NCBI GenBank assembly: GCA_944385365.1 | Contig: CALWWW010000002.1 | Location: forward strand, 1-64,000 | DNA from: an uncultured Oscillospiraceae bacterium | GTDB taxonomy: Bacteria > Bacillota > Clostridia > Oscillospirales > Oscillospiraceae | Length of the DNA: 64,000 nucleotides | Direction: 5' to 3' | In this document: piece after piece, positions 1 through 64,000 of the stretch | How positions within the stretch are numbered: the first letter of the stretch is position 1 | Layout: each line of letters begins with the position of its first letter | Made by a program: the position numbers and the translations under genes | The notes under the pieces: generated by a model | What the model was told of the DNA's origin: nothing | Databases searched by the model: none | The model's input: the letters and a program-made list of their open reading frames with translations, nothing else

Positions 1-87
1 ACTGTCTGACACTACACGGAGGTATTGTTTCATATTACACTTATTGGAACAAGGCGTGGTTAGATTTTACGCTTACTATGCTGCAAT

Positions 88-130
88 GGCCCGGTGTCTC
101 TGCTTTGCGCAGGGATGCCGGGCCTTTTAT
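88..130 (+). terminator. Rho-independent terminator of an upstream gene
   Basis: GGCCCGG (88-94) pairs with CCGGGCC (118-124) around an imperfect loop and is followed by TTTTATTTT. It ends transcription entering from the left of the window, before the gene starting at 225. Confidence 0.6.
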
Positions 131-224
131 TTTCTGAATGAAAGAAGTGGACATACCAGTGCTTTGTCTGTGACGAGGACTTTTACCAATTTGAACAAGA
201 TGCGTGAAAGGAGCATTGCTCGCC

Positions 225-437
225 ATGAAGGTTAGGGCGTATATCCACAGTTTGAAAGATAAAGAGCACGACCGCCATGTGATGGGTGAGGCTGAGATCA
301 TCCGATGTATTGGCGATAACCTATATCTGGCCGAGGTGGATGGTGTGCGGTGTACGGCGATCTTCAACTTCTTCACCGGTGCCTATTATGTCGATGATGT
401 GTACGGAATCGTGGACGCCGGAACATACGCGGACTGA
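225..437 (+). CDS. Small hypothetical element protein, 70 aa
   Basis: I do not recognise a family. The start was set at 225 because GAAAGGAG sits about 11 bases upstream; a GTG in frame at 204 lacks such a site. The product is a compact soluble protein with alternating beta-like segments (LYLAEVDGVRCTAIFNFF) and no membrane segment or signal peptide. It is the first gene of a tightly spaced run (225-437, 452-742, 717-2738, 2763-3143) that looks like one operon of a conjugative element. Its function cannot be inferred beyond a likely accessory role in the element. Confidence 0.6.
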   Translation: MKVRAYIHSLKDKEHDRHVMGEAEIIRCIGDNLYLAEVDGVRCTAIFNFFTGAYYVDDVYGIVDAGTYAD

Positions 438-451
438 AGGAGGTGACTGTT

Positions 452-742
452 ATGGAAGTCAAAACACATTTCAATACCAGAAACATTCCTTGCCGGTGGG
501 CAATCGGACTTCTCTTTGCCGATGGGCTGATGTTCGTTACCAGAGCAGACCACCACCCCAAATATTTCTATTGGGAGGCCGGCAAGGAACCGCTGTACTT
601 CCAGAGCAAGCATACCGCGGATGATTATGCGTTCGGCATGGCGGCAAATGGCTATCCTGCGGCGGTTATGGAAATTCCCATGAGTTTCAATATCAGAAAT
701 AAGGAAGGAAAAGAACATGCAGAAAAAGCAGGCAAACTCTGA
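452..742 (+). CDS. Hypothetical element protein, 96 aa
   Basis: An unrecognised soluble protein. The ATG at 452 is preceded by GGAGG (439-443), which favours it over the in-frame GTG at 443. It is 14 bases downstream of the previous gene, and its last 26 bases overlap the start of the ligase gene, implying translational coupling. The N-terminal part is rich in aromatic residues and the C-terminus is charged (NKEGKEHAEKAGKL). Position in the operon suggests an accessory function in the mobile element; nothing more can be claimed. Confidence 0.6.
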   Translation: MEVKTHFNTRNIPCRWAIGLLFADGLMFVTRADHHPKYFYWEAGKEPLYFQSKHTADDYAFGMAANGYPAAVMEIPMSFNIRNKEGKEHAEKAGKL

Positions 743-2738
743 TAAAACCAGCGTTCAGCGGATCGCTGCGCTGGTCTCAACGCTCAATCGCTATCGGCAT
801 GAATATTACAATCTCGCAAAGCCCAGTGTCCCCGATGCGGTTTATGACAGGCTCTTTGACGAGTTGGCGGCGTTAGAGCAGCAAACAGGGTTTATTCTCA
901 GCGATTCCCCTACACAGTCTGTCGGATACGCGCCTGTGAGTGCGCTGCGGAAGGTAAAGCACGCCATCCCGCTCCTGAGCATGGACAAAACGAAACAGGT
1001 TGACGAACTGATTTCTATGATCGCTGTGGCTCCTGCGCTGCTCATGCTGAAATTGGATGGCCTGACTGTCAAACTCTGCTATGAAAACGGCAGTCTGGTC
1101 GAGGCATCCACCCGTGGGGATGGAGAAGTCGGCGAGGACATCTCCCACAACATCCCGGCGTTTCGCAATGTGCCGTTGAAGATACCCCACAAAGGGAGAC
1201 TTGTCATCACCGGTGAGGGCCTGATTCACACCGACGACTTTGAGAGAATGAAAGATTCCGGGAGCGGAGAGATCAAAAATGCCCGGAATCTGGCCGCTGG
1301 CTCTATTCGGCTGCTCGACCCTGCTGTGTGCAAAGACCGCTGTATCTATTTCTACGCATTCAATGTGCTTGAGGGCATGGATGCCCTTGGCGGCAATGCA
1401 GACAGCCGGGGATGGATACTGGAAGATTTGGAACCCCTTGGCTTTGAGATATGTCCCTTTGTTCGTATGGCAAAAGGCACATCCCAGGAAGAGGTAGAAA
1501 ACAAAATCCAACATTTGAAGACTGTCGCCAATATCGAAAAGCTGTCCATTGATGGGATCGTGCTGCGATATGACAGCATTTCCTTCTCAAAGACGCTGGG
1601 GCGCACAGGCCATCACTATAAGGATGGCATAGCGTTCAAGTTTGAGGATAATATGCTGGAAACGGTTTTTCGTTCCATCCAGTGGGCTCCCGGCCGTTCC
1701 GGGGAGATTGCGCCCGTGGCCCTGTTTGATCCTGTGGAGATTGACGGCTGTACTGTGTCGAAAGCCAGTTTACACAACCTGTCCTTCATCCAAAACCTTG
1801 AGCTGCATCCGGGGTGCCGGATTCTTGTGTCCAAGCGCAACATGATTATTCCCCATATCGAGGAAAATCTTGACCGGGGCCGCTATACGCCCAGCCTGGT
1901 TCCGAAACGATGTCCCTGCTGCGGAAAATCCACGAGGATCTATGCCCGTTCCGGGGGTAAAGATGGACAAGTGGCAACGCTCCACTGTGATAACCCCGAC
2001 TGTGGAAATCAAATGCTTCGCAAGTTCGTCCACTTCGTTGGGAAGAAAGCCATGGACATTTCCGGTATTTCAGAAGCAATCCTGGCTAAGTTTATTTCCA
2101 ACGGATTCCTGAGCACATATCAGGATCTCTACCATTTGGACAGATACCGCAATCAAATTGTACGCATGGAAGGGTTCGGCATTAAGTCTTATGAAAAGCT
2201 GCAAAAGTCCATCAATGCCAGCAGGAAAACCACTTTTACACGGTATCTGGTGTCCATGGACATCCCCATGATTGGCAGGACAGCAAGCAGAGCGTTGGAT
2301 CACTACTTCGGCGGCAGCTTGGACGAGTTTGAAAAAGCGGCCACAAACGGCTTTGATTTCACTGTATTGTCGGACTTTGGCGCAACTCTAAGTGGAAATA
2401 TTCACGATTGGTTCCAGGCACCGGAGAATCTTCAACTGTGGAGAACCCTTCAGGGAGAATTTGAATTTGAGAACAGAAAGGACATTGTGATGATGGAAAG
2501 CAAACAGAATCCCTTTAACGGCTGCACGATTGTCGCCACCGGCAAGCTGGAGCACTTCACCCGTGACGGCATCAACAACAAGATTGCCAGCCTCGGTGCT
2601 ACCGCTGGCAGTTCTGTGACCCGAAAGACCAGCTATCTCATCTGCGGTGAGAAGCCCGGCAGCAAACTCGCAAAGGCACGGGAACTGGGTATCCCCGTTT
2701 TGACCGAGCAGGAGTTCCTTTCTATGATCTCTGCGTAA
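717..2738 (+). CDS. ligA: NAD-dependent DNA ligase (element-borne copy)
   Basis: Seals DNA nicks using NAD+ through an enzyme-AMP intermediate. The 673-residue length is normal for LigA. The nucleotidyl-transfer lysine is in KLDG at residues 112-115, an N-terminal NMN-binding region precedes it, a four-cysteine zinc finger (CPCC ... CDNPDC) follows the OB fold near residues 395-425, and helix-hairpin-helix repeats lead to a C-terminal BRCT domain (about 595-673). The start overlaps the previous gene by 26 bases. The core sequence LMLKLDGLTVKL diverges from chromosomal LigA, and the position inside a transfer element suggests a second, mobile copy that may seal DNA after transfer. Catalytic activity is inferred from motifs only. 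Confidence 0.92.
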   Translation: MQKKQANSDKTSVQRIAALVSTLNRYRHEYYNLAKPSVPDAVYDRLFDELAALEQQTGFILSDSPTQSVGYAPVSALRKVKHAIPLLSMDKTKQVDELISMIAVAPALLMLKLDGLTVKLCYENGSLVEASTRGDGEVGEDISHNIPAFRNVPLKIPHKGRLVITGEGLIHTDDFERMKDSGSGEIKNARNLAAGSIRLLDPAVCKDRCIYFYAFNVLEGMDALGGNADSRGWILEDLEPLGFEICPFVRMAKGTSQEEVENKIQHLKTVANIEKLSIDGIVLRYDSISFSKTLGRTGHHYKDGIAFKFEDNMLETVFRSIQWAPGRSGEIAPVALFDPVEIDGCTVSKASLHNLSFIQNLELHPGCRILVSKRNMIIPHIEENLDRGRYTPSLVPKRCPCCGKSTRIYARSGGKDGQVATLHCDNPDCGNQMLRKFVHFVGKKAMDISGISEAILAKFISNGFLSTYQDLYHLDRYRNQIVRMEGFGIKSYEKLQKSINASRKTTFTRYLVSMDIPMIGRTASRALDHYFGGSLDEFEKAATNGFDFTVLSDFGATLSGNIHDWFQAPENLQLWRTLQGEFEFENRKDIVMMESKQNPFNGCTIVATGKLEHFTRDGINNKIASLGATAGSSVTRKTSYLICGEKPGSKLAKARELGIPVLTEQEFLSMISA

Positions 2739-2762
2739 ACGGTTCGATTGGAGGAAGTAAAT

Positions 2763-3143
2763 ATGCTGATTTTGGTTGTGGAGCCTGGAAGAGTTCCGAA
2801 AACCCAAGAAATATCCGACAATCTGAAAGAGATGCAGTCCATTGTGGGTGGGTGTATTCAGGCGATTTATCCCTTTCCAGGGATTGCGCTGGTCTGCAAC
2901 GAGGAAGGAATGCTGCTGGGGTTATCTCCCAACCGTGGCTTGCGGGATGACAGCGGTGCCCTGTATGATATTGTCTGTGGAACCTTCTTCCTGTGCGGCG
3001 CTCCTGCGGATGAAGAGCACTTTGTTGGCTTAACGCCAGAGCAGGTACAGCAGCTTGAAGAGCGGTTTCACGATCCGGAAGCATTCATCAGCTCTGATGG
3101 ACGCGTTCTCTGCATCCCCTTCCATACAGAGATCAACACATAA
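2763..3143 (+). CDS. DUF3846 domain protein
   Basis: A 126-residue protein whose N-terminus (MLILVVEPGR) and pattern of hydrophobic strands followed by NRGLRDD match the DUF3846 family, commonly carried by integrative elements and phages of Firmicutes; function unknown. The start at 2763 is chosen because GGAGGAAG ends 5 bases upstream. The gene lies 24 bases after ligA in the same operon and is followed by a terminator, so it is probably the last gene of this unit. Confidence 0.7.
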   Translation: MLILVVEPGRVPKTQEISDNLKEMQSIVGGCIQAIYPFPGIALVCNEEGMLLGLSPNRGLRDDSGALYDIVCGTFFLCGAPADEEHFVGLTPEQVQQLEERFHDPEAFISSDGRVLCIPFHTEINT

Positions 3144-3155
3144 CCCATCTGTTAG

Positions 3156-3194
3156 AGCCCCGCTGTCCCGAAAATTCGGGATGCGGGGTTTCCT
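3156..3194 (+). terminator. Terminator of the ligA operon
   Basis: CCCCGC (3158-3163) and TCCCGA pair with TCGGGA and GCGGGG (3183-3188), followed by TTTCCTT. It lies directly after the DUF3846 gene. Confidence 0.7.
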
Positions 3195-3199
3195 TATAT

Positions 3200-3364
3200 A
3201 ATGGCACACATCACAAACTCCCTAGCGCAAAGCCCGCTTCAGTCCAGGAACGGCGGGATGTGATGCGTTCTATGCTTCCAGGGGTTGATGGGCCAGACAA
3301 TGACGAAGAAGATTTTGAGAATGTAGACGACATGGAGCAGGAGGACGATCATGGAGACATATAA
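3200..3364 (+). pseudogene. Possible 3' remnant of an element gene
   Basis: An open frame without a good start runs through 3200-3364 and ends in a strongly acidic tail (GPDNDEEDFENVDDMEQEDD). Its stop overlaps the start of the next small gene by 14 bases, as coupled genes do. The only in-frame ATG (3263) has no ribosome site, so this reads as the tail of a gene truncated near the preceding terminator. It could also be a tiny functional ORF. Confidence 0.3.
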
Positions 3365-3524
3365 AATCCCGCTTGTTTGGCAGATGTACGGCCACTGCAA
3401 TGTTGAAGCGAACTCGCTCAAAGAAGCCATTGAAATTGCGCTGGGGCCTGACACTCCCCTTCCTGCAGGAGTCTACGTTGACGACTCTGTTGCAGTTGAT
3501 TATGAAGTCCTTCGCATTGGATGA
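3351..3524 (+). CDS. Small hypothetical element protein, 57 aa
   Basis: Start ATG at 3351 follows AGGAGG (3339-3344) at normal spacing. The 57-residue product begins METYKIPLVWQMYG, contains an alanine/leucine-rich helix (NSLKEAIEIALG) and ends DYEVLRIG. The pattern resembles small acidic proteins found in Clostridia integrative elements, but no named family is recognised. It sits 27 bases before the next gene and probably shares its transcript. Confidence 0.55.
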   Translation: METYKIPLVWQMYGHCNVEANSLKEAIEIALGPDTPLPAGVYVDDSVAVDYEVLRIG

Positions 3525-3551
3525 ACTGGCCGACGATGGAGGGATATCAGA

Positions 3552-4025
3552 ATGAAATATACTCTGATTGAAGAAAAAGGACAATATGCTTTGATCCTGC
3601 GGGGTGAGAGCATGATGCAGTATGCTGTCGTGAGCGGTCTGGATAGGGAAACTGAAAGCTGGGATTGGACGTGCTGCTATTACGATTTCGGTAAGTTCTC
3701 TGGACTGACAAAAGCTGAGGCTCTGTTTAAGGCGTTAGATTATTACCTTATGCGGACAGACGAAAAGCATATCACATGGGCCAGGATGAGTGAGATCGCC
3801 ACAGTTCTGAAAGATGGTTTGATTGAAGATGGCGAGGAAGAAGCCTACCGCTACATGGTTGATGCGGTCGAATTGACGGATGCCGAAGCTGAATATTTGG
3901 GGCTGGATATGACTCAGTACAGAGATGCCGCAGGCGACTCTATGGCTCCGCCCAGCACAAGCGGCAATTACAGACCGACCAATCCGCGAGATGCACCCGG
4001 AAAGAACGCGTCTGATTTTGTATAG
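3552..4025 (+). CDS. Hypothetical element protein, 157 aa
   Basis: An unrecognised soluble acidic protein. The start is supported by GGAGGG nine bases upstream. The first 110 residues look folded (EKGQYALILRG, ESWDWTCCYYDFGKF, TKAEALFKALDYYL); the last 30 are low-complexity and rich in proline, serine and asparagine, probably disordered. No catalytic motif, signal peptide or membrane segment is visible. It closes the small-gene run of the element ahead of the resolvase. Confidence 0.6.
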   Translation: MKYTLIEEKGQYALILRGESMMQYAVVSGLDRETESWDWTCCYYDFGKFSGLTKAEALFKALDYYLMRTDEKHITWARMSEIATVLKDGLIEDGEEEAYRYMVDAVELTDAEAEYLGLDMTQYRDAAGDSMAPPSTSGNYRPTNPRDAPGKNASDFV

Positions 4026-4065
4026 GCGTTTCATTAGGCTACACCCCAGTGAGACATAGAAAAAG

Positions 4066-4131
4066 TGTCCCATTAGAGTTGTTTCTTTGAGTTTGGTACG
4101 TTCCAACAAAGAGGAGGACCCTAATGGGACA
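4066..4131. repeat. Inverted repeat in front of the resolvase gene
   Basis: TGTCCCATTAG (4066-4076) is repeated in perfect inverted form as CTAATGGGACA (4121-4131), 44 bases apart and ending 24 bases before the resolvase start. Such a pair could be subsites of a recombination (res-like) region or a binding site controlling the resolvase. The role is inference. Confidence 0.5.
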
Positions 4132-4155
4132 TTTTCATCAGAAGGAGACATCTCA

Positions 4156-4698
4156 ATGAAAATTGGCTATATCAGAGTCAGCACCCAGGAGCAGAATACC
4201 ATCCGTCAGGAGGTGATGATGCACGAGCTTGGTGTTGACGAGCTCTACATCGACAGGGCCAGTGGGAAGAATACCGATCGGCCCGAACTGAAGAAGATGA
4301 TGGATTATGTCCGGCGGGGAGATACAGTGATCGTGGAATCCATCAGTCGGTTTGCACGAAATACCCGTGATCTGTTGGAGCTGGTGGAACAGCTGACCGA
4401 CAAGGGCGTCGAGTTTATCAGCAGGAAAGAGGCCATCGATACCACCACACCTACGGGTAAGTTCATGCTGACGGTATTCGGAGCTGTGGCAGAATTGGAA
4501 AGAGAGTATATCCTCCAACGCCAGAGAGAAGGTATTGAGATCGCCAAGCAACATGGAAAGTACAAGGGAAGGAAACCGATTGAGCATCCGGACTTCGATG
4601 AGGTGGTATCCCGTTGGAGAAAAGGCGAGATCACCGCTGTTGAAGCCAGAAAACGACTGGGCATGAGTAAAGCGACCTTTTATCGGAAGGTAAAGTAA
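4156..4698 (+). CDS. Small serine recombinase (resolvase/invertase family)
   Basis: A 180-residue recombinase. The N-terminal catalytic domain starts MKIGYIRVSTQEQN, with nucleophile Ser9, followed by the DRASGKNTDRPEL and SRFARNTRDLLELV motifs of the family and the long E-helix (AVAELEREYILQRQREGI). The C-terminal 45 residues form a helix-turn-helix (EARKRLGMSKATFYRKVK). It would cut and rejoin DNA at a local res or inversion site. The start at 4156 is chosen because GAAGGAGA lies upstream and the conserved family N-terminus begins there. It is smaller than and unrelated in role to the large recombinase at 10821. Confidence 0.9.
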   Translation: MKIGYIRVSTQEQNTIRQEVMMHELGVDELYIDRASGKNTDRPELKKMMDYVRRGDTVIVESISRFARNTRDLLELVEQLTDKGVEFISRKEAIDTTTPTGKFMLTVFGAVAELEREYILQRQREGIEIAKQHGKYKGRKPIEHPDFDEVVSRWRKGEITAVEARKRLGMSKATFYRKVK

Positions 4699-4786
4699 TA
4701 GCTATTTCTTATGCTGAACATTGCCATTAACACCTGTTCCGCGGTTCCTATCAACCGTGGGACAGATATTTTATCAATCAGCCCTG

Positions 4787-6139
4787 TTATTGAGTGCTGA
4801 GATTTTTTGATCGCGTATAAATAGCATATTCCATAGTTTTATAGTAAAAATTGTGACAGACAGGAGTGATGAGTATCTCGGAAAATTTTTTTTGTGCCAT
4901 AGGATTGTTGGTTGAAAAATCCAGTGTTTTATGATCGAATAGCACAAGTTCGGTCAAGTCTTTCGTAGTAGTAAGAAATAGATTTTCCCAGTTATCCTCC
5001 CAGATGCCGTCTTCGATAAATCGATCAATCAAGATCCGTGCTATATGGACTACTTGCGTTATAAATTCCTGAAATGTCTGTGCATACCGTTTTATGTCTT
5101 CTAATGAGGACCATTGATGAAGGCCGTAGCGTAACCGGGGAAAGCAAATATCTCCAATAGCCATACGTTTGCTTAAGATGACGACTTCCTCATCTTCGTT
5201 TTGACAGGCGGATAGCAGTGCTACTTCGTGAATGAATTGGTATATATGGAGCATCTTTTCCAGGCGATATAAATTTATTCCCCAATATTTAGGCTCTTTC
5301 TCAAGGTGAGCAAGGATAAATTGACATAGCTTCAAGTATGATTGGTAGGAAATTTTTTTTGCTTTAGATTTAAATTGATCGAGTTTACGATCTAATCTTT
5401 CCAGATAGCTGTCATCCATTGGTGAATTCAGCGTTTCATCAATCCCGTTATACAGGTTCCAAATCCTCTTAAATGTATCCTTCATCTCCTTGTCAAAAGA
5501 GATGTTTGGATCAATATCCATAAAATAAGAGAACCATAATGCCCATTCATGTTCAGATGATTTCGGCATGGCGCGCCATTCAGTAGTATGAATCTCATTT
5601 CCTCTTTTGGAGAATTGAACGTTTCTATGCTTTCTTAAGGCATCTTCTTCCGTATGAAAACGGTCTTTTTGTTCAGATTGGGAACCACGTTTATTGAAGT
5701 CGAAATAATTGCCAGATCCCTTTTCATTGTATTTCATTTGGGAATATTCATAGGTAAACTTCCTTAGTGAGATTGATTTTGTTTTATTGGTATTATGCAG
5801 GAACATACATAGAGTCATAAATAGGCCAATGCTATAAACATCCTGATAGAATGGATGATCTTCGCTGTATATATCAGAATCTTGTGTATTCATTTTTGCA
5901 AAATTGAAGCAGTGTTTGTAAATAAGCTCCAATTTTTTCCTATCATCCAATTGATATCCATACATCCCCTCGCAACATGAGATATCTGCCTTTAGTGTTA
6001 AATAAACATTTTCCAAGTGACAGAGGAACAGAGCCTTTACTGACTCATCACTGGAGGGAGAGAAGCACAACCCATCTTGTATATCATCAAAATTTTTGGC
6101 ATGATCCAGTAATTCCTGCCCCAGTGTTTTTTCGTACAT
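4787..6139 (-). CDS. AT-rich gene for a 450-aa protein of unknown function
   Basis: I do not recognise this protein. It is predicted mostly helical, soluble, without signal peptide, with many Lys/Glu/Phe/Tyr residues, and is markedly AT-rich compared with its neighbours, a sign of recent acquisition. The middle segment (residues 150-200) is hydrophilic and probably a linker. The start at 6139 has GGAG ten bases upstream; an in-frame ATG at 6160 has none. It is the only minus-strand gene in the element and is transcribed away from the hairpin at 6174-6275. Cargo genes in this position are often defence or regulatory functions, but no motif supports a specific one. Confidence 0.7.
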   Translation of the reverse strand: MYEKTLGQELLDHAKNFDDIQDGLCFSPSSDESVKALFLCHLENVYLTLKADISCCEGMYGYQLDDRKKLELIYKHCFNFAKMNTQDSDIYSEDHPFYQDVYSIGLFMTLCMFLHNTNKTKSISLRKFTYEYSQMKYNEKGSGNYFDFNKRGSQSEQKDRFHTEEDALRKHRNVQFSKRGNEIHTTEWRAMPKSSEHEWALWFSYFMDIDPNISFDKEMKDTFKRIWNLYNGIDETLNSPMDDSYLERLDRKLDQFKSKAKKISYQSYLKLCQFILAHLEKEPKYWGINLYRLEKMLHIYQFIHEVALLSACQNEDEEVVILSKRMAIGDICFPRLRYGLHQWSSLEDIKRYAQTFQEFITQVVHIARILIDRFIEDGIWEDNWENLFLTTTKDLTELVLFDHKTLDFSTNNPMAQKKFSEILITPVCHNFYYKTMEYAIYTRSKNLSTQ

Positions 6140-6173
6140 AGTTTCCAACTCCACTGACATTCAAAATAGTATT

Positions 6174-6275
6174 GATCTATGCGGTCAGAAATTGCGGTTT
6201 AACCGGGCTTACAGAATACACGGATGGGATAATGCCTGTCCAATGGTTGAGCCGCGATTTCTGACCGCATGGATT
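6174..6275 (+). other. Very long hairpin, probable structured RNA
   Basis: Bases 6174-6204 pair with 6245-6275 over 31 consecutive positions around a 40-base loop. Five of the pairs are G-U wobbles when read as plus-strand RNA; they would be A-C mismatches on the other strand. That asymmetry points to selection on plus-strand RNA rather than on DNA. There is no T-tract, so it is not an ordinary terminator. It lies between the divergent genes at 4787 and 6363. It could be a small RNA, a leader of the DUF3102 gene, or an oriT-like fold. Confidence 0.6.
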
Positions 6276-6362
6276 TATTAGACCACTGCCATAAAAGTAT
6301 CACACCTTTTCTGGCTTGACAAGTGATATGATCGCTGTATCAAGAAAAAGGAGGATCGTTTT

Positions 6363-7082
6363 ATGCAAAAAATAAAAGAACTGGATGCGGTCAACACAGG
6401 TCTGATACAGGATGGCACAGATATCAAACAGCAGACGACTGGCCATCCGGACTTTGATCTCGTGACCATTGCTGCCGAGATACGAACACTGAAGAGGCGG
6501 ACCATGGATAACATTCTGCAAATTGGTACACTGCTTATGGAGGCAAAAGAACAGTTCTTTCGTTATGGACAGTGGCTGCACTGGTTGCAGTATAACGTTG
6601 ATATTTCGGTTCGAAATGCAGAGCGTTATATGCAATTGGCAAAAGCGTATTCAAATTCGACATTGGTGTCGGATTTGACCACCACAAAGGCCCTGCAACT
6701 GCTGAAAATCCCAGATGAGGAACGAGAAGCTTTCATCCGGGAACCACATATGGTATCCGTAAGCCGGGGGAATGAGACAAAATCAATTTCGGTTGCAGAG
6801 ATGACCACTTCGGAATGCAGGCAAGCGATCAGGGCATGGCAAAAAAGCAATACAGATCAAAAACCGTATACCTTCAAACCGATGCACAGGCCCAAACCAG
6901 GTAGTACTCAGGACTTTATAAAGGAAATGACTTCCATAAATAAACATCTGGATATCATAGAAAAGTTTCTGAAATGCGGCATTGAAGATTCAACTTTTCG
7001 AGAAGCATGTGTAGAGAAACTCATTCCGCTGCATGACAGAGTACAAAAATTGTTCTTATCGGCTCAGAAGGAAACTGAATAG
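6363..7082 (+). CDS. DUF3102 domain protein
   Basis: A 239-residue protein. Residues 30-135 match the DUF3102 pattern: IAAEIRTLKRRTMDNILQIG, LMEAKEQFFRYGQWLHWL, followed by a helix-turn-helix-like stretch (ISVRNAERYMQLAKAYS) and KALQLLKIPDEERE. Such proteins are common in integrative elements and resemble ParB-type DNA-binding domains; function is unknown. The start is supported by AGGAGG eight bases upstream. A TTGACA at 6316 may be part of its promoter. It precedes the coupling-protein gene by 79 bases and may help maintain or regulate the element. Confidence 0.8.
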   Translation: MQKIKELDAVNTGLIQDGTDIKQQTTGHPDFDLVTIAAEIRTLKRRTMDNILQIGTLLMEAKEQFFRYGQWLHWLQYNVDISVRNAERYMQLAKAYSNSTLVSDLTTTKALQLLKIPDEEREAFIREPHMVSVSRGNETKSISVAEMTTSECRQAIRAWQKSNTDQKPYTFKPMHRPKPGSTQDFIKEMTSINKHLDIIEKFLKCGIEDSTFREACVEKLIPLHDRVQKLFLSAQKETE

Positions 7083-7161
7083 AATGTGTACACATGAAAA
7101 GTTTTATCAAGAGGGCTGGAAACGGGCAAAGCAAAAAAGTCAAACAATAGGAGCAATAGAT

Positions 7162-9048
7162 ATGGCCCAAAAGAAGAAATATACCAAATGGATTGGGGAA
7201 CACAATCCTGATCTACAACCAATTATATTTGGTTCAGAAGATACGGCATATATGGACTTATCAGGGCGTTCTGTCCCGCAAAAACTGATTCTCGCTCCGG
7301 GGGAGGATTCCGGCGTAATATTTGGGCTGACAGGCGACGTATACGAAAATCATCTGGTAGGAATGTCAGAAGGTACAGATGGAAACATCCTGGTGGTTGG
7401 TGGAAACGGCAGCGGAAAAAGTTCCGGCATTGCTGGACCTACGTTGGCGCAGTTCAAAGGGGCAATTTGTGCTACTGACATCAAAGAGGAATTATCCATC
7501 CAGTATGAGGAGTTCTTTCGGAGGGGCTGTGTCAACCGTCCGTATCTTGTATTTGATCCTACTGATCAGGAATCGCCCAGTTATGATCCTACTGTCTTCT
7601 GGGAACAGGATGGGGAATACAATCTGATCAGTAATATTACAGATACTGCACTGGCGCTCCTTCCACCTGTACCAAATGACAATCAGCCATTTTGGTTAAA
7701 TACGGAACGGAATATTCTCAAAGCGGCCCTGCTGTATTATTTCAAGCTGGGACTTAGCTTTAGTGAAATGATGATCAGTATTTTGGAGCAGCCGGTTTCA
7801 GAATTATGCAGAAAATTGACGGAATGCGACGATATTGGAGTAAAAACTTTTCTTGGCGAGCTCGCCGCTGCAAAACCGGAAACGCTGGCAAACTTTGATG
7901 CAGGTCTGCGAAGTAAGCTTGCTTTATTTGCATCTGACTCATACATTGGCCATGCATTTCGCGGAAAAAAAGAAGGGGCAGTCAGTTTTGACTGGGAATT
8001 TCTGGAGAGTTACAACATTTTTTTGCGGATACCAGCGGACAAAATCGAAGCCTGGAGTGGAGCAATTAACCTGATATACAGCCAGCTTTTCCGCTACCTG
8101 GAACGGAGGAAGGAGCAGTACAGCCCCGAGGGGGAGAAAAACACACCGATACTACTGCTGATGGATGAATTTTCTCGCTTTGGCAAGCTGGAACAGATTA
8201 CTTCTGCAATGTCTACACTGCGAAGCAAAAAGGTTAATATCTGCCTGATCATCCAGAGTATCGCACAGCTGGACAAAATCTATGGGGAATATGATCGCCG
8301 GATCATCCTCGACAATTGCCAATTTAAGGTGATTCTGCGTGCCAATGATTCGGATACACAGAAATATTTCAGCGAACTGATCGGAACCCACATTCATCTG
8401 CAACGTAGTATAAACGAGCAGGTGAACAAGCATTTCAAAGCGACTGGATACAGCAAACAGCTTAGTGAAGTGCGGGAATTTATCATGCAGCCCCACGAAC
8501 TGGCGACATTACAGGATGTACTGCTGCTATCTCCGGAAGGCTTTTTCCAGTTCAGAAAATTCAAAATATATGAAGAGAACATGAAAGCTTGTTTTTTCAT
8601 GCCCCAAGAAGTTTTGCATCTTACAGCCGAATTCGTGGAGGCGGATGTATATGTGGATGAACAGGAATGCCAGATAGTATCTGTTGTTCTATTAGATAAG
8701 CCAGATCATCCATTATTTAGAAATGAAGGTGCCACCATGTTGAAACTTGATGAACGAAGTGCAAACGCAAATCGCCGTATGAAGGAAGCAGAGCGGCAGA
8801 AGCGAGTAAAGAATCGGGAAGAGAAAGAAGCACAGAATCGCAGGAATCAGCGACGCAACTTCCTGATCGGAGAACTGGTGACAAAGTACTTTCCCTCTGT
8901 GGCTGCTATTCAACCTGGGACACAGTTCGAAAATCTGGAGGCGATCCTATATGTCCTGTCTATAGATGTAGAACTCATAGATGATCTGAAAGACAGAGCT
9001 ACAAAGCTTGTTTCTGACGATCCAAATGGAGAGTGGCGTTTGGCCTGA
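7162..9048 (+). CDS. VirD4/TraG-family type IV coupling ATPase
   Basis: A 628-residue ATPase expected to deliver the relaxase-DNA complex to a type IV secretion channel. The Walker A motif is at residues 80-88 (GGNGSGKSS), Walker B is PILLLMDEFSRFG, and the sensor-like LIIQSIAQLDKIYG segment follows, as in VirD4/TraG proteins. Unlike classic TraG, no N-terminal membrane helices are visible, a feature shared with other Clostridia element proteins of this family. The start at 7162 follows AGGAG; an upstream in-frame start overlaps the previous gene and adds a non-conserved extension. The C-terminal 60 residues are a charged, Arg/Glu-rich coiled-coil-like tail. Confidence 0.88.
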   Translation: MAQKKKYTKWIGEHNPDLQPIIFGSEDTAYMDLSGRSVPQKLILAPGEDSGVIFGLTGDVYENHLVGMSEGTDGNILVVGGNGSGKSSGIAGPTLAQFKGAICATDIKEELSIQYEEFFRRGCVNRPYLVFDPTDQESPSYDPTVFWEQDGEYNLISNITDTALALLPPVPNDNQPFWLNTERNILKAALLYYFKLGLSFSEMMISILEQPVSELCRKLTECDDIGVKTFLGELAAAKPETLANFDAGLRSKLALFASDSYIGHAFRGKKEGAVSFDWEFLESYNIFLRIPADKIEAWSGAINLIYSQLFRYLERRKEQYSPEGEKNTPILLLMDEFSRFGKLEQITSAMSTLRSKKVNICLIIQSIAQLDKIYGEYDRRIILDNCQFKVILRANDSDTQKYFSELIGTHIHLQRSINEQVNKHFKATGYSKQLSEVREFIMQPHELATLQDVLLLSPEGFFQFRKFKIYEENMKACFFMPQEVLHLTAEFVEADVYVDEQECQIVSVVLLDKPDHPLFRNEGATMLKLDERSANANRRMKEAERQKRVKNREEKEAQNRRNQRRNFLIGELVTKYFPSVAAIQPGTQFENLEAILYVLSIDVELIDDLKDRATKLVSDDPNGEWRLA

Positions 9049-9106
9049 AAATAAGGAGGGGTCCACTTACACATTGCATCTATTTCAGAAGGAAGGAGAG
9101 AGCTTT

Positions 9107-9862
9107 TTGGCAAATTATCATTTTGAAGTGTCCATTATCAGCCGCGGCAAAGGACGTTCTGTTACTGGTGCGGTCAGTTATATCTGTGGGCGGAAATTGC
9201 ATGATAAATATCGCAACCAAACATACCGGAATCCTCGAAAGGATGTAGTATGGCAAAAGGTGTTTTTGCCAGCAGATGTACCACAGAAATATGGAGAGTT
9301 TCAATATCTGTGTGATGAGATAGAGCGGGCTGAAACACGCTGGGATGCCCGTACTGCACGGCTGTTTATCGGCTCGTTACCCAATGAGCTTTCGCCAGGA
9401 GAGTTGGTCCGGATCGTCCATGAGTTTATTGATAGCAACTTTGTTTCCCAAAACTTATGCGTGATTGCTGCAATCCACAGAGGATACAATGCAGAGTCTC
9501 CATCCCACAACAATCCTCATGTTCATATTATTGTTCCTACCAGAACAATCGGAGCAGATGGCTTCAGCAAAAGGAAAGACCGTGAGCATGACAAAAAACG
9601 GTATATGGATATCTGGCGAGAACAGTGGGCGGATGTGCAGAACCGAGCCTATGAACGCAATCAAATGGATATTCGAGTCAGTCATGAAAGTCTCGCGGCG
9701 CAGGGGAAACGAAACCGTGAGCCGACAATCCACCTCAGCCGCATTGATTGGCAGAGGGAACAACGGGGGGAACGCACTCTTGCCGGTGATCGAAAGCGTA
9801 AAATCCAGGAGCACAACCGTGAGAAGGATGCACGGAGATGGGAAATGGAACTGTCACGTTAA
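9107..9862 (+). CDS. MobA/MobL-family relaxase
   Basis: The nicking enzyme that would start DNA transfer at oriT. The 251-residue protein has the family N-terminus (NYHFEVSIISRGKGRSVT, AVSYICG) and the metal-binding histidine cluster HNNPHVH at residues 134-140, followed by the helical KKRYMDIWREQWADVQNRA segment. The start is TTG at 9107, chosen because AAGGAGAG lies 7 bases upstream and the product then begins exactly at the conserved region. Only the relaxase domain is present, with no helicase or primase extension. It overlaps nothing and follows the coupling protein by 58 bases. Confidence 0.88.
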   Translation: MANYHFEVSIISRGKGRSVTGAVSYICGRKLHDKYRNQTYRNPRKDVVWQKVFLPADVPQKYGEFQYLCDEIERAETRWDARTARLFIGSLPNELSPGELVRIVHEFIDSNFVSQNLCVIAAIHRGYNAESPSHNNPHVHIIVPTRTIGADGFSKRKDREHDKKRYMDIWREQWADVQNRAYERNQMDIRVSHESLAAQGKRNREPTIHLSRIDWQREQRGERTLAGDRKRKIQEHNREKDARRWEMELSR

Positions 9863-9916
9863 ACGCATACGAGATTGAAATAACCATATATTCTCTCTTT
9901 GCGGAGGTGAAAAATT

Positions 9917-10618
9917 ATGGAAAAAAGTGTTCTTAAACTGGAACGCAGCACGGATAAGGGGTCTACATTTCGGACGATCTTCAAAACCCGTCACGGCAGG
10001 GTGGTTTTTCTGTCCGTGCAGCTCCGAGATTCGTATTGTACCATACAGGACTGCTTTTATCTGGACCGCAATCAGGGACGGGCGGCGCCTGCACGTTATA
10101 GTGCCAGACCCAAAATGCTCCGAACCATCCAATTTCCGGCGGAACAACTGCTATCAGTCATAGAAGCTGAGCTGGACAAAAAATTCTATGGTGTCATATA
10201 CACCCAGAATGAAAACACCGGCTTGCCGCTGGATGCCTATATCCAGAAAAAAGCAGAACAGGAAAAACGCAAATACCGTTTCCTGATTATGGTGGGAGAA
10301 GGAGAGCGTCACAGTGACCTGCCGATTCGTTTACGTACACGTCTAAAAAATAAACTTCATCGATCAATCTATGTAGAATTGGCCTACTACAAGGAGGGAC
10401 AAGGAGTCGTCAAACAGTGTTGCTACTACGACCGGCAGTACAAGTGGCTGGAACATCAGGTCTTACCACCTATGCTGATCAGTTGCTTCTTTCCTTACAC
10501 GAAACAGGGCATTTTGACCCTGCTGAACCATGAAATATGCTGTGATTTTACGCATATTCTGGTAACGGACGGAATCGATCTGGATTCCAACCACACCCCT
10601 CTGTGCGGGGCAGTTTAG
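9917..10618 (+). CDS. Hypothetical mobilization-module protein, 233 aa
   Basis: I do not recognise a named family. The protein is basic, soluble and without membrane segments. It has two similar halves in composition, each with a hydrophobic core (YRFLIMVGEGERHSDLP; FTHILVTDGIDLD), cysteine and tyrosine pairs (CCYYDRQY) and several Arg/Lys-rich stretches. The start has GGAGGTG nine bases upstream. It lies between the relaxase and the recombinase, so a role in transfer or in integration is plausible but unproven. Confidence 0.6.
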   Translation: MEKSVLKLERSTDKGSTFRTIFKTRHGRVVFLSVQLRDSYCTIQDCFYLDRNQGRAAPARYSARPKMLRTIQFPAEQLLSVIEAELDKKFYGVIYTQNENTGLPLDAYIQKKAEQEKRKYRFLIMVGEGERHSDLPIRLRTRLKNKLHRSIYVELAYYKEGQGVVKQCCYYDRQYKWLEHQVLPPMLISCFFPYTKQGILTLLNHEICCDFTHILVTDGIDLDSNHTPLCGAV

Positions 10619-10629
10619 GAGGTATTGAG

Positions 10630-10782
10630 ATGGCAAAGCTGCTGGAAGAGTATACTGATGTCAAAGCAGTCCGGCATCGGGTGGAGCATATCACGCTCCC
10701 CCAGGAAGATCAAATCCATAAGGAGAGGATGATGGAGGAGCTGACCCACATATTGGTTAAGAGAACAAAAATGCCAGCCTGA
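10630..10782 (+). CDS. Small protein, 50 aa, upstream of the recombinase
   Basis: A short charged, helical protein (MAKLLEEYTDVKAVRHRVEH...) with GGAGG eleven bases before its ATG. It begins 11 bases after the previous gene and ends 38 bases before the large serine recombinase. Small genes in this position of serine-recombinase elements are often excision or directionality factors; here that is only a positional inference. Confidence 0.5.
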   Translation: MAKLLEEYTDVKAVRHRVEHITLPQEDQIHKERMMEELTHILVKRTKMPA

Positions 10783-10820
10783 GCAAAATCATTCTATGAG
10801 CAGGAGAGGAGGTGTCATAT

Positions 10821-12347
10821 ATGATCGTTCTGTACGCGCGAAAATCAGTAGAGCGGGAAAACAGCATCAGCTGTGAGACGCAGATTGAATACTGCAAAAT
10901 GATGATGAAACCCGAGGAACGGGGCGAAAAGGTCGAGATTTTTGTAGACAATGGCTTTTCTGGCGGTAATATCAATCGAGATGGCTTTCAGAATATGATG
11001 AAGCTGGTCCGCCAGGGGAAAGTCAGCAAGGTCATCGTCTATAAGCTGGACCGAATCAGCCGCTCTCTGTCTGACTTTATGAATATCCTGCAAGAATTCA
11101 AGGAACATAAAGTGGAGTTTGTATCCTCTCAGGAATCATTTGACACCTCTTCTCCCTATGGGGAACTGATTGTTAAGATCCTGATGGTATTTGCGGAATT
11201 TGAGCGGACTTCCATTATCAATCGTGTTACCCAGGCCTATGCGCACCGCAGCGAGATGGGTTTCTATATGGGAGGCCGCAGACCGTATGGATTTGAATTG
11301 GTGCCTGCTATCATCCACAATGTCAAAACAAAAAAGCTCAATCCCATTCCTGCCGAGGCCGAGCAGGTGCGATATATCTTCGAAGTCTATGCGCAGGAAA
11401 ATGTGTCGCTTCGGAGATTGCAGGATCTTCTGATTGCGGAGGGCAAGCAGCCAGTGAACGGAAGCCACTGGACCACAGCAAAGCTCTCTACGCTGCTGAG
11501 AAATCCCATCTACGTCAGAGCCGATTCTGATATTTACGATTATTACGACAGGCAGGGAACACAGATTACCACGGATCTCTCTCTGTTCACCGGTGAGTAT
11601 GGGGCCCAGCTGTACGGGCATACCAAGCACGATTCTGCCAATTCCGACTGGTCGGACATGAAACTGGTGCTGCTAACCCATCCCGGTCTGGTGGATTCTG
11701 ATATCTGGCTCAAATGTCAGAGAAAGCTGGAGAAGAACCGGCAAATCACCAACAGCTACAGCAACCCCACCAGCTGGCTGGCTGGGAAAGTGATATGTGA
11801 GCAGTGCGGACATACCATGACCACCATCAAGGGAAAGCCTACTCAATCCGGTGAGGTACGGCGGTACTTCAACTGTACTGGAAAATCCCATAAGAAGATC
11901 TGTCCCGGCCCAAAGGGGTCTGTCTATGCGGAGGATCTGGAGAACATGGTTTACGACTGCATTGCAGAAAAACTGGCAGATCTGAAGCAAACCGGGCATC
12001 GCAGCCGAAACGTGGAGCGTGGGGAAATCAATGATCTGAAGCTGAAGATCAAGGCGATCGAGCAACAGGAAAAGCAGTTATTGGACACAATGCTAACTGG
12101 TGGATTTAATGATGCCCTACTGACCATCGCCAATCAAAAGGCAACTCAGCTCAAACAAGACCGATTGGCCTTGTATACACGGATAGAGGAATTAAACAGC
12201 AGAAAGGAGGAAACGGATGTTGTCGTCAATTTGGCAAAGTCCTGGCAAACCGCTGACTACCAGCGAAAGAAGGCCGTTGCGATGATTATGATACATAAGA
12301 TCCTGATCCGGGAAGATGGCAGCATACAGATCATCTGGAACCTATAG
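10821..12347 (+). CDS. Large serine recombinase of the mobilizable element
   Basis: A 508-residue recombinase expected to integrate and excise the element. The catalytic domain begins MIVLYARKSVE with nucleophile Ser9 and continues through KLDRISRSLSDFM and the family E-helix. A recombinase domain (about 155-260; RRPYGFELVP, RRLQDLLIAEG, LSTLLRNPIYV) is followed by a zinc ribbon (CEQCGH ... C ... C) and a C-terminal coiled coil. The ATG at 10821 follows AGGAGAGGAGG; a GTG at 10812 is too close to that site. It is the last gene before a strong terminator, the usual edge position for element integrases. Confidence 0.92.
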   Translation: MIVLYARKSVERENSISCETQIEYCKMMMKPEERGEKVEIFVDNGFSGGNINRDGFQNMMKLVRQGKVSKVIVYKLDRISRSLSDFMNILQEFKEHKVEFVSSQESFDTSSPYGELIVKILMVFAEFERTSIINRVTQAYAHRSEMGFYMGGRRPYGFELVPAIIHNVKTKKLNPIPAEAEQVRYIFEVYAQENVSLRRLQDLLIAEGKQPVNGSHWTTAKLSTLLRNPIYVRADSDIYDYYDRQGTQITTDLSLFTGEYGAQLYGHTKHDSANSDWSDMKLVLLTHPGLVDSDIWLKCQRKLEKNRQITNSYSNPTSWLAGKVICEQCGHTMTTIKGKPTQSGEVRRYFNCTGKSHKKICPGPKGSVYAEDLENMVYDCIAEKLADLKQTGHRSRNVERGEINDLKLKIKAIEQQEKQLLDTMLTGGFNDALLTIANQKATQLKQDRLALYTRIEELNSRKEETDVVVNLAKSWQTADYQRKKAVAMIMIHKILIREDGSIQIIWNL

Positions 12348-12348
12348 C

Positions 12349-12388
12349 AAACCGTCAGGGCATCGTGGCCCCGACGGTTTGTTTTTTG
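12349..12388 (+). terminator. Terminator after the large serine recombinase
   Basis: CAAACCGTC pairs with GACGGTTTG, with an inner GGGC/GCCC step, followed by TTTTTTG. It separates the mobile element from the DUF3990 gene. Confidence 0.75.
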
Positions 12389-12404
12389 ACTGCCGCCATT
12401 CATC

Positions 12405-12434
12405 TTGACAGAAAATAGGTTGGTGGGCTACAAT
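12405..12434 (+). promoter_or_regulatory. Sigma-A promoter for the DUF3990/DUF3791 pair
   Basis: TTGACA at 12405-12410 and TACAAT at 12429-12434 are separated by 18 bases, 35 bases ahead of the gene at 12470. Confidence 0.6.
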
Positions 12435-12469
12435 TTAATCATAGAAGGCTACACACAGGAGGATAAGAC

Positions 12470-12934
12470 ATGATCCTATATCACGGAAGCAAAACCATCG
12501 TGGAGTCTCCGGAAATCCGGATTCAAAAGTACAATAAGGATTTCTATTTTGGCTTTTACTGCACGCTGTTCCCGGAACAGGCCATTCGCTGGGCCATCCG
12601 TTTTGATGGGGTCGGATATTTGAATGAGTATTGCTATACACCCCATGATAGCCTGAAGATCAAGCAGTTTCCGGAGATGTCAGAGGAGTGGCTGGATTTT
12701 ATCGTGGCCTGCCGGTTGGGAAAGCCACATGATTACGATATTGTGGAAGGTCCCATGGCGGACGATACGATTTTTAACTATGTTCAGAACTTTGCAGACG
12801 GGAAAATCAGCCGGGAGGCTTTCTGGGAGCTGGCCAAGTTTAAACGGCCCACCCATCAGATCAGCTTCCATACCGCCCGTGCTTTGACAACGCTGTCCTT
12901 TGTGAAGGCAGAGGAGGTGCGCGATGAAGAATAA
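12470..12934 (+). CDS. DUF3990 protein, putative ADP-ribosyltransferase toxin
   Basis: A 154-residue protein with the DUF3990 signature: LYHGS at residues 3-7, then KDFYFGFYCTLFPEQAIRWA, matching the 'DFGxGFYxT' pattern. DUF3990 belongs to the ADP-ribosyltransferase fold group by family knowledge, and the LYHGS histidine would be the first residue of an H-Y-E-type NAD pocket. The gene has AGGAGGA upstream and overlaps the next gene by 11 bases. Pairing with a DUF3791-like gene is typical of this family and suggests a toxin-antitoxin or regulated-modification module. Target unknown. Confidence 0.75.
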   Translation: MILYHGSKTIVESPEIRIQKYNKDFYFGFYCTLFPEQAIRWAIRFDGVGYLNEYCYTPHDSLKIKQFPEMSEEWLDFIVACRLGKPHDYDIVEGPMADDTIFNYVQNFADGKISREAFWELAKFKRPTHQISFHTARALTTLSFVKAEEVRDEE

Positions 12935-13367
12935 CAGCGCCCTGTTTTACACGTGCAGCCTGATCGAGTATATCGGCCGGGATCGGAAGCTGAAACGCTC
13001 GGAGGTTGTCCATGCTTTGGGGGAGAGCGCCATCCGGCGAATTTATCGCTATGCCGATGTGTTCCACTGTGAGCCCATCGAAAAGACAGCAGATGACTTT
13101 ATCACCAATCTGAATATCCCGGAGGGGGACTTTGACAATGTAGCCTCCTGCCGCTACACGGTGCCGGACTACTGGACCATTGGCGAGGTCTATGAGCGGC
13201 TGATCGAGGATCTCTCTGGCAGCAGGGCAGAGGATGTTCTGAAAAATCTGATGGATGTCTATACCTCCTGGATCGACGGCGTGATCTCCAACTACAACAG
13301 CGATTTCTACTACCAGTCCCGGGAGTATATTCTGGAATGCTATCGAGAGGGCAGAGTCTGTGCCTGA
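12924..13367 (+). CDS. DUF3791-like partner protein, 147 aa
   Basis: The first 70 residues (FYTCSLIEYIGRDRKLKRSE, VVHALGESAIRRIYRYADVFH) match the small helical DUF3791 family that commonly accompanies DUF3990. Here it is extended by about 75 residues (NSDFYYQSREYILECYREG) that I do not recognise. GGAGGTG precedes the ATG, and the 11-base overlap with the upstream gene implies coupled translation, as expected for a neutralising partner. An antitoxin role is inferred from the pairing only. Confidence 0.65.
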   Translation: MKNNSALFYTCSLIEYIGRDRKLKRSEVVHALGESAIRRIYRYADVFHCEPIEKTADDFITNLNIPEGDFDNVASCRYTVPDYWTIGEVYERLIEDLSGSRAEDVLKNLMDVYTSWIDGVISNYNSDFYYQSREYILECYREGRVCA

Positions 13368-13577
13368 AAAGCTATACTGGCAGGTGCCCAGACCGGTCAG
13401 CCGGTAAAACACAAGAGCATTGACGATGATGCAGAGATCAACCACAACCGGGACCGGGTTGCCCAAAAGCCTTGGCAAGCCGGTTTGATTCGGACCGAGT
13501 ATATCAACCGTGAGGATGTATATCTGGCATTTTCCATGGCGAAATGACACTGGCAAAGATAAAATGTAAGGATGTGA

Positions 13578-14099
13578 ATGCAAATGCTGAATACTGTAAC
13601 TGATGCCTATGCTGGCGCCATACAATCCTATACGAAGTTTACTGCCTCCAACCGGCTTTCCGACGGAACCTGCTTGCAGACAATTTCCCAAGACACACAA
13701 ACCACGGAACAGACTTCCCGGTACGACAAGCTGGAACTGTCACAGGAGCAGAGCCAAGTCACATTGGATGTACCTGATGAAATTACCTGTGAGATTCCAA
13801 GAGCATGGACCATTATGGGTGAAACAATGGAAAGTTTTAACGATCATCTGCAATGGAGCCTGGAGGAAGCGGACAGGAAGAATCTCTCCTTTGGTGACCG
13901 GCTGACATTTCTGAAAGAAGAAGGTCAGAAATGGGTGGAGGATAAACGGCAAAATGACCCGGAAATGTTTGCGGCATGGCTGCAAATTAACAAAAGCCAT
14001 ATCCAGGCAGGTGAAGCCCATTTGGTGGGGCTGCCCGCCGACTTTACCATGGAAGATTACAACTTTTATGTAAAAGAGCCGTTTTCTGCTTGGGCATAA
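13578..14099 (+). CDS. Hypothetical protein, 173 aa
   Basis: An unrecognised acidic protein without signal peptide or membrane segments. The N-terminal 70 residues are low-complexity (Thr/Gln/Ser-rich) and end in YDKLELSQEQSQV. The rest is helical and ends with NFYVKEPFSAWA. Similar 'YDxLELS' linkers occur in other unknown proteins of this bacterial group. AAGGA lies six bases before the ATG at 13578; a second ATG at 13584 is possible. It is a single-gene unit closed by the terminator at 14155. Confidence 0.55.
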   Translation: MQMLNTVTDAYAGAIQSYTKFTASNRLSDGTCLQTISQDTQTTEQTSRYDKLELSQEQSQVTLDVPDEITCEIPRAWTIMGETMESFNDHLQWSLEEADRKNLSFGDRLTFLKEEGQKWVEDKRQNDPEMFAAWLQINKSHIQAGEAHLVGLPADFTMEDYNFYVKEPFSAWA

Positions 14100-14154
14100 T
14101 AAAGGGAGATATCTCCACGCTTGAGGAGAGAAAATTTCATGTGTTAGCTGACGT

Positions 14155-14188
14155 AGTCCAGAGAGCATTTGCTCTCTGGACTGTTTTT
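14155..14188 (+). terminator. Terminator of the gene at 13578
   Basis: AGTCCAGAGAGC pairs with GCTCTCTGGACT (ending 14182), followed by GTTTTTG. Confidence 0.8.
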
Positions 14189-14201
14189 GTCTGCGCAAAA
14201 C

Positions 14202-14236
14202 GATAGCCCAAGGAGCATATCTCCCTGGGCTATCGT
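14202..14236 (-). terminator. Terminator of the SprA-like gene
   Basis: GATAGCCCA (14202-14210) pairs with TGGGCTATC (14226-14234); on the minus strand it follows the stop of the gene at 14238. It probably works in both directions. Confidence 0.7.
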
Positions 14237-14237
14237 T

Positions 14238-14897
14238 TTATGCTACAGCAAAGAATGGGGTTTGTTTCCCCTGATTAGTGGGATCTTGAACTGGCTGCTC
14301 CTGGGCTGCACGGGTGCTGGTACGGGTGGTACCACCGGACACGTAAACCTTGCCGCACTCCGGACAAATGGCCGTGTGATAGGTCACCGATTGAGAGACA
14401 ACCTCCCGATCCTCCCGTTGGGCCTTGGCCTGTTCCCGAACCACGTGCTCCTGCTCATGGCCCCGCACGGCTGCCGCCGCCTGCTCCGGTGCCACGTTGG
14501 TGGGCGTCTTGAAGGAGACTCCCGGATCGTTGGAGCCGTCCTGATATTTCCGCTCCTTACAGGTCTGGCACTCGCTTTCTTTCATGACCTCCTGGGCAGA
14601 TTTGGACTGTTCCACTTCCGCATTCAGTTCTTCTTCGCTGAGATATTGGATGCGGCCGCGTACCGCCATCTCAACAGGGTCGGCGCCTTCCCGGTAATTG
14701 GAGACAGCCGCTGCACCGGTCAATGTGACGGCGCTGGGCTGGTCCCGGCTGACTGCGGGAGCAGGCGTCACCGGGGTAACCGGCTGATCTGTGGCGCGAG
14801 GCTGTGCACGGGACACAACGGTGGTCTGGCCAGCCGCGGCAGTCCGTCCCCAATAGGCACTGGACGCACCCCAACCAACTCCATATAGACCAAGCAT
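14238..14897 (-). CDS. SprA-related putative metalloprotease (CJM1_0395-like)
   Basis: A 219-residue protein. After a variable Gly/Ala/Pro-rich N-terminus come the family features: CQTCKERKYQDGSNDPGVSF, then PTNVAPEQAAAAVRGHEQEHV, with a putative zinc-binding HEQEH, and a second CPECG pair near the C-terminus. The family is annotated as SprA-related or putative metalloprotease; biochemical activity is not established. The start at 14897 is preceded by GGAGG at correct spacing, whereas the longer frame starts without one. It has its own sigma-A promoter and terminator, so it is monocistronic. Confidence 0.75.
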   Translation of the reverse strand: MLGLYGVGWGASSAYWGRTAAAGQTTVVSRAQPRATDQPVTPVTPAPAVSRDQPSAVTLTGAAAVSNYREGADPVEMAVRGRIQYLSEEELNAEVEQSKSAQEVMKESECQTCKERKYQDGSNDPGVSFKTPTNVAPEQAAAAVRGHEQEHVVREQAKAQREDREVVSQSVTYHTAICPECGKVYVSGGTTRTSTRAAQEQPVQDPTNQGKQTPFFAVA

Positions 14898-14961
14898 ATT
14901 CTGCACCTCCTTTCGGGGCCAGCAGACTTTCGCCTGCTGCGTCTGTTCTTTTTGTAGTTTC

Positions 14962-14989
14962 ATTATATCGCAAAATCAGTAATGTGCAA
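14962..14989 (-). promoter_or_regulatory. Sigma-A promoter of the SprA-like gene
   Basis: Read on the minus strand: TTGCAC (14984-14989), 16-base spacer, TATAAT (14962-14967), about 65 bases upstream of the start. Confidence 0.65.
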
Positions 14990-15006
14990 GACCAATGCCA
15001 AAATTT

Positions 15007-15408
15007 TCATGACAATCGCTTACTTAACTTCGTATGGTTCGCTTCACCAAAGCGCTGGAAGTGGACGATTTCCCGTTCCCGCAGGAACTTGATGGCGTCG
15101 TTCACATCGGGGTCATCAGACAGCCGCAGGATATTGTCATAGGTTTTCCGGGCTTTCTGCTCGGCTGCCATATCCTCCGACAAATCGGCAATGGGGTCGC
15201 CGCTGCACTGCATACCGGCAGCGCTCCAGGGAGTGCCGGAGGCCGCGGCAGGGTAGACGGCGGCAGTATGGTCCACAAAATAGGGAGCGAACCCCTTGGA
15301 TTTGATCTGCTCCTCGGTGAGGTTACGAGTCAGCTGGTGGACAATGGTGCCAATCATCTCCAGGTGTCCCAGTTCTTCTGTACCGACAAAGGGTTCAAAA
15401 TGGAACAT
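15007..15408 (-). CDS. cotJC: 3' half of cotJC (manganese-catalase-type coat protein), interrupted
   Basis: Residues from GTEELGHLEMIG to the stop are the C-terminal two thirds of a CotJC/manganese catalase, with the metal-ligand motifs EELGHLEM, EDMAAEQKA and REREIVHFQRFGE. The apparent N-terminus (MFHFEPFV) is not CotJC sequence, has no ribosome site and comes from the inserted element. The missing N-terminal 64 residues lie at 20170-20362 on the same strand. Both pieces contain the core at the GTE codons, and joining them restores the frame to give a 186-residue protein. It is silent or non-functional unless the element excises. Confidence 0.9.
   Translation of the reverse strand: MFHFEPFVGTEELGHLEMIGTIVHQLTRNLTEEQIKSKGFAPYFVDHTAAVYPAAASGTPWSAAGMQCSGDPIADLSEDMAAEQKARKTYDNILRLSDDPDVNDAIKFLREREIVHFQRFGEANHTKLSKRLS
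15375..15386. repeat. attL core of the cotJC intervening element
   Basis: CTTCTGTACCGA (plus strand), identical to 20170-20181. It covers the Gly-Thr-Glu codons of cotJC. Recombination between the two copies removes 4,795 bp and rejoins cotJC in frame. Confidence 0.85.
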
Positions 15409-15454
15409 CCATACTTTTTCAATGGTATAGTTGCTGGTAGAATGCGGCCAAGGG

Positions 15455-16339
15455 TCACTCTGCCAGATGCAGCTGTTGTTCTAACTGCTGTAAAAATAAC
15501 TCCGCTGGTTTGGAGAACAGTTGAGACCTCTTCCAAACCAGATACATCCCCAGTTCCAGGCGGGGCTCCAAAGGTCGGAAGCAGAGACTGCTGCCGGTGG
15601 TATTGATGAGTTTATCCAAGGCGAAAGCATACCCCATACCCTCGTCCACCATCAGCGAAGCATTGTAAATCAGATTGTAGGTGGCGACGGTATGCAGTTC
15701 CGACGGTTCTCGCCGCAGCCACCGAAAAAGTCCACTTTTATTATCCACCTGACGGGACAGAATCAATGGTTGATTCCAAAGGTCTTCAGGAGTAACAAAT
15801 GGTTTTTGCGCTAATGGACTGTCACGCCGCATTAAAACGCCCCAGGTGTCCCGCATGGGAAGTTCCAGATAGTGATATTTTGTTTTATCAATATCGCCCA
15901 GGAGCATACCAAAATCCAGCAGTCCCTTGTCCAGTTGTTCACAGACATCCGCAGCATCGTCACTGACGATGTGGAACTGTACCGCCGGATATTGTTCCTG
16001 CAGAAGGCGGGCAGCCCTGGCAATCTGCCGGACACCGTCGGTTTCCCCAGTACCGATATAGATATCTCCGCTGACGGTTTCCGGAGATTGCATGATCTCC
16101 TTTTCCGTCCGTCCCACCAGGTCCAGAATCTCCTGGGCCCGCTTCCGAAGATGCAGCCCCTCCTCGGTCAGGGTGATGGTTCGGCCACCTCGAATCATCA
16201 GCTGCTTTCCCAGCGTCTCCTCCAGCTCTTTGAGCTGCCGGGAGAGGGTAGGCTGGGTCAGGTGCAGCGATTGGGCCGCCGCCGAGATGTTCTGCTCCCG
16301 AGCCACCGCAAGAAAATACTGCAAAACCCGCAATTCCAT
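15455..16339 (-). CDS. LysR-family transcriptional regulator
   Basis: A 294-residue LysR protein. The N-terminal winged helix-turn-helix (residues 1-60; LQYFLAVAREQNISAAAQSLHLTQPTLSRQ, broken here only as a motif description) is canonical, followed by a substrate-binding domain. It is divergent from the KTSC-alcohol dehydrogenase operon, the usual layout for a LysR regulator of the adjacent genes, so it probably controls the dehydrogenase in response to a small molecule. It lies inside the cotJC element and would be lost on excision. Confidence 0.9.
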   Translation of the reverse strand: MELRVLQYFLAVAREQNISAAAQSLHLTQPTLSRQLKELEETLGKQLMIRGGRTITLTEEGLHLRKRAQEILDLVGRTEKEIMQSPETVSGDIYIGTGETDGVRQIARAARLLQEQYPAVQFHIVSDDAADVCEQLDKGLLDFGMLLGDIDKTKYHYLELPMRDTWGVLMRRDSPLAQKPFVTPEDLWNQPLILSRQVDNKSGLFRWLRREPSELHTVATYNLIYNASLMVDEGMGYAFALDKLINTTGSSLCFRPLEPRLELGMYLVWKRSQLFSKPAELFLQQLEQQLHLAE

Positions 16340-16442
16340 GGATACCGCCTCCTTACCGTTTCCAGTATACCGCCTTTACCGCAGACTGGCAAGTTTCGCG
16401 TACAGATACCCCGCATCGACTTTGGGCAGCACCTCGTTTTGT

Positions 16443-16471
16443 TTTACAATCGGTGAAAAATCTGCTATACT
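16443..16471 (+). promoter_or_regulatory. Sigma-A promoter for KTSC-adh
   Basis: TTTACA (16443-16448), 17-base spacer, TATACT (16466-16471), in the LysR/adh divergent region. Confidence 0.65.
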
Positions 16472-16512
16472 ATGGGTGTAGATCCACCGGACGAAAAAGG
16501 GGAGTGGTCACA

Positions 16513-16734
16513 ATGCAGCAATACGGCAATATCAGCGGTGTTTCCGATGTGGCAGCCTTTGAAATTGCTCCAACGTATATTGATGTCAAATTTCATAATT
16601 CTTCCAGAGTCTATCGGTATTCCTATACGTCAGCCGGAGAAAGTCATGTGGAAACCATGAAGCAGCTGGCAGCCCAGGGGTATGGATTAAACGCCTATAT
16701 CAACAGAATGGTACGGTATCGATATGAAAAATGA
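16513..16734 (+). CDS. KTSC domain protein, 73 aa
   Basis: A 73-residue protein matching the small KTSC domain: IDVKFHNSSRVYRYSYTSAG in the middle and GYGLNAYINRMV at the end. KTSC domains occur alone or fused to nucleic-acid enzymes; function is uncertain. The ATG at 16513 follows GGAGTGG. Its end overlaps the start of the alcohol dehydrogenase gene by 11 bases, so the two are translationally coupled. Confidence 0.75.
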   Translation: MQQYGNISGVSDVAAFEIAPTYIDVKFHNSSRVYRYSYTSAGESHVETMKQLAAQGYGLNAYINRMVRYRYEK

Positions 16735-17773
16735 AATGCTTGCATATACGTATGTCCGGCAAGGGGAGTTTGCATTGCGGCAAAAGCCCACGCCGGTGCT
16801 GGAGCAGGACCGGGACGCCATCGTGCGGGTAACCCTCAGCAGTATCTGTACCAGCGATCTGCATATTAAACACGGGTCCGTTCCCCGGGCGGTACCGGGT
16901 ATCACCGTGGGCCATGAGATGGTTGGCGTGGTGGAACAGGTGGGCAGTGCAGTCACCACACTCCGTCCCGGCGATCGGGTAGCGGTCAATGTGGAGACTT
17001 TCTGCGGCCAATGCTTTTTCTGTCAGCACGGCTGGGTCAATAACTGTACAGACCCCAACGGCGGTTGGGCGCTGGGCTGTCGGATTGACGGCGGGCAGGC
17101 GGAATATGTGCGGGTGCCCTATGCTGACCAGGGATTGACAAAAATTCCTGACAACGTGACGGATCTTCAGGCTTTATTGGTAGGTGATGTATTGGCCACC
17201 GGCTATTGGGCTGCCAAGATTTCGGAGATTCAGCCCCAGGATACGGTTCTGATTTTAGGTGCAGGCCCCACCGGTCTTTGTACGCTGCAATGCGTCCGGC
17301 TTCACCGCCCTCATTGTATCCTTGTGTGTGACAAAGATGTGGAACGTTTGGCCTTTGTCCGCCGCCACTATCCGGAGGTCATAGCCGTTTTGCCGGACGA
17401 ACTGCCGGCAGCAGTTCAACAGCACAGCGCGCACGGTGGTGCTGATGTGGTGCTGGAAGTGGCAGGCAGTTCCGACACGTTCCGTATGGCTTGGGAATCC
17501 GCTCGCCCCAATGGCATCGTCACAGTAGTGGCCCTGTATGATGGGCCCCAAGTGCTGCCCTTGCCGGAGATGTACGGCAAAAACCTGACTTTTAAAACAG
17601 GCGGAGTAGACGGTTGCCATTGTCAGAAAACCTTGTCGCTGATTGCGGAGGGGAAACTGGATACCACACCGCTGATCACACACCAATTCCCACTGGCTGA
17701 AATTGAACAGGCCTATGCACTGTTTGAAGCGCGGCGGGACGGCGTCATCAAAGTAGCGATTCAATGCAGCTGA
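16724..17773 (+). CDS. Zinc-dependent alcohol dehydrogenase (MDR family)
   Basis: A 349-residue medium-chain dehydrogenase oxidising or reducing an alcohol/aldehyde with NAD(P). The catalytic zinc ligands are in SICTSDLH (Cys), GHEMVG (His-Glu) and the later Asp; the structural zinc site is CGQCFFCQHGWVNNC. A Rossmann motif (LGAGPTGL) follows near residue 180. Substrate cannot be deduced. It is cargo of the cotJC element, probably regulated by the divergent LysR gene. The strong terminator at 17794 ends the operon. Confidence 0.88.
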   Translation: MKNEMLAYTYVRQGEFALRQKPTPVLEQDRDAIVRVTLSSICTSDLHIKHGSVPRAVPGITVGHEMVGVVEQVGSAVTTLRPGDRVAVNVETFCGQCFFCQHGWVNNCTDPNGGWALGCRIDGGQAEYVRVPYADQGLTKIPDNVTDLQALLVGDVLATGYWAAKISEIQPQDTVLILGAGPTGLCTLQCVRLHRPHCILVCDKDVERLAFVRRHYPEVIAVLPDELPAAVQQHSAHGGADVVLEVAGSSDTFRMAWESARPNGIVTVVALYDGPQVLPLPEMYGKNLTFKTGGVDGCHCQKTLSLIAEGKLDTTPLITHQFPLAEIEQAYALFEARRDGVIKVAIQCS

Positions 17774-17793
17774 TTCAGAATAATATTGGATGG

Positions 17794-17828
17794 AAAACCG
17801 ACTCTGCTTTATATGCAGAGTCGGTTTT
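17794..17828 (+). terminator. Bidirectional terminator between adh and the small membrane genes
   Basis: AAAACCGACTCTGC pairs with GCAGAGTCGGTTTT. It serves the adh operon on the plus strand and, with its A/T flanks, the small genes on the minus strand. Confidence 0.85.
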
Positions 17829-17832
17829 GTCA

Positions 17833-18003
17833 TTATTTCCGGCGGCGCAGCCATCGCACTACCAACACAATCAGCACAATGATTCCGACAAGGCCCAACA
17901 CGGACAGCAGCATCTCGGTTTGACCGGTTACAAAGACAACAGTTGGGCCGTCAGCGCCGCCAATGACGCCGAGAGAGGCTAAAAACGTGGAAGAAATCTG
18001 CAC
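17833..18003 (-). CDS. 56-aa membrane protein with a GGADGPT motif
   Basis: Starts with GTG at 18003, seven bases after GAAAGGAG on the minus strand. The product has SLGVIGGADGPTVVFVTG at residues 10-27, then one membrane helix (about 32-49) and a positively charged end (RWLRRRK). The GGADGPT segment is the signature of the beta subunit of sodium-pumping oxaloacetate/methylmalonyl-CoA decarboxylases, yet the protein is far too short to be that subunit. Similar mini-proteins occur in Clostridia; their role is unknown. It is 27 bases downstream of the gene at 18031 in the same operon. Confidence 0.7.
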   Translation of the reverse strand: MQISSTFLASLGVIGGADGPTVVFVTGQTEMLLSVLGLVGIIVLIVLVVRWLRRRK

Positions 18004-18030
18004 TGGAATGCTCCTTTCTGGTTGTTAAGT

Positions 18031-18207
18031 TCAGTATTTCAGTACAAAGTAGATTACATAGACCCAACTGAGCAGCCCATGGAAAATTGCCCATCCCACA
18101 GAGTGCCAGTTGACATAGCTGATCACCATGGCCAAGGCACTGCCAAAGGTGATACCGGTTTTGACAGTTTTGCGGACGGTGTACTGTTTCTGTTTCGTCT
18201 CTTCCAT
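18031..18207 (-). CDS. Small membrane protein, 58 aa
   Basis: Starts MEETKQKQYTVRKTVK at 18207 after GGAGG on the minus strand. It carries two hydrophobic stretches (TGITFGSALAMVISYV and AIFHGLLSWVYVIYFVL), so it is probably a two-pass membrane protein with a basic cytoplasmic N-terminus. It forms an operon with the GGADGPT mini-protein gene. No function is known. Both are inside the cotJC element. Confidence 0.65.
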   Translation of the reverse strand: MEETKQKQYTVRKTVKTGITFGSALAMVISYVNWHSVGWAIFHGLLSWVYVIYFVLKY

Positions 18208-18296
18208 GGGTTTGCCTCCTGAACTTGTGATATACACATCAACATCATAACACAATTTACGAATTTGCAAGAACAGATATGGGATGGCCTTTTTGG

Positions 18297-18325
18297 TCAA
18301 TTTAGACGGTTACACCGCATAAGTT
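18297..18325 (+). promoter_or_regulatory. Possible sigma-E-like promoter before the recombinase unit
   Basis: TCAATTT (18297-18303), 14-base spacer, CATAAGTT (18318-18325). The spacing and the CATA of the -10 agree with mother-cell sigma-E promoters, but several positions deviate. A tentative call. Confidence 0.25.
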
Positions 18326-18347
18326 GGACCGAAAGGAGGCAGGGGAC

Positions 18348-18569
18348 ATGTCCAAACAATTTGCAAAACTGGAGGGAATTCTCCAGGACCATTCCATTAC
18401 GCCGGAGACAGATGCGGTCTTTTTATTCCATCTGAAAAAAGCGCTGCTGCTGGCTTTGAAAGAGCAGGGGCAGCTCAGCGCTATGCAATGCCGCGCGGCC
18501 TGTGAACGTCTGGAGCGGCAGCAGCGCAGCGCCATCTGGCCAGCACCGGTTCCAGGAGAATCGGTATGA
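18348..18569 (+). CDS. Small protein coupled to the cotJC-element recombinase, 73 aa
   Basis: Begins MSKQFAKLEGIL after AAGGAGG and ends with an ATGA overlap into the recombinase gene, so the two are translated together. It is helical and charged, with a leucine/alanine-rich centre (FHLKKALLLALKEQ) and CRAACERLERQQR. I do not recognise the family. Its size and coupling make it a candidate recombination directionality factor or recombinase partner, an inference from position only. Confidence 0.6.
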   Translation: MSKQFAKLEGILQDHSITPETDAVFLFHLKKALLLALKEQGQLSAMQCRAACERLERQQRSAIWPAPVPGESV

Positions 18570-20089
18570 TCTATGTCGCCAGCTATTGCCGGGTATCCAC
18601 CGACCACGAAGACCAACACAATTCGTTTGCGTCACAACAGCGATATTTTCGAGACTATATCCAGCACCATCCTGATTGGGAATTGTATGCCGTTTATGCT
18701 GATGAGGGTATCACCGGAACCAGCACCAAAAAACGCACCCAGTTCAATCGAATGATGGAAGATGCCTACGCCGGAAAATTTCAGTTGATCCTGACCAAGG
18801 AGGTCAGCCGGTTTTCCCGTAATATTCTCGATACCATCGCCTATACACGGGAGCTGAAAGCATTGGGGGTCGGCGTTCGCTTTCTTTTGGATGGTATCTG
18901 TACGCTGGACTCCGACGCCGAGCTCTATCTGTCCATTATGGCATCCATGGCCCAGGAGGAAAGCCGCAAGACCTCCAGCCGGGTCACCTGGGGACAGACC
19001 CGGCAAATGGAAAAAGGCGTGGTCTTCGGCCATTCTCTACTGGGGTATACCGTACAGAACGGAATACTCACTATAGAACCAGACGGTGCGGAGCTGGTTC
19101 GGCAGATTTTTGAACTGTATGCCGTGAAGCAAATTAGTACGGCGGAGATTGCACGAATTTTGACTCAGGAGGGCCACCTGACACATAGCGGCCGCAGGAA
19201 GTGGACAGCCAATGGTGTGCTCAAAATTTTGAAAAATGAGAAATATGTGGGAGACCTGGTGCAGAAAAAGACATATACACCGGATTATCTGTCCCACGAA
19301 AAGCGAAAAAATACCGGGGAAATCCCGCTGATTTGCATAGAAAACCACCATACGCCCATTGTCAGCCGTGAACTCTGGAATATGGCACAGTCACGAATGG
19401 CAAAGAACCGGAAGCAGCCCGGCAGCGGCGGACAGTCCAATCGATACATCTTCTCTGGGAAAATTCATTGTGGGCAATGCGGCGGTGTGTTTGTGGGGCG
19501 GTTTCGGTATGCCAGGAATGGTACCAAAACGCGCCGATGGTGCTGCAATACGGCGGCAAGAGACGGCTCGAACGCCTGTTCTGTGGGGAAGCTGGTCCGG
19601 GACGATGACGCTATGCACATGCTGCGCACGGCGCTCATGCAGTTGCACATGGACCGTGATGCGGTGATCGCTCAAGTTGCCGCGCTGGCTATGGAGGTGA
19701 TTCGAGCTGATGCATGGGACTTGGCAGAGGACCCGGAACGGCTGGATGCTGAGATGGCACAAATCCGGCGCAAAAAAGAAGCCGCCATGGACGCCTGCTT
19801 TTCCGGTCAGATCACTATGGAGGATTTGACGGCCATGCAGCGGCGGTATGCACAGCAGTTACAGCAGCTGGAGCAGCGGCAGGCAAAAGCCCGGCAACTG
19901 CAAGCAGCCGGACAAGACTTGGAGCAGCGAAAAACCGAGATTGCAGCACAGCTCCAGTCCATCCTGTGTTTGGAGACTGAGAGTGAAGTATTCTGCAAGT
20001 CCATTCTCGAGCGGCTGACCGTATGGAAGGATCGCCATATGGAACTACAGCTGCAGTATTTGCCTCAGGTGTTCTGCTTTAGGGAATAA
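18566..20089 (+). CDS. Large serine recombinase of the cotJC element
   Basis: A 507-residue site-specific recombinase. Catalytic domain: YCRVSTD with nucleophile Ser11, DEGITGTSTKKRTQF, KEVSRFSRNILDTI and the SMAQEESRKTS helix. A recombinase domain (HSLLGYTV, ARILTQEG, VLKILKNEKYVGDL) precedes a zinc ribbon (CGQCGG ... CCN ... C) and a long C-terminal coiled coil. The gene ends 81 bases from the right core repeat, the usual place for the integrase of such an element, and it is opposite in strand to cotJC. It is the obvious enzyme for integration into, and excision from, cotJC. Confidence 0.93.
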   Translation: MIYVASYCRVSTDHEDQHNSFASQQRYFRDYIQHHPDWELYAVYADEGITGTSTKKRTQFNRMMEDAYAGKFQLILTKEVSRFSRNILDTIAYTRELKALGVGVRFLLDGICTLDSDAELYLSIMASMAQEESRKTSSRVTWGQTRQMEKGVVFGHSLLGYTVQNGILTIEPDGAELVRQIFELYAVKQISTAEIARILTQEGHLTHSGRRKWTANGVLKILKNEKYVGDLVQKKTYTPDYLSHEKRKNTGEIPLICIENHHTPIVSRELWNMAQSRMAKNRKQPGSGGQSNRYIFSGKIHCGQCGGVFVGRFRYARNGTKTRRWCCNTAARDGSNACSVGKLVRDDDAMHMLRTALMQLHMDRDAVIAQVAALAMEVIRADAWDLAEDPERLDAEMAQIRRKKEAAMDACFSGQITMEDLTAMQRRYAQQLQQLEQRQAKARQLQAAGQDLEQRKTEIAAQLQSILCLETESEVFCKSILERLTVWKDRHMELQLQYLPQVFCFRE

Positions 20090-20122
20090 CGGCTTGTGTG
20101 TTGAATAAACAGCTGTTCTGTG

Positions 20123-20362
20123 CTACAGTATCTTTGCATGGATTTGACCGGTGGGGTTTCTTTTTGATGCTTCTGTACCGATGTCGGTCAGCAAACCCTT
20201 CAACTCCGGGAAGGGCATGGAATACCGCTGGGACAGATAGCGCAGGGAAGCGCCCAATTCTCCGTCAGGCCCGCCGTATTGGGTCAGTATGATGGTAGCC
20301 AGATCTGGATTGGTATGGGCGATACGTACCGGGTATTGGAGTTTTTTTTCATAAACAAACAT
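20123..20362 (-). CDS. cotJC: 5' half of cotJC, interrupted
   Basis: Residues 1-64 (MFVYEKKLQYPVRI ... QYGGPDGELGASLRYLSQR ... LLTDIGTE) are the N-terminal third of CotJC, including the first metal-ligand glutamate in GELGASLRY. After GTE the frame enters the element and reads 15 unrelated residues to a stop. The start overlaps the stop of the cotJA-cotJB gene (TAATG), as in a cotJABC operon. On removal of 15375-20169 it joins the half at 15007 in frame to restore DIGTEELGHLEM. Confidence 0.92.
   Translation of the reverse strand: MFVYEKKLQYPVRIAHTNPDLATIILTQYGGPDGELGASLRYLSQRYSMPFPELKGLLTDIGTEASKRNPTGQIHAKIL
20170..20181. repeat. attR core of the cotJC intervening element
   Basis: CTTCTGTACCGA, the second copy of the core at 15375-15386, in direct orientation, placed over the same GTE codons in the other half of cotJC. 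Confidence 0.85.
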
Positions 20363-20817
20363 TACTTGGTACCTCCATCCTTCACATAATCCCAGGGCCA
20401 GGGGTCTTGCAGCCAGACATATTTTCCATCCGTGACACCGTCGCTTTGCTGCAAGGGACCGTATTTTGCTTCATAAGTCCGGCGTCCCTGCTCATAAAGG
20501 TCGGTGTACTGCTGGAACAGCTTGGTGGCTTCCGCATCATTTTGGTGGGTATCCAAATAGAGTCCCAGTTCGTGCATGGCGAAGCTTAGCGCCATCAATT
20601 CACCCAGAGGTGTATTTTTCTCCGTCCGGTTGACGAGCCCCATAAAGGGTAAATCCAGTCCGGGAAACAACGTGCCGCGAATCAGGGCTTTAGGGGCTTG
20701 GTAGGTCTCGGCATTTTCCCGCTGAAAGGGAACAAAGGGGTTCGCCAGGGGTGCACAGGCCGGCAGACAACCGTTTTTGTCATTACATGTGGCCGGTCGG
20801 ATCACAGTGGTATCCAA
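20362..20817 (-). CDS. cotJA-cotJB: CotJA-CotJB fusion, spore coat proteins
   Basis: One 151-residue reading frame holds both small CotJ proteins. Residues 20-65 (LANPFVPFQRENAETYQAPKALIRG, split by function here; LFPGLDLPFMG) match CotJA, and residues 70-151 (LGELMALSFAMHELGLYLDT ... DPWPWDY) match CotJB. In most relatives these are separate genes. CotJ proteins are mother-cell coat components. The start is TTG at 20817, supported by AAGGAGG eight bases upstream. It is the first gene of the operon whose third gene, cotJC, is interrupted. Confidence 0.88.
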   Translation of the reverse strand: MDTTVIRPATCNDKNGCLPACAPLANPFVPFQRENAETYQAPKALIRGTLFPGLDLPFMGLVNRTEKNTPLGELMALSFAMHELGLYLDTHQNDAEATKLFQQYTDLYEQGRRTYEAKYGPLQQSDGVTDGKYVWLQDPWPWDYVKDGGTK

Positions 20818-20956
20818 TGAAGATTCCTCCTTCTGTCATACTGCTGGGGAGTTCCCCACGATGCAGTCTATGCCAACGGCTTTCGACGCGTTCCAACGGC
20901 GGCAGCTTTTGGCATATTGGCGCCGGATGGCCGTATGCTGTAGAGGGGTGATATGA

Positions 20957-21688
20957 ATGAAAAAACCACTGGCTCTATGGCTTGGATGCCTGATTCTTTT
21001 TATCGGCTTGACGCTGGCTGGACTGCACTCCGGAAGCCGCACCACCCGCAGCGGCATGGCGGCGGTTCTGGGCAGTACGGCAGATGGTTATACAGTGGTG
21101 GTAGATGCCGGTCACGGCGGGGAGGACGGCGGCGCTACATCCATTTCCGGCGTACAGGAGAGCCAGATCAACCTGGAGATTGCCCGCCGGACGGATGCGT
21201 TTCTGGCCTTTCTGGGGTTCCCGACAAAAATGATCCGGGAAAGCGATACCGCCATCTATGACGCCCCGGCGGAGACCATCAGTGAGAAGAAAGCATCCGA
21301 CCTAAAAAACCGGGTCCAGATCGCCAACCAAACACCGGGAGCGCTCCTGGTCAGCATCCATCAAAATATGTTTGAAGATGGACGCTACTCCGGCGCACAG
21401 GTGTTTTACGCCGCAACCGACTCCAGTCGGGAACTGGCAGAGCGGATACAGGAAACGCTGCGTAACGCAGTGGCACCGGATAACCAGCGGCAGGTCAAAC
21501 CGGCGGAAACCGTCTATCTGATGAATCATATCCAATGCCCCGGCATCCTCATTGAATGCGGATTTCTCTCCAATGAGGCGGAGGACCTGCTGTTGCAGGA
21601 CGGGGATTACCAAAAGAAACTGGCCCTGGCCATTGGCGTCGGCGTCAACGGCTGGGCTGCAGAGGAGCAGAACGAACGTGAAGTCTAA
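20957..21688 (+). CDS. cwlD: Sporulation N-acetylmuramoyl-L-alanine amidase
   Basis: A 243-residue amidase that removes peptide side chains for muramic-delta-lactam formation in spore cortex, by family knowledge of CwlD. An N-terminal signal/membrane helix (residues 5-22) is followed by an Amidase_3 domain: VVVDAGHGGEDGG (zinc His53), LLVSIHQNMF and ILIECGFLSN with the catalytic glutamate. It is divergent from the cotJ operon and its end overlaps radA by 11 bases. Confidence 0.9.
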   Translation: MKKPLALWLGCLILFIGLTLAGLHSGSRTTRSGMAAVLGSTADGYTVVVDAGHGGEDGGATSISGVQESQINLEIARRTDAFLAFLGFPTKMIRESDTAIYDAPAETISEKKASDLKNRVQIANQTPGALLVSIHQNMFEDGRYSGAQVFYAATDSSRELAERIQETLRNAVAPDNQRQVKPAETVYLMNHIQCPGILIECGFLSNEAEDLLLQDGDYQKKLALAIGVGVNGWAAEEQNEREV

Positions 21689-23036
21689 GACCATTTATTT
21701 TTGTACCAGCTGCGGCAATGAGACTATGAAGTGGCAAGGGCGGTGTCCAGCCTGCGGCGCGTGGAATTCCATTGAGGAATACAAGGAGCAGAAATCGCCT
21801 TTGCCCAAAGCGGCTTCTCCTGTCCGGGGAACCGCTCGGAAGCCCCGGACCCTGGCAGAGGTGGAGGGGACCGACGAGATTCGGTTTTCCACCGGTTCTC
21901 CCGAGCTGGACCGGGTTCTGGGCGGCGGAGCCGTCAAGGGTTCGCTGGTTTTGGTGGGCGGTGCACCGGGTATCGGCAAATCCACACTGCTGCTGCAAAT
22001 CTGCCGTCATGTTTGCCAGGAACATACTGTACTGTATGTCTCCGGCGAAGAAAGTGAGCGGCAGCTGAAAATGCGGGCGCAGCGGTTGAACGTGGACAGT
22101 GAAAAGCTGCTGGTTTTGTCGGAAACCAGTATGGGAGAAATTCTCAGCGCCGTCAGCGAGGTACAGCCTGATATTCTCATTGCCGATTCCATCCAGACGT
22201 TGTATGACGCCGACAGTACTTCCGCGCCGGGCAGTATTTCCCAGGTCAAGGACTGCACCATGTCTCTGATGCGGCTGTCTAAAACATATGGCATCACGGT
22301 GTTTGTGGTGGGCCATGTCAATAAGGAAGGCGCCATTGCCGGTCCAAAGGTTCTGGAACATATGGTGGACTGCGTCCTGTATTTTGAAGGAGACCGCAGC
22401 ACCAACTACCGCCTTTTACGGGCGGAGAAGAACCGTTTCGGCTCCACCAATGAACTGGGCGTCTTTGAAATGATCGACACGGGCTTGAAAGAAGTCCCCA
22501 ATCCCTCGGAACTGCTGCTGGCAGGCCGTCCCTTGAACACTCCAGGTACATGCGTAGCCTGTGCTATGGAGGGGACACGGCCGGTGCTGGCGGAGGTGCA
22601 GGCATTGGTGACGGCAACCACCTTTAATGTGCCTCGCCGGACCACAGACGGCTTTGACTATAACCGAGCAGCGCTGCTGCTGGCCGTCATGGAAAAGCGC
22701 GGTGGAATGAATCTGTCGGCCTGTGACGCCTATATCAACGTCATCGGTGGTCTGCGGCTCGATGAGCCGGCAGCAGATTTACCGGTAATTCTGGCGGTAG
22801 CCTCCAGCTTTCGGGACAGTCCCATCTCGGACGCCCTGGCGGCTGTGGGGGAAGTGGGACTGACCGGTGAAATTCGGTCTGTGTCCAATCTTCCCCAGCG
22901 ATTGACGGAAATTGCCCGTCTGGGCTTTACCAAGTGCATCATTCCCCGGCAGGGAACGGAGCAGTTGATCGCGCCGAAAGGCGTGGAACTGCTGCGGGTC
23001 CGCAATATACGGGAAGCCATCGAAATTGCGCTGTAA
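21678..23036 (+). CDS. radA: DNA repair/recombination protein RadA
   Basis: A 452-residue RecA-like branch-migration ATPase. It has an N-terminal zinc finger (CTSCGNE ... CPACGAW), Walker A GAPGIGKST, the RadA-specific KNRFG motif and a C-terminal Lon-protease-like domain (NVIGGLRLDEPAADL). The start is GTG at 21678, giving the conserved KTIYFCTSCG start; a longer upstream frame lies wholly inside cwlD. Translation is probably coupled to cwlD. A terminator follows at once. Confidence 0.93.
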   Translation: MKSKTIYFCTSCGNETMKWQGRCPACGAWNSIEEYKEQKSPLPKAASPVRGTARKPRTLAEVEGTDEIRFSTGSPELDRVLGGGAVKGSLVLVGGAPGIGKSTLLLQICRHVCQEHTVLYVSGEESERQLKMRAQRLNVDSEKLLVLSETSMGEILSAVSEVQPDILIADSIQTLYDADSTSAPGSISQVKDCTMSLMRLSKTYGITVFVVGHVNKEGAIAGPKVLEHMVDCVLYFEGDRSTNYRLLRAEKNRFGSTNELGVFEMIDTGLKEVPNPSELLLAGRPLNTPGTCVACAMEGTRPVLAEVQALVTATTFNVPRRTTDGFDYNRAALLLAVMEKRGGMNLSACDAYINVIGGLRLDEPAADLPVILAVASSFRDSPISDALAAVGEVGLTGEIRSVSNLPQRLTEIARLGFTKCIIPRQGTEQLIAPKGVELLRVRNIREAIEIAL

Positions 23037-23041
23037 GCAGC

Positions 23042-23076
23042 AAAAAACGCTCGGCCCCAGTGGCCGAGCGTTTTTG
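23042..23076 (+). terminator. radA terminator
   Basis: CGCTCGGCC pairs with GGCCGAGCG, followed by TTTTT; A-rich on the other side, so it may also serve the convergent gene at 23080. Confidence 0.85.
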
Positions 23077-23079
23077 CTG

Positions 23080-24495
23080 TCAGGAGGGAATCAAGCGATT
23101 CAGCAGGCTGACATAATAAGAGTTGTTGATCATGAAAGGATAGTTGATCACCAGCAGATCGTCCACGCCCTGCGCCTTGGCAAAGGCAGGCAAATCCAGA
23201 CTGGGCTTACCATCCTGATTAAACTGCCGGGGGTCGATGACAATGATCTTGCTGTAATGGCTGGTGAGGAAGGGCACAAAGGCATTGCCGTAGGACTCTT
23301 TCAGCACCATGCAGACCGGGCCGTCCTCAACGGCTGTCTCCACCACGCATACCGGCGTATCACCGCCGATGAAGCACAGATACTTGTTGGACACATTTTC
23401 CGCCAGTTTGGTATAAACTACGCTGATGGCAATTCCATCGGACAGCGTGGCGTCGGAATAATATTTGGCGTGGGTCTCCACAATGGGCAGATAATACGTC
23501 AGTGTGTCGGGGTTCTCTTTGAGGGCCTGGCTCTGAGGGTACTTCTGCGTATAGGTGTACATGGAGCCCAGGAAATTCTCATAAGTGCCGGTCTTAAACT
23601 GGTCCAGGGGAACCGGGTCGAAGCCCGTAGCCTTGCAGTACTGGGTATAGGCATAATAAGCGCCCAATGCAGTCCAGTGGTGATCGGTACGGAAATAGAT
23701 ATACTCGTCGGCATGGTTCCGCAGTGCTGAGTATGCGTCCACGGTCACAATAGAATCATTCATAGCGCCGTAGCACCGTTCAATCATGTCCTTTTGGGAG
23801 TGGGAACCGGTGTGGAAGCTTTCCGGGGAGTAGAATTCACCGGAGTTGGGCGTCACCAGGGAAATGGTACGCACATCGGAGCCCAATGCCTGGGACAGAT
23901 TGTTGACCGCATCGGCATAGGAGTCAATGACCTCATTGTTTGCCGTAGGAATATCCATGGCGTTATCGCCATCAACGTAAATCGTACCGATGGCCGTACC
24001 TTCATTCTCAGCCGGAACGTCGATCTCCGGCGGCGTTGTGGTTTCGTCCTCAGCATTGCCGGTAGAGGGCGTTTGCTGCTCCGATGTATCAGTCGAAGGA
24101 TCTGTGGTCTCTGGAGCAGAGGTACTGCCGGAATCTTCGAGATTGTTGAGGGCATTCTCCACATCGTGGAGCGACTCGCCGCCCTGTTCCGCGCCGCCGT
24201 TAAAATCGATAGCCAGATAGTTGTTGTCGCCGCCGCCGGAGTAATAATAAAACTTATTCAACTCCTGATTCAGGGGCATCAGCTTTTCCCGGAACGGAAA
24301 TGTATCCGTATAGTAAGATTCCAGCTGCTGTACATAGGAACCGTCCAGCAGGGCGCTCCAGGAGAATTTAGGCTTTTCAATCTTGCGGTTTTCACCGGCC
24401 AAAACCGTGGGGTCCGTATCCAGCAGGGAAATAGCGCCGACGGCGGTCAGCACAGCCAGCAGAGCGCCCATCAGACAGATATACAGTTTTTTCAT
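23080..24495 (-). CDS. DHHW-family (AlgX/DltD-like) secreted acetylation partner
   Basis: A 471-residue protein with an N-terminal signal anchor (residues 4-24) and an extracellular body. The family motif DHHW is present in YFRTDHHWTALGAYYAY, and KESYGNAF supplies the late serine segment of the SGNH-like fold. Residues 105-165 are an inserted Thr/Ser/Glu/Pro-rich linker. Such proteins work with an MBOAT transporter to O-acetylate cell-surface polymers, and the MBOAT gene lies 14 bases upstream in the same operon. The polymer acted on is unknown. Confidence 0.85.
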   Translation of the reverse strand: MKKLYICLMGALLAVLTAVGAISLLDTDPTVLAGENRKIEKPKFSWSALLDGSYVQQLESYYTDTFPFREKLMPLNQELNKFYYYSGGGDNNYLAIDFNGGAEQGGESLHDVENALNNLEDSGSTSAPETTDPSTDTSEQQTPSTGNAEDETTTPPEIDVPAENEGTAIGTIYVDGDNAMDIPTANNEVIDSYADAVNNLSQALGSDVRTISLVTPNSGEFYSPESFHTGSHSQKDMIERCYGAMNDSIVTVDAYSALRNHADEYIYFRTDHHWTALGAYYAYTQYCKATGFDPVPLDQFKTGTYENFLGSMYTYTQKYPQSQALKENPDTLTYYLPIVETHAKYYSDATLSDGIAISVVYTKLAENVSNKYLCFIGGDTPVCVVETAVEDGPVCMVLKESYGNAFVPFLTSHYSKIIVIDPRQFNQDGKPSLDLPAFAKAQGVDDLLVINYPFMINNSYYVSLLNRLIPS

Positions 24496-24509
24496 GGGAA
24501 CACCTCCCG

Positions 24510-25928
24510 TCAGAAGCGGAAATAGAGGAACGGGTTAAAGCTGGAACCGATAAGGGAGACAACCGACAGGCCCAGCAGCACCAGATCGAATACGTAGACA
24601 ACAATGGTATAAACAATACGTTTTTTAGGCTTGGCCTTGGGATTTTCCATGCAAATACCGCTGAAGACCATGCCGATAAAGCGGGGAATGGGCGTGCTGC
24701 CCAGAATGCAGACCAGCAGCAGCGGCAAATTGTTCAGCAGTGTAATATTCATCTGTGTGTCGGTGAAGCCCGTACCCACCTGACCAAAGAGCAGTCCAAA
24801 GGTTTGGCCCAACTGGGTCAAATCCGTGCAGTAGAACAGAACCCAGCCCAGAATCACCAGGAAAAAGGTTCCCAGGCACCGCAGGACCGTTGGGATCTTC
24901 TCCAGTACATGGGGGATGGACTTTTCAATATACAGCAGGACGAAGAAGTACAGGCCCCACAGGGCAAAGTTCCAGCTGGCGCCGTGCCACAGACCGGTCA
25001 ATGTCCAAACGATCAGCAGATTGAGAACATGGTGACGGCGATTGCCGCCCAGGGGGATATAGACATAATCCCGGAAGAAGCTGCCCAGAGAGATATGCCA
25101 GCGGCGCCAGAATTCTGTGATCGAACGGGACATATAGGGCAGGTCGAAGTTTTCCGAGTAGCGGAAACCGAACACACGGCCCAAACCGATGGCCATATCC
25201 GAATAGCCGGAGAAGTCAAAATAGATTTGGAACGTGTACATCAGAATTCCCAGCCAGCCGCCCAATGTGGTAGTGGCCGACAGTGTGCCGCCAAGGAGCT
25301 GTGTAGCCACCTGACCAGCATAGTTGGCCAGGAGAACCTTTTTCGCCAGGCCAATGCAGAATCGCAGCAGTCCATAGAAAATGCTGGCATAGTTAATTTT
25401 CCGCTGGGACAGCTGAGGCTCAATCTCCGAGTATCGGACAATGGGGCCTGCAATCAGCTGCGGGAACAGGGAAACGTACAGCAAAAAGTTCCGGTAGGAG
25501 CGCTGGACCTCCACCTGGCCCCGATAAACGTCAATGACATAGGAAAGGGTCTGGAACGTATAAAAGGAAATACCAATGGGCAGAGACACCTGGGGAGCAG
25601 TCAAATGCAATCCCAGGAGGTTCAGGTTTTCCACAAAAAATCCGATGTACTTGAAATAGCCCAGCAAGGAGAGGTTAAAGATGACGGAAAGAATCATCCA
25701 TAGCTTTCCTTTGGGGTTGTCCGGGCCGTTGATCAGCCTGCCGATCAGATAATTTATAAAGGTGGAGAAGAGTAGAAGCAGCACATACAGCGGCTCGCCC
25801 CAGGCGTAGAAATAGAGGCTGAATACCACCAGCACCCAGTTTTTATAGGAAATGGAAGGTCTTGCAAAATACAGCAAAACACAGGCTGGCAAGAACAGAA
25901 ACAAAAAAATCAAGCTGGAGAAAACCAT
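24510..25928 (-). CDS. MBOAT-family O-acyltransferase (AlgI/DltB-like)
   Basis: A 472-residue polytopic membrane protein with about ten helices. It carries the family motifs SITEFWRRWHISLGSFF and TGLWHGASWNF with the invariant histidine. It would move acyl groups across the membrane to the DHHW partner for surface-polymer O-acetylation. The start at 25928 (MVFSSLIFLFLFLP) follows GAAGGGACGG; an upstream ATG six codons away is less likely. First gene of a two-gene operon. Confidence 0.9.
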   Translation of the reverse strand: MVFSSLIFLFLFLPACVLLYFARPSISYKNWVLVVFSLYFYAWGEPLYVLLLLFSTFINYLIGRLINGPDNPKGKLWMILSVIFNLSLLGYFKYIGFFVENLNLLGLHLTAPQVSLPIGISFYTFQTLSYVIDVYRGQVEVQRSYRNFLLYVSLFPQLIAGPIVRYSEIEPQLSQRKINYASIFYGLLRFCIGLAKKVLLANYAGQVATQLLGGTLSATTTLGGWLGILMYTFQIYFDFSGYSDMAIGLGRVFGFRYSENFDLPYMSRSITEFWRRWHISLGSFFRDYVYIPLGGNRRHHVLNLLIVWTLTGLWHGASWNFALWGLYFFVLLYIEKSIPHVLEKIPTVLRCLGTFFLVILGWVLFYCTDLTQLGQTFGLLFGQVGTGFTDTQMNITLLNNLPLLLVCILGSTPIPRFIGMVFSGICMENPKAKPKKRIVYTIVVYVFDLVLLGLSVVSLIGSSFNPFLYFRF

Positions 25929-26282
25929 GGACGCCCGTCCCTTCACAAATTTACATAATCACAGACCAAAGGGGGCTGCTGTGATCTATGCTATCAAAGT
26001 ATGACGAAAAAAGCAACTATCAATTTGAATTTTTTCCGGAGAAATTTACGATATTCCCCAGTAAATTACGGTTTAATGGGCAAAAAGCTACAAAAGAGTG
26101 ACAAAAGAAAAAAAGGTGACAAAACCGAAGGCAAAAACCTTTAAAAAGTTACAGCTCTTAGAAGAAACCAAGCAAAACAATGTAATCCAACATAAAACTT
26201 GATTTTTTTAGAATAGCGGATATAATGAAGAGGAGAGAACAATCTGCGGGAATTTGATCCGCACAGGATAAGGTGGGACCAT
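25929..26282. other. Intergenic region between MBOAT and DeoR genes
   Basis: 354 bases, AT-rich, holding divergent control regions. The DeoR promoter is at 26199-26226. A 7-bp inverted repeat (ATCACAG/CTGTGAT) lies in the MBOAT leader near 25957-25984. No gene or known RNA is seen. Confidence 0.5.
26199..26226 (+). promoter_or_regulatory. Sigma-A promoter of the DeoR-family gene
   Basis: TTGATT (26199-26204), 16-base spacer, TATAAT (26221-26226), 56 bases before the start. Confidence 0.7.
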
Positions 26283-27053
26283 ATGCTTGCAATCGAACGA
26301 AAAAACGAGATTCTCAATAAGCTGCGGCTGGAGCAGCGGGTACTGGTAAGCCAACTGGCGGCACACTACGGTGTGACAGAAGAGACCATCCGCCGAGACC
26401 TGGACAAGCTGGAAAAGGAGGGCTATGCCACCAAGACGTATGGCGGCGCCATATGGGGAAACAGCACCAAAACGGATTTGTCCTATACCATCCGCAACAA
26501 AACCAACGTGGAGGCCAAGCGAACCATTGCCAAACTGGTGTGCAGCCAAATCGTCGATGGAGACCATATCATGCTGGATGACAGCTCCACCTCTCTGTAT
26601 ATCGCCAAACAGTTGAAGGATAAAAAAGAGCTGACCGTCATTACCAACTCTGTGGAGATTGTTGTGGAGCTCAGTGACGTGGAGGGCTGGAATATCCTGC
26701 TCACCGGCGGACGCCTGAAACGGGATACCATGGCACTGGTGGGCTCCCAATGCCACCAGATGTTGCAGAACTACCATGTAGACAAGGCCATTATGTCCTG
26801 TAAGGGTGTGGACCCTGTCTCCGGCATTACCGATTCCAGCGAAGATCATGCATCAACCAAGCAAACCATGATGCGCGCTGCCAACACGCGGATTCTGGCA
26901 GTGGATTCCTCCAAGTTTGAAAAGGTCTCCTTTGTCAAAATCGCGGAGCTGGAGCAAATCGACTGCATTGTGACAAACCGGCCGCCGGAGAAATCGTTTT
27001 TACAGCTGCTAGAGCAGCGACAAGTGCAATGTATCTATCCAACCGATGGATAG
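26283..27053 (+). CDS. DeoR/GlpR-family transcriptional regulator
   Basis: A 256-residue repressor-type regulator. Residues 1-57 form the DeoR helix-turn-helix (RKNEILNKLRLEQRVLVSQL, YGVTEETIRRDLDKLEKEG). The rest is a DeoRC phosphosugar-sensing domain (DHIMLDDSSTSLYIAKQLK, LTGGRLKRDT). These proteins usually control sugar-phosphate metabolism; no target operon is adjacent, since the next genes are convergent ribosomal genes. AAGGTGGGA precedes the ATG. Confidence 0.88.
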   Translation: MLAIERKNEILNKLRLEQRVLVSQLAAHYGVTEETIRRDLDKLEKEGYATKTYGGAIWGNSTKTDLSYTIRNKTNVEAKRTIAKLVCSQIVDGDHIMLDDSSTSLYIAKQLKDKKELTVITNSVEIVVELSDVEGWNILLTGGRLKRDTMALVGSQCHQMLQNYHVDKAIMSCKGVDPVSGITDSSEDHASTKQTMMRAANTRILAVDSSKFEKVSFVKIAELEQIDCIVTNRPPEKSFLQLLEQRQVQCIYPTDG

Positions 27054-27055
27054 GG

Positions 27056-27100
27056 AAGATGGCGGTCTGCAAGTATCATACTTACGGACCGCCATCTTTA
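27056..27100 (+). terminator. Terminator of the DeoR gene
   Basis: AAGATGGCGGTC pairs with GACCGCCATCTT (27087-27098), followed by TT. Confidence 0.75.
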
Positions 27101-27110
27101 CAATGGTTAA

Positions 27111-27142
27111 AAAAAGAGCTGCAGATCACTCTGCAGCTCTTT
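27111..27142 (-). terminator. rplL terminator
   Basis: On the minus strand AAAGAGCTGCAG pairs with CTGCAGCTCTTT and is followed by a run of T. Its presence shows that transcription stops after rplL, with no rpoB downstream. Confidence 0.85.
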
Positions 27143-27168
27143 GCGCACAACTGTCAAGTAAGAAATTC

Positions 27169-27549
27169 TTACTTGGCCTCGGCCTCGGCGCCAGCCTCCT
27201 TCAGCTTGGCAACCAGAGCCTCGGCGTCGTCCTTGGACATAGCCTCCTTGACCTTGGCAGGGGCGCCGTCGACCATGGCCTTGGCTTCCTTCAGGCCCAG
27301 GCCGGTAGCCTCACGGACAACCTTGATAACAGCGATCTTGTTGGCGCCGGCGCTCTTCAGTTCGACGTCAAACTCAGTCTTCTCCTCAGCAGCGGCACCA
27401 GCAGCAGCACCGGCAGCGGGAGCAGCAACAGCGGCGGCAGCGGCGGAAACGCCGAAAGCCTCTTCCAGAGCATGAACCAGCTCGGACAGCTCCAGAACAG
27501 ACAGAGCCTTAACTTCCTCGATCATAGCCAAAACTTTTTCGCTAGCCAT
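27169..27549 (-). CDS. rplL: 50S ribosomal protein L7/L12
   Basis: A 126-residue stalk protein. It has the N-terminal dimerisation helices ([19 protein letters not shown]), an Ala/Gly-rich hinge and the C-terminal factor-binding domain ([20 protein letters not shown]). It recruits elongation factors to the ribosome. Second gene of the rplJ-rplL unit, 38 bases after rplJ. In most bacteria rpoB follows; here a terminator and a convergent regulator do. Confidence 0.97.
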
Positions 27550-27587
27550 TGTAAATATCCTCCTAAAATGTAGTTTAGAATCGTAAA

Positions 27588-28121
27588 TTAGCCTTCGGTG
27601 GTCTCAGCAGCAGCAGCAGTGTCGCCGCCCTGAGCCTTGCAGATCTGGTCGAGCACGACGGCCAGGCTGGTGATGGGAGCCAGGAAGGTGCCCAGAACCT
27701 GAGACAGCAGAGCGTCCTTGGAGGGTAACTCGCCGAAAGCGTTCAGCTCTTCGGCAGTCAGAACACTGCCTTCGATGATGCCGCCCTTGATCTTCAGCAG
27801 ATCCTTGTTCTTCTTGGCAAACTCGCAGACGATGCGAGCGGGGGCGATGGGATCGCCGGTGGTGCAGGCCAGGGAAGTGGTGCCGTTGAGCAGCTCGTCA
27901 AACTGGTTGTAGCCGATCTTGTTGGCGGCAAACCGAGTCAGAGTGTTCTTGACAACCGTGTACTCCACACCGGCAGCACGGAACTGGTTACGCAGCTCAG
28001 TGTCCTGAGCAACCGTAATACCCTTGTAGTCCACAAAGACGGCGGCGGTAGCACCCTGCAGCTTCTCAGCCAGAGCGTCGACGGCAGCCTTCTTGCTTTC
28101 CAGTACCTTTGCGTTGGGCAT
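27588..28121 (-). CDS. rplJ: 50S ribosomal protein L10
   Basis: A 177-residue protein anchoring L7/L12 dimers to the ribosome. It starts [20 protein letters not shown] and contains [18 protein letters not shown] and KNTLTRFA, typical of L10. The start at 28121 is preceded by CGGAGGTG; a longer frame enters the leader RNA. It is controlled through the upstream L10 leader and a sigma-A promoter. Confidence 0.96.
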
Positions 28122-28258
28122 TTGAAGTGTCACCTCCGAAAAATAAAGTGTCCTCGCGCCAAAAGACGTGAGGACACAGAAAAAGCATATACTGTGCAAT
28201 CACCTCGGCAGGATGGGATATCCCATTACGGCGTGGCCTCCTGCTGTCTCTGGCAGCT
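28122..28258 (-). ncRNA. L10 leader (autoregulatory mRNA leader of rplJ-rplL)
   Basis: The 140-base untranslated leader between the promoter and rplJ folds into several stems, including TGTCCTCACG/CGCGAGGACA near the 5' edge of rplJ. Leaders in this position in Firmicutes bind L10 or the L10-L12 complex to repress their own synthesis. Identification rests on position and stems, not on a covariance search. Confidence 0.6.
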
Positions 28259-28263
28259 TGATC

Positions 28264-28292
28264 ATTATAGCTTGCAGCTGATAAAATGTCAA
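28264..28292 (-). promoter_or_regulatory. Sigma-A promoter of rplJ-rplL
   Basis: Minus strand: TTGACA (28287-28292), 17-base spacer, TATAAT (28264-28269). A perfect consensus match. Confidence 0.85.
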
Positions 28293-28339
28293 GCACTTTT
28301 TTCAAAAAAGATCGAAAAACCATGGCGATGCACAGTCTC

Positions 28340-28370
28340 ACGAAAACCCGCCGGTCAGAAACCGGCGGGG
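28340..28370 (-). terminator. rplA terminator
   Basis: On the minus strand CCCGCCGGT pairs with ACCGGCGGG and is followed by TTTTCG, just after rplA and before the rplJ promoter. Confidence 0.75.
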
Positions 28371-28396
28371 AAAGGGATTCTGATGAAAAGAATCTC

Positions 28397-29086
28397 TTAG
28401 TACTTGCTGGTAGAAACCTTCACGCCGGGGCCCATGGTGGAGGCCAGGACGCAGCTTCTGATATACTGGCCCTTGGCAGCGGAGGGCTTGGCCTTGATAA
28501 CAGCGTTGATCAGGGCCTCGAAGTTCTCGGTCAGCTTCTCAGCGCCGAAAGAAACCTTGCCGATGGGGCAGTGGATGATGTTGGTCTTGTCGAGACGGTA
28601 CTCGATCTTACCAGCCTTGATCTCCTTGACGGCAGCGGCCACGTTGGGGGTCACGGTGCCGGCCTTGGGGGAGGGCATCAAGCCCTTGGGGCCCAGGACC
28701 TTACCGAGACGGCCAACAACGCCCATCATGTCGGGGGTAGCAACGACGACGTCGAAGTCGAACCAGTTCTCCTTGGTGATCTTCTCCACCAGCTCCATGC
28801 CGCCGACATAGTCAGCGCCGGCCTCCTTGGCCTCGTCCACCTTGGCGTCCTTGGCGAACACCAGAACCTTGCGGGTCTTGCCGGTGCCGTTGGGCAGAAC
28901 GATGGCGCCGCGGACCTGCTGGTCAGCGTGACGGGAGTCAACGCCGAGCTTGATGTGGATCTCAACGGTCTCGTCAAACTTGGCGGTGGCGGACTTGACA
29001 ACGAGGCCCATGGCCTCGGCAACGTCGTACTGAACGCTGCGGTCGATCAGCTTAGCGCTGTCGGTATATTTTTTACCTCTGAACAA
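28397..29086 (-). CDS. rplA: 50S ribosomal protein L1
   Basis: A 229-residue L1 protein, starting [17 protein letters not shown]. It contains the family signature in [19 protein letters not shown]. It binds 23S rRNA at the E-site stalk and typically represses the rplK-rplA mRNA. It lies 89 bases after rplK and ends before its own terminator. Confidence 0.97.
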
Positions 29087-29175
29087 TGTAATATCCTCCT
29101 TAAAGTGGTGATGCGGAATAATCCTCCCACATTTTGAGGCACGGCAGCAAATGCCGTATGGCCTCGGTCAGCAAT

Positions 29176-29601
29176 TTACTCGACAACCGTAACGCCCATG
29201 CTGCGGCAGGTGCCGGCAACCTGAGACATGGCAGCCTCAATGCTGGGGGCGTTGAGGTCGGGCATCTTTTTCTCAGCGATCTCACGAACCTGAGCCATGG
29301 TGATGGTGCCAACCTTATCCTTATTGGGAACGCCGGAACCCTTCTCCAGGCTGATAGCCTTCATGATCAGAGCGGGGGTGGGGGGCGTCTTGGTGATAAA
29401 GGTGAAGCTGCGGTCGGCGTAAACGGTGATCACAACGGGGATCTTGAAACCGGCCTGATCCTTGGTGCGCTCGTTGAACTCCTTGATGAACTGCGCGATG
29501 TTCACGCCGTGCTGGCCGAGAGCGGGGCCGACAGGGGGAGAGGCGGTAGCCTTTGCTGCCGGGATCTGCAGTTTGATATAACCTGTAACTTTCTGTGCCA
29601 T
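29176..29601 (-). CDS. rplK: 50S ribosomal protein L11
   Basis: A 141-residue L11 protein: [17 protein letters not shown] at the N-terminus, [14 protein letters not shown] and ending [20 protein letters not shown]. It forms the GTPase-associated centre with 23S rRNA. The start at 29601 follows AGGAGGTG; the longer frame is in the nusG-rplK spacer. Part of the rpmG-secE-nusG-rplK-rplA operon. Confidence 0.97.
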
Positions 29602-29708
29602 TACAGAGCACCTCCTGAAGAAAATGTGGTATTGGTACGCCCGTCCGGCGTACATTGGCGGGGTTTGGGACCCCTCCCACGTTCCTTGCCGTCAAATGCG
29701 GCGAGTAC

Positions 29709-30236
29709 TTATGTTTCGTCGAGCAGCTCGACCTGTTCCAGATCCAGCTCGACAGGTGTTTCACGTCCGAGCATGGTGACGATAACGCGCACCTTGTTGC
29801 CGGGAATGTCGATGGACTCGACCGTGCCGGTAAAATTGCTCAGCGTGCCGTCCACGATGGTGACGCGGTCGCCTACACCGTAGGAGACAACGACCTCGTG
29901 CTTTTCCACGCCCATCTGGGCCACTTCCTCATCGGTGAGGGGAGTGGGCTTGGTGCCGGAGCCGACAAAGCCCGTGACGCCGCGGACGTTCTTAATCACG
30001 TACCAGGACTCATCGGACATGACCATCTTCACCAGCACATAGCCGGGGAAGACTTTGCGCTCATAGGTCTTGGGGCCCTTTTCGGTGAGTTCGGTGACCG
30101 TCTCCAGGGGAATCGAAACCTCATGGATCAGATTCTCCAGATGGCGGTTTTCCACCGTCTTTTCGATGGTGGCCTTAACGGTATTTTCATAGCCGGAGTA
30201 TGTGTGGACCACATACCATTTTGCAGTATCCGCCAT
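29709..30236 (-). CDS. nusG: Transcription termination/antitermination factor NusG
   Basis: A 175-residue NusG with the NGN domain (KWYVVHTYSGYENTVKATIE, FPGYVLVKMVMSDESWYVI, RGVTGFVG) and a C-terminal KOW domain (VGDRVTIVDGTLSNFTGTVE). It binds RNA polymerase and modulates pausing and termination. It lies 9 bases after secE. Confidence 0.97.
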   Translation of the reverse strand: MADTAKWYVVHTYSGYENTVKATIEKTVENRHLENLIHEVSIPLETVTELTEKGPKTYERKVFPGYVLVKMVMSDESWYVIKNVRGVTGFVGSGTKPTPLTDEEVAQMGVEKHEVVVSYGVGDRVTIVDGTLSNFTGTVESIDIPGNKVRVIVTMLGRETPVELDLEQVELLDET

Positions 30237-30245
30237 GAGAACACC

Positions 30246-30482
30246 TTAACCCTTGACCAGGGAGATGATGCCGTTGACGACCAGACCGGCCACGGCGTCA
30301 AACGCCCAGATGAAGATACCCACCAGCAGCACGCAGAACAGCACAATCACGGTGTTGTTGATCATCTGCTGCTTGGTAGGCCATACGACCTTTTTCAGCT
30401 CGCTTCTGAGCTCGCGGAAGAAGCGCTTGGTTCTGGAACCGATGCGGACAAAAAAGTTTTCCTTTTTGCTTGCTTCTGCCAT
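30246..30482 (-). CDS. secE: Preprotein translocase subunit SecE
   Basis: A 78-residue small SecE with a basic cytoplasmic helix (RTKRFFRELRSELKKVVWPT) and a single membrane helix (IVLFCVLLVGIFIWAFDAV), the Gram-positive form. Part of the SecYEG channel. It lies between rpmG and nusG, the classic order. Confidence 0.95.
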   Translation of the reverse strand: MAEASKKENFFVRIGSRTKRFFRELRSELKKVVWPTKQQMINNTVIVLFCVLLVGIFIWAFDAVAGLVVNGIISLVKG

Positions 30483-30517
30483 AGTTTACACCCTTTCAGC
30501 AGTGCAGACTCACTGCA

Positions 30518-30667
30518 TTACTTCGTCTCGTTGTGGATGGTATGCTTTCTGCAGAACTTGCAGTACTTCCGCATCTCCAGACGATCGGGGTCGTTCTTCT
30601 TGTTCTTCATGGTGTTGTAGTTTCTCTGCTTGCACTCAGAACAACGAAGGGTAATCTTTACACGCAT
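30518..30667 (-). CDS. rpmG: 50S ribosomal protein L33
   Basis: A 49-residue L33 with two CxxC pairs (CSEC and CKFC), the zinc-binding form. It starts MRVKITLRC at 30667, after AAGGAGGTG. First gene of the rpmG-secE-nusG-rplK-rplA operon. Confidence 0.95.
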
Positions 30668-30797
30668 GTTTCGGCACCTCCTTAAATATTGCCTCCCTGT
30701 ATCATCACCGGCTATCGTAAATTTAGAGGACGGCGCACCGTCGGTCCGGGACTGAAAAAGGGCATAAAAAATAAACCTCTTTTTCACAGGTGAGTTT

Positions 30798-30826
30798 ATT
30801 CTATCACAGGGAATGCGGCCGGTCAA
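30798..30826 (-). promoter_or_regulatory. Sigma-A promoter of the rpmG-secE-nusG operon
   Basis: Minus strand: TTGACC (30821-30826), 17-base spacer, TAGAAT (30798-30803). A 130-base leader with short hairpins precedes rpmG. Confidence 0.75.
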
Positions 30827-30911
30827 GCACAAAATATAAAAAAATTCCCGCTGTTTTCGCCGGTTGACGTCTGTGATACAATGGAGAAAAACGCAGGAGG
30901 TATGCAGGCCA

Positions 30912-31325
30912 ATGCGAATTATGGCAATCGATTACGGCGACGCCAGAACGGGCGTAGCCATTTCCGACCTGACCGGTTCTATCGTGGGTACGACCTTGGT
31001 GGTCCCGTCCTACAACCGAGAGAAAACCCTGTCCCAGCTCAAGGAGCTGGTGGAGCAGCACGGCGTTACAGAATTGGTCATGGGTTTTCCCAAGAACATG
31101 AACGGGACGGAGGGCCCCCGTGCAGCGCTGTACCGGGAATTTGCCGGGCTGCTGCAAGAGGCCACAGGGCTGGAGCCGGTACTCTGGGATGAACGGCGCA
31201 CTACGGTGGACGCTCACCGTATTCTGTCCGATAACAACCGTCACGGCAAAAAGCGCAAGGTCACCGTAGACGCTGTGGCCGCTTCATTGATTCTGGAGGG
31301 GTACTTGGCGTTTCGGCGGCGGTGA
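30912..31325 (+). CDS. ruvX: Putative pre-16S rRNA nuclease (Holliday-junction resolvase fold)
   Basis: A 137-residue YqgF/RuvX protein. It has the RNase H-like fold motifs [15 protein letters not shown] (catalytic Asp), [14 protein letters not shown] and [15 protein letters not shown], with a final Asp in [11 protein letters not shown]. Family members trim the 5' end of 16S rRNA. The start at 30912 follows AGGAGGT. Its last 42 bases overlap the convergent gene at 31284. Confidence 0.92.
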
Positions 31326-31676
31326 CGGTTTTTTCCGAAGCTCCAGTACACCAATTACCAGCAAGAAAACGCCAAACGCCTTTCGCAGCAGCACCGCCTC
31401 CAGGCAGGAAGCCGCCCACGCGCTGAGTGCAGCGGTCACTACACCGGCCAGAATGGCCGGAACAGCGGCCCGCCAGCAGATTTGGCGGTTGTGAATGTGG
31501 AAAATCAGACTAATTGAGGCAGCCGGCAGGAAGTAAAGCAGATTGATCGCCTGTGCGGTTTGCTGCTCCATGTTCAGAACGGCGGTCATCCAAATCATCA
31601 GCAGGGAACCGCCGCCGATACCAAAGGCCGACAGGATGCCGCAGACCGCACCGGCTACCACCGCGCCCCAGCTCAT
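31284..31676 (-). CDS. Half-size TSUP-family membrane protein, second piece
   Basis: A 130-residue membrane protein with four helices: VVAGAVCGILSAFGIGGGSL, then LLYFLPAASISLIFHI, and so on. The GIGGGS motif marks TSUP (TauE/SafE) anion exporters. A normal TSUP protein has about 250 residues with two such repeats. This half overlaps the preceding half gene by four bases (ATGA), so the two are made together and probably assemble into one transporter. Substrate unknown. Confidence 0.8.
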   Translation of the reverse strand: MSWGAVVAGAVCGILSAFGIGGGSLLMIWMTAVLNMEQQTAQAINLLYFLPAASISLIFHIHNRQICWRAAVPAILAGVVTAALSAWAASCLEAVLLRKAFGVFLLVIGVLELRKKPSPPPKRQVPLQNQ

Positions 31677-32029
31677 ACCAACAGCCGGATGCCGCCCCAG
31701 AGGATCAGAGCACCCAGCAGCTTATGCAGTATCCCGGCAGAGACACGGCGAAACAGCAGGCCACCGATGACACCGCCCACAGCGCCGCCGACCAGATAGG
31801 GAAGCGATTCCGCCAGGGGCAGGGGAGCGTGGCAGCCATAAACCACAATGGAAACGATGCACAGAGGCAAAATAATACTGATGGCAGTGGCAAAGGCATG
31901 TTTGTCCGATAAGCCGCACCAGCCAATCAGCATGGGAACCAAAACCATGCCGCCGCCAGCGCCCAGCAGCCCGTTGATGGTTCCGGCCGCAGCGCCGGAC
32001 AGGGCGGCGCGCCATGTAATACGTTTCAA
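31673..32029 (-). CDS. Half-size TSUP-family membrane protein, first piece
   Basis: A 118-residue partner with AALSGAAAGTINGLLGAGGG at the start, the GAGGG counterpart of the TSUP motif, and four membrane helices. The start is TTG at 32029: GGAGGG lies six bases upstream and the hairpin at 32031-32076 makes the earlier ATGs unlikely. It is directly downstream of tcdA but separated by that terminator. Together with the gene at 31284 it equals one full TSUP transporter. Confidence 0.75.
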   Translation of the reverse strand: MKRITWRAALSGAAAGTINGLLGAGGGMVLVPMLIGWCGLSDKHAFATAISIILPLCIVSIVVYGCHAPLPLAESLPYLVGGAVGGVIGGLLFRRVSAGILHKLLGALILWGGIRLLV

Positions 32030-32030
32030 G

Positions 32031-32076
32031 AAAATCCCTCCATTCCCCATCAGTTTGGGCAATGGAGGGATTTTTT
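32031..32076 (-). terminator. tcdA terminator overlapping the TSUP leader
   Basis: CCCTCCATT pairs with AATGGAGGG, with T-rich flanks on both sides. It ends tcdA transcripts, and its 3' arm also holds the GGAGGG ribosome site of the TSUP gene, so the fold may limit translation of read-through mRNA. Confidence 0.65.
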
Positions 32077-32806
32077 ATACGGTGAGTGTTGGCTTGATTT
32101 GCAGCAACTCCCGAACCACATGACCGGCAATCATCAATCCGGCTACAGAGGGGACCCAGGATACCGACGCGGGAATGCTGCGGCGGCCCGGCGGCGGCGT
32201 CTCCAGTTCCAACGGTTTAGCCGGTGATTCCTCGCTGAACAGCACCGTATGGTGTTCAATGCCGCGGTTGCGCAGCTCTTTGCGCATAACGCGGGCCAGG
32301 GGACAGCCGGTGGTCTTGGCAATGTCGGTGATGACAAAGCGCGATGGGTCCAGCTTATTGCCGGTCCCCATGGAACTGATACAGGGAATGCCCAGCTGCC
32401 GCGCCGTCTCGATCAAGCTCAGTTTGCAGGACACCAAATCAATGGCGTCTACAATATAGTCATAGTCGGCATTGTCGAAGAATCGTCCCTTGGTCTCGGC
32501 GTTGTACAGTTCAGGGATGGAAATCGCCTGACACTGGGGATTGATGTCCAAAGCACGGCGGGCCATGACGTCGGATTTATATTGGCCCAGGGTGGAGCGG
32601 AGCGCAATAAGCTGGCGATTGAGATTGGTCTCACCAACGGTATCATTATCCACAAAGGTGAGACGGCCGATTCCGGCCCGGACCAATGCCTCGGCACAGT
32701 AACTGCCCACGCCGCCAATGCCGAATACAATCACATGGCAGCCTTGCAGCCGTTCCAGGCCGTCAGGTCCCAGAATCATCGCTTCCCGCAAAAACGCTGG
32801 ATTCAT
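32075..32806 (-). CDS. tcdA: tRNA threonylcarbamoyladenosine dehydratase
   Basis: A 243-residue ThiF/E1-like enzyme that cyclises t6A to ct6A in tRNA, using ATP. It has the nucleotide motif VFGIGGVGSYCAEALVRAG, the NLNRQ motif and a later RLGD-less DIAKTTGCPLARVMRKEL segment typical of TcdA/YgdL. The start at 32806 follows GGAGGTT. Alternative: another ThiF-family adenylating enzyme, but no ubiquitin-like partner is nearby. Confidence 0.88.
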   Translation of the reverse strand: MNPAFLREAMILGPDGLERLQGCHVIVFGIGGVGSYCAEALVRAGIGRLTFVDNDTVGETNLNRQLIALRSTLGQYKSDVMARRALDINPQCQAISIPELYNAETKGRFFDNADYDYIVDAIDLVSCKLSLIETARQLGIPCISSMGTGNKLDPSRFVITDIAKTTGCPLARVMRKELRNRGIEHHTVLFSEESPAKPLELETPPPGRRSIPASVSWVPSVAGLMIAGHVVRELLQIKPTLTV

Positions 32807-32830
32807 AAAGAAAACCTCCGAAAAGTCAAG

Positions 32831-32862
32831 CAAGAGGCGGACAGGGGAGTCCGCCTCTTGTA
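32831..32862 (-). terminator. Hairpin after the PPIase gene
   Basis: CAAGAGGCGGA (32831-32841) pairs with TCCGCCTCTTG (32850-32860), directly downstream of the minus-strand PPIase stop. The T-tract is weak. Confidence 0.55.
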
Positions 32863-32873
32863 TAGGGATGCAA

Positions 32874-34358
32874 TCAGTCGGCGTCGGTAAAGAACATGCC
32901 GAAGCTGTTGGTCGTCACAGTCTGGGCCTCACCCTGCTCCACAATCCAGTTGCTGACATCAGTGGAACGCATGGCGCTTTCCGTGCGGTAGTCCATGGCG
33001 TTGCCGCCCTCGCCCACATAGTACATGACGTGGTAACCGTAGTCCGACTCCACGATGCCCGTATCGCCGGGCTTCCGGGACTCGTCAAAGCACCACTCCT
33101 CAAAGGGCTCCACCATGTCGCCGGGGCAGATGTTCTCAATGAGACCGCCGTCGGCGGCAGTGCTGTCGGCAGAATGCTCAACAGCCAGCGCAGCAAAAGC
33201 TTCCTCCGTCTGATCACCGGCCAGATACTCGTCCAGAATCTCCTGGGCGCGGATTTCAGCTTCCGCATCGGCCATGGTCTCGTCGTCGGACTCCATTGCC
33301 TCAATAAGAATATGGCGAACCGTACGGGTGTTGACGTCGAACTTCTCGGGGCCGCTGACGAACATGACCACCTGACAGGAACCGTCTTCATTCTCAACAG
33401 TCGTGGTATCGCCGTAAGCGCGGGACGTGTCCGTGAGCCAGTCCTTGATGTTTTCAGGCAGGCTGTTGGCGGTAGCCTTGGGGGTCAGTGTGGCATCGTC
33501 ATCCTCATAGGTGCTCTGCTGGTCCTCAGAAGCATTCTCCCGGGCCTGCTCAGCAAAAGCGGTCTCGTCGCCCTGAACGGCCTCCGCCATTTCCTTGGCC
33601 TGCTCCTCAGAAGCAGCGCTGTCTACCAGGGCATTGCCTTCCTCGTCAGTCTCGGTGCTGTCCACAGAGCAGGTGAAGGAACGGTAAGCATAGACGTCCA
33701 GTTCCTCTTTGTGCTCATCGTAGTAAGCGGCAATCTCGTCAGCCGTATAGGTCAGGCTGTCGGAATAGACGGACTGATAGGAAGTGGCCACCTGCAGCAG
33801 CTCGCGGTATTCACGGAAGTTATCGGTATCGCTGCCGGTACCATAGGCGCTGGCCAGATAGGCATTGGCGGAAACGCCCTGCGATGCAGCCTGAGAAGAA
33901 AGGCTGGCCATATACTCATCCACAGCGGCGGTGTCCTCGTCCGTCATGGTGTAGCCGGCCTCCTTGGCAGCGTCATAGACACCGTAGGTCTCCGCAATCA
34001 GGCTGTTGGTTTCCTGGTTGAGGAAATCGGCCCAGGTCTGTCCAGTGGTCGTGTCATACACCTGATCGGCCAGGGATTTGTTGGGGTCCGTCATATATCC
34101 GGCAAGGTTCTGCGTATATACATCTTTATAGAAGTAGTTATACATCACCGGCGACAGCTCATGGGAGCCGACCGTGGCGGCTGTGGTGTGATTTTGCAGC
34201 AGGCCGGAATTGAGAATGGCGAAGAAGATCGCCAAAATCACCAATACGGCTACGCCGATACCGCCTGCAATCCATGCGCCGCGGCTGCTGGAATCATTTT
34301 GAGAAGCGGCGGCGGGAGCTTGGTTCTGCCGGCGCTTTTTCTGCTGGGAAGCGCTCAT
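32874..34358 (-). CDS. Membrane-anchored PpiC/SurA-type peptidyl-prolyl isomerase
   Basis: A 494-residue foldase. A basic cytoplasmic N-terminus (QQKKRRQ) is followed by one membrane helix (about residues 29-52), an extracellular chaperone region and a PpiC rotamase domain near residues 330-450 (RTVRHILIEA ... EHSADSTAADGGLIENICPGDMV, split in two pieces; GYHVMYYVGEG). The outer region is highly acidic. It probably helps secreted proteins fold. The start at 34358 has GAGAGGA upstream; an ATG at 34379 is an alternative. Confidence 0.85.
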   Translation of the reverse strand: MSASQQKKRRQNQAPAAASQNDSSSRGAWIAGGIGVAVLVILAIFFAILNSGLLQNHTTAATVGSHELSPVMYNYFYKDVYTQNLAGYMTDPNKSLADQVYDTTTGQTWADFLNQETNSLIAETYGVYDAAKEAGYTMTDEDTAAVDEYMASLSSQAASQGVSANAYLASAYGTGSDTDNFREYRELLQVATSYQSVYSDSLTYTADEIAAYYDEHKEELDVYAYRSFTCSVDSTETDEEGNALVDSAASEEQAKEMAEAVQGDETAFAEQARENASEDQQSTYEDDDATLTPKATANSLPENIKDWLTDTSRAYGDTTTVENEDGSCQVVMFVSGPEKFDVNTRTVRHILIEAMESDDETMADAEAEIRAQEILDEYLAGDQTEEAFAALAVEHSADSTAADGGLIENICPGDMVEPFEEWCFDESRKPGDTGIVESDYGYHVMYYVGEGGNAMDYRTESAMRSTDVSNWIVEQGEAQTVTTNSFGMFFTDAD

Positions 34359-34513
34359 ACGTTTGATCAATCCTCTCATAATACTTACTGCTGCGGGATA
34401 TCGTCGGGGATTTCCGAAGCTCTCACAGCCATATAGCGGCACTTATTATAGGGCATTTCCCCGATGTATGCAAGTTTTTTCTGAAAATGTGAACGACTGC
34501 GGCAAAAAGTTTA

Positions 34514-34550
34514 CAAATAAAAAGAAACACCGCAATCGCTGCGGTGTTTC
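34514..34550 (-). terminator. Terminator of the 6S-like RNA
   Basis: On the minus strand GAAACACCGC pairs with GCGGTGTTTC, followed by TTTTTATTTG. It closes the transcript covering 34552-34778. Confidence 0.8.
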
Positions 34551-34551
34551 A

Positions 34552-34778
34552 CACAAGGTATTCCTCAAGAAGAATAAACCCCGCTTCAGCCGTGTGGATC
34601 CAGTTATAACCTGCACGTCTCGGCAGGTGGGTCGCCTCTTCTGTGCTTCACTGCTTCCAACTTCCATTGCCGGTCAAAGCCGGAACGGGAGGCCTGCAAT
34701 CCACGCAGAAAGTTTTCCAGCGTCCCTAGGAAAAAATGTGGGTTTAAAAGAATCCATCACGCACCAAGCAGGGAATAT
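34552..34778 (-). ncRNA. ssrS: Probable 6S RNA
   Basis: No protein-like frame fits this 230-base stretch, but the minus-strand RNA folds as a long irregular rod. CCCTGC near the 5' end pairs with GCGGGG near the 3' end; GGATTC pairs with GGATCC; GCAGG-CCTC pairs with GAGG and CCTGC; and ACCTGC/GCAGGT can form an alternative hairpin in the central bubble, as 6S RNA does. A strong terminator follows. 6S RNA binds sigma-A RNA polymerase. The identity rests on fold and size; a covariance-model search would settle it. Ends are approximate. Confidence 0.55.
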
Positions 34779-34786
34779 GGCGGTGG

Positions 34787-35071
34787 TTATTGGAGCTCGG
34801 TTTCCTCGTCGTCGTAAAGCAGGTCCATCATGGCGTTGTAGACCTCTTCCAACTCCTTTTCGTCCTCAATGGCCAGGAGCATTTCCTCGCCGTCCACTTC
34901 GGAGGACTTCAGAATGCTGACCTCCATATCGCCGGTGTCATCGGTGTCGGCAGGAATCAGCGCCAGATACTCCGCGTCCTTGTATTCAAACTGTGCCAGG
35001 ATCTCCAATTCATAGGAGCGGCCATCCTCGTCGGTAATGGTGATCAGGTTGTCACCGAACTGCTGATCCAT
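34787..35071 (-). CDS. DUF1292 protein (YrzB-like)
   Basis: A 94-residue acidic protein matching DUF1292: NLITITDEDGRSYELEILAQ, YLALIPADTDD, and the C-terminal EDEKELEEVYNAMMDLLYDD. These small proteins accompany ruvX and translation genes in Firmicutes; function unknown. GGAGG precedes the ATG. The probable 6S RNA begins just after its stop and could be processed from the same transcript or have its own start inside this gene. Confidence 0.85.
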   Translation of the reverse strand: MDQQFGDNLITITDEDGRSYELEILAQFEYKDAEYLALIPADTDDTGDMEVSILKSSEVDGEEMLLAIEDEKELEEVYNAMMDLLYDDEETELQ

Positions 35072-35156
35072 GGGGTTCCTCCGTACTTGTTCTTGATACC
35101 GTTATTTTAATCGGAGAGACGGAGAAAATCAAGAGGAAAATCACAATAGATTTTCT

Positions 35157-35432
35157 TTAAGAGCAAAAATCTTCCAAAGCCCGCGTCAGCGCGGCGCTGT
35201 CGGCCAGTTCCAGCCCCTGCCGCAGCAGCTGCTGATCCTGTTCAGAAAGTATTGCGGCAGGAACGGCAGACCGCAAATGCCAATCTCCCGTTCCATGGTC
35301 CCAGACAGCAATAAAACCGTCCGCGATGGTCATGGTATAGGCAGGGGCGGCAGCCCGAGCGGTAGGAGCCACGGAGCAGAGCAGCAGTGCCGAAACAGCC
35401 AGCCGCCGCAAAAAGCGGGTATGCAGCTTCAT
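35157..35432 (-). CDS. Small secreted protein, BofC C-terminal-domain-like
   Basis: A 91-residue protein with a signal peptide (KLHTRFLRRLAVSALLLCS, cleavage near APTARA-AAP). The mature part, YTMTIADGFIAVWDHG ... LSEQDQQLLRQGLELAD ... LEDFCS, resembles the C-terminal domain of BofC, the forespore regulator of sigma-K processing, which has the pattern 'IAVY...LP..D...L..GI...LEDF'. The BofC N-terminal domain is absent. The start at 35432 gives the clean signal peptide. Assignment to BofC is tentative. Confidence 0.5.
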   Translation of the reverse strand: MKLHTRFLRRLAVSALLLCSVAPTARAAAPAYTMTIADGFIAVWDHGTGDWHLRSAVPAAILSEQDQQLLRQGLELADSAALTRALEDFCS

Positions 35433-35515
35433 GTCGATCACCTCATGTTCAGTGTATCCCGCGCCGATGATTTCTATCACCGTAAAAATTTTGTAACACA
35501 AGAATTTGACAGATG

Positions 35516-35524
35516 TGATATAAT
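35516..35524 (+). promoter_or_regulatory. Extended -10 promoter of the PBP1A gene
   Basis: TGATATAAT at 35516-35524 is a perfect extended -10, about 100 bases before the start; the -35 region is weak. Confidence 0.5.
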
Positions 35525-35629
35525 AGGTCATACACTGGAATCGTATAGCTTTCTGCGAAAGAAATACGTCTGAAATGCAGGATATTTTTTCTGTTTATCC
35601 CATAAAAAGAGAACTTTGGAGGTGCTTTT

Positions 35630-38251
35630 ATGGCGTCCAATCCCGAGATGCACAAGCCTTCGGCCGTTCGCCGGATTTTTGGTGCCATCGGCAAATTCTT
35701 TGCCGTTCTAGGCAAAATTCTGGGCACACTGCTGCTGGTGGGTCTGCTGACAGGATTGATCTTCGGTTGTATTTTTGCAAAATACGTCCAGGAGGTTCTG
35801 ATTCCGCAGTCCGACGTCCCTCTGGAAAACTTCACGCTGGACCAGACCAGTGTCATCTATTACACTGACCCGGATACGGGGGAGGCTGTAGAACTGCAGC
35901 GGCTTTACGGCAAAGAAAACCGTACCTGGGTCACTTACGACAAGATTCCCAGAGATTTGGTCAATGCTGCCATTGCCATTGAAGACAAGCGGTTCGAAGA
36001 ACACCAGGGTGTGGACTGGCTGCGCACAGCCAGCGCCAGTGCCAATATGTTCCTTGGCGGCGACTCCACTTATGGTGCATCCACCATTACGCAGCAGCTG
36101 ATCAAAAACCTCACTGAGCGGGACGAGGTAACCGTCCGCAGAAAGCTGCTGGAAATCGTCAGCGCCCTGGAATTTGAAAAAGACCACTCCAAGCAGGAGA
36201 TCATGACCTGGTACCTCAATACCATCTATTTAGGCGAAGGCTGTTACGGCGTTCAAAGCGCTGCCCGTGTCTACTTCGGCAAGGATGTGTCGGAGCTGAC
36301 CACCGCCGAGTGTGCCAGCTTGATCGGCATCACCAAGAATCCGTCCTATTATGATCCCTATATCAACCCGGAAGCCAACCGGGAACGACAGCTGACGATT
36401 CTCTGGGAGATGTACGACCAGGGCTACATTCTGACAGAAGAAGCCTACCAAGCCGCCGTCAACCAGGAGATGGTGTTTACCAACGCCAGCGGCCAGGAGA
36501 CAGAAGGCTACGACGACAACAGCGATTATTACTCCTATTTTGTAGATCAGGTAATTCGTGATGTGACGGAAGACCTGTGCAAAACATACAACTACACGGA
36601 GGAAATTGCGGAGCAGGTAGTCCGTTCCGGCGGCCTGGCCATCTACTGCACCATGAACCCGGATGTCCAGTCGGTGGTGGACGAGGTCTATGAGAATCTG
36701 GAGAACATCCCCAAAACTGACAGTGCCCAGCAGCTGCAATCGGGCATCGCCATCATCGACAATAAAACCGGCGATCTGGTGGCTGTTTCCGGCGGCGTCG
36801 GTGAGAAAACAGGCAGCCTGACCTTCAACCGGGCCACTCAGGCCCTGCTGTCGCCGGGCTCCACCATCAAACCTCTGACCGTATACGGTCCGGCCTTTGA
36901 CAAGGGTATCATCACCCCGGCCACCGTATATGACGATACACCCTATTCCTTCGAGGGCGGCGCCTGGCCCAAGAATACCAACCGCAGCTATTCCGGCCTG
37001 ATGACCATTCGTTCCGCCATCAGCATGTCCACCAACACGGTGGCCGTCAAGGTTCTGGCAGACCTGACACCGGCCTACAGCTATCAGTTTGCCGTGGAGA
37101 AGTTGGGCATGGATACGCTGGTGGAGCAGGAGGTCATCGGCGGCAAGACGTATTCCGACGTCAATCTGGCGCCTCTGGCCATGGGCGGTCTGACCCACGG
37201 CGTCACCATTGAGGACATGGCGGCGGGATATGCCACCTACGCCAACGGCGGCGTATATCGAGAGCCCCGCACCTATACCAAAGTGACCAGAATGGTGGAA
37301 AACCGGGAGGAGACGGTGCTCAACAACACCCAGGATACGGTTACAGCCGTCAGCACCAAGGCGGCGTGGTATATGACCGATATGCTGCAATACGCTGTGG
37401 AGCACGGCACCGGTTCTCCGGCCAAGATTGAAAACATGGCGGTAGCCGGTAAAACCGGTACCACCACCAGCGACTTCGACCGTTGGTTCTGTGGCTATAC
37501 ACCTTATTACTCCGCCGCCGTCTGGTGCGGCTACGATGTGCCGGAGGAAGTCAATCTAACGGAGTCCTCCACCAACCCTGCCGCATATCTCTGGCAGAAG
37601 GTCATGGCTCAGATTCATGCGGGGCTGCCGTCGGCAACCTTCCAGCAGCCCACAGATGTGGTGGAGGTATGGTACTGCCGGGACAGCGGCCTGCTGGCCA
37701 CCGACGCCTGCAAGAGCGATCCCCGCGGTTCCCGCGTTGTCAAAGGTTCCCTGGCCATGGATGACGCGCCGACAGAATACTGTGACGTGCACACCTATGT
37801 GGAGCTGTGCGACGAGACGAACCAGGTGGCCAATGAATTCTGTAGTCAGGTAGAGGGCAACGGTACCCATACAGTGGCGCTGCTGAACCTGAACCGCAGT
37901 TTCCCCATTTCCGGCATCACGGTGGCCGACCAGCAATACGCCATTTACAGTGGTTCGATTCCCAGCGGCTATTATCCGGCGCTCAGCCCGTCTGGGGCCA
38001 GCATGGGCCAGACGTGTACGGTGCATACAGAAGAGAGTCTGCCGCCGGAAGAACCGGATGTACCGGAGGACCCGACAAATCCGACGGATCCCACAGACCC
38101 CAACCAGCCGGTAGACCCCAACGCCCCTGTGGATCCCAACCAGCCCATCGATCAGAACCCGGAAACGCCCGATGGGGAAGACGGCACAACGGAACCGCCG
38201 TATCACGGCTGGGAGGACCCGGCCAACGGCGGCGTGGTCCCCGACGATTGA
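35630..38251 (+). CDS. Class A penicillin-binding protein 1A
   Basis: An 873-residue bifunctional peptidoglycan synthase: one N-terminal membrane helix (residues 23-48), a GT51 glycosyltransferase domain (catalytic Glu in IAIEDKRFEEHQGVDW; STITQQLIKNL) and a transpeptidase domain with SPGSTIKP (nucleophile Ser), SMSTN and KTGTT. A Pro/Asp-rich tail (from about residue 800, repeating DPxxP units) is extracellular and probably disordered. The start has GGAGGTG upstream. It polymerises and cross-links cell-wall glycan. Confidence 0.93.
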   Translation: MASNPEMHKPSAVRRIFGAIGKFFAVLGKILGTLLLVGLLTGLIFGCIFAKYVQEVLIPQSDVPLENFTLDQTSVIYYTDPDTGEAVELQRLYGKENRTWVTYDKIPRDLVNAAIAIEDKRFEEHQGVDWLRTASASANMFLGGDSTYGASTITQQLIKNLTERDEVTVRRKLLEIVSALEFEKDHSKQEIMTWYLNTIYLGEGCYGVQSAARVYFGKDVSELTTAECASLIGITKNPSYYDPYINPEANRERQLTILWEMYDQGYILTEEAYQAAVNQEMVFTNASGQETEGYDDNSDYYSYFVDQVIRDVTEDLCKTYNYTEEIAEQVVRSGGLAIYCTMNPDVQSVVDEVYENLENIPKTDSAQQLQSGIAIIDNKTGDLVAVSGGVGEKTGSLTFNRATQALLSPGSTIKPLTVYGPAFDKGIITPATVYDDTPYSFEGGAWPKNTNRSYSGLMTIRSAISMSTNTVAVKVLADLTPAYSYQFAVEKLGMDTLVEQEVIGGKTYSDVNLAPLAMGGLTHGVTIEDMAAGYATYANGGVYREPRTYTKVTRMVENREETVLNNTQDTVTAVSTKAAWYMTDMLQYAVEHGTGSPAKIENMAVAGKTGTTTSDFDRWFCGYTPYYSAAVWCGYDVPEEVNLTESSTNPAAYLWQKVMAQIHAGLPSATFQQPTDVVEVWYCRDSGLLATDACKSDPRGSRVVKGSLAMDDAPTEYCDVHTYVELCDETNQVANEFCSQVEGNGTHTVALLNLNRSFPISGITVADQQYAIYSGSIPSGYYPALSPSGASMGQTCTVHTEESLPPEEPDVPEDPTNPTDPTDPNQPVDPNAPVDPNQPIDQNPETPDGEDGTTEPPYHGWEDPANGGVVPDD

Positions 38252-38281
38252 TGATACTATAGACAGAGTGAGGAATTATCC

Positions 38282-39145
38282 ATGTGGAGAGCGGAAAACT
38301 GGAAAGATTACGAGGTCATTGACACCTCGGACGGCGAAAAGCTGGAGCGCTGGGGAAACTATACCCTGGTGCGCCCCGATCCCCAAGTCATCTGGAACAC
38401 GCCCAAGAAAAATCCTTTGTGGAAACACTACGACGCCCGGTATGCCAGAAGCAACAGCGGCGGCGGCAAATGGAATGCCAACCGTCTGCCGGAGCGCTGG
38501 CAGGTGCGGTACGGGACATTGACATTCAACGTCAAGCCCATGAACTTCAAGCATACCGGCGTCTTCCCGGAGCAGGCGGCCAACTGGGATTTCATCCAGG
38601 AACAGATCGGTAAAGCCGGCCGGCCCCTCAATGTGCTGAACCTGTTTGCCTATACCGGCGGCGCCACCCTGGCCGCCGCCGCCGCCGGAGCCTCGGTTTG
38701 TCACGTGGATGCCGCCAAGGGCATGGTGGCCTGGGCCAAGGAAAACGCCAAGTCTTCGGGGCTGGAGAGCGCTCCCATCCGATGGATTGTGGATGATTGC
38801 GCCAAATTTGTAGAGCGGGAAATCCGCCGTGGCCGCCGATATGACGCCATCATTATGGACCCGCCTTCCTACGGCCGCGGCCCCTCCGGAGAAATCTGGA
38901 AGCTGGAAAAGGACCTCTATCCGTTCTTGCAGCTGGTAGCCGGTGTGCTGTCCGACGACCCGGCCTTCTTCATCATCAATTCCTATACAACCGGTCTGGC
39001 CCCGTCGGTCCTGGGGTATCTGCTGGACACCATCGTGTCATCCAAATACGGCGGCCATACGGAGTGTGACGAGCTGGGCCTGCCCGTCACCGACACAGGG
39101 TTGACACTGCCCTGCGGCGCCACAGGCCGGTGGACCAAAGATTGA
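38282..39145 (+). CDS. Class I SAM-dependent methyltransferase (RlmI/RlmK-like)
   Basis: A 287-residue methyltransferase. The SAM site is NLFAYTGGATLAAAAAGASV, and the catalytic NPPY-type motif is DPPSYGRGPSGEIWKLEKD, as in 23S rRNA cytosine-C5 or guanine methyltransferases of the RlmI family. It lacks the N-terminal PUA domain of RlmI. Target is presumed to be rRNA. It lies 30 bases after the PBP1A gene and its end is 20 bases ahead of ecfA1. Confidence 0.8.
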   Translation: MWRAENWKDYEVIDTSDGEKLERWGNYTLVRPDPQVIWNTPKKNPLWKHYDARYARSNSGGGKWNANRLPERWQVRYGTLTFNVKPMNFKHTGVFPEQAANWDFIQEQIGKAGRPLNVLNLFAYTGGATLAAAAAGASVCHVDAAKGMVAWAKENAKSSGLESAPIRWIVDDCAKFVEREIRRGRRYDAIIMDPPSYGRGPSGEIWKLEKDLYPFLQLVAGVLSDDPAFFIINSYTTGLAPSVLGYLLDTIVSSKYGGHTECDELGLPVTDTGLTLPCGATGRWTKD

Positions 39146-39165
39146 AAGAAAAGAGAACGAAGCCT

Positions 39166-40035
39166 ATGGAACAAGCAATCCGCGTGGACAACCTGACATA
39201 CCGCTACCCGAAACAGGAAGACGCCCGGGAGACAGAGGTCTTTTCGGGCCTGGATTTGAACATTGAGCAGGGCAGTTTTGTGGCCATTCTGGGCCACAAC
39301 GGCTGCGGTAAATCCACCCTGGCCAAGCATTTCAACGCCATTTTGCTGCCCAGCGGCGGCAAGGTGTGGGTCTACGGCAAGGACACCACGGTGGGGGAAG
39401 AGCTCATCGCCATCCGGCGGGCTGTGGGCATGGTATTTCAGAATCCCGACAACCAGATTGTCTCCAACGTGGTGGAAGAGGATGTAGCCTTTGCACCAGA
39501 GAATCTGGGCGTGGAACCGGAAGAAATCCGGCGTCGGGTGGACGAGGCATTGCGCATGGTGGGCATGTACGAGTTCCGGGAACATGCGCCTCATCTGTTG
39601 TCCGGCGGCCAGAAACAGCGGGTAGCCATTGCCGGTGTCATCGCCATGCTACCCAAATGCATTGTGCTGGACGAGCCCACAGCCATGCTGGACCCCCAGG
39701 GACGGCGGGAGGTATTAGAAACGGTACACCGTCTCAACCGGGAACGGGGCATTACCGTGATTTTGATTACCCACCACATGCGGGAAGCTGTGGACGCTGA
39801 CCGGGTCATTGTTATGAGCGGCGGCAAAATTCTGGCCGATGGTACGCCCCGGCAGGTCTTTTCCCAGGTGGAGCTGCTCCAGTCGGCCCAGCTGACGGTG
39901 CCAGAAACAACCCAACTGCTGTACGCCCTGCGGCAGCAGGGCGTGGATGTGCCGCTGGATGCCCTGTCGGTGGAGGAATGCGTACAGGCCATTTACCGGG
40001 CCTTTGGAGCCGGTACGGCATCGAAGGAGAAGTGA
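39166..40035 (+). CDS. ecfA1: Energy-coupling factor transporter ATPase A1
   Basis: A 289-residue ATPase powering ECF vitamin/metal uptake. Walker A GHNGCGKST, Q-loop PDNQIVSN, signature LSGGQKQR and Walker B CIVLDEPT are all intact. The start at 39166 gives the usual MEQAIRVDNLTYRY N-terminus. First gene of ecfA1-ecfA2-ecfT, with four bases to ecfA2. No substrate-binding S component is adjacent, so this is the shared module of a group II ECF system. Confidence 0.95.
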   Translation: MEQAIRVDNLTYRYPKQEDARETEVFSGLDLNIEQGSFVAILGHNGCGKSTLAKHFNAILLPSGGKVWVYGKDTTVGEELIAIRRAVGMVFQNPDNQIVSNVVEEDVAFAPENLGVEPEEIRRRVDEALRMVGMYEFREHAPHLLSGGQKQRVAIAGVIAMLPKCIVLDEPTAMLDPQGRREVLETVHRLNRERGITVILITHHMREAVDADRVIVMSGGKILADGTPRQVFSQVELLQSAQLTVPETTQLLYALRQQGVDVPLDALSVEECVQAIYRAFGAGTASKEK

Positions 40036-40038
40036 AAC

Positions 40039-40896
40039 GTGGAGCCCATCATTGAAACAAAACAGCTGTGCCATGCCTACGGTGTGGGCACGCCCTTTGA
40101 ACGACACGCCCTGCAATCGGTGGATTTTTACGCCAATCCAGGGGAATTTATCGGTCTGATCGGCCATACGGGCTCCGGCAAGTCTACCTTCATCCAACAT
40201 CTGAACGGTCTGCTACGGCCCTCCGGCGGACAGGTTTTGTTCCGCGGCGAGGATATCTGGAAGGACAAGCAGTTCACCCATCAGATTCGCTTTAAAGTGG
40301 GACTGGTGTTTCAGTATCCGGAATACCAGCTTTTTGAGGAGACGGTATTTGCCGATATTGCCTTTGGTCCCAAGAATATGGGCCTGGGGGAGGAGGAAGT
40401 GCGCCGCCGGGTTTTGCGGGCTGCTGGATTTGTCGGCCTGGAGGAGTCCGATCTGGAGCGCTCTCCCTTTGACCTGTCCGGTGGCCAGAAGCGCCGGGTG
40501 GCCATTGCCGGTGTCATTGCTATAGAGCCGGATGTATTGATTCTGGACGAGCCCACGGCGGGTCTGGACCCCAATGCAAGAGAAATCGTTTTGCAGAATA
40601 TTCGCGATTATCAGCGGGCGCAAAATGCTACAATTCTCATGGTCAGCCATTCCATGGAAGAGGTGGCCGCCAATGTGGACCGGCTGTACGTAATGAACCA
40701 CGGCACCGTGGCCATGACCGGAGCCCCCCGGGAGGTCTTTACCCATGCGCAGGAACTGACGGAGATGGGTCTGGATGTGCCGGTGGTGACCACCATTTTT
40801 CACCGTCTGCGGGAACTGGGTCTCGATGTGGACCCCAGCGTGTATACGGTGGAGCAGGCTGTGGCAGCCCTTGGGGCTTTGAGGGGAGGGGCATAA
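40039..40896 (+). CDS. ecfA2: Energy-coupling factor transporter ATPase A2
   Basis: A 285-residue partner ATPase. Walker A GHTGSGKST, Q-loop EYQLFEETV, signature LSGGQKRR and Walker B VLILDEPT are intact. The start is GTG at 40039. It forms a heterodimer with EcfA1 beneath EcfT. One base separates its stop from ecfT. Confidence 0.95.
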   Translation: MEPIIETKQLCHAYGVGTPFERHALQSVDFYANPGEFIGLIGHTGSGKSTFIQHLNGLLRPSGGQVLFRGEDIWKDKQFTHQIRFKVGLVFQYPEYQLFEETVFADIAFGPKNMGLGEEEVRRRVLRAAGFVGLEESDLERSPFDLSGGQKRRVAIAGVIAIEPDVLILDEPTAGLDPNAREIVLQNIRDYQRAQNATILMVSHSMEEVAANVDRLYVMNHGTVAMTGAPREVFTHAQELTEMGLDVPVVTTIFHRLRELGLDVDPSVYTVEQAVAALGALRGGA

Positions 40897-40897
40897 G

Positions 40898-41701
40898 GTG
40901 CTGAAAGATATCACACTGGGACAGTATTTTCCCGGCAATACTGTCGTGCACCGTCTGGACCCCCGCACAAAGCTGCTGATGGTGATTTTGTTCATTGTGG
41001 CGCTGTTCACGGCAGAGGGTCCCATTGCCTACCTGACCGTATTCCTGTTCCTCGGCGTCGCTGTGGGCTTGTCCAGAATTCCGCCCCGTACTATTCTCAA
41101 GGGGCTGAAGCCCCTGGTGGTTATCATCTGTCTGACGGGTCTTCTGAACCTGTTTTACACGCCCGGTACGCCTGTGGTCAAGTTTTGGGTCCTGACCATC
41201 ACCCGGGAGGGTATTTTCAGCGCCCTCTTTATGATCTGGCGGATTCTGATGCTGATTACCGGCACGTTTATGCTGACCTATACCACATCGCCCATCGCCC
41301 TTACCGATGGCCTGGAGCTGCTTTTGAACCCCCTCAAGCGCATCAAGGTCCCGGTCCATGAGCTGGCCATGATGATGAGCATTGCCCTGCGGTTTATCCC
41401 CACCCTCATTGAGGAGACCGACAAGATCATGTCGGCTCAGAAGGCCCGGGGCGCCGCCTTTGCGCCCGGCAGCATTTTGCAGCGGGCCCGGGCGCTGATC
41501 CCCATTCTGGTGCCGCTGTTCGTCAGCGCTTTGCGCCGTGCCGATGAGCTGGCGGTGGCTATGGAATGCCGCTGCTATCAGGGCGGCAAGGGCCGGACCC
41601 GCATGAAGCGGCTGCGCTTTGCCGGGCGGGACTATGTCACCTTGGTCCTCGGCATTCTGCTGGTGGCGGCCATGATTGTTCTGCGCGTGGTGAGAATCTG
41701 A
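40898..41701 (+). CDS. ecfT: Energy-coupling factor transporter transmembrane protein
   Basis: A 267-residue membrane protein with about five helices and the two coupling motifs that dock into the ATPases (KARGAAF and the later Arg-rich ECRCYQGGKGRTR). It begins GTG at 40898. It links the S component to the EcfA1/A2 pair. Same operon as truA downstream, an arrangement common in Firmicutes. Confidence 0.94.
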   Translation: MLKDITLGQYFPGNTVVHRLDPRTKLLMVILFIVALFTAEGPIAYLTVFLFLGVAVGLSRIPPRTILKGLKPLVVIICLTGLLNLFYTPGTPVVKFWVLTITREGIFSALFMIWRILMLITGTFMLTYTTSPIALTDGLELLLNPLKRIKVPVHELAMMMSIALRFIPTLIEETDKIMSAQKARGAAFAPGSILQRARALIPILVPLFVSALRRADELAVAMECRCYQGGKGRTRMKRLRFAGRDYVTLVLGILLVAAMIVLRVVRI

Positions 41702-41724
41702 TTTTTTCCTGGAGGAAACCGTAT

Positions 41725-42486
41725 ATGCGGAATATCGCATTGTTTTTGACTTATCTGGGCACTGCCTATCACGGCTGGCAGGTGCAGAAAAACGACATTA
41801 CCGTGGGGGAGACCATGGAAAAGGCCACAGCCGCGGTGGTGGGCCATAAGGTCAAAATGACCGGCTGCGGCCGCACCGACGCCGGTGTCCATGCCAAACG
41901 GTATGTGGCCAATTTCCGCACCACCTCCCGCATTCCGGTGGACCGACTGCCCTATGCCCTCAATACCCATCTGCCGGAGGACATCGTGGTGACGGATGCC
42001 ATGGAGGTTCACGACGGCTTCAATGCCATCGGCTCCTGTGTCCGGAAGGAATACACCTATCTGATCTACAATTCCCGTATCGGCGATCCCTTCTATGTCA
42101 ACCGTGCCTGGTTTTATCCCAAGCATCTGGATGAAACCATCATGCAGCAGGCCGCGTCCCAGTTTGTGGGCACCCATGATTTTGCCGCCGTCCGCAGCGT
42201 GGGAACTGTGACCAAAACCACCGTCCGCACCGTGTACTATTACGACGTGGAGCGGCAGGGGGACCTGATTTATCTGCGGGTCTGCGCCGACGGTTTCCTT
42301 TATAACATGGCCCGTGCCATGGCTGGTACTGTGGTCTATTGCGCCGAGGGCAAAATCGCCCCGGAGGAAATCGGCGCACTGCTGGAACGGGGAGACCGGA
42401 CAGCTGCCGGACCGACTGTGCCGCCGGGCGGTCTCTATATGACCCATCTTTGGTACGACGACGGGCAGGTGAAGTTCCATGTCTGA
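41725..42486 (+). CDS. truA: tRNA pseudouridine(38-40) synthase
   Basis: A 253-residue TruA, converting U38-40 of tRNA anticodon stems to pseudouridine. The catalytic aspartate is in GCGRTDAGVHAKRYVANF, and the family motifs FLYNMARAMAG and YDVERQGD are present. The start at 41725 follows GGAGGAAA. It overlaps the next gene by 8 bases. Confidence 0.95.
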   Translation: MRNIALFLTYLGTAYHGWQVQKNDITVGETMEKATAAVVGHKVKMTGCGRTDAGVHAKRYVANFRTTSRIPVDRLPYALNTHLPEDIVVTDAMEVHDGFNAIGSCVRKEYTYLIYNSRIGDPFYVNRAWFYPKHLDETIMQQAASQFVGTHDFAAVRSVGTVTKTTVRTVYYYDVERQGDLIYLRVCADGFLYNMARAMAGTVVYCAEGKIAPEEIGALLERGDRTAAGPTVPPGGLYMTHLWYDDGQVKFHV

Positions 42487-43660
42487 GTGGGATACCTCCA
42501 AGGTCACCCCGCTCCATCCGGAGCGGTTCCGACGGCGGCGGTTCCGGCGGCGTCTGCGGTGGCTGATTATCGTGACCGTCGTTGTGCTGGCAATTCTGGC
42601 ATTGGTCTTGTTTTGGCGGGACCTGAACTTTGACCGGTTTCGGCGCTGGGTGACATATATGGGCGTGGAGCCGGACGGGACCTATGGCAATTACCAATAT
42701 CCAGCCTATGACGGCAACGCCTATGCCGTTTATGAAAACGGTCTGGTGGTGGCCACCAGCAGCGGTCTGATGCTCTATGATGAAACCGGCAGCCCTTTGA
42801 CAGAGATCAGCGCCGCCATGGACAACCCCAATGTGAATGTGGCGGGAAACTATGTCGCGGCATGGGACATCGGCGGTACAACTCTCTGTGCCGCGCGCAG
42901 CGGTGAGGAACATCTGAACCGCACGTTGGACCACACCATTCTCGATGTGGATTTGTCCGCCAACGGCGATATGGTCTTTGCCAGCGGCGCCGATGGTTAC
43001 CGCACTATGTTGACCATGATGGACAACCAGACACAGGAACGGTTCAAGTGGTATTCTTCCGCTCAGTATTTGCCGCTCTGTGCCGTGAATAACGGCGGCA
43101 CCCAGTTGGCGGCGATTGCGCTGGGGCAGGAGCAGGGCGCGTTCACCAGCAGTCTGCTGCTGCTGGACCCCACCGTGGAAGAGCAGGAGCCGGTACAGGT
43201 TGCGTTGGGCAACCAGCTGATCTACGAATTGGATTATTTACAGGATCGTTACCTCTGTGCTGTAGGTGAGACCAGCTTGCAGTTGCTGCGTACCACTGGG
43301 GAGGTCTACGGCACCTACGGATACAATGGGGAACACCTGATGAAATATGATATCAGCGGCGACGGCTTTGTAACGCTGGCATTGAATCCCTACCAGACCG
43401 GCTCCCAATACGTGCTGAAGACGGTGGAGTACGATGGTCAGGAACGGGGAAGTCTTGCCTTGGGTCAGGAAGTCCTGCACCTGTCGGTCGCCGGAGATTA
43501 TGTGGCCGTTTTAACGGCCTCAGGGCTGCAAATTTACACATCCGACCTGCAGCTCTACGCGCAAACCGATGACGTCCTGGGTGTCACTCAGGTCCTCATG
43601 CGGGAGGATGGAACGGCTGTTCTGGTGGCGGCGAACCATGCGTCGCTGTTCCTGCCATAA
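42479..43660 (+). CDS. DUF5711 family membrane-anchored beta-propeller-like protein
   Basis: A 393-residue protein with a strongly basic N-terminus (RFRRRRFRRRLRW), one membrane helix (residues 28-48) and a large extracellular domain of repeated short beta strands (AYAVYENGLVVATSSGLMLY, MVFASGADGY, LQLLRTTGEVYGTYGYNG). This matches DUF5711, a propeller-like family of Clostridia with unknown role. Coupled to truA by an 8-base overlap. Confidence 0.75.
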   Translation: MSEWDTSKVTPLHPERFRRRRFRRRLRWLIIVTVVVLAILALVLFWRDLNFDRFRRWVTYMGVEPDGTYGNYQYPAYDGNAYAVYENGLVVATSSGLMLYDETGSPLTEISAAMDNPNVNVAGNYVAAWDIGGTTLCAARSGEEHLNRTLDHTILDVDLSANGDMVFASGADGYRTMLTMMDNQTQERFKWYSSAQYLPLCAVNNGGTQLAAIALGQEQGAFTSSLLLLDPTVEEQEPVQVALGNQLIYELDYLQDRYLCAVGETSLQLLRTTGEVYGTYGYNGEHLMKYDISGDGFVTLALNPYQTGSQYVLKTVEYDGQERGSLALGQEVLHLSVAGDYVAVLTASGLQIYTSDLQLYAQTDDVLGVTQVLMREDGTAVLVAANHASLFLP

Positions 43661-43666
43661 AATTTA

Positions 43667-43694
43667 TTGCATTTTTGCGTAGCCGTAGTATAGT
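43667..43694 (+). promoter_or_regulatory. Sigma-A promoter of the Clp ATPase gene
   Basis: TTGCAT (43667-43672), 16-base spacer, TATAGT (43689-43694). No CtsR-type direct heptamer repeat was noticed nearby. Confidence 0.6.
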
Positions 43695-43731
43695 ATGAAC
43701 CATGGAATCCTTCGATAAGGAGATTAGTGAT

Positions 43732-46029
43732 ATGCACCCGACCTTATGTTCCAACTGTAAGAAAAATGTTGCAGTCATTTTTATCACAAAAATAGAAAAT
43801 GGCAAAACGGTCAACGATGGTCTCTGTCTCAAGTGTGCCAGACAGCTGGGCATCAAACCGGTGGACGATATTATGAAGCAGATGGGTGTCACCGATGAAG
43901 ACCTGGAGACCCTGTCCGACGAAATGATGCACATGATGGGCAGCGCACCCAATCCCGGTGAGCTGACAGACCCGTCGGAGGATGATGAATCCGACAGCCG
44001 TACGGCCACATTCCCGTTTTTGAACAAGCTGTTCGGCGGCGAGCGTGGAGACCAGCTGGCCCAACCGGTGGAACCGGAGCAGCCCAAGGAGAAAACTTCC
44101 GCCGGACGCCGGGACAAGAAGCGCAAGTTCCTGGACAGCTACTGTCTGAACCTGACCCAGAAAGCACGGGACGGCGGTCTGGATCAGATTGTGGGGCGGC
44201 AGGTGGAGACCGAGCGGGTCATCCAGATTCTCAACCGTCGCCAGAAAAACAATCCCTGTCTCATCGGTGAGCCCGGCGTTGGTAAGACCGCCATTGCCGA
44301 GGGCCTGGCGCAGAAGATTGTCAGCGGCGACGTGCCCTTTAAACTGCGGGATAAGGAGGTTTATCTGCTGGACCTGACGGCCCTGGTGGCCGGAACCCAG
44401 TTCCGCGGCCAGTTTGAAAGCCGGATGAAGAGCCTGATTGAAGAGATCAAAAAGACCGGCAATATCATTCTGGTTATCGATGAAGTCCATAATCTGGTCG
44501 GTGCAGGCGATGCCGAAGGCTCCATGAACGCCGCCAATATTCTCAAGCCTGCCCTGTCCCGCGGAGAGATTCAGGTCATCGGCGCCACCACGTTTAATGA
44601 GTACCGCAAATATATCGAAAAGGATTCGGCGCTGGAGCGCCGCTTCCAGCCGGTGACTGTCAACGAGCCCACCATGGAAGAGGCTATTGCCATCATCCGC
44701 GGCATTGCCCACTATTATGAGCAGTACCACGGTGTGGAGATTCCGGCAGAAATTGCCCGTCAGGCGGTAATTCTCTCGGAGCGGTATATCACCGACCGGT
44801 TCCTGCCCGACAAAGCCATCGATCTGCTGGATGAAGCCTGTTCCGATTTGAATCTGCACAGCAAAACCATCAGCCGTATGGGAGAGCTGCGGAAGGAACG
44901 GGATGATTTGAATCTGGAGATTTCCATGCTGACGGAGCAGACCGAAGAGGAGCATTATGAACGGCTGGCCACCCTGCGCAGCAAATGTTTGCAGGTGGAA
45001 GCCGAACTCAATGAACTGGCCGCCCAGCCCCGGCCGCAGCTGACCATGGAAAATCTGGCCCGCATCATTGAACTGTGGACCAAGATTCCCGCCAGCAAAA
45101 TTCAGGCGCAGGAATATGAGCAGCTCAAGAGCTTGGAAGACCGTCTCAAAACCCGTATCATCGGGCAGGACGAAGCCATTGCCGCTGTTTCTGCCGCCAT
45201 CCGCCGCAGCCGTGTCGGTATCGCAGTGAAAAAGCGCCCTGTTTCCTTTATTTTTGTCGGTTCCACCGGTGTGGGTAAGACAGAGCTGGTGCGTTGTCTA
45301 GCCGATCAGCTCTTCGACTCCACTGAGTCGCTGATTCGTCTGGATATGTCCGAGTATATGGAAAAGCACTCGGTTTCCAAGATCATCGGTTCGCCTCCCG
45401 GCTATGTGGGCTATGACGAGGCCGGGCAGCTGACGGAGAAAATCCGCCGCAAGCCCTATTCGGTGATTCTGTTTGACGAGCTGGAAAAAGCCCACCCTGA
45501 TGTGCTGAATATCCTACTGCAAATTCTGGATGACGGTCGCATTACCGACGCCCAGGGGCGTGTGGTCAACTTTGAGAACACCATCATTGTTATGACCTCC
45601 AATGCCGGTTCCGAGCGCAAGGGCGGTTCTCTGGGCTTTGACCGGACACTGACCGATCAGAGCCGTGACAAGGCCATGAAGGCCCTTAGTGACTTCCTGC
45701 GGCCTGAGTTCCTCAACCGGGTGGATGAGATTATCTGCTTCAACCGTCTGACCGAGGAGAACTTCCAGGCCATTGCCGCCATTATGCTGGGCGAGCTGAA
45801 GACGGCCCTGGACGAGCGCGGCGTGGCGCTGACCTGGTCTGACGATGTGATGACCTGGCTGACGAAAAAATCCTATTCCGCCACTTACGGCGCCAGAAAC
45901 CTCCGCCGTACCATTCAGAAGGAGATCGAGGACCCCATCGCCGAGGCCATCATCGACAGCTTCCAGCATCCCATTCATGCCATCGCGTTGCAAGCCGGAG
46001 AAGAAAAAATTCAGCTGTCCGTATCTTAA
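43732..46029 (+). CDS. Clp ATPase, ClpC/ClpE type with N-terminal zinc finger
   Basis: A 765-residue HSP100 unfoldase that feeds substrates to ClpP. The N-terminus is a McsA/ClpE-like zinc finger (CSNC ... CLKCARQL) in place of the usual ClpC repeat domain. D1 has Walker [10 protein letters not shown] and Walker B VIDEVHNL; a middle region with a short coiled coil (residues 385-425) follows; D2 has GSTGVGKTE and a C-terminal ClpB_D2-small domain. The start at 43732 follows AAGGAG; the 43702 ATG has none. Confidence 0.9.
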
Positions 46030-46040
46030 CAACGTATAAA

Positions 46041-46078
46041 GTTTCCCGTCTCCAAACAAAGGAGACGGGAAACTTTTT
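46041..46078 (+). terminator. Terminator of the Clp ATPase gene
   Basis: GTTTCCCGTCTCC pairs with GGAGACGGGAAAC, followed by TTTTTG. Confidence 0.9.
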
Positions 46079-46148
46079 GTATACTGGGAACTTCCGGCAG
46101 CGGATTTCGTCTATTACTCCGAGAAGTTCTATTGAGGAGGAGCAGCCC

Positions 46149-48056
46149 ATGAAAAAGCGAGTCATCCGCCCACTGTTTCTGACTGCGGCCCTGTCCATGG
46201 TCCTGTCGAACGGTGCATTTGCCTATGAAGGAATCGACGCCCTGCCAGACCTGTCCGATTATCCCACCCGCGTGATGATTGACGGCCAGTATGCCGCCGG
46301 TCCTGCACCGCTCCTGCACAATCAGGAGGCCGATCTGCCCTTGCGCGTGATTCTGGAGGGCGCCGACTACACGGTATCCTGGGACAACCATACCCGAACG
46401 GTACTTGCTGTCAGCCCGTCCGGTACGGAATATCGTATGGCGGCAGACACCGGCACCGTTACAAAGAACAATGCCGTTCTGTGTCAGGATGACCGCATTG
46501 GACTCTCCAATGGTTCTCTCTATGTGTCGGAAGAAACTCTGGCCCGATGGAGGGCTTCCAAGTGGATTGGGACCCGGCCACCAATACGGCGGTGGTGTTC
46601 ACTGATACCCCCGATGATAACCTCTATGGATATGACCTGGGTGAAAGCACCGTAAAAAAACAGCAGCGGCCGTCCCGACACGCCCTACCGGATGCAGGGC
46701 ATCGTGGGCGTACCGGAAGGGGAGAACCGCCCCATTGCCATAATTCTACACGGTTCCCATCCCATTGGAACGGCATCGGAAAACCGCTATGATCTGGGTT
46801 TTTCCTATCTGGTGGATGCCCTGGCCGATGCCGGCTATCTGGCAATCTCCATGAACGTTGCCATCAACTACTCCTTTGAAGATGGCGAGCCCACCGGAAA
46901 TGAGCGCACCATTCAGGTGGTGGAACAGCAGCTGGCGCAGCTGGAAAAGGCCATTCACGGTGAAGAAACGGCATTCCCGGTGGATTTGACCGGCAAGGGT
47001 GATCTCGATCAGGTGGTGCTTCTGGGTCATTCCCGTGGTGGCTGTGACATTTTTGCCGTTGCCGAAGCTCTGGAGCAGCAAATTGGCGTCGTTGGTCTTC
47101 TGTCCATGGCTCCATCCAAAACAGTGTTTCTGGAGGAAGGTGTGGCCGATCTTCCGGTTTCCATTCTGCTGCCCCAGTATGACGGCGACGTGACCATGCT
47201 GGACGGCGCTACCATGTTTGAAGACATTCGCAATAATGATACCACCACAGCAGAATTGATTTATCTGGAAGACGGCAATCACGGCGGATTCAGTACCGCC
47301 CTGGTACGTCCGGACCCCTTTGGAAGGCCCGAAGACCTGGATAAAATCATGTCCGCCGCGGAGCAGCAGGCTTTTATGGCACAATATGCCGTGGATTTTA
47401 TGGACGCGGTCACAGAGGACCATACCACACCCATGAACCAGGAGGCGGCGCTGCCGGACACACTCTATGGCCGTCCGGTGGTCATCCGCACCTACAATCA
47501 TGAGAAGACCTTGTTCCAGGCGCAGGAGCAGGATGCATCCAAGGTAACAGCTCAGGACGCCACGGTGAAAGCCGTTCATTTCAGCTATGTGCAGCAGGAG
47601 AATACCGCGGGGATGTTCAATCTGCCCGGCTCGTTCCAGACATATGGGCTCTTGCAGCTGGATTGGCAAAAGGACGGCGCTTCGGTGACCATTCCGGTAC
47701 AGGGTACAGCAGGAACTGCCCTGCGTATCGATTTGGCCCAGGACAGCACCAGCGCTGCCAATGGACAGCAGGATTTGGCCCTGTCTGTAACCGTTACGGA
47801 CCGTCAGGGAAAGACGGCCACCGTCACATTCCCCACAGGTACGGCGCCGCTGCGCCATCAGGCAGGAGAAGTGGTCAGCTATGACAACTGGGACGGCACT
47901 GTGACACAGTTTTACAGCACCTTTACGCCGCTGGGCTCTCTGCTGATTGCGGAGTCCCAGCTGAACGGGATCAAGCTGGAAACTGTACAATCGGTGACGT
48001 TGCATTTTACAGGTGACAGCGGTACCATCATGCTGCGGCAGATCGCCGTTCAATAA
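46149..48056 (+). pseudogene. Frameshifted secreted alpha/beta-hydrolase with copper-amine-oxidase-like N-domain
   Basis: One gene broken by two compensating frame changes. A signal peptide (VIRPLFLTAALSMVLSNGAFA) leads into a copper-amine-oxidase-like N-terminal domain in frame 46149 up to about 46545. One base is then missing, and the frame continues from 46547 (EGFQVDWDPATNTAVVFT). At the A7 run 46654-46660 one extra A returns it to the first frame, which continues as an alpha/beta-hydrolase (IAIILHGSHP; nucleophile elbow GHSRGG) and a C-terminal beta domain. Repaired length is about 635 residues. It may be a sequencing artefact, a recent pseudogene, or slippage at the A7 tract. Confidence 0.75.
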
Positions 48057-48067
48057 AAAATCTACAA

Positions 48068-48107
48068 GAACCGCCGGTTTGAGGGAACTTCTCAAACCGG
48101 CGGTTCC
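48068..48107 (+). terminator. Bidirectional terminator between hydrolase and anti-sigma genes
   Basis: GAACCGCCGGTTTGAG pairs perfectly with CTCAAACCGGCGGTTC between two convergent genes. Confidence 0.85.
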
Positions 48108-48112
48108 GTTGT

Positions 48113-49420
48113 TCAGGGCTGCAAGGCCATCAGTTGTTGGTAAATCCATTGGGCATCCACACCCTTGGACTGGATTTCCACGACGATATTACCATAGCGG
48201 ACTCCAAAGTTCATACGGACGCCGTCACTGTCACCGGTGTCCGCGGCAGTATCGGCTCGAGTGGACAATACCTCCCAAGTCAGCTCTTCCGCGTTGAAAA
48301 TCGGACGGTCAACAATATCCCGTAACTGCTCCGGTACAGACTCCGCTCTGGGAATGGGATAGCGGGACAGATCATATGTTTCCGGTTCAGAGATATCAAC
48401 CAGATTGTCTGCATCCTCCGTTGTCAGATATCGAACCTCCCAGCGAAGCTGATCATATTCTCTGGTCCAGAGACCCCAGAGGGCATTGGTATTCTGGTCT
48501 TGATACCGGCGGATGGATTCTTCTGCAAAACCAGATGGTGCGGTCGGCAGGAACCAAGCGCCGAAGTCCGGGTCCGCCAGCGCCTCCGTTTGGGACAGGT
48601 TCTTGTCCTGCCATGTGGGAATCTCCGCAGCCGTAACGGCGGAAAGGTTTGGCCTGCCTCGCTCATAGAATGTGAAGCATTCCAGGATGTCCTCAAAGTC
48701 GGCACGGGCCTGTGTTTCCGCGGCAGCTGTCGTATGCAGGGAGAAGGTAAACCAAATACCGTGCAGCTGCGATTCCGCCAACAGGCTGACGCCGCCGGAT
48801 GGGTCTACCCATCGTCCCAGACGGTATTCCACACCGCTGCACATGGAAATGACCGCATCCTCCGGCAGCAGGAAGCAGGGGGTAATCCCATCTGTCGACA
48901 GGGTGACCGTAGCAGTCGTGTCCGGTTGGGAAGTGGTAACCCACAGAATCACTTCCAGCAGGTTACCTTCGCCATCGAATCCGGCTTCGCCGGAAAAGGT
49001 CATCCATTCCAGCCACATACCGGGCTGTACGGCATCCAGTTCCTTTTGGTCAAGCGTCTCCCGGAAATAGCCGGGAATGTATCGCCGTTCTGCGTCCGCC
49101 ATAGAATCAGTGTCCATTTCATTGTAGTAGAAATCCCACTGGGGTGCCGGTCCCTCCGCGTCTTCATTCTGTGTATCTTCCGCATCCTGTGTCGTAACGG
49201 GCGGTAGCCTGCCTTCTGTACCGTTGGGCGGCACAGACTGGCCGGGCGTTGGAACTTGTCCCAGCCAGAGACTGCCAACAGCGGCCAGCAGGGCAATACA
49301 GGCTGCAACAGCGGCCCAGCGATGATCGGGGCGGGCCGGTTGACGGGGGATTACAGCGGCGGCCTCCACATAGGCACTGTCCACCAGGGACAGCTTATCC
49401 AGTAATTCGCTGCCTCTCAT
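48113..49420 (-). CDS. Putative membrane anti-sigma factor
   Basis: A 435-residue protein. The N-terminal 30 residues (MRGSELLDKLSLVDSAYVEAA) are the short sigma-binding segment expected of such proteins, followed by a membrane helix (about residues 36-54) and a long extracellular domain rich in Asp/Glu/Trp. The domain has no recognised fold and may sense a wall or envelope signal. Its start overlaps the stop of the sigma factor gene (ATGA), the standard sigma/anti-sigma layout. Confidence 0.7.
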   Translation of the reverse strand: MRGSELLDKLSLVDSAYVEAAAVIPRQPARPDHRWAAVAACIALLAAVGSLWLGQVPTPGQSVPPNGTEGRLPPVTTQDAEDTQNEDAEGPAPQWDFYYNEMDTDSMADAERRYIPGYFRETLDQKELDAVQPGMWLEWMTFSGEAGFDGEGNLLEVILWVTTSQPDTTATVTLSTDGITPCFLLPEDAVISMCSGVEYRLGRWVDPSGGVSLLAESQLHGIWFTFSLHTTAAAETQARADFEDILECFTFYERGRPNLSAVTAAEIPTWQDKNLSQTEALADPDFGAWFLPTAPSGFAEESIRRYQDQNTNALWGLWTREYDQLRWEVRYLTTEDADNLVDISEPETYDLSRYPIPRAESVPEQLRDIVDRPIFNAEELTWEVLSTRADTAADTGDSDGVRMNFGVRYGNIVVEIQSKGVDAQWIYQQLMALQP

Positions 49421-49977
49421 AGTTCATAGCCCTCCTTTTGCAGATACTGCCGCAGTTGTCGGCGGCAGCGAAACAGCGTGGTTTTGACTTTGCTCTCTGT
49501 ACAGTGCAGCGCAGAGGCAATGGATGCAATGTCATCCAAATACCAGTAGCGCCGCAGAAATATATAGCGCTTTTCCTCGTTCAACGTAGCCAGATAACCG
49601 TTGATGCTTTGCCGCAGCACCGTATCTTCCAAGCGGCAAGCGACATCGTCGGGGGCGGGAATACACTGTTCCAGCTCGGCGCTGAGGGTGCAGATTTCCG
49701 CGCTGCGTTTGAGGCGGCTGCGGTGGCGGCAGCAGCTTAATGCCAGATGGCGGGTGATTCTGGCCAGATAGGCATAGAGATCGTCTCTCGGTTCATGGGG
49801 CGGTATGGAACGCCACGCCTCCCAGTAGGTGTCATTTTCACACTCCTGTGCCGCGCCTGGGTCTTTTACCATGCCCAAAGCCAACCCCCGCAGACGGGTA
49901 CCGTATTTCTCACCGGTGTAATGGATGGCCGATTCATCCCGATGCAGGTACAGCTCCACGATCTGTGCGTCTTCCAT
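49417..49977 (-). CDS. ECF-type RNA polymerase sigma factor
   Basis: A 186-residue sigma-70 family protein with region 2 (GTRLRGLALGMVKDPGAAQE, AYLARITRHLAL) and region 4 (RYIFLRRYWYLDDIASIASA, CTESKVKTTLFRCRRQLR). It would direct transcription of a small regulon, held inactive by the anti-sigma factor encoded next. Region 4 includes a helix-turn-helix. GGAGGAACAC precedes the ATG. Confidence 0.88.
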   Translation of the reverse strand: MEDAQIVELYLHRDESAIHYTGEKYGTRLRGLALGMVKDPGAAQECENDTYWEAWRSIPPHEPRDDLYAYLARITRHLALSCCRHRSRLKRSAEICTLSAELEQCIPAPDDVACRLEDTVLRQSINGYLATLNEEKRYIFLRRYWYLDDIASIASALHCTESKVKTTLFRCRRQLRQYLQKEGYEL

Positions 49978-50066
49978 GGTGTGTTCCTCCTTTCGCTCTG
50001 TCTCTTCACCCCAATAAGCGCCATGAAGACAGGCATCGTTACAGGATTGGTGGCAAGAATTTCTGC

Positions 50067-50095
50067 TTGATAATATCGAACAAATGTTCTATTAT
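50067..50095 (+). promoter_or_regulatory. SOS promoter with LexA box before the UmuC-like gene
   Basis: TTGATA (50067-50072) and TATTAT (50090-50095) are 17 bases apart, and the spacer contains GAACAAATGTTC (50078-50089), a match to the Firmicutes LexA box GAAC-N4-GTTC. LexA bound there would block polymerase. Confidence 0.85.
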
Positions 50096-50137
50096 AGAGA
50101 TAGTATCTGGAAGACCTGCGGAGAGGAGGGCTGTACT

Positions 50138-51643
50138 GTGCCCAGCTATCTTGCCATTGACTTGAAATCCTTTTATGCTTCCGTGGAGTGCCGGGAACGG
50201 GGCCTGGACCCCATGACCACCAATCTGGTGGTGGCCGACGGTTCCCGCACAGAAAAAACCATCTGTCTGGCTGTCAGCCCGTCTCTGAAATCGTACGGAA
50301 TCTCTGGTCGTGCCAGACTGTTTGAGGTGGTCCAGAAGGTGGCGGAAGTCAATGCCCGCCGCCAATGGCTGGCCCCTGGGCGGAAATTGTGCGGCACGTC
50401 CAGTGATGACCGGCAGTTGAAGTCCAACCCGTCTCTGGCGCTGGAGTACATTGTGGCCCCGCCCCGGATGGCCCATTATCTGGAATACAGTACCCGCATC
50501 TATCAGGTCTATCTCAAATATGTGGCCCCGGAGGATATCCACGTTTATTCCATTGACGAGGTCTTTATCGACGTGACCCATTACCTGGGGCTTTACGGCT
50601 TGACGCCCCGGCAGCTGGCGCAAAAAATATTGAAGGATGTTCTGGAAACCACCGGTATTACCGCCACTGCCGGTATCGGTACCAACCTGTATCTGGCCAA
50701 AATTGCCATGGATATCGTGGCCAAGCGGATGCCTGCCGACCGGTACGGCGTCCGCATTGCGGAGTTGGACGAACTCAGCTATCGCCGGACGCTGTGGGCG
50801 CACCGGCCTTTGACGGACTTTTGGCGCATTGGCCGCGGCTATGCCAGAAAGCTGGAGCGGCATCGGTTGTTTACCATGGGCGATATCGCCCGCTGTTCAC
50901 TGGGCGGGCCCACAGATTTCTATAACGAGGAGCTGCTGTACCGGCTTTTCGGCATTCAGGCGGAACTGCTGATCGATCACGCTTGGGGCTGTGAGCCCTG
51001 TACGCTGGCAGATATCCGCTCCTACCAGCCGGAGAGCCGCAGCACCGTCTCTGGGCAAGTGCTGACCTGTCCCTATCCCAGTGACAAGGCGGCGCTGGTG
51101 GTTCGGGAGATGACCGACGCATTGAGTTTGGAACTGGTGGAAAAGGGTCTGGTGACCGATCAGCTGGTGCTGACGGTTGGGTATGATATCGAAAACCTCA
51201 GGGACCCGGAGCGGCGGCGGCACTATACCGGGCCGGTCACCACCGATGGATATGGCCGTCAGGTTCCCAAGCACGCCAATGGCTCGGTCAACCTCCATGG
51301 TCATACCTCTTCCACCAGGGAGATGATCGGGGCCATTATGGAGTTGTACCGCCGCATTGTGAATCCGGCTCTGCTGGTCCGGCGCATGAGCGTCACCGCC
51401 AATCATCTGTTGACGGAGCAAGACGCCATCCGGCAGACAACCGATGTGCAGCTGGATTTGTTTTCCGACCGGCAGATGGAAACAGCGCGGCAGTCGGCGC
51501 GGGAACGGGAGCACCGGATGCAGCAGGCGCTGGTCTCTATCCGGAAGCGGTACGGTAAAAACGCAGTCCTCAAGGGCATGAGCTATGGAGAAGGTGCCAC
51601 CGCACGGGAGCGGAACGGTCAGATCGGCGGACACCGGGCATAA
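50138..51643 (+). CDS. Y-family DNA polymerase (UmuC/DinB-like)
   Basis: A 501-residue translesion polymerase. Palm motifs YLAIDLKSFYASVEC (metal Asp, steric-gate region) and VYSIDEVFIDVT (Asp-Glu pair) are intact, followed by helix-hairpin-helix and little-finger domains. The length and YolD partner downstream fit the UmuC-type group of Firmicutes rather than short DinB. The start is GTG at 50138 with GAGAGGAGGG upstream. Controlled by the LexA box in its promoter, so induced on DNA damage. Confidence 0.9.
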   Translation: MPSYLAIDLKSFYASVECRERGLDPMTTNLVVADGSRTEKTICLAVSPSLKSYGISGRARLFEVVQKVAEVNARRQWLAPGRKLCGTSSDDRQLKSNPSLALEYIVAPPRMAHYLEYSTRIYQVYLKYVAPEDIHVYSIDEVFIDVTHYLGLYGLTPRQLAQKILKDVLETTGITATAGIGTNLYLAKIAMDIVAKRMPADRYGVRIAELDELSYRRTLWAHRPLTDFWRIGRGYARKLERHRLFTMGDIARCSLGGPTDFYNEELLYRLFGIQAELLIDHAWGCEPCTLADIRSYQPESRSTVSGQVLTCPYPSDKAALVVREMTDALSLELVEKGLVTDQLVLTVGYDIENLRDPERRRHYTGPVTTDGYGRQVPKHANGSVNLHGHTSSTREMIGAIMELYRRIVNPALLVRRMSVTANHLLTEQDAIRQTTDVQLDLFSDRQMETARQSAREREHRMQQALVSIRKRYGKNAVLKGMSYGEGATARERNGQIGGHRA

Positions 51644-51662
51644 AAAAAGGGGGGACACAGCA

Positions 51663-52093
51663 TGGACCACAGCCGCAGATATGACGACATTCTCTACCAG
51701 TCCCGGCCAATATCCGCCCGCCATTCGCCTATGTCTCTGCGAGACAGGGCGGCACAGTTTTCGCCATTCGCTGCCCTGTCCGGCCATGAAGAGCAGATTG
51801 ACGAGACAGCGCGGCTGACGGAAGGCCGTGTGGAACTCAGTGAGGAAGCCCGTGCCGAGTTGGACCGAACCCAGCAGTGGCTGCTGGACCATCTGGCCCA
51901 GCAGCCGGTGGTATCGGTGACGTATTTTGTACCCGACAGCCGCAAGAGCGGCGGCGTCTATCAAACTGTGAACGGCACAGTCAAAGGCGTGGACCCCTGG
52001 GAGCGCTGGCTGCTGCTGACCGACGGCAGGCGTATTGCCATGGACGAGGTGCTGCTTCTGAAACTCTGCGATACTGCGGATGGGGCAGAATAA
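51663..52093 (+). CDS. YolD-like protein
   Basis: A 143-residue protein: RPISARHSPMSLRDRAAQFS, PFAALSGHEE, then a C-terminal Sm-like strand region (KGVDPWERWLLLTDGRRIAM). YolD-like proteins are encoded next to UmuC-type polymerases in Firmicutes and are thought to assist them. It begins 19 bases after the polymerase gene with GGGGGGA upstream, so it is part of the SOS operon. Confidence 0.85.
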
Positions 52094-52150
52094 ATGGTAG
52101 CATACGGCTATTTTCGGCCTTTTGGCAACATCATCATACCGTATCCATTC

Positions 52151-52178
52151 TTGAAACGGAAGCAATATCTGCTATAAT
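52151..52178 (+). promoter_or_regulatory. Sigma-A promoter of the metallopeptidase-NUDIX pair
   Basis: TTGAAA (52151-52156), 16-base spacer, TATAAT (52173-52178), 34 bases before the start. Confidence 0.75.
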
Positions 52179-52212
52179 AATACGGAACGACAAAAGAAAT
52201 GGAGCAGCACCC

Positions 52213-52767
52213 ATGGAACAGCCCAATGTGACCGTCATACCCAGCCACCGCAAGACCATTTCCATTGCCATAGAGCGGGATTTGCGGGTAGTGATACGGG
52301 TACCGCTGGGGACGACACAAGCAGAAGTTCGGAACCTGTTGGAAGAAAAGCAGTCGTGGCTTCAATATCATTGGGAACTGGCGCGACAGCGACAGAAAAA
52401 CGCGCCACCGCCTCTGACGGAAGCCGAATTGCAGACGTTGACAGAGCAGGCAAAACTGGTATTGCCGGAACGGACGGCGTACTTCGCGCCGCTGGTGGGC
52501 GTCACCTATGGACGCATTACCATCCGCCATCAAGTATCCCGGTGGGGCAGCTGTTCGGCCAGGGGCAATCTGAATTTCAACTGTCTTTTGATGCTTTGCC
52601 CGCCGGAAGCGGCGGATTATGTCGTTGTTCATGAATTGTGCCACCGGTTGGAGATGAATCACTCCGCCGAATTTTGGGCGCAGGTGGCACGGGTCATGCC
52701 GGAGTACGCGATCCACCGCCGGTGGCTCCGGGAACATGGTGCACAACTGATCGGGAGGTTACGATAA
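52213..52767 (+). CDS. YgjP-like (M48-type) metallopeptidase
   Basis: A 184-residue zinc-peptidase-like protein with HELCHRLEMNHSAEFW, where HExxH and a downstream Glu/His would bind zinc, and the family segment SRWGSCSARGNLNFNCLLML. Substrate is unknown. The start at 52213 is preceded by GGAGCAG. It ends one base before the NUDIX gene. Confidence 0.88.
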   Translation: MEQPNVTVIPSHRKTISIAIERDLRVVIRVPLGTTQAEVRNLLEEKQSWLQYHWELARQRQKNAPPPLTEAELQTLTEQAKLVLPERTAYFAPLVGVTYGRITIRHQVSRWGSCSARGNLNFNCLLMLCPPEAADYVVVHELCHRLEMNHSAEFWAQVARVMPEYAIHRRWLREHGAQLIGRLR

Positions 52768-52768
52768 C

Positions 52769-53155
52769 ATGGTGGAAGTGGTAGCGGCGCTGATTTGGGA
52801 CGGCGACCGGTTTTTAATTTGTCAGCGTCCGGCCCATAAGGCCCGAGGGCTTCTATGGGAGTTTGTAGGCGGCAAAGTGGAGCCGGGGGAGACAAAGGAG
52901 CAGGCATTGGTCCGGGAGTGCCGGGAAGAATTGAACGTTGAGCTGGATGTTGGCGCACCCTTTATGGAAGTAACGCACCAGTATCCAGACCTGACGGTAC
53001 ACCTGACGCTGTTTCTGGCAGCAATCCGGCAGGGTACACCCCAAATGCTGGAGCATAACGATATTCGCTGGATTACCGTATCGGAAATTCCGCAATACGA
53101 ATTCTGTCCGGCCGACGTGGAGATTCTGGAAAACATCCAAGCTGTCTACGGTTGA
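52769..53155 (+). CDS. mutT: NUDIX hydrolase, 8-oxo-dGTP diphosphatase-like
   Basis: A 128-residue MutT-type enzyme that would remove oxidised nucleotides from the pool. The Nudix box is GGKVEPGETKEQALVRECRE followed by ELNVEL. It starts VAALIWDGDRFLICQRP. Same operon as the metallopeptidase; a strong terminator follows. The gene symbol denotes the family, not proven specificity. Confidence 0.85.
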   Translation: MVEVVAALIWDGDRFLICQRPAHKARGLLWEFVGGKVEPGETKEQALVRECREELNVELDVGAPFMEVTHQYPDLTVHLTLFLAAIRQGTPQMLEHNDIRWITVSEIPQYEFCPADVEILENIQAVYG

Positions 53156-53161
53156 ACTGTC

Positions 53162-53197
53162 ATTGCAGGAGCAAGGCGCTCCTGCAATTTTTTATTT
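53162..53197 (+). terminator. Terminator of the NUDIX operon
   Basis: ATTGCAGGAGC pairs with GCTCCTGCAAT, followed by TTTTTTATTTT. Confidence 0.9.
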
Positions 53198-53203
53198 TGC
53201 CTG

Positions 53204-53277
53204 TTGACAAATATCCTTGTCAATGCTATGCTGTATATGACAATAATCCTTGTCATATTGAAAAGAATATTTGTCAA
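53204..53277 (+). promoter_or_regulatory. Promoter and operators of the XRE regulator
   Basis: TTGACA (53204-53209), 17-base spacer, TATGCT (53227-53232). Two perfect palindromes overlay it: TTGACAA-N6-TTGTCAA at 53204-53223, covering the -35, and ATATGACAA-N6-TTGTCATAT at 53235-53258, just past the -10. A half site TTGTCAA lies at 53271-53277. They are probably bound by the XRE protein encoded next (autoregulation). Confidence 0.75.
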
Positions 53278-53290
53278 AGGAGGGCTGCAT

Positions 53291-53503
53291 ATGCCATTGG
53301 GAAATCGGCTCAAGAAGTTCCGGGCCGCCGGTGGCCTCAACCAGCAGGAGCTGGGAGCCTTAGTGGGAGCGTCCCGGCAAACCATCAGTCTCATTGAGCG
53401 CGGCGACTATAATCCGTCCATCACACTGGCGCTTAAAATTGCCCGGGTATTCGGAAAATCGGTCGAAGAGGTCTTTTATCTTACAGGGGAGGAAGAACTA
53501 TGA
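53291..53503 (+). CDS. XRE-family transcriptional regulator, 70 aa
   Basis: A compact Cro/CI-type helix-turn-helix protein: NRLKKFRAAGGLNQQELGAL, VGASRQTISLIERGDYNPS. It consists of little more than the DNA-binding domain, like YozG-type regulators that pair with small membrane proteins. AAGGAGGG precedes the ATG. Its end overlaps the DUF3169 gene by four bases. Confidence 0.9.
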   Translation: MPLGNRLKKFRAAGGLNQQELGALVGASRQTISLIERGDYNPSITLALKIARVFGKSVEEVFYLTGEEEL

Positions 53504-54231
53504 AAGCAGAAAGAACAAAAAAGCAAATTGCCATTCGGTTTCTTCTGGTGATCGCCGGATGCGCTTTGCTGGGTGCCGGCGCCGGGCTGGTCCTGGTGAA
53601 AGCCGGTACCAGCGCGATGGAGTGGATGGCTGGTTTTGAGAACCTGCTGGCCGGATTTGGTCCCTGGTGGTATCTGCCCGGCGCGGTACTGCTGGTACTC
53701 AGTACCGGTTACTATCTGGCTGGAAAACGACAGTTGCCTCATACAGAAGCGGAGGAGGATTTTCAAACGGCTGACCGGCTTTTGGAGCTGTCCATGGTCT
53801 TCAGCGGAATTGCATCCGTTTACGCGGTCATCGCCATGGCACTGAGCTATTTTGCCCCCATTGGGCCTTCGGTCCTGCTGCTGATTGTGGAAGTCGCCTG
53901 GACTGTGACAATTCAATCCAAAACCATAAATGCCATCAAAGTTCTGTATCCCGAAAAGCGCGGCAGTGTGTGGGATACCAGATTCCAAAAAGACTGGTAC
54001 GGCAGCTGCGACGAAGCAGAACAGCAGTTAATTGGGCAATACTGCTATCGGACGTTTTTGATCATGAACAGCGTCTATCCCGTTGCCATGGTGATGTTGG
54101 CCCTTCTGGCTCTGTTCGATATGGTGACACCCTTTGCCTGCTTCCTGGTTGGTCTCCTGTGGCTGATTCAGCAAACGGTCTATATGGTCACGGCCCATAA
54201 GAAAGAGCACGGCAAGGCCCGGCAGCAGTGA
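53500..54231 (+). CDS. DUF3169 family membrane protein
   Basis: A 243-residue protein with about six membrane helices (e.g. FLLVIAGCALLGAGAGLVLV, WYLPGAVLLVLSTGYYLAG) and a soluble loop with KTINAIKVLYPEKRG and DTRFQKDWYGSCDEAEQQ. This matches DUF3169, a family repeatedly found next to a small XRE regulator; function unknown. Translationally coupled to that regulator. Confidence 0.85.
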   Translation: MKAERTKKQIAIRFLLVIAGCALLGAGAGLVLVKAGTSAMEWMAGFENLLAGFGPWWYLPGAVLLVLSTGYYLAGKRQLPHTEAEEDFQTADRLLELSMVFSGIASVYAVIAMALSYFAPIGPSVLLLIVEVAWTVTIQSKTINAIKVLYPEKRGSVWDTRFQKDWYGSCDEAEQQLIGQYCYRTFLIMNSVYPVAMVMLALLALFDMVTPFACFLVGLLWLIQQTVYMVTAHKKEHGKARQQ

Positions 54232-54241
54232 GGGCATGGCT

Positions 54242-54622
54242 ATGACTGCGGAAACATTGTTATTTTTTCAGGGCCATGCGGAAGCGCTGCCCTTGTATGA
54301 GCGGTTAGAACAGGCGCTTTTGGAACGGATTCCCGGCACAACCATTCGCGTCTCCAAAACCCAGATCAGTTTTTACAATCGGCGTGGCTTTGGCGCTGTC
54401 TCCTTTAACCCGGTACGGCGGGCAGCAGACCGGCCTCCCGTATGGCTTACGGTTACATTTGGTTTGCAGTATCACAAAGAATCGCCACGCATTGATGTCG
54501 CCACAGAACCGTATCCCAACCGTTGGACCCATCATGTGCTGATTTCTTCTGTAGAGGAAATCGACGAGGAACTCTTGGAATGGTTAGAAGAAGCGGCGGC
54601 ATTTTCCGCCGCAAAGAGGTAA
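54242..54622 (+). CDS. DUF5655 family protein
   Basis: A 126-residue soluble protein, TAETLLFFQGHAEALPLYER ... FYNRRGFGAVSFNPVRR ... TEPYPNRWTHHVLIS, resembling DUF5655, a family of putative transport- or DNA-associated domains of unknown function. GAGGG lies seven bases before the ATG at 54242. Ten bases from the DUF3169 gene, five from the acetyltransferase gene; likely one operon. Confidence 0.7.
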   Translation: MTAETLLFFQGHAEALPLYERLEQALLERIPGTTIRVSKTQISFYNRRGFGAVSFNPVRRAADRPPVWLTVTFGLQYHKESPRIDVATEPYPNRWTHHVLISSVEEIDEELLEWLEEAAAFSAAKR

Positions 54623-54627
54623 TTTAT

Positions 54628-55089
54628 ATGATCAAATTGAGACCTTATCAGCCGGAAGACTGTACGGCGTTGCTGCGGCTGTTCTATGAAACCGTACATA
54701 GCGTCAATCTTGGAGATTACACTGCAGCCCAGTGCAACGTCTGGGCCACCGGACAGGAAGATGCAGACCGCTGGAATCGCTCCCTGTCGGAACACACCAC
54801 CATCGTAGCAGAGTGGAACGGAGTCTTGGCCGGATTCGGCGACATGGACACCTCCGGATATCTGGACCGGCTGTATGTCAGCAAAGACCATCAGCGGCTG
54901 GGAATCGCCACTGCCATCTGTGACGCATTGGAACGGCAAATTGCCGCCCCGGTGTATCAAACCCATGCTTCCATTACAGCCAAACCATTTTTCATCCAAC
55001 GGGGCTATTGCACTATAAGGGAGCAGCAGGTGGAACGGCAGGGGATTTACCTTACCAATTATGTGATGGAAAAGCCGGGTCAGCAGTAA
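54628..55089 (+). CDS. GNAT-family N-acetyltransferase
   Basis: A 153-residue acetyltransferase with IKLRPYQPEDCTALLRLFYE at the start, an acetyl-CoA loop in YVSKDHQRLGIATAICDALE, and KPFFIQRGY near the end. Substrate unknown. The start at 54628 follows AAGAGGT; an upstream frame overlaps the previous gene. Last gene of the unit, followed by a terminator. Confidence 0.88.
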   Translation: MIKLRPYQPEDCTALLRLFYETVHSVNLGDYTAAQCNVWATGQEDADRWNRSLSEHTTIVAEWNGVLAGFGDMDTSGYLDRLYVSKDHQRLGIATAICDALERQIAAPVYQTHASITAKPFFIQRGYCTIREQQVERQGIYLTNYVMEKPGQQ

Positions 55090-55095
55090 ATGGGA

Positions 55096-55130
55096 ACTGC
55101 CCGCGCCGCATCCTCATGCGGCGCGGGCAG
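55096..55130 (+). terminator. Terminator of the acetyltransferase unit
   Basis: CTGCCCGCGCCGCA pairs with TGCGGCGCGGGCAG, an unusually GC-rich stem; only a weak T-tract (GTTTC). Confidence 0.7.
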
Positions 55131-55266
55131 CGTTTCATTGTAACGGACCAGCGCTGAAGAAAACAGCCGGCCGGGCTTCCTTTCCTGAAAAAAATGTGGT
55201 AAAATATATGACGTTTTGACGGCATTTGACAGCGGTCAACGGAAGATCACAGTAGGGGATGGAACA

Positions 55267-55533
55267 ATGGGAATTTTTATGGTAATGATTGCCGGAATGC
55301 TCCTGGGACGGGTTCACCGGCTGCGGAAAGTAAAGCCCTGGAATGAACGGCTCTCTATGCTCAGCACCTTCGTGCTCATCTTCTGCATGGGTGTCTTACT
55401 GGGCAGAAAAGAAAATTTTCTGCAGGAGCTGACCACTCTGGGTCTGCAAAGTTTCCTGTTTTTCGCTATACCAACCATTCTGTCGGTGGTTCTGGTGTAT
55501 CTGCTGACACGGCGTTTTTTGAAGGGGCGGTGA
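55267..55533 (+). CDS. LysO-type exporter, N-terminal subunit
   Basis: An 88-residue membrane protein with three helices (IFMVMIAGMLLGRV, MLSTFVLIFCMGVLLGRK, FLFFAIPTILSVVLVYLLTR). It corresponds to the first, DUF340-type part of the lysine exporter LysO. The start at 55267 is chosen because AGTAGGGGATGG precedes it. The rest of the exporter is encoded six bases downstream as a separate gene. Lysine is the substrate by family analogy only. Confidence 0.75.
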   Translation: MGIFMVMIAGMLLGRVHRLRKVKPWNERLSMLSTFVLIFCMGVLLGRKENFLQELTTLGLQSFLFFAIPTILSVVLVYLLTRRFLKGR

Positions 55534-55539
55534 CACAAT

Positions 55540-56142
55540 ATGCTGGTGGTCTTTACAATTCTCTCGCTGTTCCTGGGATTGGCCTATGGACTGTCGGGTC
55601 TGGAACTGGGACTGATCGATTGGGTCAGCAATCATTCTGACTTGGTACTCTATCTCTTGATGTTTACCATCGGCATCAGTATCGGTATGCACGACGGCAT
55701 CATCGGAAAAATTCGCGGATACGGTCTGAAAATTTTAATGATTCCGCTGGGAACCACAGTTGGTTCCGTGGCTGGTGGGTTTCTCTGTGCCTGGATTCTG
55801 GGGCTTCCGCTCTTTCCCGGCGCCGCCATCGCCAGCGGCATGGGATGGTACAGTCTAGCGGGCGCCACCATCAGCAATTTGGGCGGTGCGGAATTGGGCA
55901 GTATCGCCTTCCTCAGCAATCTCATGCGGGAAATTTTCGCGTTTCTGCTGATACCGGTTCTGGCAGTTCGGTGTAACAGTGCCGCCTGTATCTCGGCAGC
56001 CGGTGCAACCAGCGAAGACACAACGCTGCCGGTACTACTAAAATATACCAATGAGGAAACTGTGGTCATTTCTGTGCTCCACGGAATCATCTGCTCATTT
56101 TTTGTACCGATTCTGATTTCGTTCTTCTTTCAACTGGCGTAA
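55540..56142 (+). CDS. LysO-type exporter, C-terminal subunit
   Basis: A 200-residue membrane protein: LLMFTIGISIGMHDGIIGKI, GMGWYSLAGATISNLGGAEL and SNLMREIFAFLLIPVLA are LysO signatures. With the gene at 55267 it makes up one complete LysO-like L-lysine exporter in two chains. No lysine riboswitch was seen upstream. Confidence 0.82.
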   Translation: MLVVFTILSLFLGLAYGLSGLELGLIDWVSNHSDLVLYLLMFTIGISIGMHDGIIGKIRGYGLKILMIPLGTTVGSVAGGFLCAWILGLPLFPGAAIASGMGWYSLAGATISNLGGAELGSIAFLSNLMREIFAFLLIPVLAVRCNSAACISAAGATSEDTTLPVLLKYTNEETVVISVLHGIICSFFVPILISFFFQLA

Positions 56143-56146
56143 AATA

Positions 56147-56190
56147 CCCCGGTGGAACCACTGTAAAATACAGGTTCCACCGGGGTTCCT
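56147..56190 (+). terminator. Bidirectional terminator between lysO and MATE genes
   Basis: CCCCGGTGGAACC pairs with GGTTCCACCGGGG, with an inner CTGTA/TACAG stem, between two convergent genes. Confidence 0.85.
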
Positions 56191-57563
56191 TATTGTTCTT
56201 TGCTGAGCAGGGGAGACGGCTGCAAACGGCGGCGCAGCACAGCAATACACCGCATACTGGCCGGAATCAGGAACAGGTCAGCAGCAACCCACGCCATCGG
56301 CGAAGCGAAGCAAACGGCAGTGAAGCCAAATCGGGGGACAAACCACAAGGCGATAACGGTACGAGCTACCATTTCCAGAAGACCGGCAAAGATGGCAAAA
56401 ACGCTGAACCCCATACCCTGAATGGAAAAGCGAACCGCATTGACCAGCGCCAACGGGAAAAAGAACGCGGTCAGAGTGATAATGTATTGGCTGGTCAGGG
56501 CAATAATGCGCTCCAGCTCTGTTTCCGTGGGGTCCATAAACAGCATAGTGGCCTGTGGTGCAAACAGAGCCATAGCACCGAAGGCCAGCAGGGAATAGCA
56601 CAGGCCCAGCACCGCGCTGGCCCGAAGCCCCTGCCCCAGACGGTCCAGTTTACCGGCACCCACATTCTGGCCGCAGTAGATTGCCATGGTGCTGCCCAGA
56701 GCGTCCAGCGGGCAGCCCAACAGCTGAAACAGCTTGGTACCGGTCGTGACAGCGGCCACACTGAGGGTACCCAGCGTATTCACTGCCGTCTGCAAAATGG
56801 TGGAGCCGATGGCGGTAACGGAGTATTGCAGTCCCATCGGCAGTCCGATATAGCAGAGCCGCATACAGAGCTGAACGTCAATCCGGCGCTCTGCGCCGGT
56901 CATTTTCAGGACATGGAATTTTTTCCGCATATAAAACAAGCAGGCAATGCCCGAAATGCCCTGGGACACCACAGTGGCAACAGCCGCACCGGCCACACCC
57001 ATATGGAACCAGAGAATCAGGGAAAAGTCCAGGAAAATATTGAGGATGGACGACAGTGCCAGGAAATACACCGGTGTTTTGCTGTCGCCCAGCGCCCGGA
57101 TGATGCCGGCCAGCAGATTATAGAGAAATGTGGTGGGGATACCCAGGAAAATAATAAAAATATAGCGGTTGGCATTATCAAAAATATCCGACGGCGTCTG
57201 CATCAACCGCAGAATCTGGTCGCAGAAAAAGGCGGTCACGGTGGTCAGAACCACGGCAAAGGCCACTGAAAGATAGGCAGCATTGGCAGCAAAGCGGCGC
57301 ATGGTGCTCAGATCATTGGCGCCCACCTGCTGGGCCACCGGAATGGAAAAGCCATTACATAATCCCATGCAAAAGCCGATGACCAGAAAGTTGATGGCGC
57401 CGGTGGAGCCGACCGCTGCCAGTGCCTGGGCGCCCAGCAGCTTTCCGACAATCATGGTATCCACCAGATTATAGAACTGCTGGAACAGCATACCCATCAG
57501 CATGGGGATGGCAAAAGTCAAAATCAGGTGCAGTGGTTTTCCTGCGGTCAGGTCTTTTCGCAT
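56190..57563 (-). CDS. MATE-family efflux transporter
   Basis: A 457-residue multidrug/toxic-compound exporter with twelve helices in two related halves, beginning PLHLILTFAIPMLMGMLFQQ, then FYNLVDTMIVGKLLGAQALA, typical of the DinF/NorM superfamily. It exports drugs or metabolites using an ion gradient. Convergent with the lysO genes, monocistronic. Confidence 0.92.
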   Translation of the reverse strand: MRKDLTAGKPLHLILTFAIPMLMGMLFQQFYNLVDTMIVGKLLGAQALAAVGSTGAINFLVIGFCMGLCNGFSIPVAQQVGANDLSTMRRFAANAAYLSVAFAVVLTTVTAFFCDQILRLMQTPSDIFDNANRYIFIIFLGIPTTFLYNLLAGIIRALGDSKTPVYFLALSSILNIFLDFSLILWFHMGVAGAAVATVVSQGISGIACLFYMRKKFHVLKMTGAERRIDVQLCMRLCYIGLPMGLQYSVTAIGSTILQTAVNTLGTLSVAAVTTGTKLFQLLGCPLDALGSTMAIYCGQNVGAGKLDRLGQGLRASAVLGLCYSLLAFGAMALFAPQATMLFMDPTETELERIIALTSQYIITLTAFFFPLALVNAVRFSIQGMGFSVFAIFAGLLEMVARTVIALWFVPRFGFTAVCFASPMAWVAADLFLIPASMRCIAVLRRRLQPSPLLSKEQ

Positions 57564-57672
57564 GGGATGACGTCTCCTCTTGTCGATGCTGGAATCTGTT
57601 GCCTTTGTAACAACGGCTTTTCATTATACATCCGATGCGTACCGGTGTCCAGAGTATTTTTTCCTAAATATC

Positions 57673-57701
57673 TTGTCAGATAGACCGGCAGGAACTATAC
57701 T
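57673..57701 (+). promoter_or_regulatory. Sigma-A promoter of tag
   Basis: TTGTCA (57673-57678), 17-base spacer, TATACT (57696-57701), 35 bases upstream of the gene. Confidence 0.75.
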
Positions 57702-57736
57702 AAAATACAACAAAACAGTATGGCAGGTGAACAATC

Positions 57737-58297
57737 ATGCAGCGGTGTTTCTGGTGCAATGAACGCAGCCCGGTCTATGTGGCCTATCATGATACGGAAT
57801 GGGGCGTTCCACAATTTGACGACCGGTATCTCTTTGAAATGCTGGTGTTGGAATCCTTTCAGGCCGGATTGTCCTGGGAGTGCATTCTGAATAAGCGCGA
57901 GGCGTTTCGCCGGGCCTTTGATGGCTTTGACCCGGAGATCATTCGCAGCTATGAAGAAGAAGCGGTGGAACGGCTGATGCAGGACGCGGGCATCGTGCGC
58001 AACCGGCGAAAGATTCTGGCCACCATTGGCAATGCTGCCGTGTTCCTGGATATCGTCGCAGAACACGGCAGCTTTCTCGCATATTTAAAAACCTTTTGGG
58101 ACGAGGTAATCCGCGTGGAAACAGGGAAGACCCACTCGGACCTTTCCGACGCGCTTTCCAAGGATTTGCAGCGGCGTGGGATGAAATTTGTAGGCACTAC
58201 CATCCTTTACGCATATCTCCAGGCCATCGGTATCGTCAATTCCCATGAGCCGGACTGCTTTCTCCATGGGAAGCCGTCTACGCCGTCTTCTCCGTAA
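57737..58297 (+). CDS. tag: DNA-3-methyladenine glycosylase I
   Basis: A 186-residue base-excision repair enzyme removing 3-methyladenine. It begins MQRCFWCNERSPVYVAYHD, with the zinc-binding Cys, and has TEWGVPQFDDRYLFEMLVLE, SFQAGLSWECILNKREAFR and the later His/Cys pair near EPDCFLHG. Length and motifs match Tag. Its end overlaps the convergent gene at 58278 by 20 bases. Confidence 0.94.
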   Translation: MQRCFWCNERSPVYVAYHDTEWGVPQFDDRYLFEMLVLESFQAGLSWECILNKREAFRRAFDGFDPEIIRSYEEEAVERLMQDAGIVRNRRKILATIGNAAVFLDIVAEHGSFLAYLKTFWDEVIRVETGKTHSDLSDALSKDLQRRGMKFVGTTILYAYLQAIGIVNSHEPDCFLHGKPSTPSSP

Positions 58298-58469
58298 CGA
58301 CGCCCAAAAGCCCACCGATGGCAGCCGTATAGAGCATGGTACGGACGGGACTGGATGTGATGGCACAACCGCTGGTGCATCCCCAGAGGCGATAATAGAG
58401 CCAGCCCATACCCGCGCCAATTCCAATAAAAAGTAAATACCGCAGGAGTTTTCTGGGATTCCACTTCAT
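58278..58469 (-). CDS. DUF6132-like small membrane protein, 63 aa
   Basis: Two hydrophobic helices flank a short WGCTSGCAITSSP loop, the DUF6132 pattern (a cysteine pair between two helices). The family often sits near thioredoxin or rhodanese genes; here it directly follows trxB with overlapping stop/start, which suggests a membrane thiol-redox link. Function unproven. Confidence 0.7.
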   Translation of the reverse strand: MKWNPRKLLRYLLFIGIGAGMGWLYYRLWGCTSGCAITSSPVRTMLYTAAIGGLLGVVTEKTA

Positions 58470-59395
58470 TACCGTTCCTCCTTTGTCAAGTACGCTTCAA
58501 TCTGGTGTACTGCGGCAGCGCCGTCGGAGACTGCTGTAACCACTTGGCGCAGATCTTTCCGCCGTACATCTCCCACAGCATACACACCCGGTACATTGGT
58601 TTCCAGAGATTCTCCGGCATCAATATAGCCGTTCCGGTCCAGAGTAATCTGGCCGCCCAGCAGTTCGGTGGCGGGCTTCCGGCCAATGCTGACAAAGACA
58701 CCGTCACAGGGGACCACCGTCTCCTGACCACTCTCAACATTCCGAACGCGAACGCCGGTAATACGGTCTTCGTGGAGCAATTCTGTCACCACAGAATTCC
58801 AGAGAAACTGCACGTTATCGGCTTCTTTCAATGCCTGCTGGTCAATCTGCTCTGCGCGCATGGTGTCGCGGCGGTGGATTATAATGACCTGCTTTGCCAC
58901 GCGGGACAGCAGCTTGACATCGGCAGCCGCCGAATTGCCGCCGCCCACCACGACTACCGTGCGGTTGCGGAAAAACATACCGTCGCAGGCAGCGCAATAG
59001 CTGACGCCGCGGCCCACCAGTTCCCGCTCCTGCGGCACGCCCAAAGGCCGGGGATTGGCGCCGGTGGCCAGAATCACCGTTCGGCCCAGGTAGTCGCCGT
59101 CACTGGTGTGGGCAGTTTTGATATCACCGGTCAAGTCCAGAGAATGGACTTCCGTCATCACTGTTTGCGCGCCGAAGCGTTCCGCACCCTGCTGCATTTG
59201 CTGTGCCAAGGAAAACCCATCAATACCCTCGACAAAGCCAGGGTAATTATCGATCTGGTGAGACAGCGCCATCTGTCCACCAGGCGCCAGCTTTTCCAAT
59301 ACAACGGCATCCAGACCGGCCCGTGCAGCGTAAAGCGCAGAGGTGTATCCAGCAGGCCCGCCGCCGACAATCAGAATATCATAAATATGGTTCAT
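58469..59395 (-). CDS. trxB: Thioredoxin-disulfide reductase
   Basis: A 308-residue flavoenzyme. FAD site ILIVGGGPAGYTSALYAARA, redox-active pair CAACDG (the usual form is CATCDG), NADPH site VVVGGGNSAAADVKLL and FAD-binding VYAVGDVRRKDLRQV are present. It reduces thioredoxin with NADPH. The start at 59395 gives the standard N-terminus; a longer frame lies in the divergent intergenic region. Divergent from a Crp/Fnr regulator that may control it. Confidence 0.93.
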   Translation of the reverse strand: MNHIYDILIVGGGPAGYTSALYAARAGLDAVVLEKLAPGGQMALSHQIDNYPGFVEGIDGFSLAQQMQQGAERFGAQTVMTEVHSLDLTGDIKTAHTSDGDYLGRTVILATGANPRPLGVPQERELVGRGVSYCAACDGMFFRNRTVVVVGGGNSAAADVKLLSRVAKQVIIIHRRDTMRAEQIDQQALKEADNVQFLWNSVVTELLHEDRITGVRVRNVESGQETVVPCDGVFVSIGRKPATELLGGQITLDRNGYIDAGESLETNVPGVYAVGDVRRKDLRQVVTAVSDGAAAVHQIEAYLTKEER

Positions 59396-59486
59396 ATAGA
59401 TTCCCCGTCTTTCTAGCGTTTTTATTGACAGTATACCCCACGGCTGCGAAAAAATCAGTGATCTTGTCACCGAAGCAAGTGCAGCA

Positions 59487-59515
59487 TTGACAGGGGAATC
59501 GTCCTTTTTTATACT
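59487..59515 (+). promoter_or_regulatory. Sigma-A promoter of the Crp/Fnr gene
   Basis: TTGACA (59487-59492), 17-base spacer, TATACT (59510-59515). Confidence 0.75.
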
Positions 59516-59567
59516 AACAGCAATCCATGCAGAGTTTTCCAATCCGGTTGGTAATGAGGTGAGACAT

Positions 59568-60227
59568 ATGGAATTTGCGCAGTACTTCCCCGTATGGGAC
59601 AAACTGACCGCAGAGCAGCAATCGTTGTTGATGGACTCCGTCACAGAGCGCACCATTGAGAAAGGGGAGACGGTCCACAATGGGGCTGTGTCCTGTACCG
59701 GTGTGCTGCTGATTCGCAGCGGCCGTCTCCGGTCATACATCCTGTCGGAGGACGGCAGGGAAGTGACATTATGCCGGCTATTTGACCGGGATATGTGTCT
59801 GCTGTCGGCATCCTGTATGCTGCGCAGCATCGCGTTTGAAATTGTGGTGGAAGCGGAAGAGCAGACGGACCTGTGGGTCATTCCGCCGGAAACCTACCGG
59901 GCCATTATGGAGGAATCGGCCCCGCTGGCCAATTACACCAATGAAATCATGGCCAGCCATTTTTCCGATGTCATGTGGCTGGTGGAGCAGATTCTCTGGA
60001 AAAGCCTTGACAAACGTCTGGCGGAGTTTCTGTTGGAGGAACAAGCCATCTGCGGAGATACCACGCTGAAAATCACCCATGAGATCATCGGCAATCACCT
60101 GGGAACAGCGCGGGAGGTCATCACCCGAATGCTGCGATATTTCCAGTCGGAAGGACTGGTAAAGCTGACACGAGGTACGGTGGAGCTGACAGATCTGCCC
60201 GGTTTGGCACAGCTTTGCGGCCGTTAA
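59568..60227 (+). CDS. Crp/Fnr-family transcriptional regulator
   Basis: A 219-residue regulator with an N-terminal cyclic-nucleotide-type beta barrel (KGETVHNGAVSCTGVLLIRS, GREVTLCRLFDRDMC), a long dimerisation helix and a C-terminal Crp helix-turn-helix (ITHEIIGNHLGTAREVITRM). It lacks the Fnr cysteine cluster at the N-terminus, so it is not a classic oxygen sensor. It is divergent from trxB, suggesting a redox- or nitrosative-stress role (inference). GAGGTGA precedes the ATG. Confidence 0.88.
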   Translation: MEFAQYFPVWDKLTAEQQSLLMDSVTERTIEKGETVHNGAVSCTGVLLIRSGRLRSYILSEDGREVTLCRLFDRDMCLLSASCMLRSIAFEIVVEAEEQTDLWVIPPETYRAIMEESAPLANYTNEIMASHFSDVMWLVEQILWKSLDKRLAEFLLEEQAICGDTTLKITHEIIGNHLGTAREVITRMLRYFQSEGLVKLTRGTVELTDLPGLAQLCGR

Positions 60228-60237
60228 AGACAGAAAC

Positions 60238-60270
60238 AGCCCCGGACATGTGTTTCATGTCCGGGGCTTC
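60238..60270 (+). terminator. Terminator of the Crp/Fnr gene
   Basis: AGCCCCGGACATG pairs with CATGTCCGGGGCT, followed by TTCC; between convergent genes and possibly bidirectional. Confidence 0.75.
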
Positions 60271-60287
60271 CCATCATTACGTTCGTA

Positions 60288-61457
60288 TCAGATCAGGTTC
60301 TTCTCCGTATTGGGGTCAAACAGGTGGATGCACTCAGGCAGGAAGTCCAGTTCAACCGTATCCGTATGGCTGCCGGTACCCAGGGTAGAAACGATGGCGA
60401 TGATCTCCGTGCCGTTGGCATTGACGTGGAGATGCTGCTCGCTGCCCATCATCTCGGAAACCTCCAGCTTAGCGGGGATACCGCCGTGCTTCAGCTGCAC
60501 ATGGACGGGACGGACGCCGGCAATGACAGCGCCGGACTGACGGTTGGAAGCCTTGAGCGCCTCCTGCTGCTGGGCACCCAGAACGAACCGGCGGCCCAGA
60601 ATCTCGACAGAATACTGGCCATTCTCCAGGAGCAGCTTGGCATCCTTGAAGAAGTTCATCTGCGGCACACCGATGAAGCCGGCAACGAAGATGTTGGCAG
60701 GATGGTTGAAGACCTCCTGGGGCGTGCCAATCTGCTGAATGAAGCCATCCTTCATGATGACAATGCGATCGCCCAGGGTCATGGCCTCGGTCTGATCGTG
60801 GGTAACATAAATGAAGGTGGTGTTGATGCGCTGGCGGAGCTTGATGATCTCAGCACGCATCTGGTTACGCAGCTTGGCGTCCAGGTTGGACAGGGGCTCG
60901 TCCATCAGTAGGACCTTGGGCTCACGGACGATGGCACGACCGATGGCCACACGCTGCCGCTGGCCGCCGGACAGAGCCTTGGGCTTGCGGTCCAGATACT
61001 GCGTGATATCCAGAATGGCAGCAGCTTCGCGGACCTTCTTATCGATCTCGTCCTTGGGCATCTTCTTCAGCTTCATGGAGAACGCCATGTTTTCATAAAC
61101 GGTCATATGGGGGTAGAGGGCGTAGTTCTGGAAGACCATGGCGATGTCGCGGTCCTTGGGGGCCACGTCGTTGACCAGCTTGCCGCCGATGTACAGTTCG
61201 CCATCGGAAATCTCCTCCAGGCCGGCAATCATACGCAGCGTGGTGGACTTACCGCAGCCGGAAGGACCGACGAGAACGATGAATTCCTTGTCGGCAATGT
61301 CCAGGCTGAACTGCTGGACGGCTACGACGCCTTCATCCGTGATTTGCAGGTTGGCCTTGGGCTCGTCGGACACATGTTCCTTCTTCTTCTTGGCCTTCTT
61401 GCCGCCGGCGGCGTTGGGATAGATCTTCTTGATGTTTTTCAGAACCAGGTTTGCCAT
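60288..61457 (-). CDS. MsmK/UgpC-type sugar ABC transporter ATPase
   Basis: A 389-residue ATPase energising sugar uptake ABC transporters. Walker A GPSGCGKST, signature LSGGQRQR, Walker B VLLMDEPLSNLD and a C-terminal TOBE regulatory domain (VIAGVRPVHVQLKHGGIPAK) are present. A lysine-rich insert (residues 14-25; GGKKAKKKKE) separates the first two strands, a variant seen in Clostridia. No permease or binding-protein genes are adjacent, so it probably serves several sugar systems encoded elsewhere. Confidence 0.93.
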   Translation of the reverse strand: MANLVLKNIKKIYPNAAGGKKAKKKKEHVSDEPKANLQITDEGVVAVQQFSLDIADKEFIVLVGPSGCGKSTTLRMIAGLEEISDGELYIGGKLVNDVAPKDRDIAMVFQNYALYPHMTVYENMAFSMKLKKMPKDEIDKKVREAAAILDITQYLDRKPKALSGGQRQRVAIGRAIVREPKVLLMDEPLSNLDAKLRNQMRAEIIKLRQRINTTFIYVTHDQTEAMTLGDRIVIMKDGFIQQIGTPQEVFNHPANIFVAGFIGVPQMNFFKDAKLLLENGQYSVEILGRRFVLGAQQQEALKASNRQSGAVIAGVRPVHVQLKHGGIPAKLEVSEMMGSEQHLHVNANGTEIIAIVSTLGTGSHTDTVELDFLPECIHLFDPNTEKNLI

Positions 61458-62388
61458 AAGTACTTACCTTAACTGCTGTGCCTCCGCAAGCAGCAGTCTC
61501 GCAGCCGATACAATCCATCGGACTGCTTTACGACAGGTCTCCACACTGCCGCACCGCAGGTAACGCGGAATTTCCTCCTTTAATTTCAGAAACTGACCAC
61601 AAGGAGTGGAGTGCGGTCAGTCCTTCAATCTATATGCCGGTGCACGCTGTGCACAGAGCACCTGAACAGGGGAAGGAACGCACCGCCGCCGGGGAATACC
61701 AACGACGACATCCTTTCATATTGGGGTCTATTCCCGTGCTATACCGCCAACCCTAAATAGCATCTGCGATAGTGCATAGGATGGCAGTTGGAGCAGAACA
61801 ACCCAATATTGTTTTTAAAATATCATATAATTCCGTATCTGTCCAGACCTACAGTGAATCTAAAATAAGATTTTGTGCAAAAGATGCAATAGAGGCGTCA
61901 CAATATGTACACCTTTCCCAATTTCTATGCCCAGTGGCGTATTGTTTACCAAAAGCATAAAAGAGAACGACGCCGCCCCGTTCAGGGCAGCGTCGTTCCG
62001 TTCGCTGGGAGAGAGAAGAAAGAGAGGTGTATAACGCAACACAGCAGCTTTTGGATTGCTGTGGGTCTGTCTTTTATGGTTGCAGTATACCCGGCAAATT
62101 TGAAAGAATTATGAACAAACAGCCAATAATTTTTGAACTTTATCGTTAAAAAACTATTGTATTTTTGTTCATGACCTGTTCAAAGTCCCACGATAGACTG
62201 ATACCATCAAGGCAGGCCCCCTCGTCACAAAGCGTTGGCGGCACGACTGGGCAACCTTTTTTCATATTCTCCTTCTTTTTTTCTTCCTTTCGGCGACAGG
62301 CGGGTGGTATCTTCCATCCGCCTGTCGTCGCTCTATGAAACTGTACCGGCAGCCCAGTGGGCTGCCGGTTTGAAAGGATGTACAAAAA
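61458..62388. other. 930-base region without a recognised gene
   Basis: No convincing protein gene. Visible structures: an inverted repeat (ACTGACC/GGTCAGT) near 61590-61620 in the leader of the ABC ATPase gene; a hairpin at 61965-61998 (GAACGACGC/GCGTCGTTC) that is a minus-strand terminator; a hairpin near 62293-62328 (CGACAGGCGG/CCGCCTGTCG, near-complementary); and a 39-codon minus-strand ORF at 62146-62265 with AAGGAG before its ATG. Part of it may be a small RNA ending at 61957. Composition is more AT-rich than the flanks. Confidence 0.4.
62345..62369 (-). terminator. Hairpin after pfkA
   Basis: ACCGGCAGCCCA pairs with TGGGCTGCCGGT directly after the minus-strand pfkA stop; the T-tract is short. 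Confidence 0.6.
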
Positions 62389-63366
62389 TCAGACGCCCGT
62401 CATGGCTTCCAGCACATCATACTGCTGCTGGGAGAGAGTCTTCTTCATGGACAGGCCCTCGGCCAAATCCACATCCTGCAAAACGCCGCGCACCGTGCAG
62501 ACCAGCCGGTTCTGACGTCCTTCCGCCAAAACCTGTACGGCATGGTAACCCATTCGGGTCGCCATCACACGGTCCCGGGCAGAGGGGGTACCGCCGCGCT
62601 GAATATGGCCCAGCACAGTAACACGGGGGTCCAGGGAGATGGTCTCCTTGATCTTCTGCGCGATCTCCATGGCGCTGGAAACGCCCTCGGCCACTACAAT
62701 CATATAGTGGGTTTTGCCGCGCAGTCTGGAGGTGCGGATCTTCTCGATCACATCCTTCTCAAAATCCAGGGGCTTCTCCGGAACCAGAACCGCCGTTGCG
62801 CCCACAGCAATGCCCACATACATGGCCAGGTGACCGGCGTTGCGGCCCATGACCTCCACCACCGAGCAGCGCTCGTGGGACTGCATGGTGTCGCGCAGCT
62901 TATCGATGGCTTCCACCGCAGTGTTGGAGGCCGTATCATAGCCCAAGGTATAGTCGGTGCAGGCGATGTCGTTGTCAATGGTGGCGGGTACGCCTACCAC
63001 GGGGATGCCATAGGTGGACAGGGCCTGAGCGCCGCGGAAAGTGCCATCGCCGCCGATGGCAACAATGCCGTCCAGTCCCAGCAGCTTGCAGGTATCCACA
63101 GCCTTCTTCTGGCCTTCCTCCGTCATAAACTCCTGACTGCGGGCCGTATACAGAATGGTGCCGCCGCTGCTGATAATATGATTGACGCTTTCGGCATCCA
63201 TCTTTACAATGTCTCCGTGAATCAGTCCATTCCATCCACGCCGGATGCCGACACACTCCATGCCGCGGTAGATGGCGCTGCGGACCACAGCGCGAATGGC
63301 TGCGTTCATGCCGGGGGCATCTCCGCCGCTGGTCAAAACACCAATGCGCTTAACAGTACTACTCAT
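62389..63366 (-). CDS. pfkA: ATP-dependent 6-phosphofructokinase
   Basis: A 325-residue glycolytic enzyme phosphorylating fructose 6-phosphate. GGDAPGMNAAIRAVVR and GGDGTFRGAQAL form the ATP site (Gly at the key GGDGT position), PATIDNDIACTDYTLGYDTA contains the catalytic Asp, and GHIQRGGTPSARDR is the allosteric/substrate loop. The start at 63366 follows GAGGTG; a longer frame is spurious. Confidence 0.96.
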   Translation of the reverse strand: MSSTVKRIGVLTSGGDAPGMNAAIRAVVRSAIYRGMECVGIRRGWNGLIHGDIVKMDAESVNHIISSGGTILYTARSQEFMTEEGQKKAVDTCKLLGLDGIVAIGGDGTFRGAQALSTYGIPVVGVPATIDNDIACTDYTLGYDTASNTAVEAIDKLRDTMQSHERCSVVEVMGRNAGHLAMYVGIAVGATAVLVPEKPLDFEKDVIEKIRTSRLRGKTHYMIVVAEGVSSAMEIAQKIKETISLDPRVTVLGHIQRGGTPSARDRVMATRMGYHAVQVLAEGRQNRLVCTVRGVLQDVDLAEGLSMKKTLSQQQYDVLEAMTGV

Positions 63367-63676
63367 ATTGAACACCTCATTTAATATTGGACTGCCGGAC
63401 TGCTCCGCAGGCAGGGACTCGCGCCGCTGCATCCGTTTTGGCAATATGGGCATGTGATTATTTTAATTGTATGAAAAGCAAATGTAAACTGTCAAACTGC
63501 CGATTATGTCCCGATTTTTGCGCCGCCATTGACGCTTCACTGTACAATTTGAGCAACGCAGCCTTCGTCATGGTTCTGTCTGCTTCGGCCCATGGAAATC
63601 GTTGAGACCATGGACAAATGGATGGCTCTATGGTATGATAGCGCTGTATGTAACGCAGAATCTGGAGGTATTCTCT
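63367..63676. other. Intergenic region between pfkA and the TagA gene
   Basis: 310 bases holding the divergent control regions. The plus-strand promoter at 63611-63639 is clear; no pfkA promoter with good consensus and no RNA element was seen. Confidence 0.5.
63611..63639 (+). promoter_or_regulatory. Sigma-A promoter of the TagA/WecG gene
   Basis: TGGACA (63611-63616), 17-base spacer, TATGAT (63634-63639). Confidence 0.65.
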
Positions 63677-64000
63677 GTGAAAATTGATGTGATGGGCGTC
63701 CAGTTCGACAATGTCACCATGGACGAAGCGCTGGAGCAGGCCAAGGCGATCCTGGCAGAGGGCCGGACCACCTACTGTGTGACGCCCAACCCCGAAATCG
63801 TGTATGAGGCCATGGGTGACGCCTCCTTCCGGCAGCTGCTCAACAATGCCGCCATGGTGCTGCCCGACGGCGTGGGCGTACTGCTGGGGGCGAAGATTTT
63901 GGGAACGCCTTTGAAGGAAAAAGTCTCCGGTGTCGATTTTGCCGCCCATCTGCTGCCCATTCTGGAGCAGCAGGGGAAAACGCTTTACTTATTAGGCAGC
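63677..64000 (+). CDS. tagA: WecG/TagA/CpsF-family glycosyltransferase (5' part)
   Basis: The first 108 residues of a glycosyltransferase, cut by the window edge. MKIDVMGVQFDNVTMDEALE, YCVTPNPEIVYEAMGD and AMVLPDGVGVLLGAKILGTP match the family, which adds N-acetylmannosamine to undecaprenyl-linked GlcNAc in wall teichoic acid or related surface polymers. The start is GTG at 63677, seven bases after GGAGGT. Confidence 0.88.
   Translation, partial: MKIDVMGVQFDNVTMDEALEQAKAILAEGRTTYCVTPNPEIVYEAMGDASFRQLLNNAAMVLPDGVGVLLGAKILGTPLKEKVSGVDFAAHLLPILEQQGKTLYLLGS

Follow-up and report, generated by a model that had tools for sequence, protein, structure and literature searches.

The window, a 64,000-nucleotide stretch at the start of contig CALWWW010000002.1 (C2) from an uncultured Oscillospiraceae bacterium (genome G000; 2.58 Mb in 64 contigs, 91% complete), contains the coat manganese catalase gene cotJC in two pieces on the same strand, with a 4,795-bp element between them at codon 64 (element 1, 15387..20181, including one repeat copy). 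Codons 1–64 (20171..20362, minus strand) lie downstream of a fused CotJA-CotJB gene of the cotJ operon (20362..20817, minus strand), beyond which a cwlD-like spore amidase gene is found (20957..21688, plus strand; match below the NCBIfam cut-off). The middle part of the gene, from the repeat to codon 176, occupies 15040..15374 (minus strand). Each end of element 1 carries the 12-bp direct repeat TCGGTACAGAAG (minus strand; CTTCTGTACCGA on the plus strand), with copies at 20170..20181 (minus strand, upstream end) and 15375..15386 (minus strand, downstream end) that are 4,795 bp apart and have no third counterpart within the window. Joining the pieces over the repeat yields a single open frame of 186 codons (...LLTDIGTE-ELGHLEMIG...). 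An initial annotation had proposed both that a recombinase-bearing element splits cotJC and that the pieces join in frame, and both claims were borne out, the former with exact coordinates and repeat. A protein search of the whole G000 assembly revealed no second cotJC copy.

The same annotation had taken 186 residues to be the expected size of CotJC, which proved wrong: the near relatives listed mostly have 197–199 residues, and the last 10 residues in the window (NHTKLSKRLS, followed by a stop; 15007..15039, minus strand) are read-through into a second element that cuts cotJC at codons 175–177. Because of this second cut, excision of element 1 alone would yield a protein of 186 residues ending in 10 foreign ones. 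Element 2 is truncated by the start of the contig, and we infer that the region 1..15045 represents one element, joined to cotJC at GGTGAAGCGA (15039..15048, minus strand). It may be an integrative mobilizable element, the plus strand of the window copy encoding a large serine recombinase of 511 aa (LSR2, 10812..12347), a MobA/MobL relaxase (9008..9862), a type IV coupling protein (T4SS-DNA_transf/TraG, 7033..9048) and a small serine resolvase (4087..4698). The cotJC tail was not found in the G000 assembly by protein and degenerate DNA searches, and part of sigK is missing as well.

A sister species (G006) has the two elements in full on a single contig; it belongs to the same genus, was assembled independently and has 88% DNA identity to the window over 9 kb (its contig matches CALWXC010000039.1). 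Here, element 1 measures 4,808 bp and interrupts the same codon, and GAAGCGA is present at both ends of element 2, in which no relaxase was found among the three ORFs scanned. Removing both elements from the G006 sequence gives 198 residues identical throughout to a natural protein, P0001 (198/198), which may derive from strains that never carried the elements; the identity of the window CotJC to P0001 spans residues 1–176. Two further genomes of the genus (G003 and G005) have the gene uninterrupted. An assembly artefact was considered as the source of the split and is unlikely, since the independently assembled G006 has element 1 at the identical codon and in view of contigs of the isolates An10, An44 and An386a and the one-contig genome G103.

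Between G000 and G006, the split cotJC differs at 45 nucleotides and at no amino acid over 176 codons. Simulated random changes (2,000 runs) produced a mean of 31.4 and a minimum of 22 amino-acid changes and introduced a stop in 1,472 runs. The excess of silent differences indicates that the split gene is under strong purifying selection. Such conservation, together with the stop-free in-frame joins at the codon-64 loci (except L223 and L226) and at other cut sites, makes it quite unlikely that the element results from plain site-specific integration, in which a conserved stretch of coding sequence served as attB and cotJC became a dispensable casualty that is never restored by developmental excision, although conserved genes are frequent targets of large serine recombinases (PMC10083194), one host (G030) has a decayed 5′ part, and the catalase activity of CotJC is reported to be unimportant for coat assembly (PMC3533761). 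Given the latter report, selection for cotJC excision need not match that for excision from sigK. Within element 1, synonymous divergence (dS) of the LysR gene (0.56), the alcohol dehydrogenase gene (0.50) and the ORF73 region (0.48) resembles that of the chromosomal genes radA (0.51) and cwlD (0.45), with the recombinase gene (0.87) and a small ORF (0.19) lying outside this range, and the genes are conserved (omega 0.03–0.20). As dS is roughly chromosome-like and the genes are conserved, element 1 was likely kept through speciation.

The putative excision unit lies at the upstream end of element 1. It comprises a large serine recombinase of 507 aa (LSR1, 18566..20089, plus strand), whose gene ends close to the end of the element (20089 and 20181, respectively) and whose Resolvase, Recombinase and zinc ribbon (Zn_ribbon_recom) domains all score over the cut-off. 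The serine of its YCRVS motif is presumably the catalytic residue. This motif was aligned with PDB 3g13; against the NCBIfam XisF model, LSR1 reaches 123 of 375 bits, far under the cut-off. Among its 20 closest relatives outside the genus, 19 adjoin a cotJC part ending at about codon 64, and in the remaining one cotJC is also broken at codon 64, its 5′ part lying about 18 kb off on a contig of the same number. ORF73 (73 aa, 18348..18569, plus strand) overlaps the LSR1 start by 4 bp and is, by its position, comparable to skr of Bacillus subtilis, and by conservation a candidate recombination directionality factor of element 1: among 53 other loci examined, 33 have a homologue at the corresponding position, and in the other 20 none was recognised. 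Its predicted model is a two-helix hairpin only. Further upstream, a sigma-E-like site (TCAATTT-N14-CATAAGTT, 18297..18325, plus strand) is situated 248 bp before LSR1. Sites with a score of at least 11 of 15 are present in 31 of 48 upstream regions as compared to 9.4% of letter shuffles, a control that overstates the significance as the 48 regions are related; the window's own site scores 10 of 15, under this threshold, and no site was found in two of the 48 regions.

The remainder of element 1 is cargo: a LysR-family regulator (294 aa, 15455..16339, minus strand), a zinc-dependent alcohol dehydrogenase family protein (349 aa, 16724..17773, plus strand), a 56-aa hydrophobic peptide with a weak OAD_beta match below the cut-off (17833..18003, minus strand), a 58-aa peptide for which no family was found (18031..18207, minus strand) and a small ORF that we take to be KTSC-like (16453..16734, plus strand). 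The profiles matched by the latter are PHROG 17428 (unknown) and, along a stretch of 60 residues, PHROG 24656 (virion structural protein). No conjugation gene or clear phage structural gene was found among the scanned ORFs of element 1. Together with the apparent inheritance of element 1 with the chromosome and the sigma-E-like site preceding ORF73 and LSR1, this content, despite the virion-profile match, argues against a general switch or mobile element whose excision, triggered by SOS or stress, could occur in every cell type and would leave a joined cotJC by random loss. We consider such behaviour unlikely, even though SPbeta answers both stress and sporulation (PMC6957869) and element 2, whose window copy encodes a relaxase and a coupling protein and whose dS between G000 and G006 is low (0.09–0.11), would suit it.

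In all 31 codon-64 loci examined, the two ends of the element agree in the GG of codon 62, and these are the only positions at which every locus does so. The inverted repeat of attP centres on the same dinucleotide (mean of 10.35 of 16 matches, compared to 2.8–5.8 at shifted centres), with the palindrome being weak in some loci (4–6 of 16 in L111, L224 and L221). Codon-64 loci with both halves join in frame and free of stops with two exceptions: in L223, cotJC is cut again further on, and in L226 (genome G030), the 5′ part contains a stop and the halves do not join into CotJC, likely representing a decayed case. One exact circle-junction pattern searched in viral contigs returned no matches.

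We therefore regard it as likely, with a probability of roughly 80%, that a skin-like element splits cotJC at codon 64 and is excised by its serine recombinase in the sporulating mother cell, likely through crossover at the GG, restoring the frame. Excision of element 1 during sporulation is inferred from sequence. LSR1, with ORF73 as directionality factor, would excise element 1, and transcription from the sigma-E-like site would limit this to the mother cell, leaving the element in place in the spore chromosome. Crossover at the GG of the Gly62 codon would restore the reading frame. LSR2 would take out element 2, and full-length CotJC of 198 residues would thus need two independent excisions in the species represented by G000 and G006. 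What stands of the skin-like reading in the initial annotation is the recombinase-bearing element, the precise in-frame junction, a split gene under selection and a putative excision unit arranged like that of B. subtilis skin; the second cut at codons 175–177 had been missed, as had the wider set of cotJC insertions to which this case belongs.

Interruption of cotJC extends across the family, with the gene in separate pieces in 27 of the 91 family genomes that have it. The cuts fall at four recurring places, mostly with separate recombinase families, at codons 28–35 (by E35), 62–64 (by E65 and H68), 134–136 (on E136) and 172–177 (behind H169). We take these five residues to be the manganese ligands of CotJC. 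The codon-64 break in the window separates E35 from the other four, so the manganese site could not form while the gene is split. In the isolate Flavonifractor sp. An10, cuts at codon 64 and at about codon 175 lie on a single 265-kb contig. In some hosts, cotJC is in three or four pieces, and stop-free in-frame joins are also found at cut sites other than codon 64; the join in G193 was left out of the counts owing to a one-residue offset, the codon-135 cut of G285 has no clear repeat (2 bp), and the join at the codon-135 cut of G302 may be one codon short. The division of the presumed ligands and the multiple pieces in other hosts make it very improbable that the pieces are separate functional proteins for which excision is unnecessary. 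Both window pieces are open and an in-frame ATG (15408) precedes the 3′ part, but this start is absent in G006, whose listed frame begins within the conserved part, and the residues added where the 5′ part reads on into the element are not the same in the two genomes.

The recombinase comparison used 111 of the 150 sequences collected, most viral-locus entries and those below 380 residues (including the site-C fragments L219 and L220) being dropped; "none_seen" entries within the codon-64 clade are due to a distance limit of 900 bp and should not be read as evidence for another site. On a broader view, we consider it somewhat more likely than not that cotJC is a DNA-spliced gene, with four separate serine recombinase families each beside one manganese-ligand segment, and that in many gut Firmicutes two to four pieces would need several independent mother-cell excisions before the coat catalase could be made. 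Intervening elements are known from few sporulation genes, the majority of them studied in model species and pathogens; cotJC is a hot spot over a gut family, with separate recombinase lineages entering it at four sites and in some cases several in one gene. If true, developmental DNA excision could be studied in numerous natural replicates, one could test why mobile DNA is safe inside mother-cell genes, and a recombinase set with sharply defined att sites would be available. Automatic annotation may also report cotJC as absent or as a pseudogene in about 30% of these genomes (27 of 91).

The closest parallel is B. subtilis skin, which likewise combines an in-element serine recombinase, a small ORF over the recombinase start and a mother-cell gene split in frame (PMC6957869). 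There, the 64-aa skr ORF lies just upstream of spoIVCA, overlapping it, and a sigma-E promoter is located more than 200 bp upstream (PMC6957869), a spacing comparable to that of the sigma-E-like site about 250 bp upstream in element 1. The overlap with the recombinase gene is 101 nt for skr and 4 bp for ORF73, the elements measure 48 and 4.8 kb, respectively (PMC3416734), and skin targets the sigma factor gene sigK instead of cotJC, which is itself placed under sigma-E in B. subtilis (PMC3416734). Clostridioides difficile skinCd pairs a large serine recombinase with a small directionality factor (CD1231/CD1234), the latter limiting excision to the mother cell (PMC5025042), a role for which ORF73 would be the candidate in element 1; skinCd has another target gene, and its directionality factor gene, judged by locus number, is not directly beside the recombinase. 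Excision is proven for skin and skinCd and predicted for the cotJC element. Further sporulation genes split by large serine recombinase elements are gerE (gin, B. cereus ATCC10987), yabG (yin, C. botulinum) and spsM (SPbeta), with one element per gene as described there; gin is also described as non-phage, and the authors of yin found it in no other genome, in contrast to the cotJC breaks, which span many genera (PMC5595907, PMC10747680, PMC6957869). C. difficile phi027 was considered as an earlier cotJC case and set aside, as it adjoins a cotJC homologue and is not inside it (PMC11222575). Several elements in one gene are known from the developmentally excised heterocyst interruption elements of nifD and other genes, where 10 of 87 interrupted genes have more than one and Rivularia nifD has four (PMC4874684); these are, however, cyanobacterial, concern nitrogen fixation and use xis-type recombinases. 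Among full-length large serine integrases, the best PDB sequence match of LSR1 is the SPbeta integrase YokA (PDB 9dxh), a distant likeness of 47.8 bits over residues 50–369.

The cotJC reading frame is interrupted at codon 64 by a 4,795-bp insertion (element 1), as the initial annotation had proposed: its two parts lie on the minus strand of the window (20171–20362, then from 15386 downwards), TCGGTACAGAAG marks each break point, its two copies being spaced by 4,795 bp, and the frame is unchanged when the parts are joined across codon 64. A protein search of the whole assembly found no further cotJC copy. Element 1 encodes a large serine recombinase of 507 amino acids (LSR1), a 73-amino-acid ORF (ORF73) that shares 4 bp with the start of LSR1, a zinc dehydrogenase, a LysR regulator, a small KTSC-like ORF and two short peptides. 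Its scanned ORFs include neither conjugation genes nor clear phage structural genes, and the KTSC-like ORF matches a virion-protein profile over 60 residues. Upstream of cotJC, the same operon contains a fused CotJA-CotJB, and a cwlD-like gene lies divergently upstream of the operon.

The 186 residues of the joined product had been taken for the normal size of CotJC, which is wrong: P0001, the natural protein nearest to it, is 198 residues long and identical to the joined window protein over residues 1–176, while the C-terminal ends differ (...RFGEAMQLLREKLDQKNIYFMNPAIDL in P0001 versus ...RFGEANHTKLSKRLS in the window). In G006, a sister species of the same genus with both elements complete on one contig, 9,258 bp separate the break from the missing cotJC tail downstream of it, which lies beyond a second element holding another recombinase (LSR2), and cotJC without both elements equals P0001 at all 198 positions. 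In the window, element 2 reaches the contig start, and searches of the assembly did not find the tail. Excision of a skin-like element in the mother cell stands as the likeliest mechanism but had been described incompletely, the second cut at codons 175–177 having been missed. The stretch 1–15045, which we infer to be one single element 2 as far as the contig end, looks like an integrative mobilizable element, since it encodes LSR2 together with a MobA/MobL relaxase and a coupling protein; also present are an NAD-dependent DNA ligase with a BRCT domain (717–2738), a small resolvase (4087–4698) and a DUF3102 protein (6363–7082).

Between the window genome (G000) and G006, dS of element 1 genes (LysR 0.56, ADH 0.50; outliers LSR1 0.87 and small ORF 0.19) is close to that of the chromosome (radA 0.51, cwlD 0.45), and dS is low for the two genes between LSR2 and cotJC (0.09 and 0.11), so that inheritance is likely for element 1, and a more recent move or an exchange for element 2. 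Judged by its substitutions, the split cotJC is not a ruin: the 45 nucleotide differences across codons 1–176 change no amino acid, with omega values of 0.015 (codons 1–64) and 0 (codons 65–176). Simulated random change gives 31.4 expected amino-acid changes (minimum 22 in 2,000 runs) and introduces a stop in 1,472 of the 2,000 runs.

P0001 was searched against 120 family genomes from 106 genera, with matches sorted by eye and the tail of G077 taken from separate searches. Of the 92 genomes with a match, G076 has nothing beyond a distant paralogue, leaving 91. In 53 of these the match is unbroken for 195 residues or more; in 27, cotJC is divided into two or more separate pieces that adjoin at one of four positions (in 20 of them at least two pieces share a contig); and 11 have a single partial piece. 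Where the repeat is legible, the cuts fall at codons 28–35, 62–64, 134–136 and 172–177. CotJC residues E35, E65, H68, E136 and H169 align with positions 35, 66, 69, 148 and 181 of the L. plantarum enzyme (1jku), which we take to be its five manganese ligands; each cut is thus found within or close to a ligand segment, a pattern presumably due to a preference of recombinases for the best-conserved DNA. In a FastTree phylogeny with flagged long branches, the recombinases associated with the four places form separate clades, the locus L221 being an exception.

Gene neighbourhoods indicate that the recombinase family of LSR1 is tied to cotJC codon 64. Relatives at E ≤ 1e-60 occur in 122 of the 300 family genomes searched, and 19 of the top 20 from other genera adjoin a cotJC part matching up to about codon 64. 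For the twentieth (G205, contig matching Pseudoflavonifractor sp. An85), cotJC is broken at the same codon, the 5′ part lying some 18 kb from the recombinase on the identically numbered contig. Among the 80 best named loci with LSR1 relatives (of 204 found), 62 have part of cotJC in the flanking sequence retrieved (counted by eye and overlapping partly with the genomes of the 20 best relatives), including records titled Lachnospiraceae and Lactonifactor longoviformis DSM 17459; 12 of the 18 without one have recombinases at 45% identity or less. Where a codon-64 locus has both halves, these join in frame with no stop; the exceptions are L223, where cotJC is cut again further on, and L226 (G030, contig C53), which has an in-frame stop in the 5′ part, yields no CotJC when joined and is probably a decayed split gene. 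L. longoviformis DSM 17459 (L140, G306) has an intact cotJC on contig C73 plus a second one on C30 that a 9.0-kb element interrupts at codon ~62. In Pseudoflavonifractor phocaeensis An507 (L056/L078, 401–3858), two different LSR1-family recombinases stand in tandem at one cotJC break. In L154 (JAQYDI010000110.1, 6871–11794), an intact cotJC (7717–8247) lies between stray 5′ and 3′ parts, as if a cotJC copy sat inside the element.

When both element ends were aligned in 31 codon-64 loci (leaving out duplicates, L154 and L226), the only positions identical at both ends in all 31 were the GG of Gly codon 62. The attP is palindromic around this GG at a mean of 10.35 of 16 positions (shifted centres, 2.8–5.8), fully so (16 of 16) in two loci and at only 4–6 positions in L111, L224 and L221; attB is without such a centre (5.0 at GG, 7.3 at a centre four bases off). 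Sites of serine integrases typically have this appearance. L221 (G038, contig C10), one of the 31, has a very different recombinase (~22% identity to LSR2) and a cotJC break at codons 63–64, apparently an independent insertion at nearly the same codon.

Cuts at codons 64 and ~175 share one contig in the isolate Flavonifractor sp. An10, as do cuts at codons 64 and 135 in L111 (genome G305), each joining in frame to 198 residues, and cuts at about 135 and 175 in G285, joining to 200 residues with an unclear codon-135 repeat. Candidatus Evtepia faecigallinarum has four cotJC pieces on four contigs (join about 202 residues) and Candidatus Agathobaculum intestinipullorum three, its tail not being found. 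The sigK gene of G000 looks broken too: profile positions 4–67 lie near a serine recombinase (C40, 2994–3185, minus strand; L210), positions 109–226 directly behind a recombinase (C23, 23246–23599, minus strand; L209) and positions 68–108 were not found, so that sigK is possibly cut twice or partly unassembled.

The literature consulted names sigK, spoIVFB or spoVFB, spoVR, spsM, kamA, gerE and yabG as genes split in sporulation (PMC6957869, PMC10747680, PMC11222575, PMC4028888, PMC10083194, PMC5595907, PMC4874684, PMC3533761, PMC3416734, PMC5025042), and PMC4874684 describes several elements within one gene in cyanobacteria. In open-licence papers, searches on a split cotJC and on sporulation intervening elements brought up no split cotJC among the papers listed. 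The kind of element is already known; those searches turned up no description of the target cotJC, the spread, the four ligand-codon places or the repeated cutting of a single sporulation gene.

A putative sigma-E-like site (GTCA-type −35, 13–15 bp, CATANNNT-type −10) lies mostly 200–315 bp upstream of the recombinase start. It scores at least 11 of 15 in 31 of 48 upstream regions versus 9.4% of shuffles, an enrichment that is suggestive and no more because the sequences are related to one another; the window's own site scores 10 of 15, and two of the 48 regions have none. In B. subtilis skin, according to PMC6957869, a sigma-E promoter lies >200 bp upstream of spoIVCA, and the recombination directionality factor (RDF) gene skr occupies the place corresponding to ORF73. 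At 33 of the 53 other loci a homologue of ORF73 can be recognised immediately upstream of the recombinase; 32 of the 33 were aligned. Its predicted structure, a two-helix hairpin (mean pLDDT 78.9), speaks neither for nor against an RDF role. Finally, a CATAGAYT box lies upstream of the cotJ operon in five genomes of the same genus.
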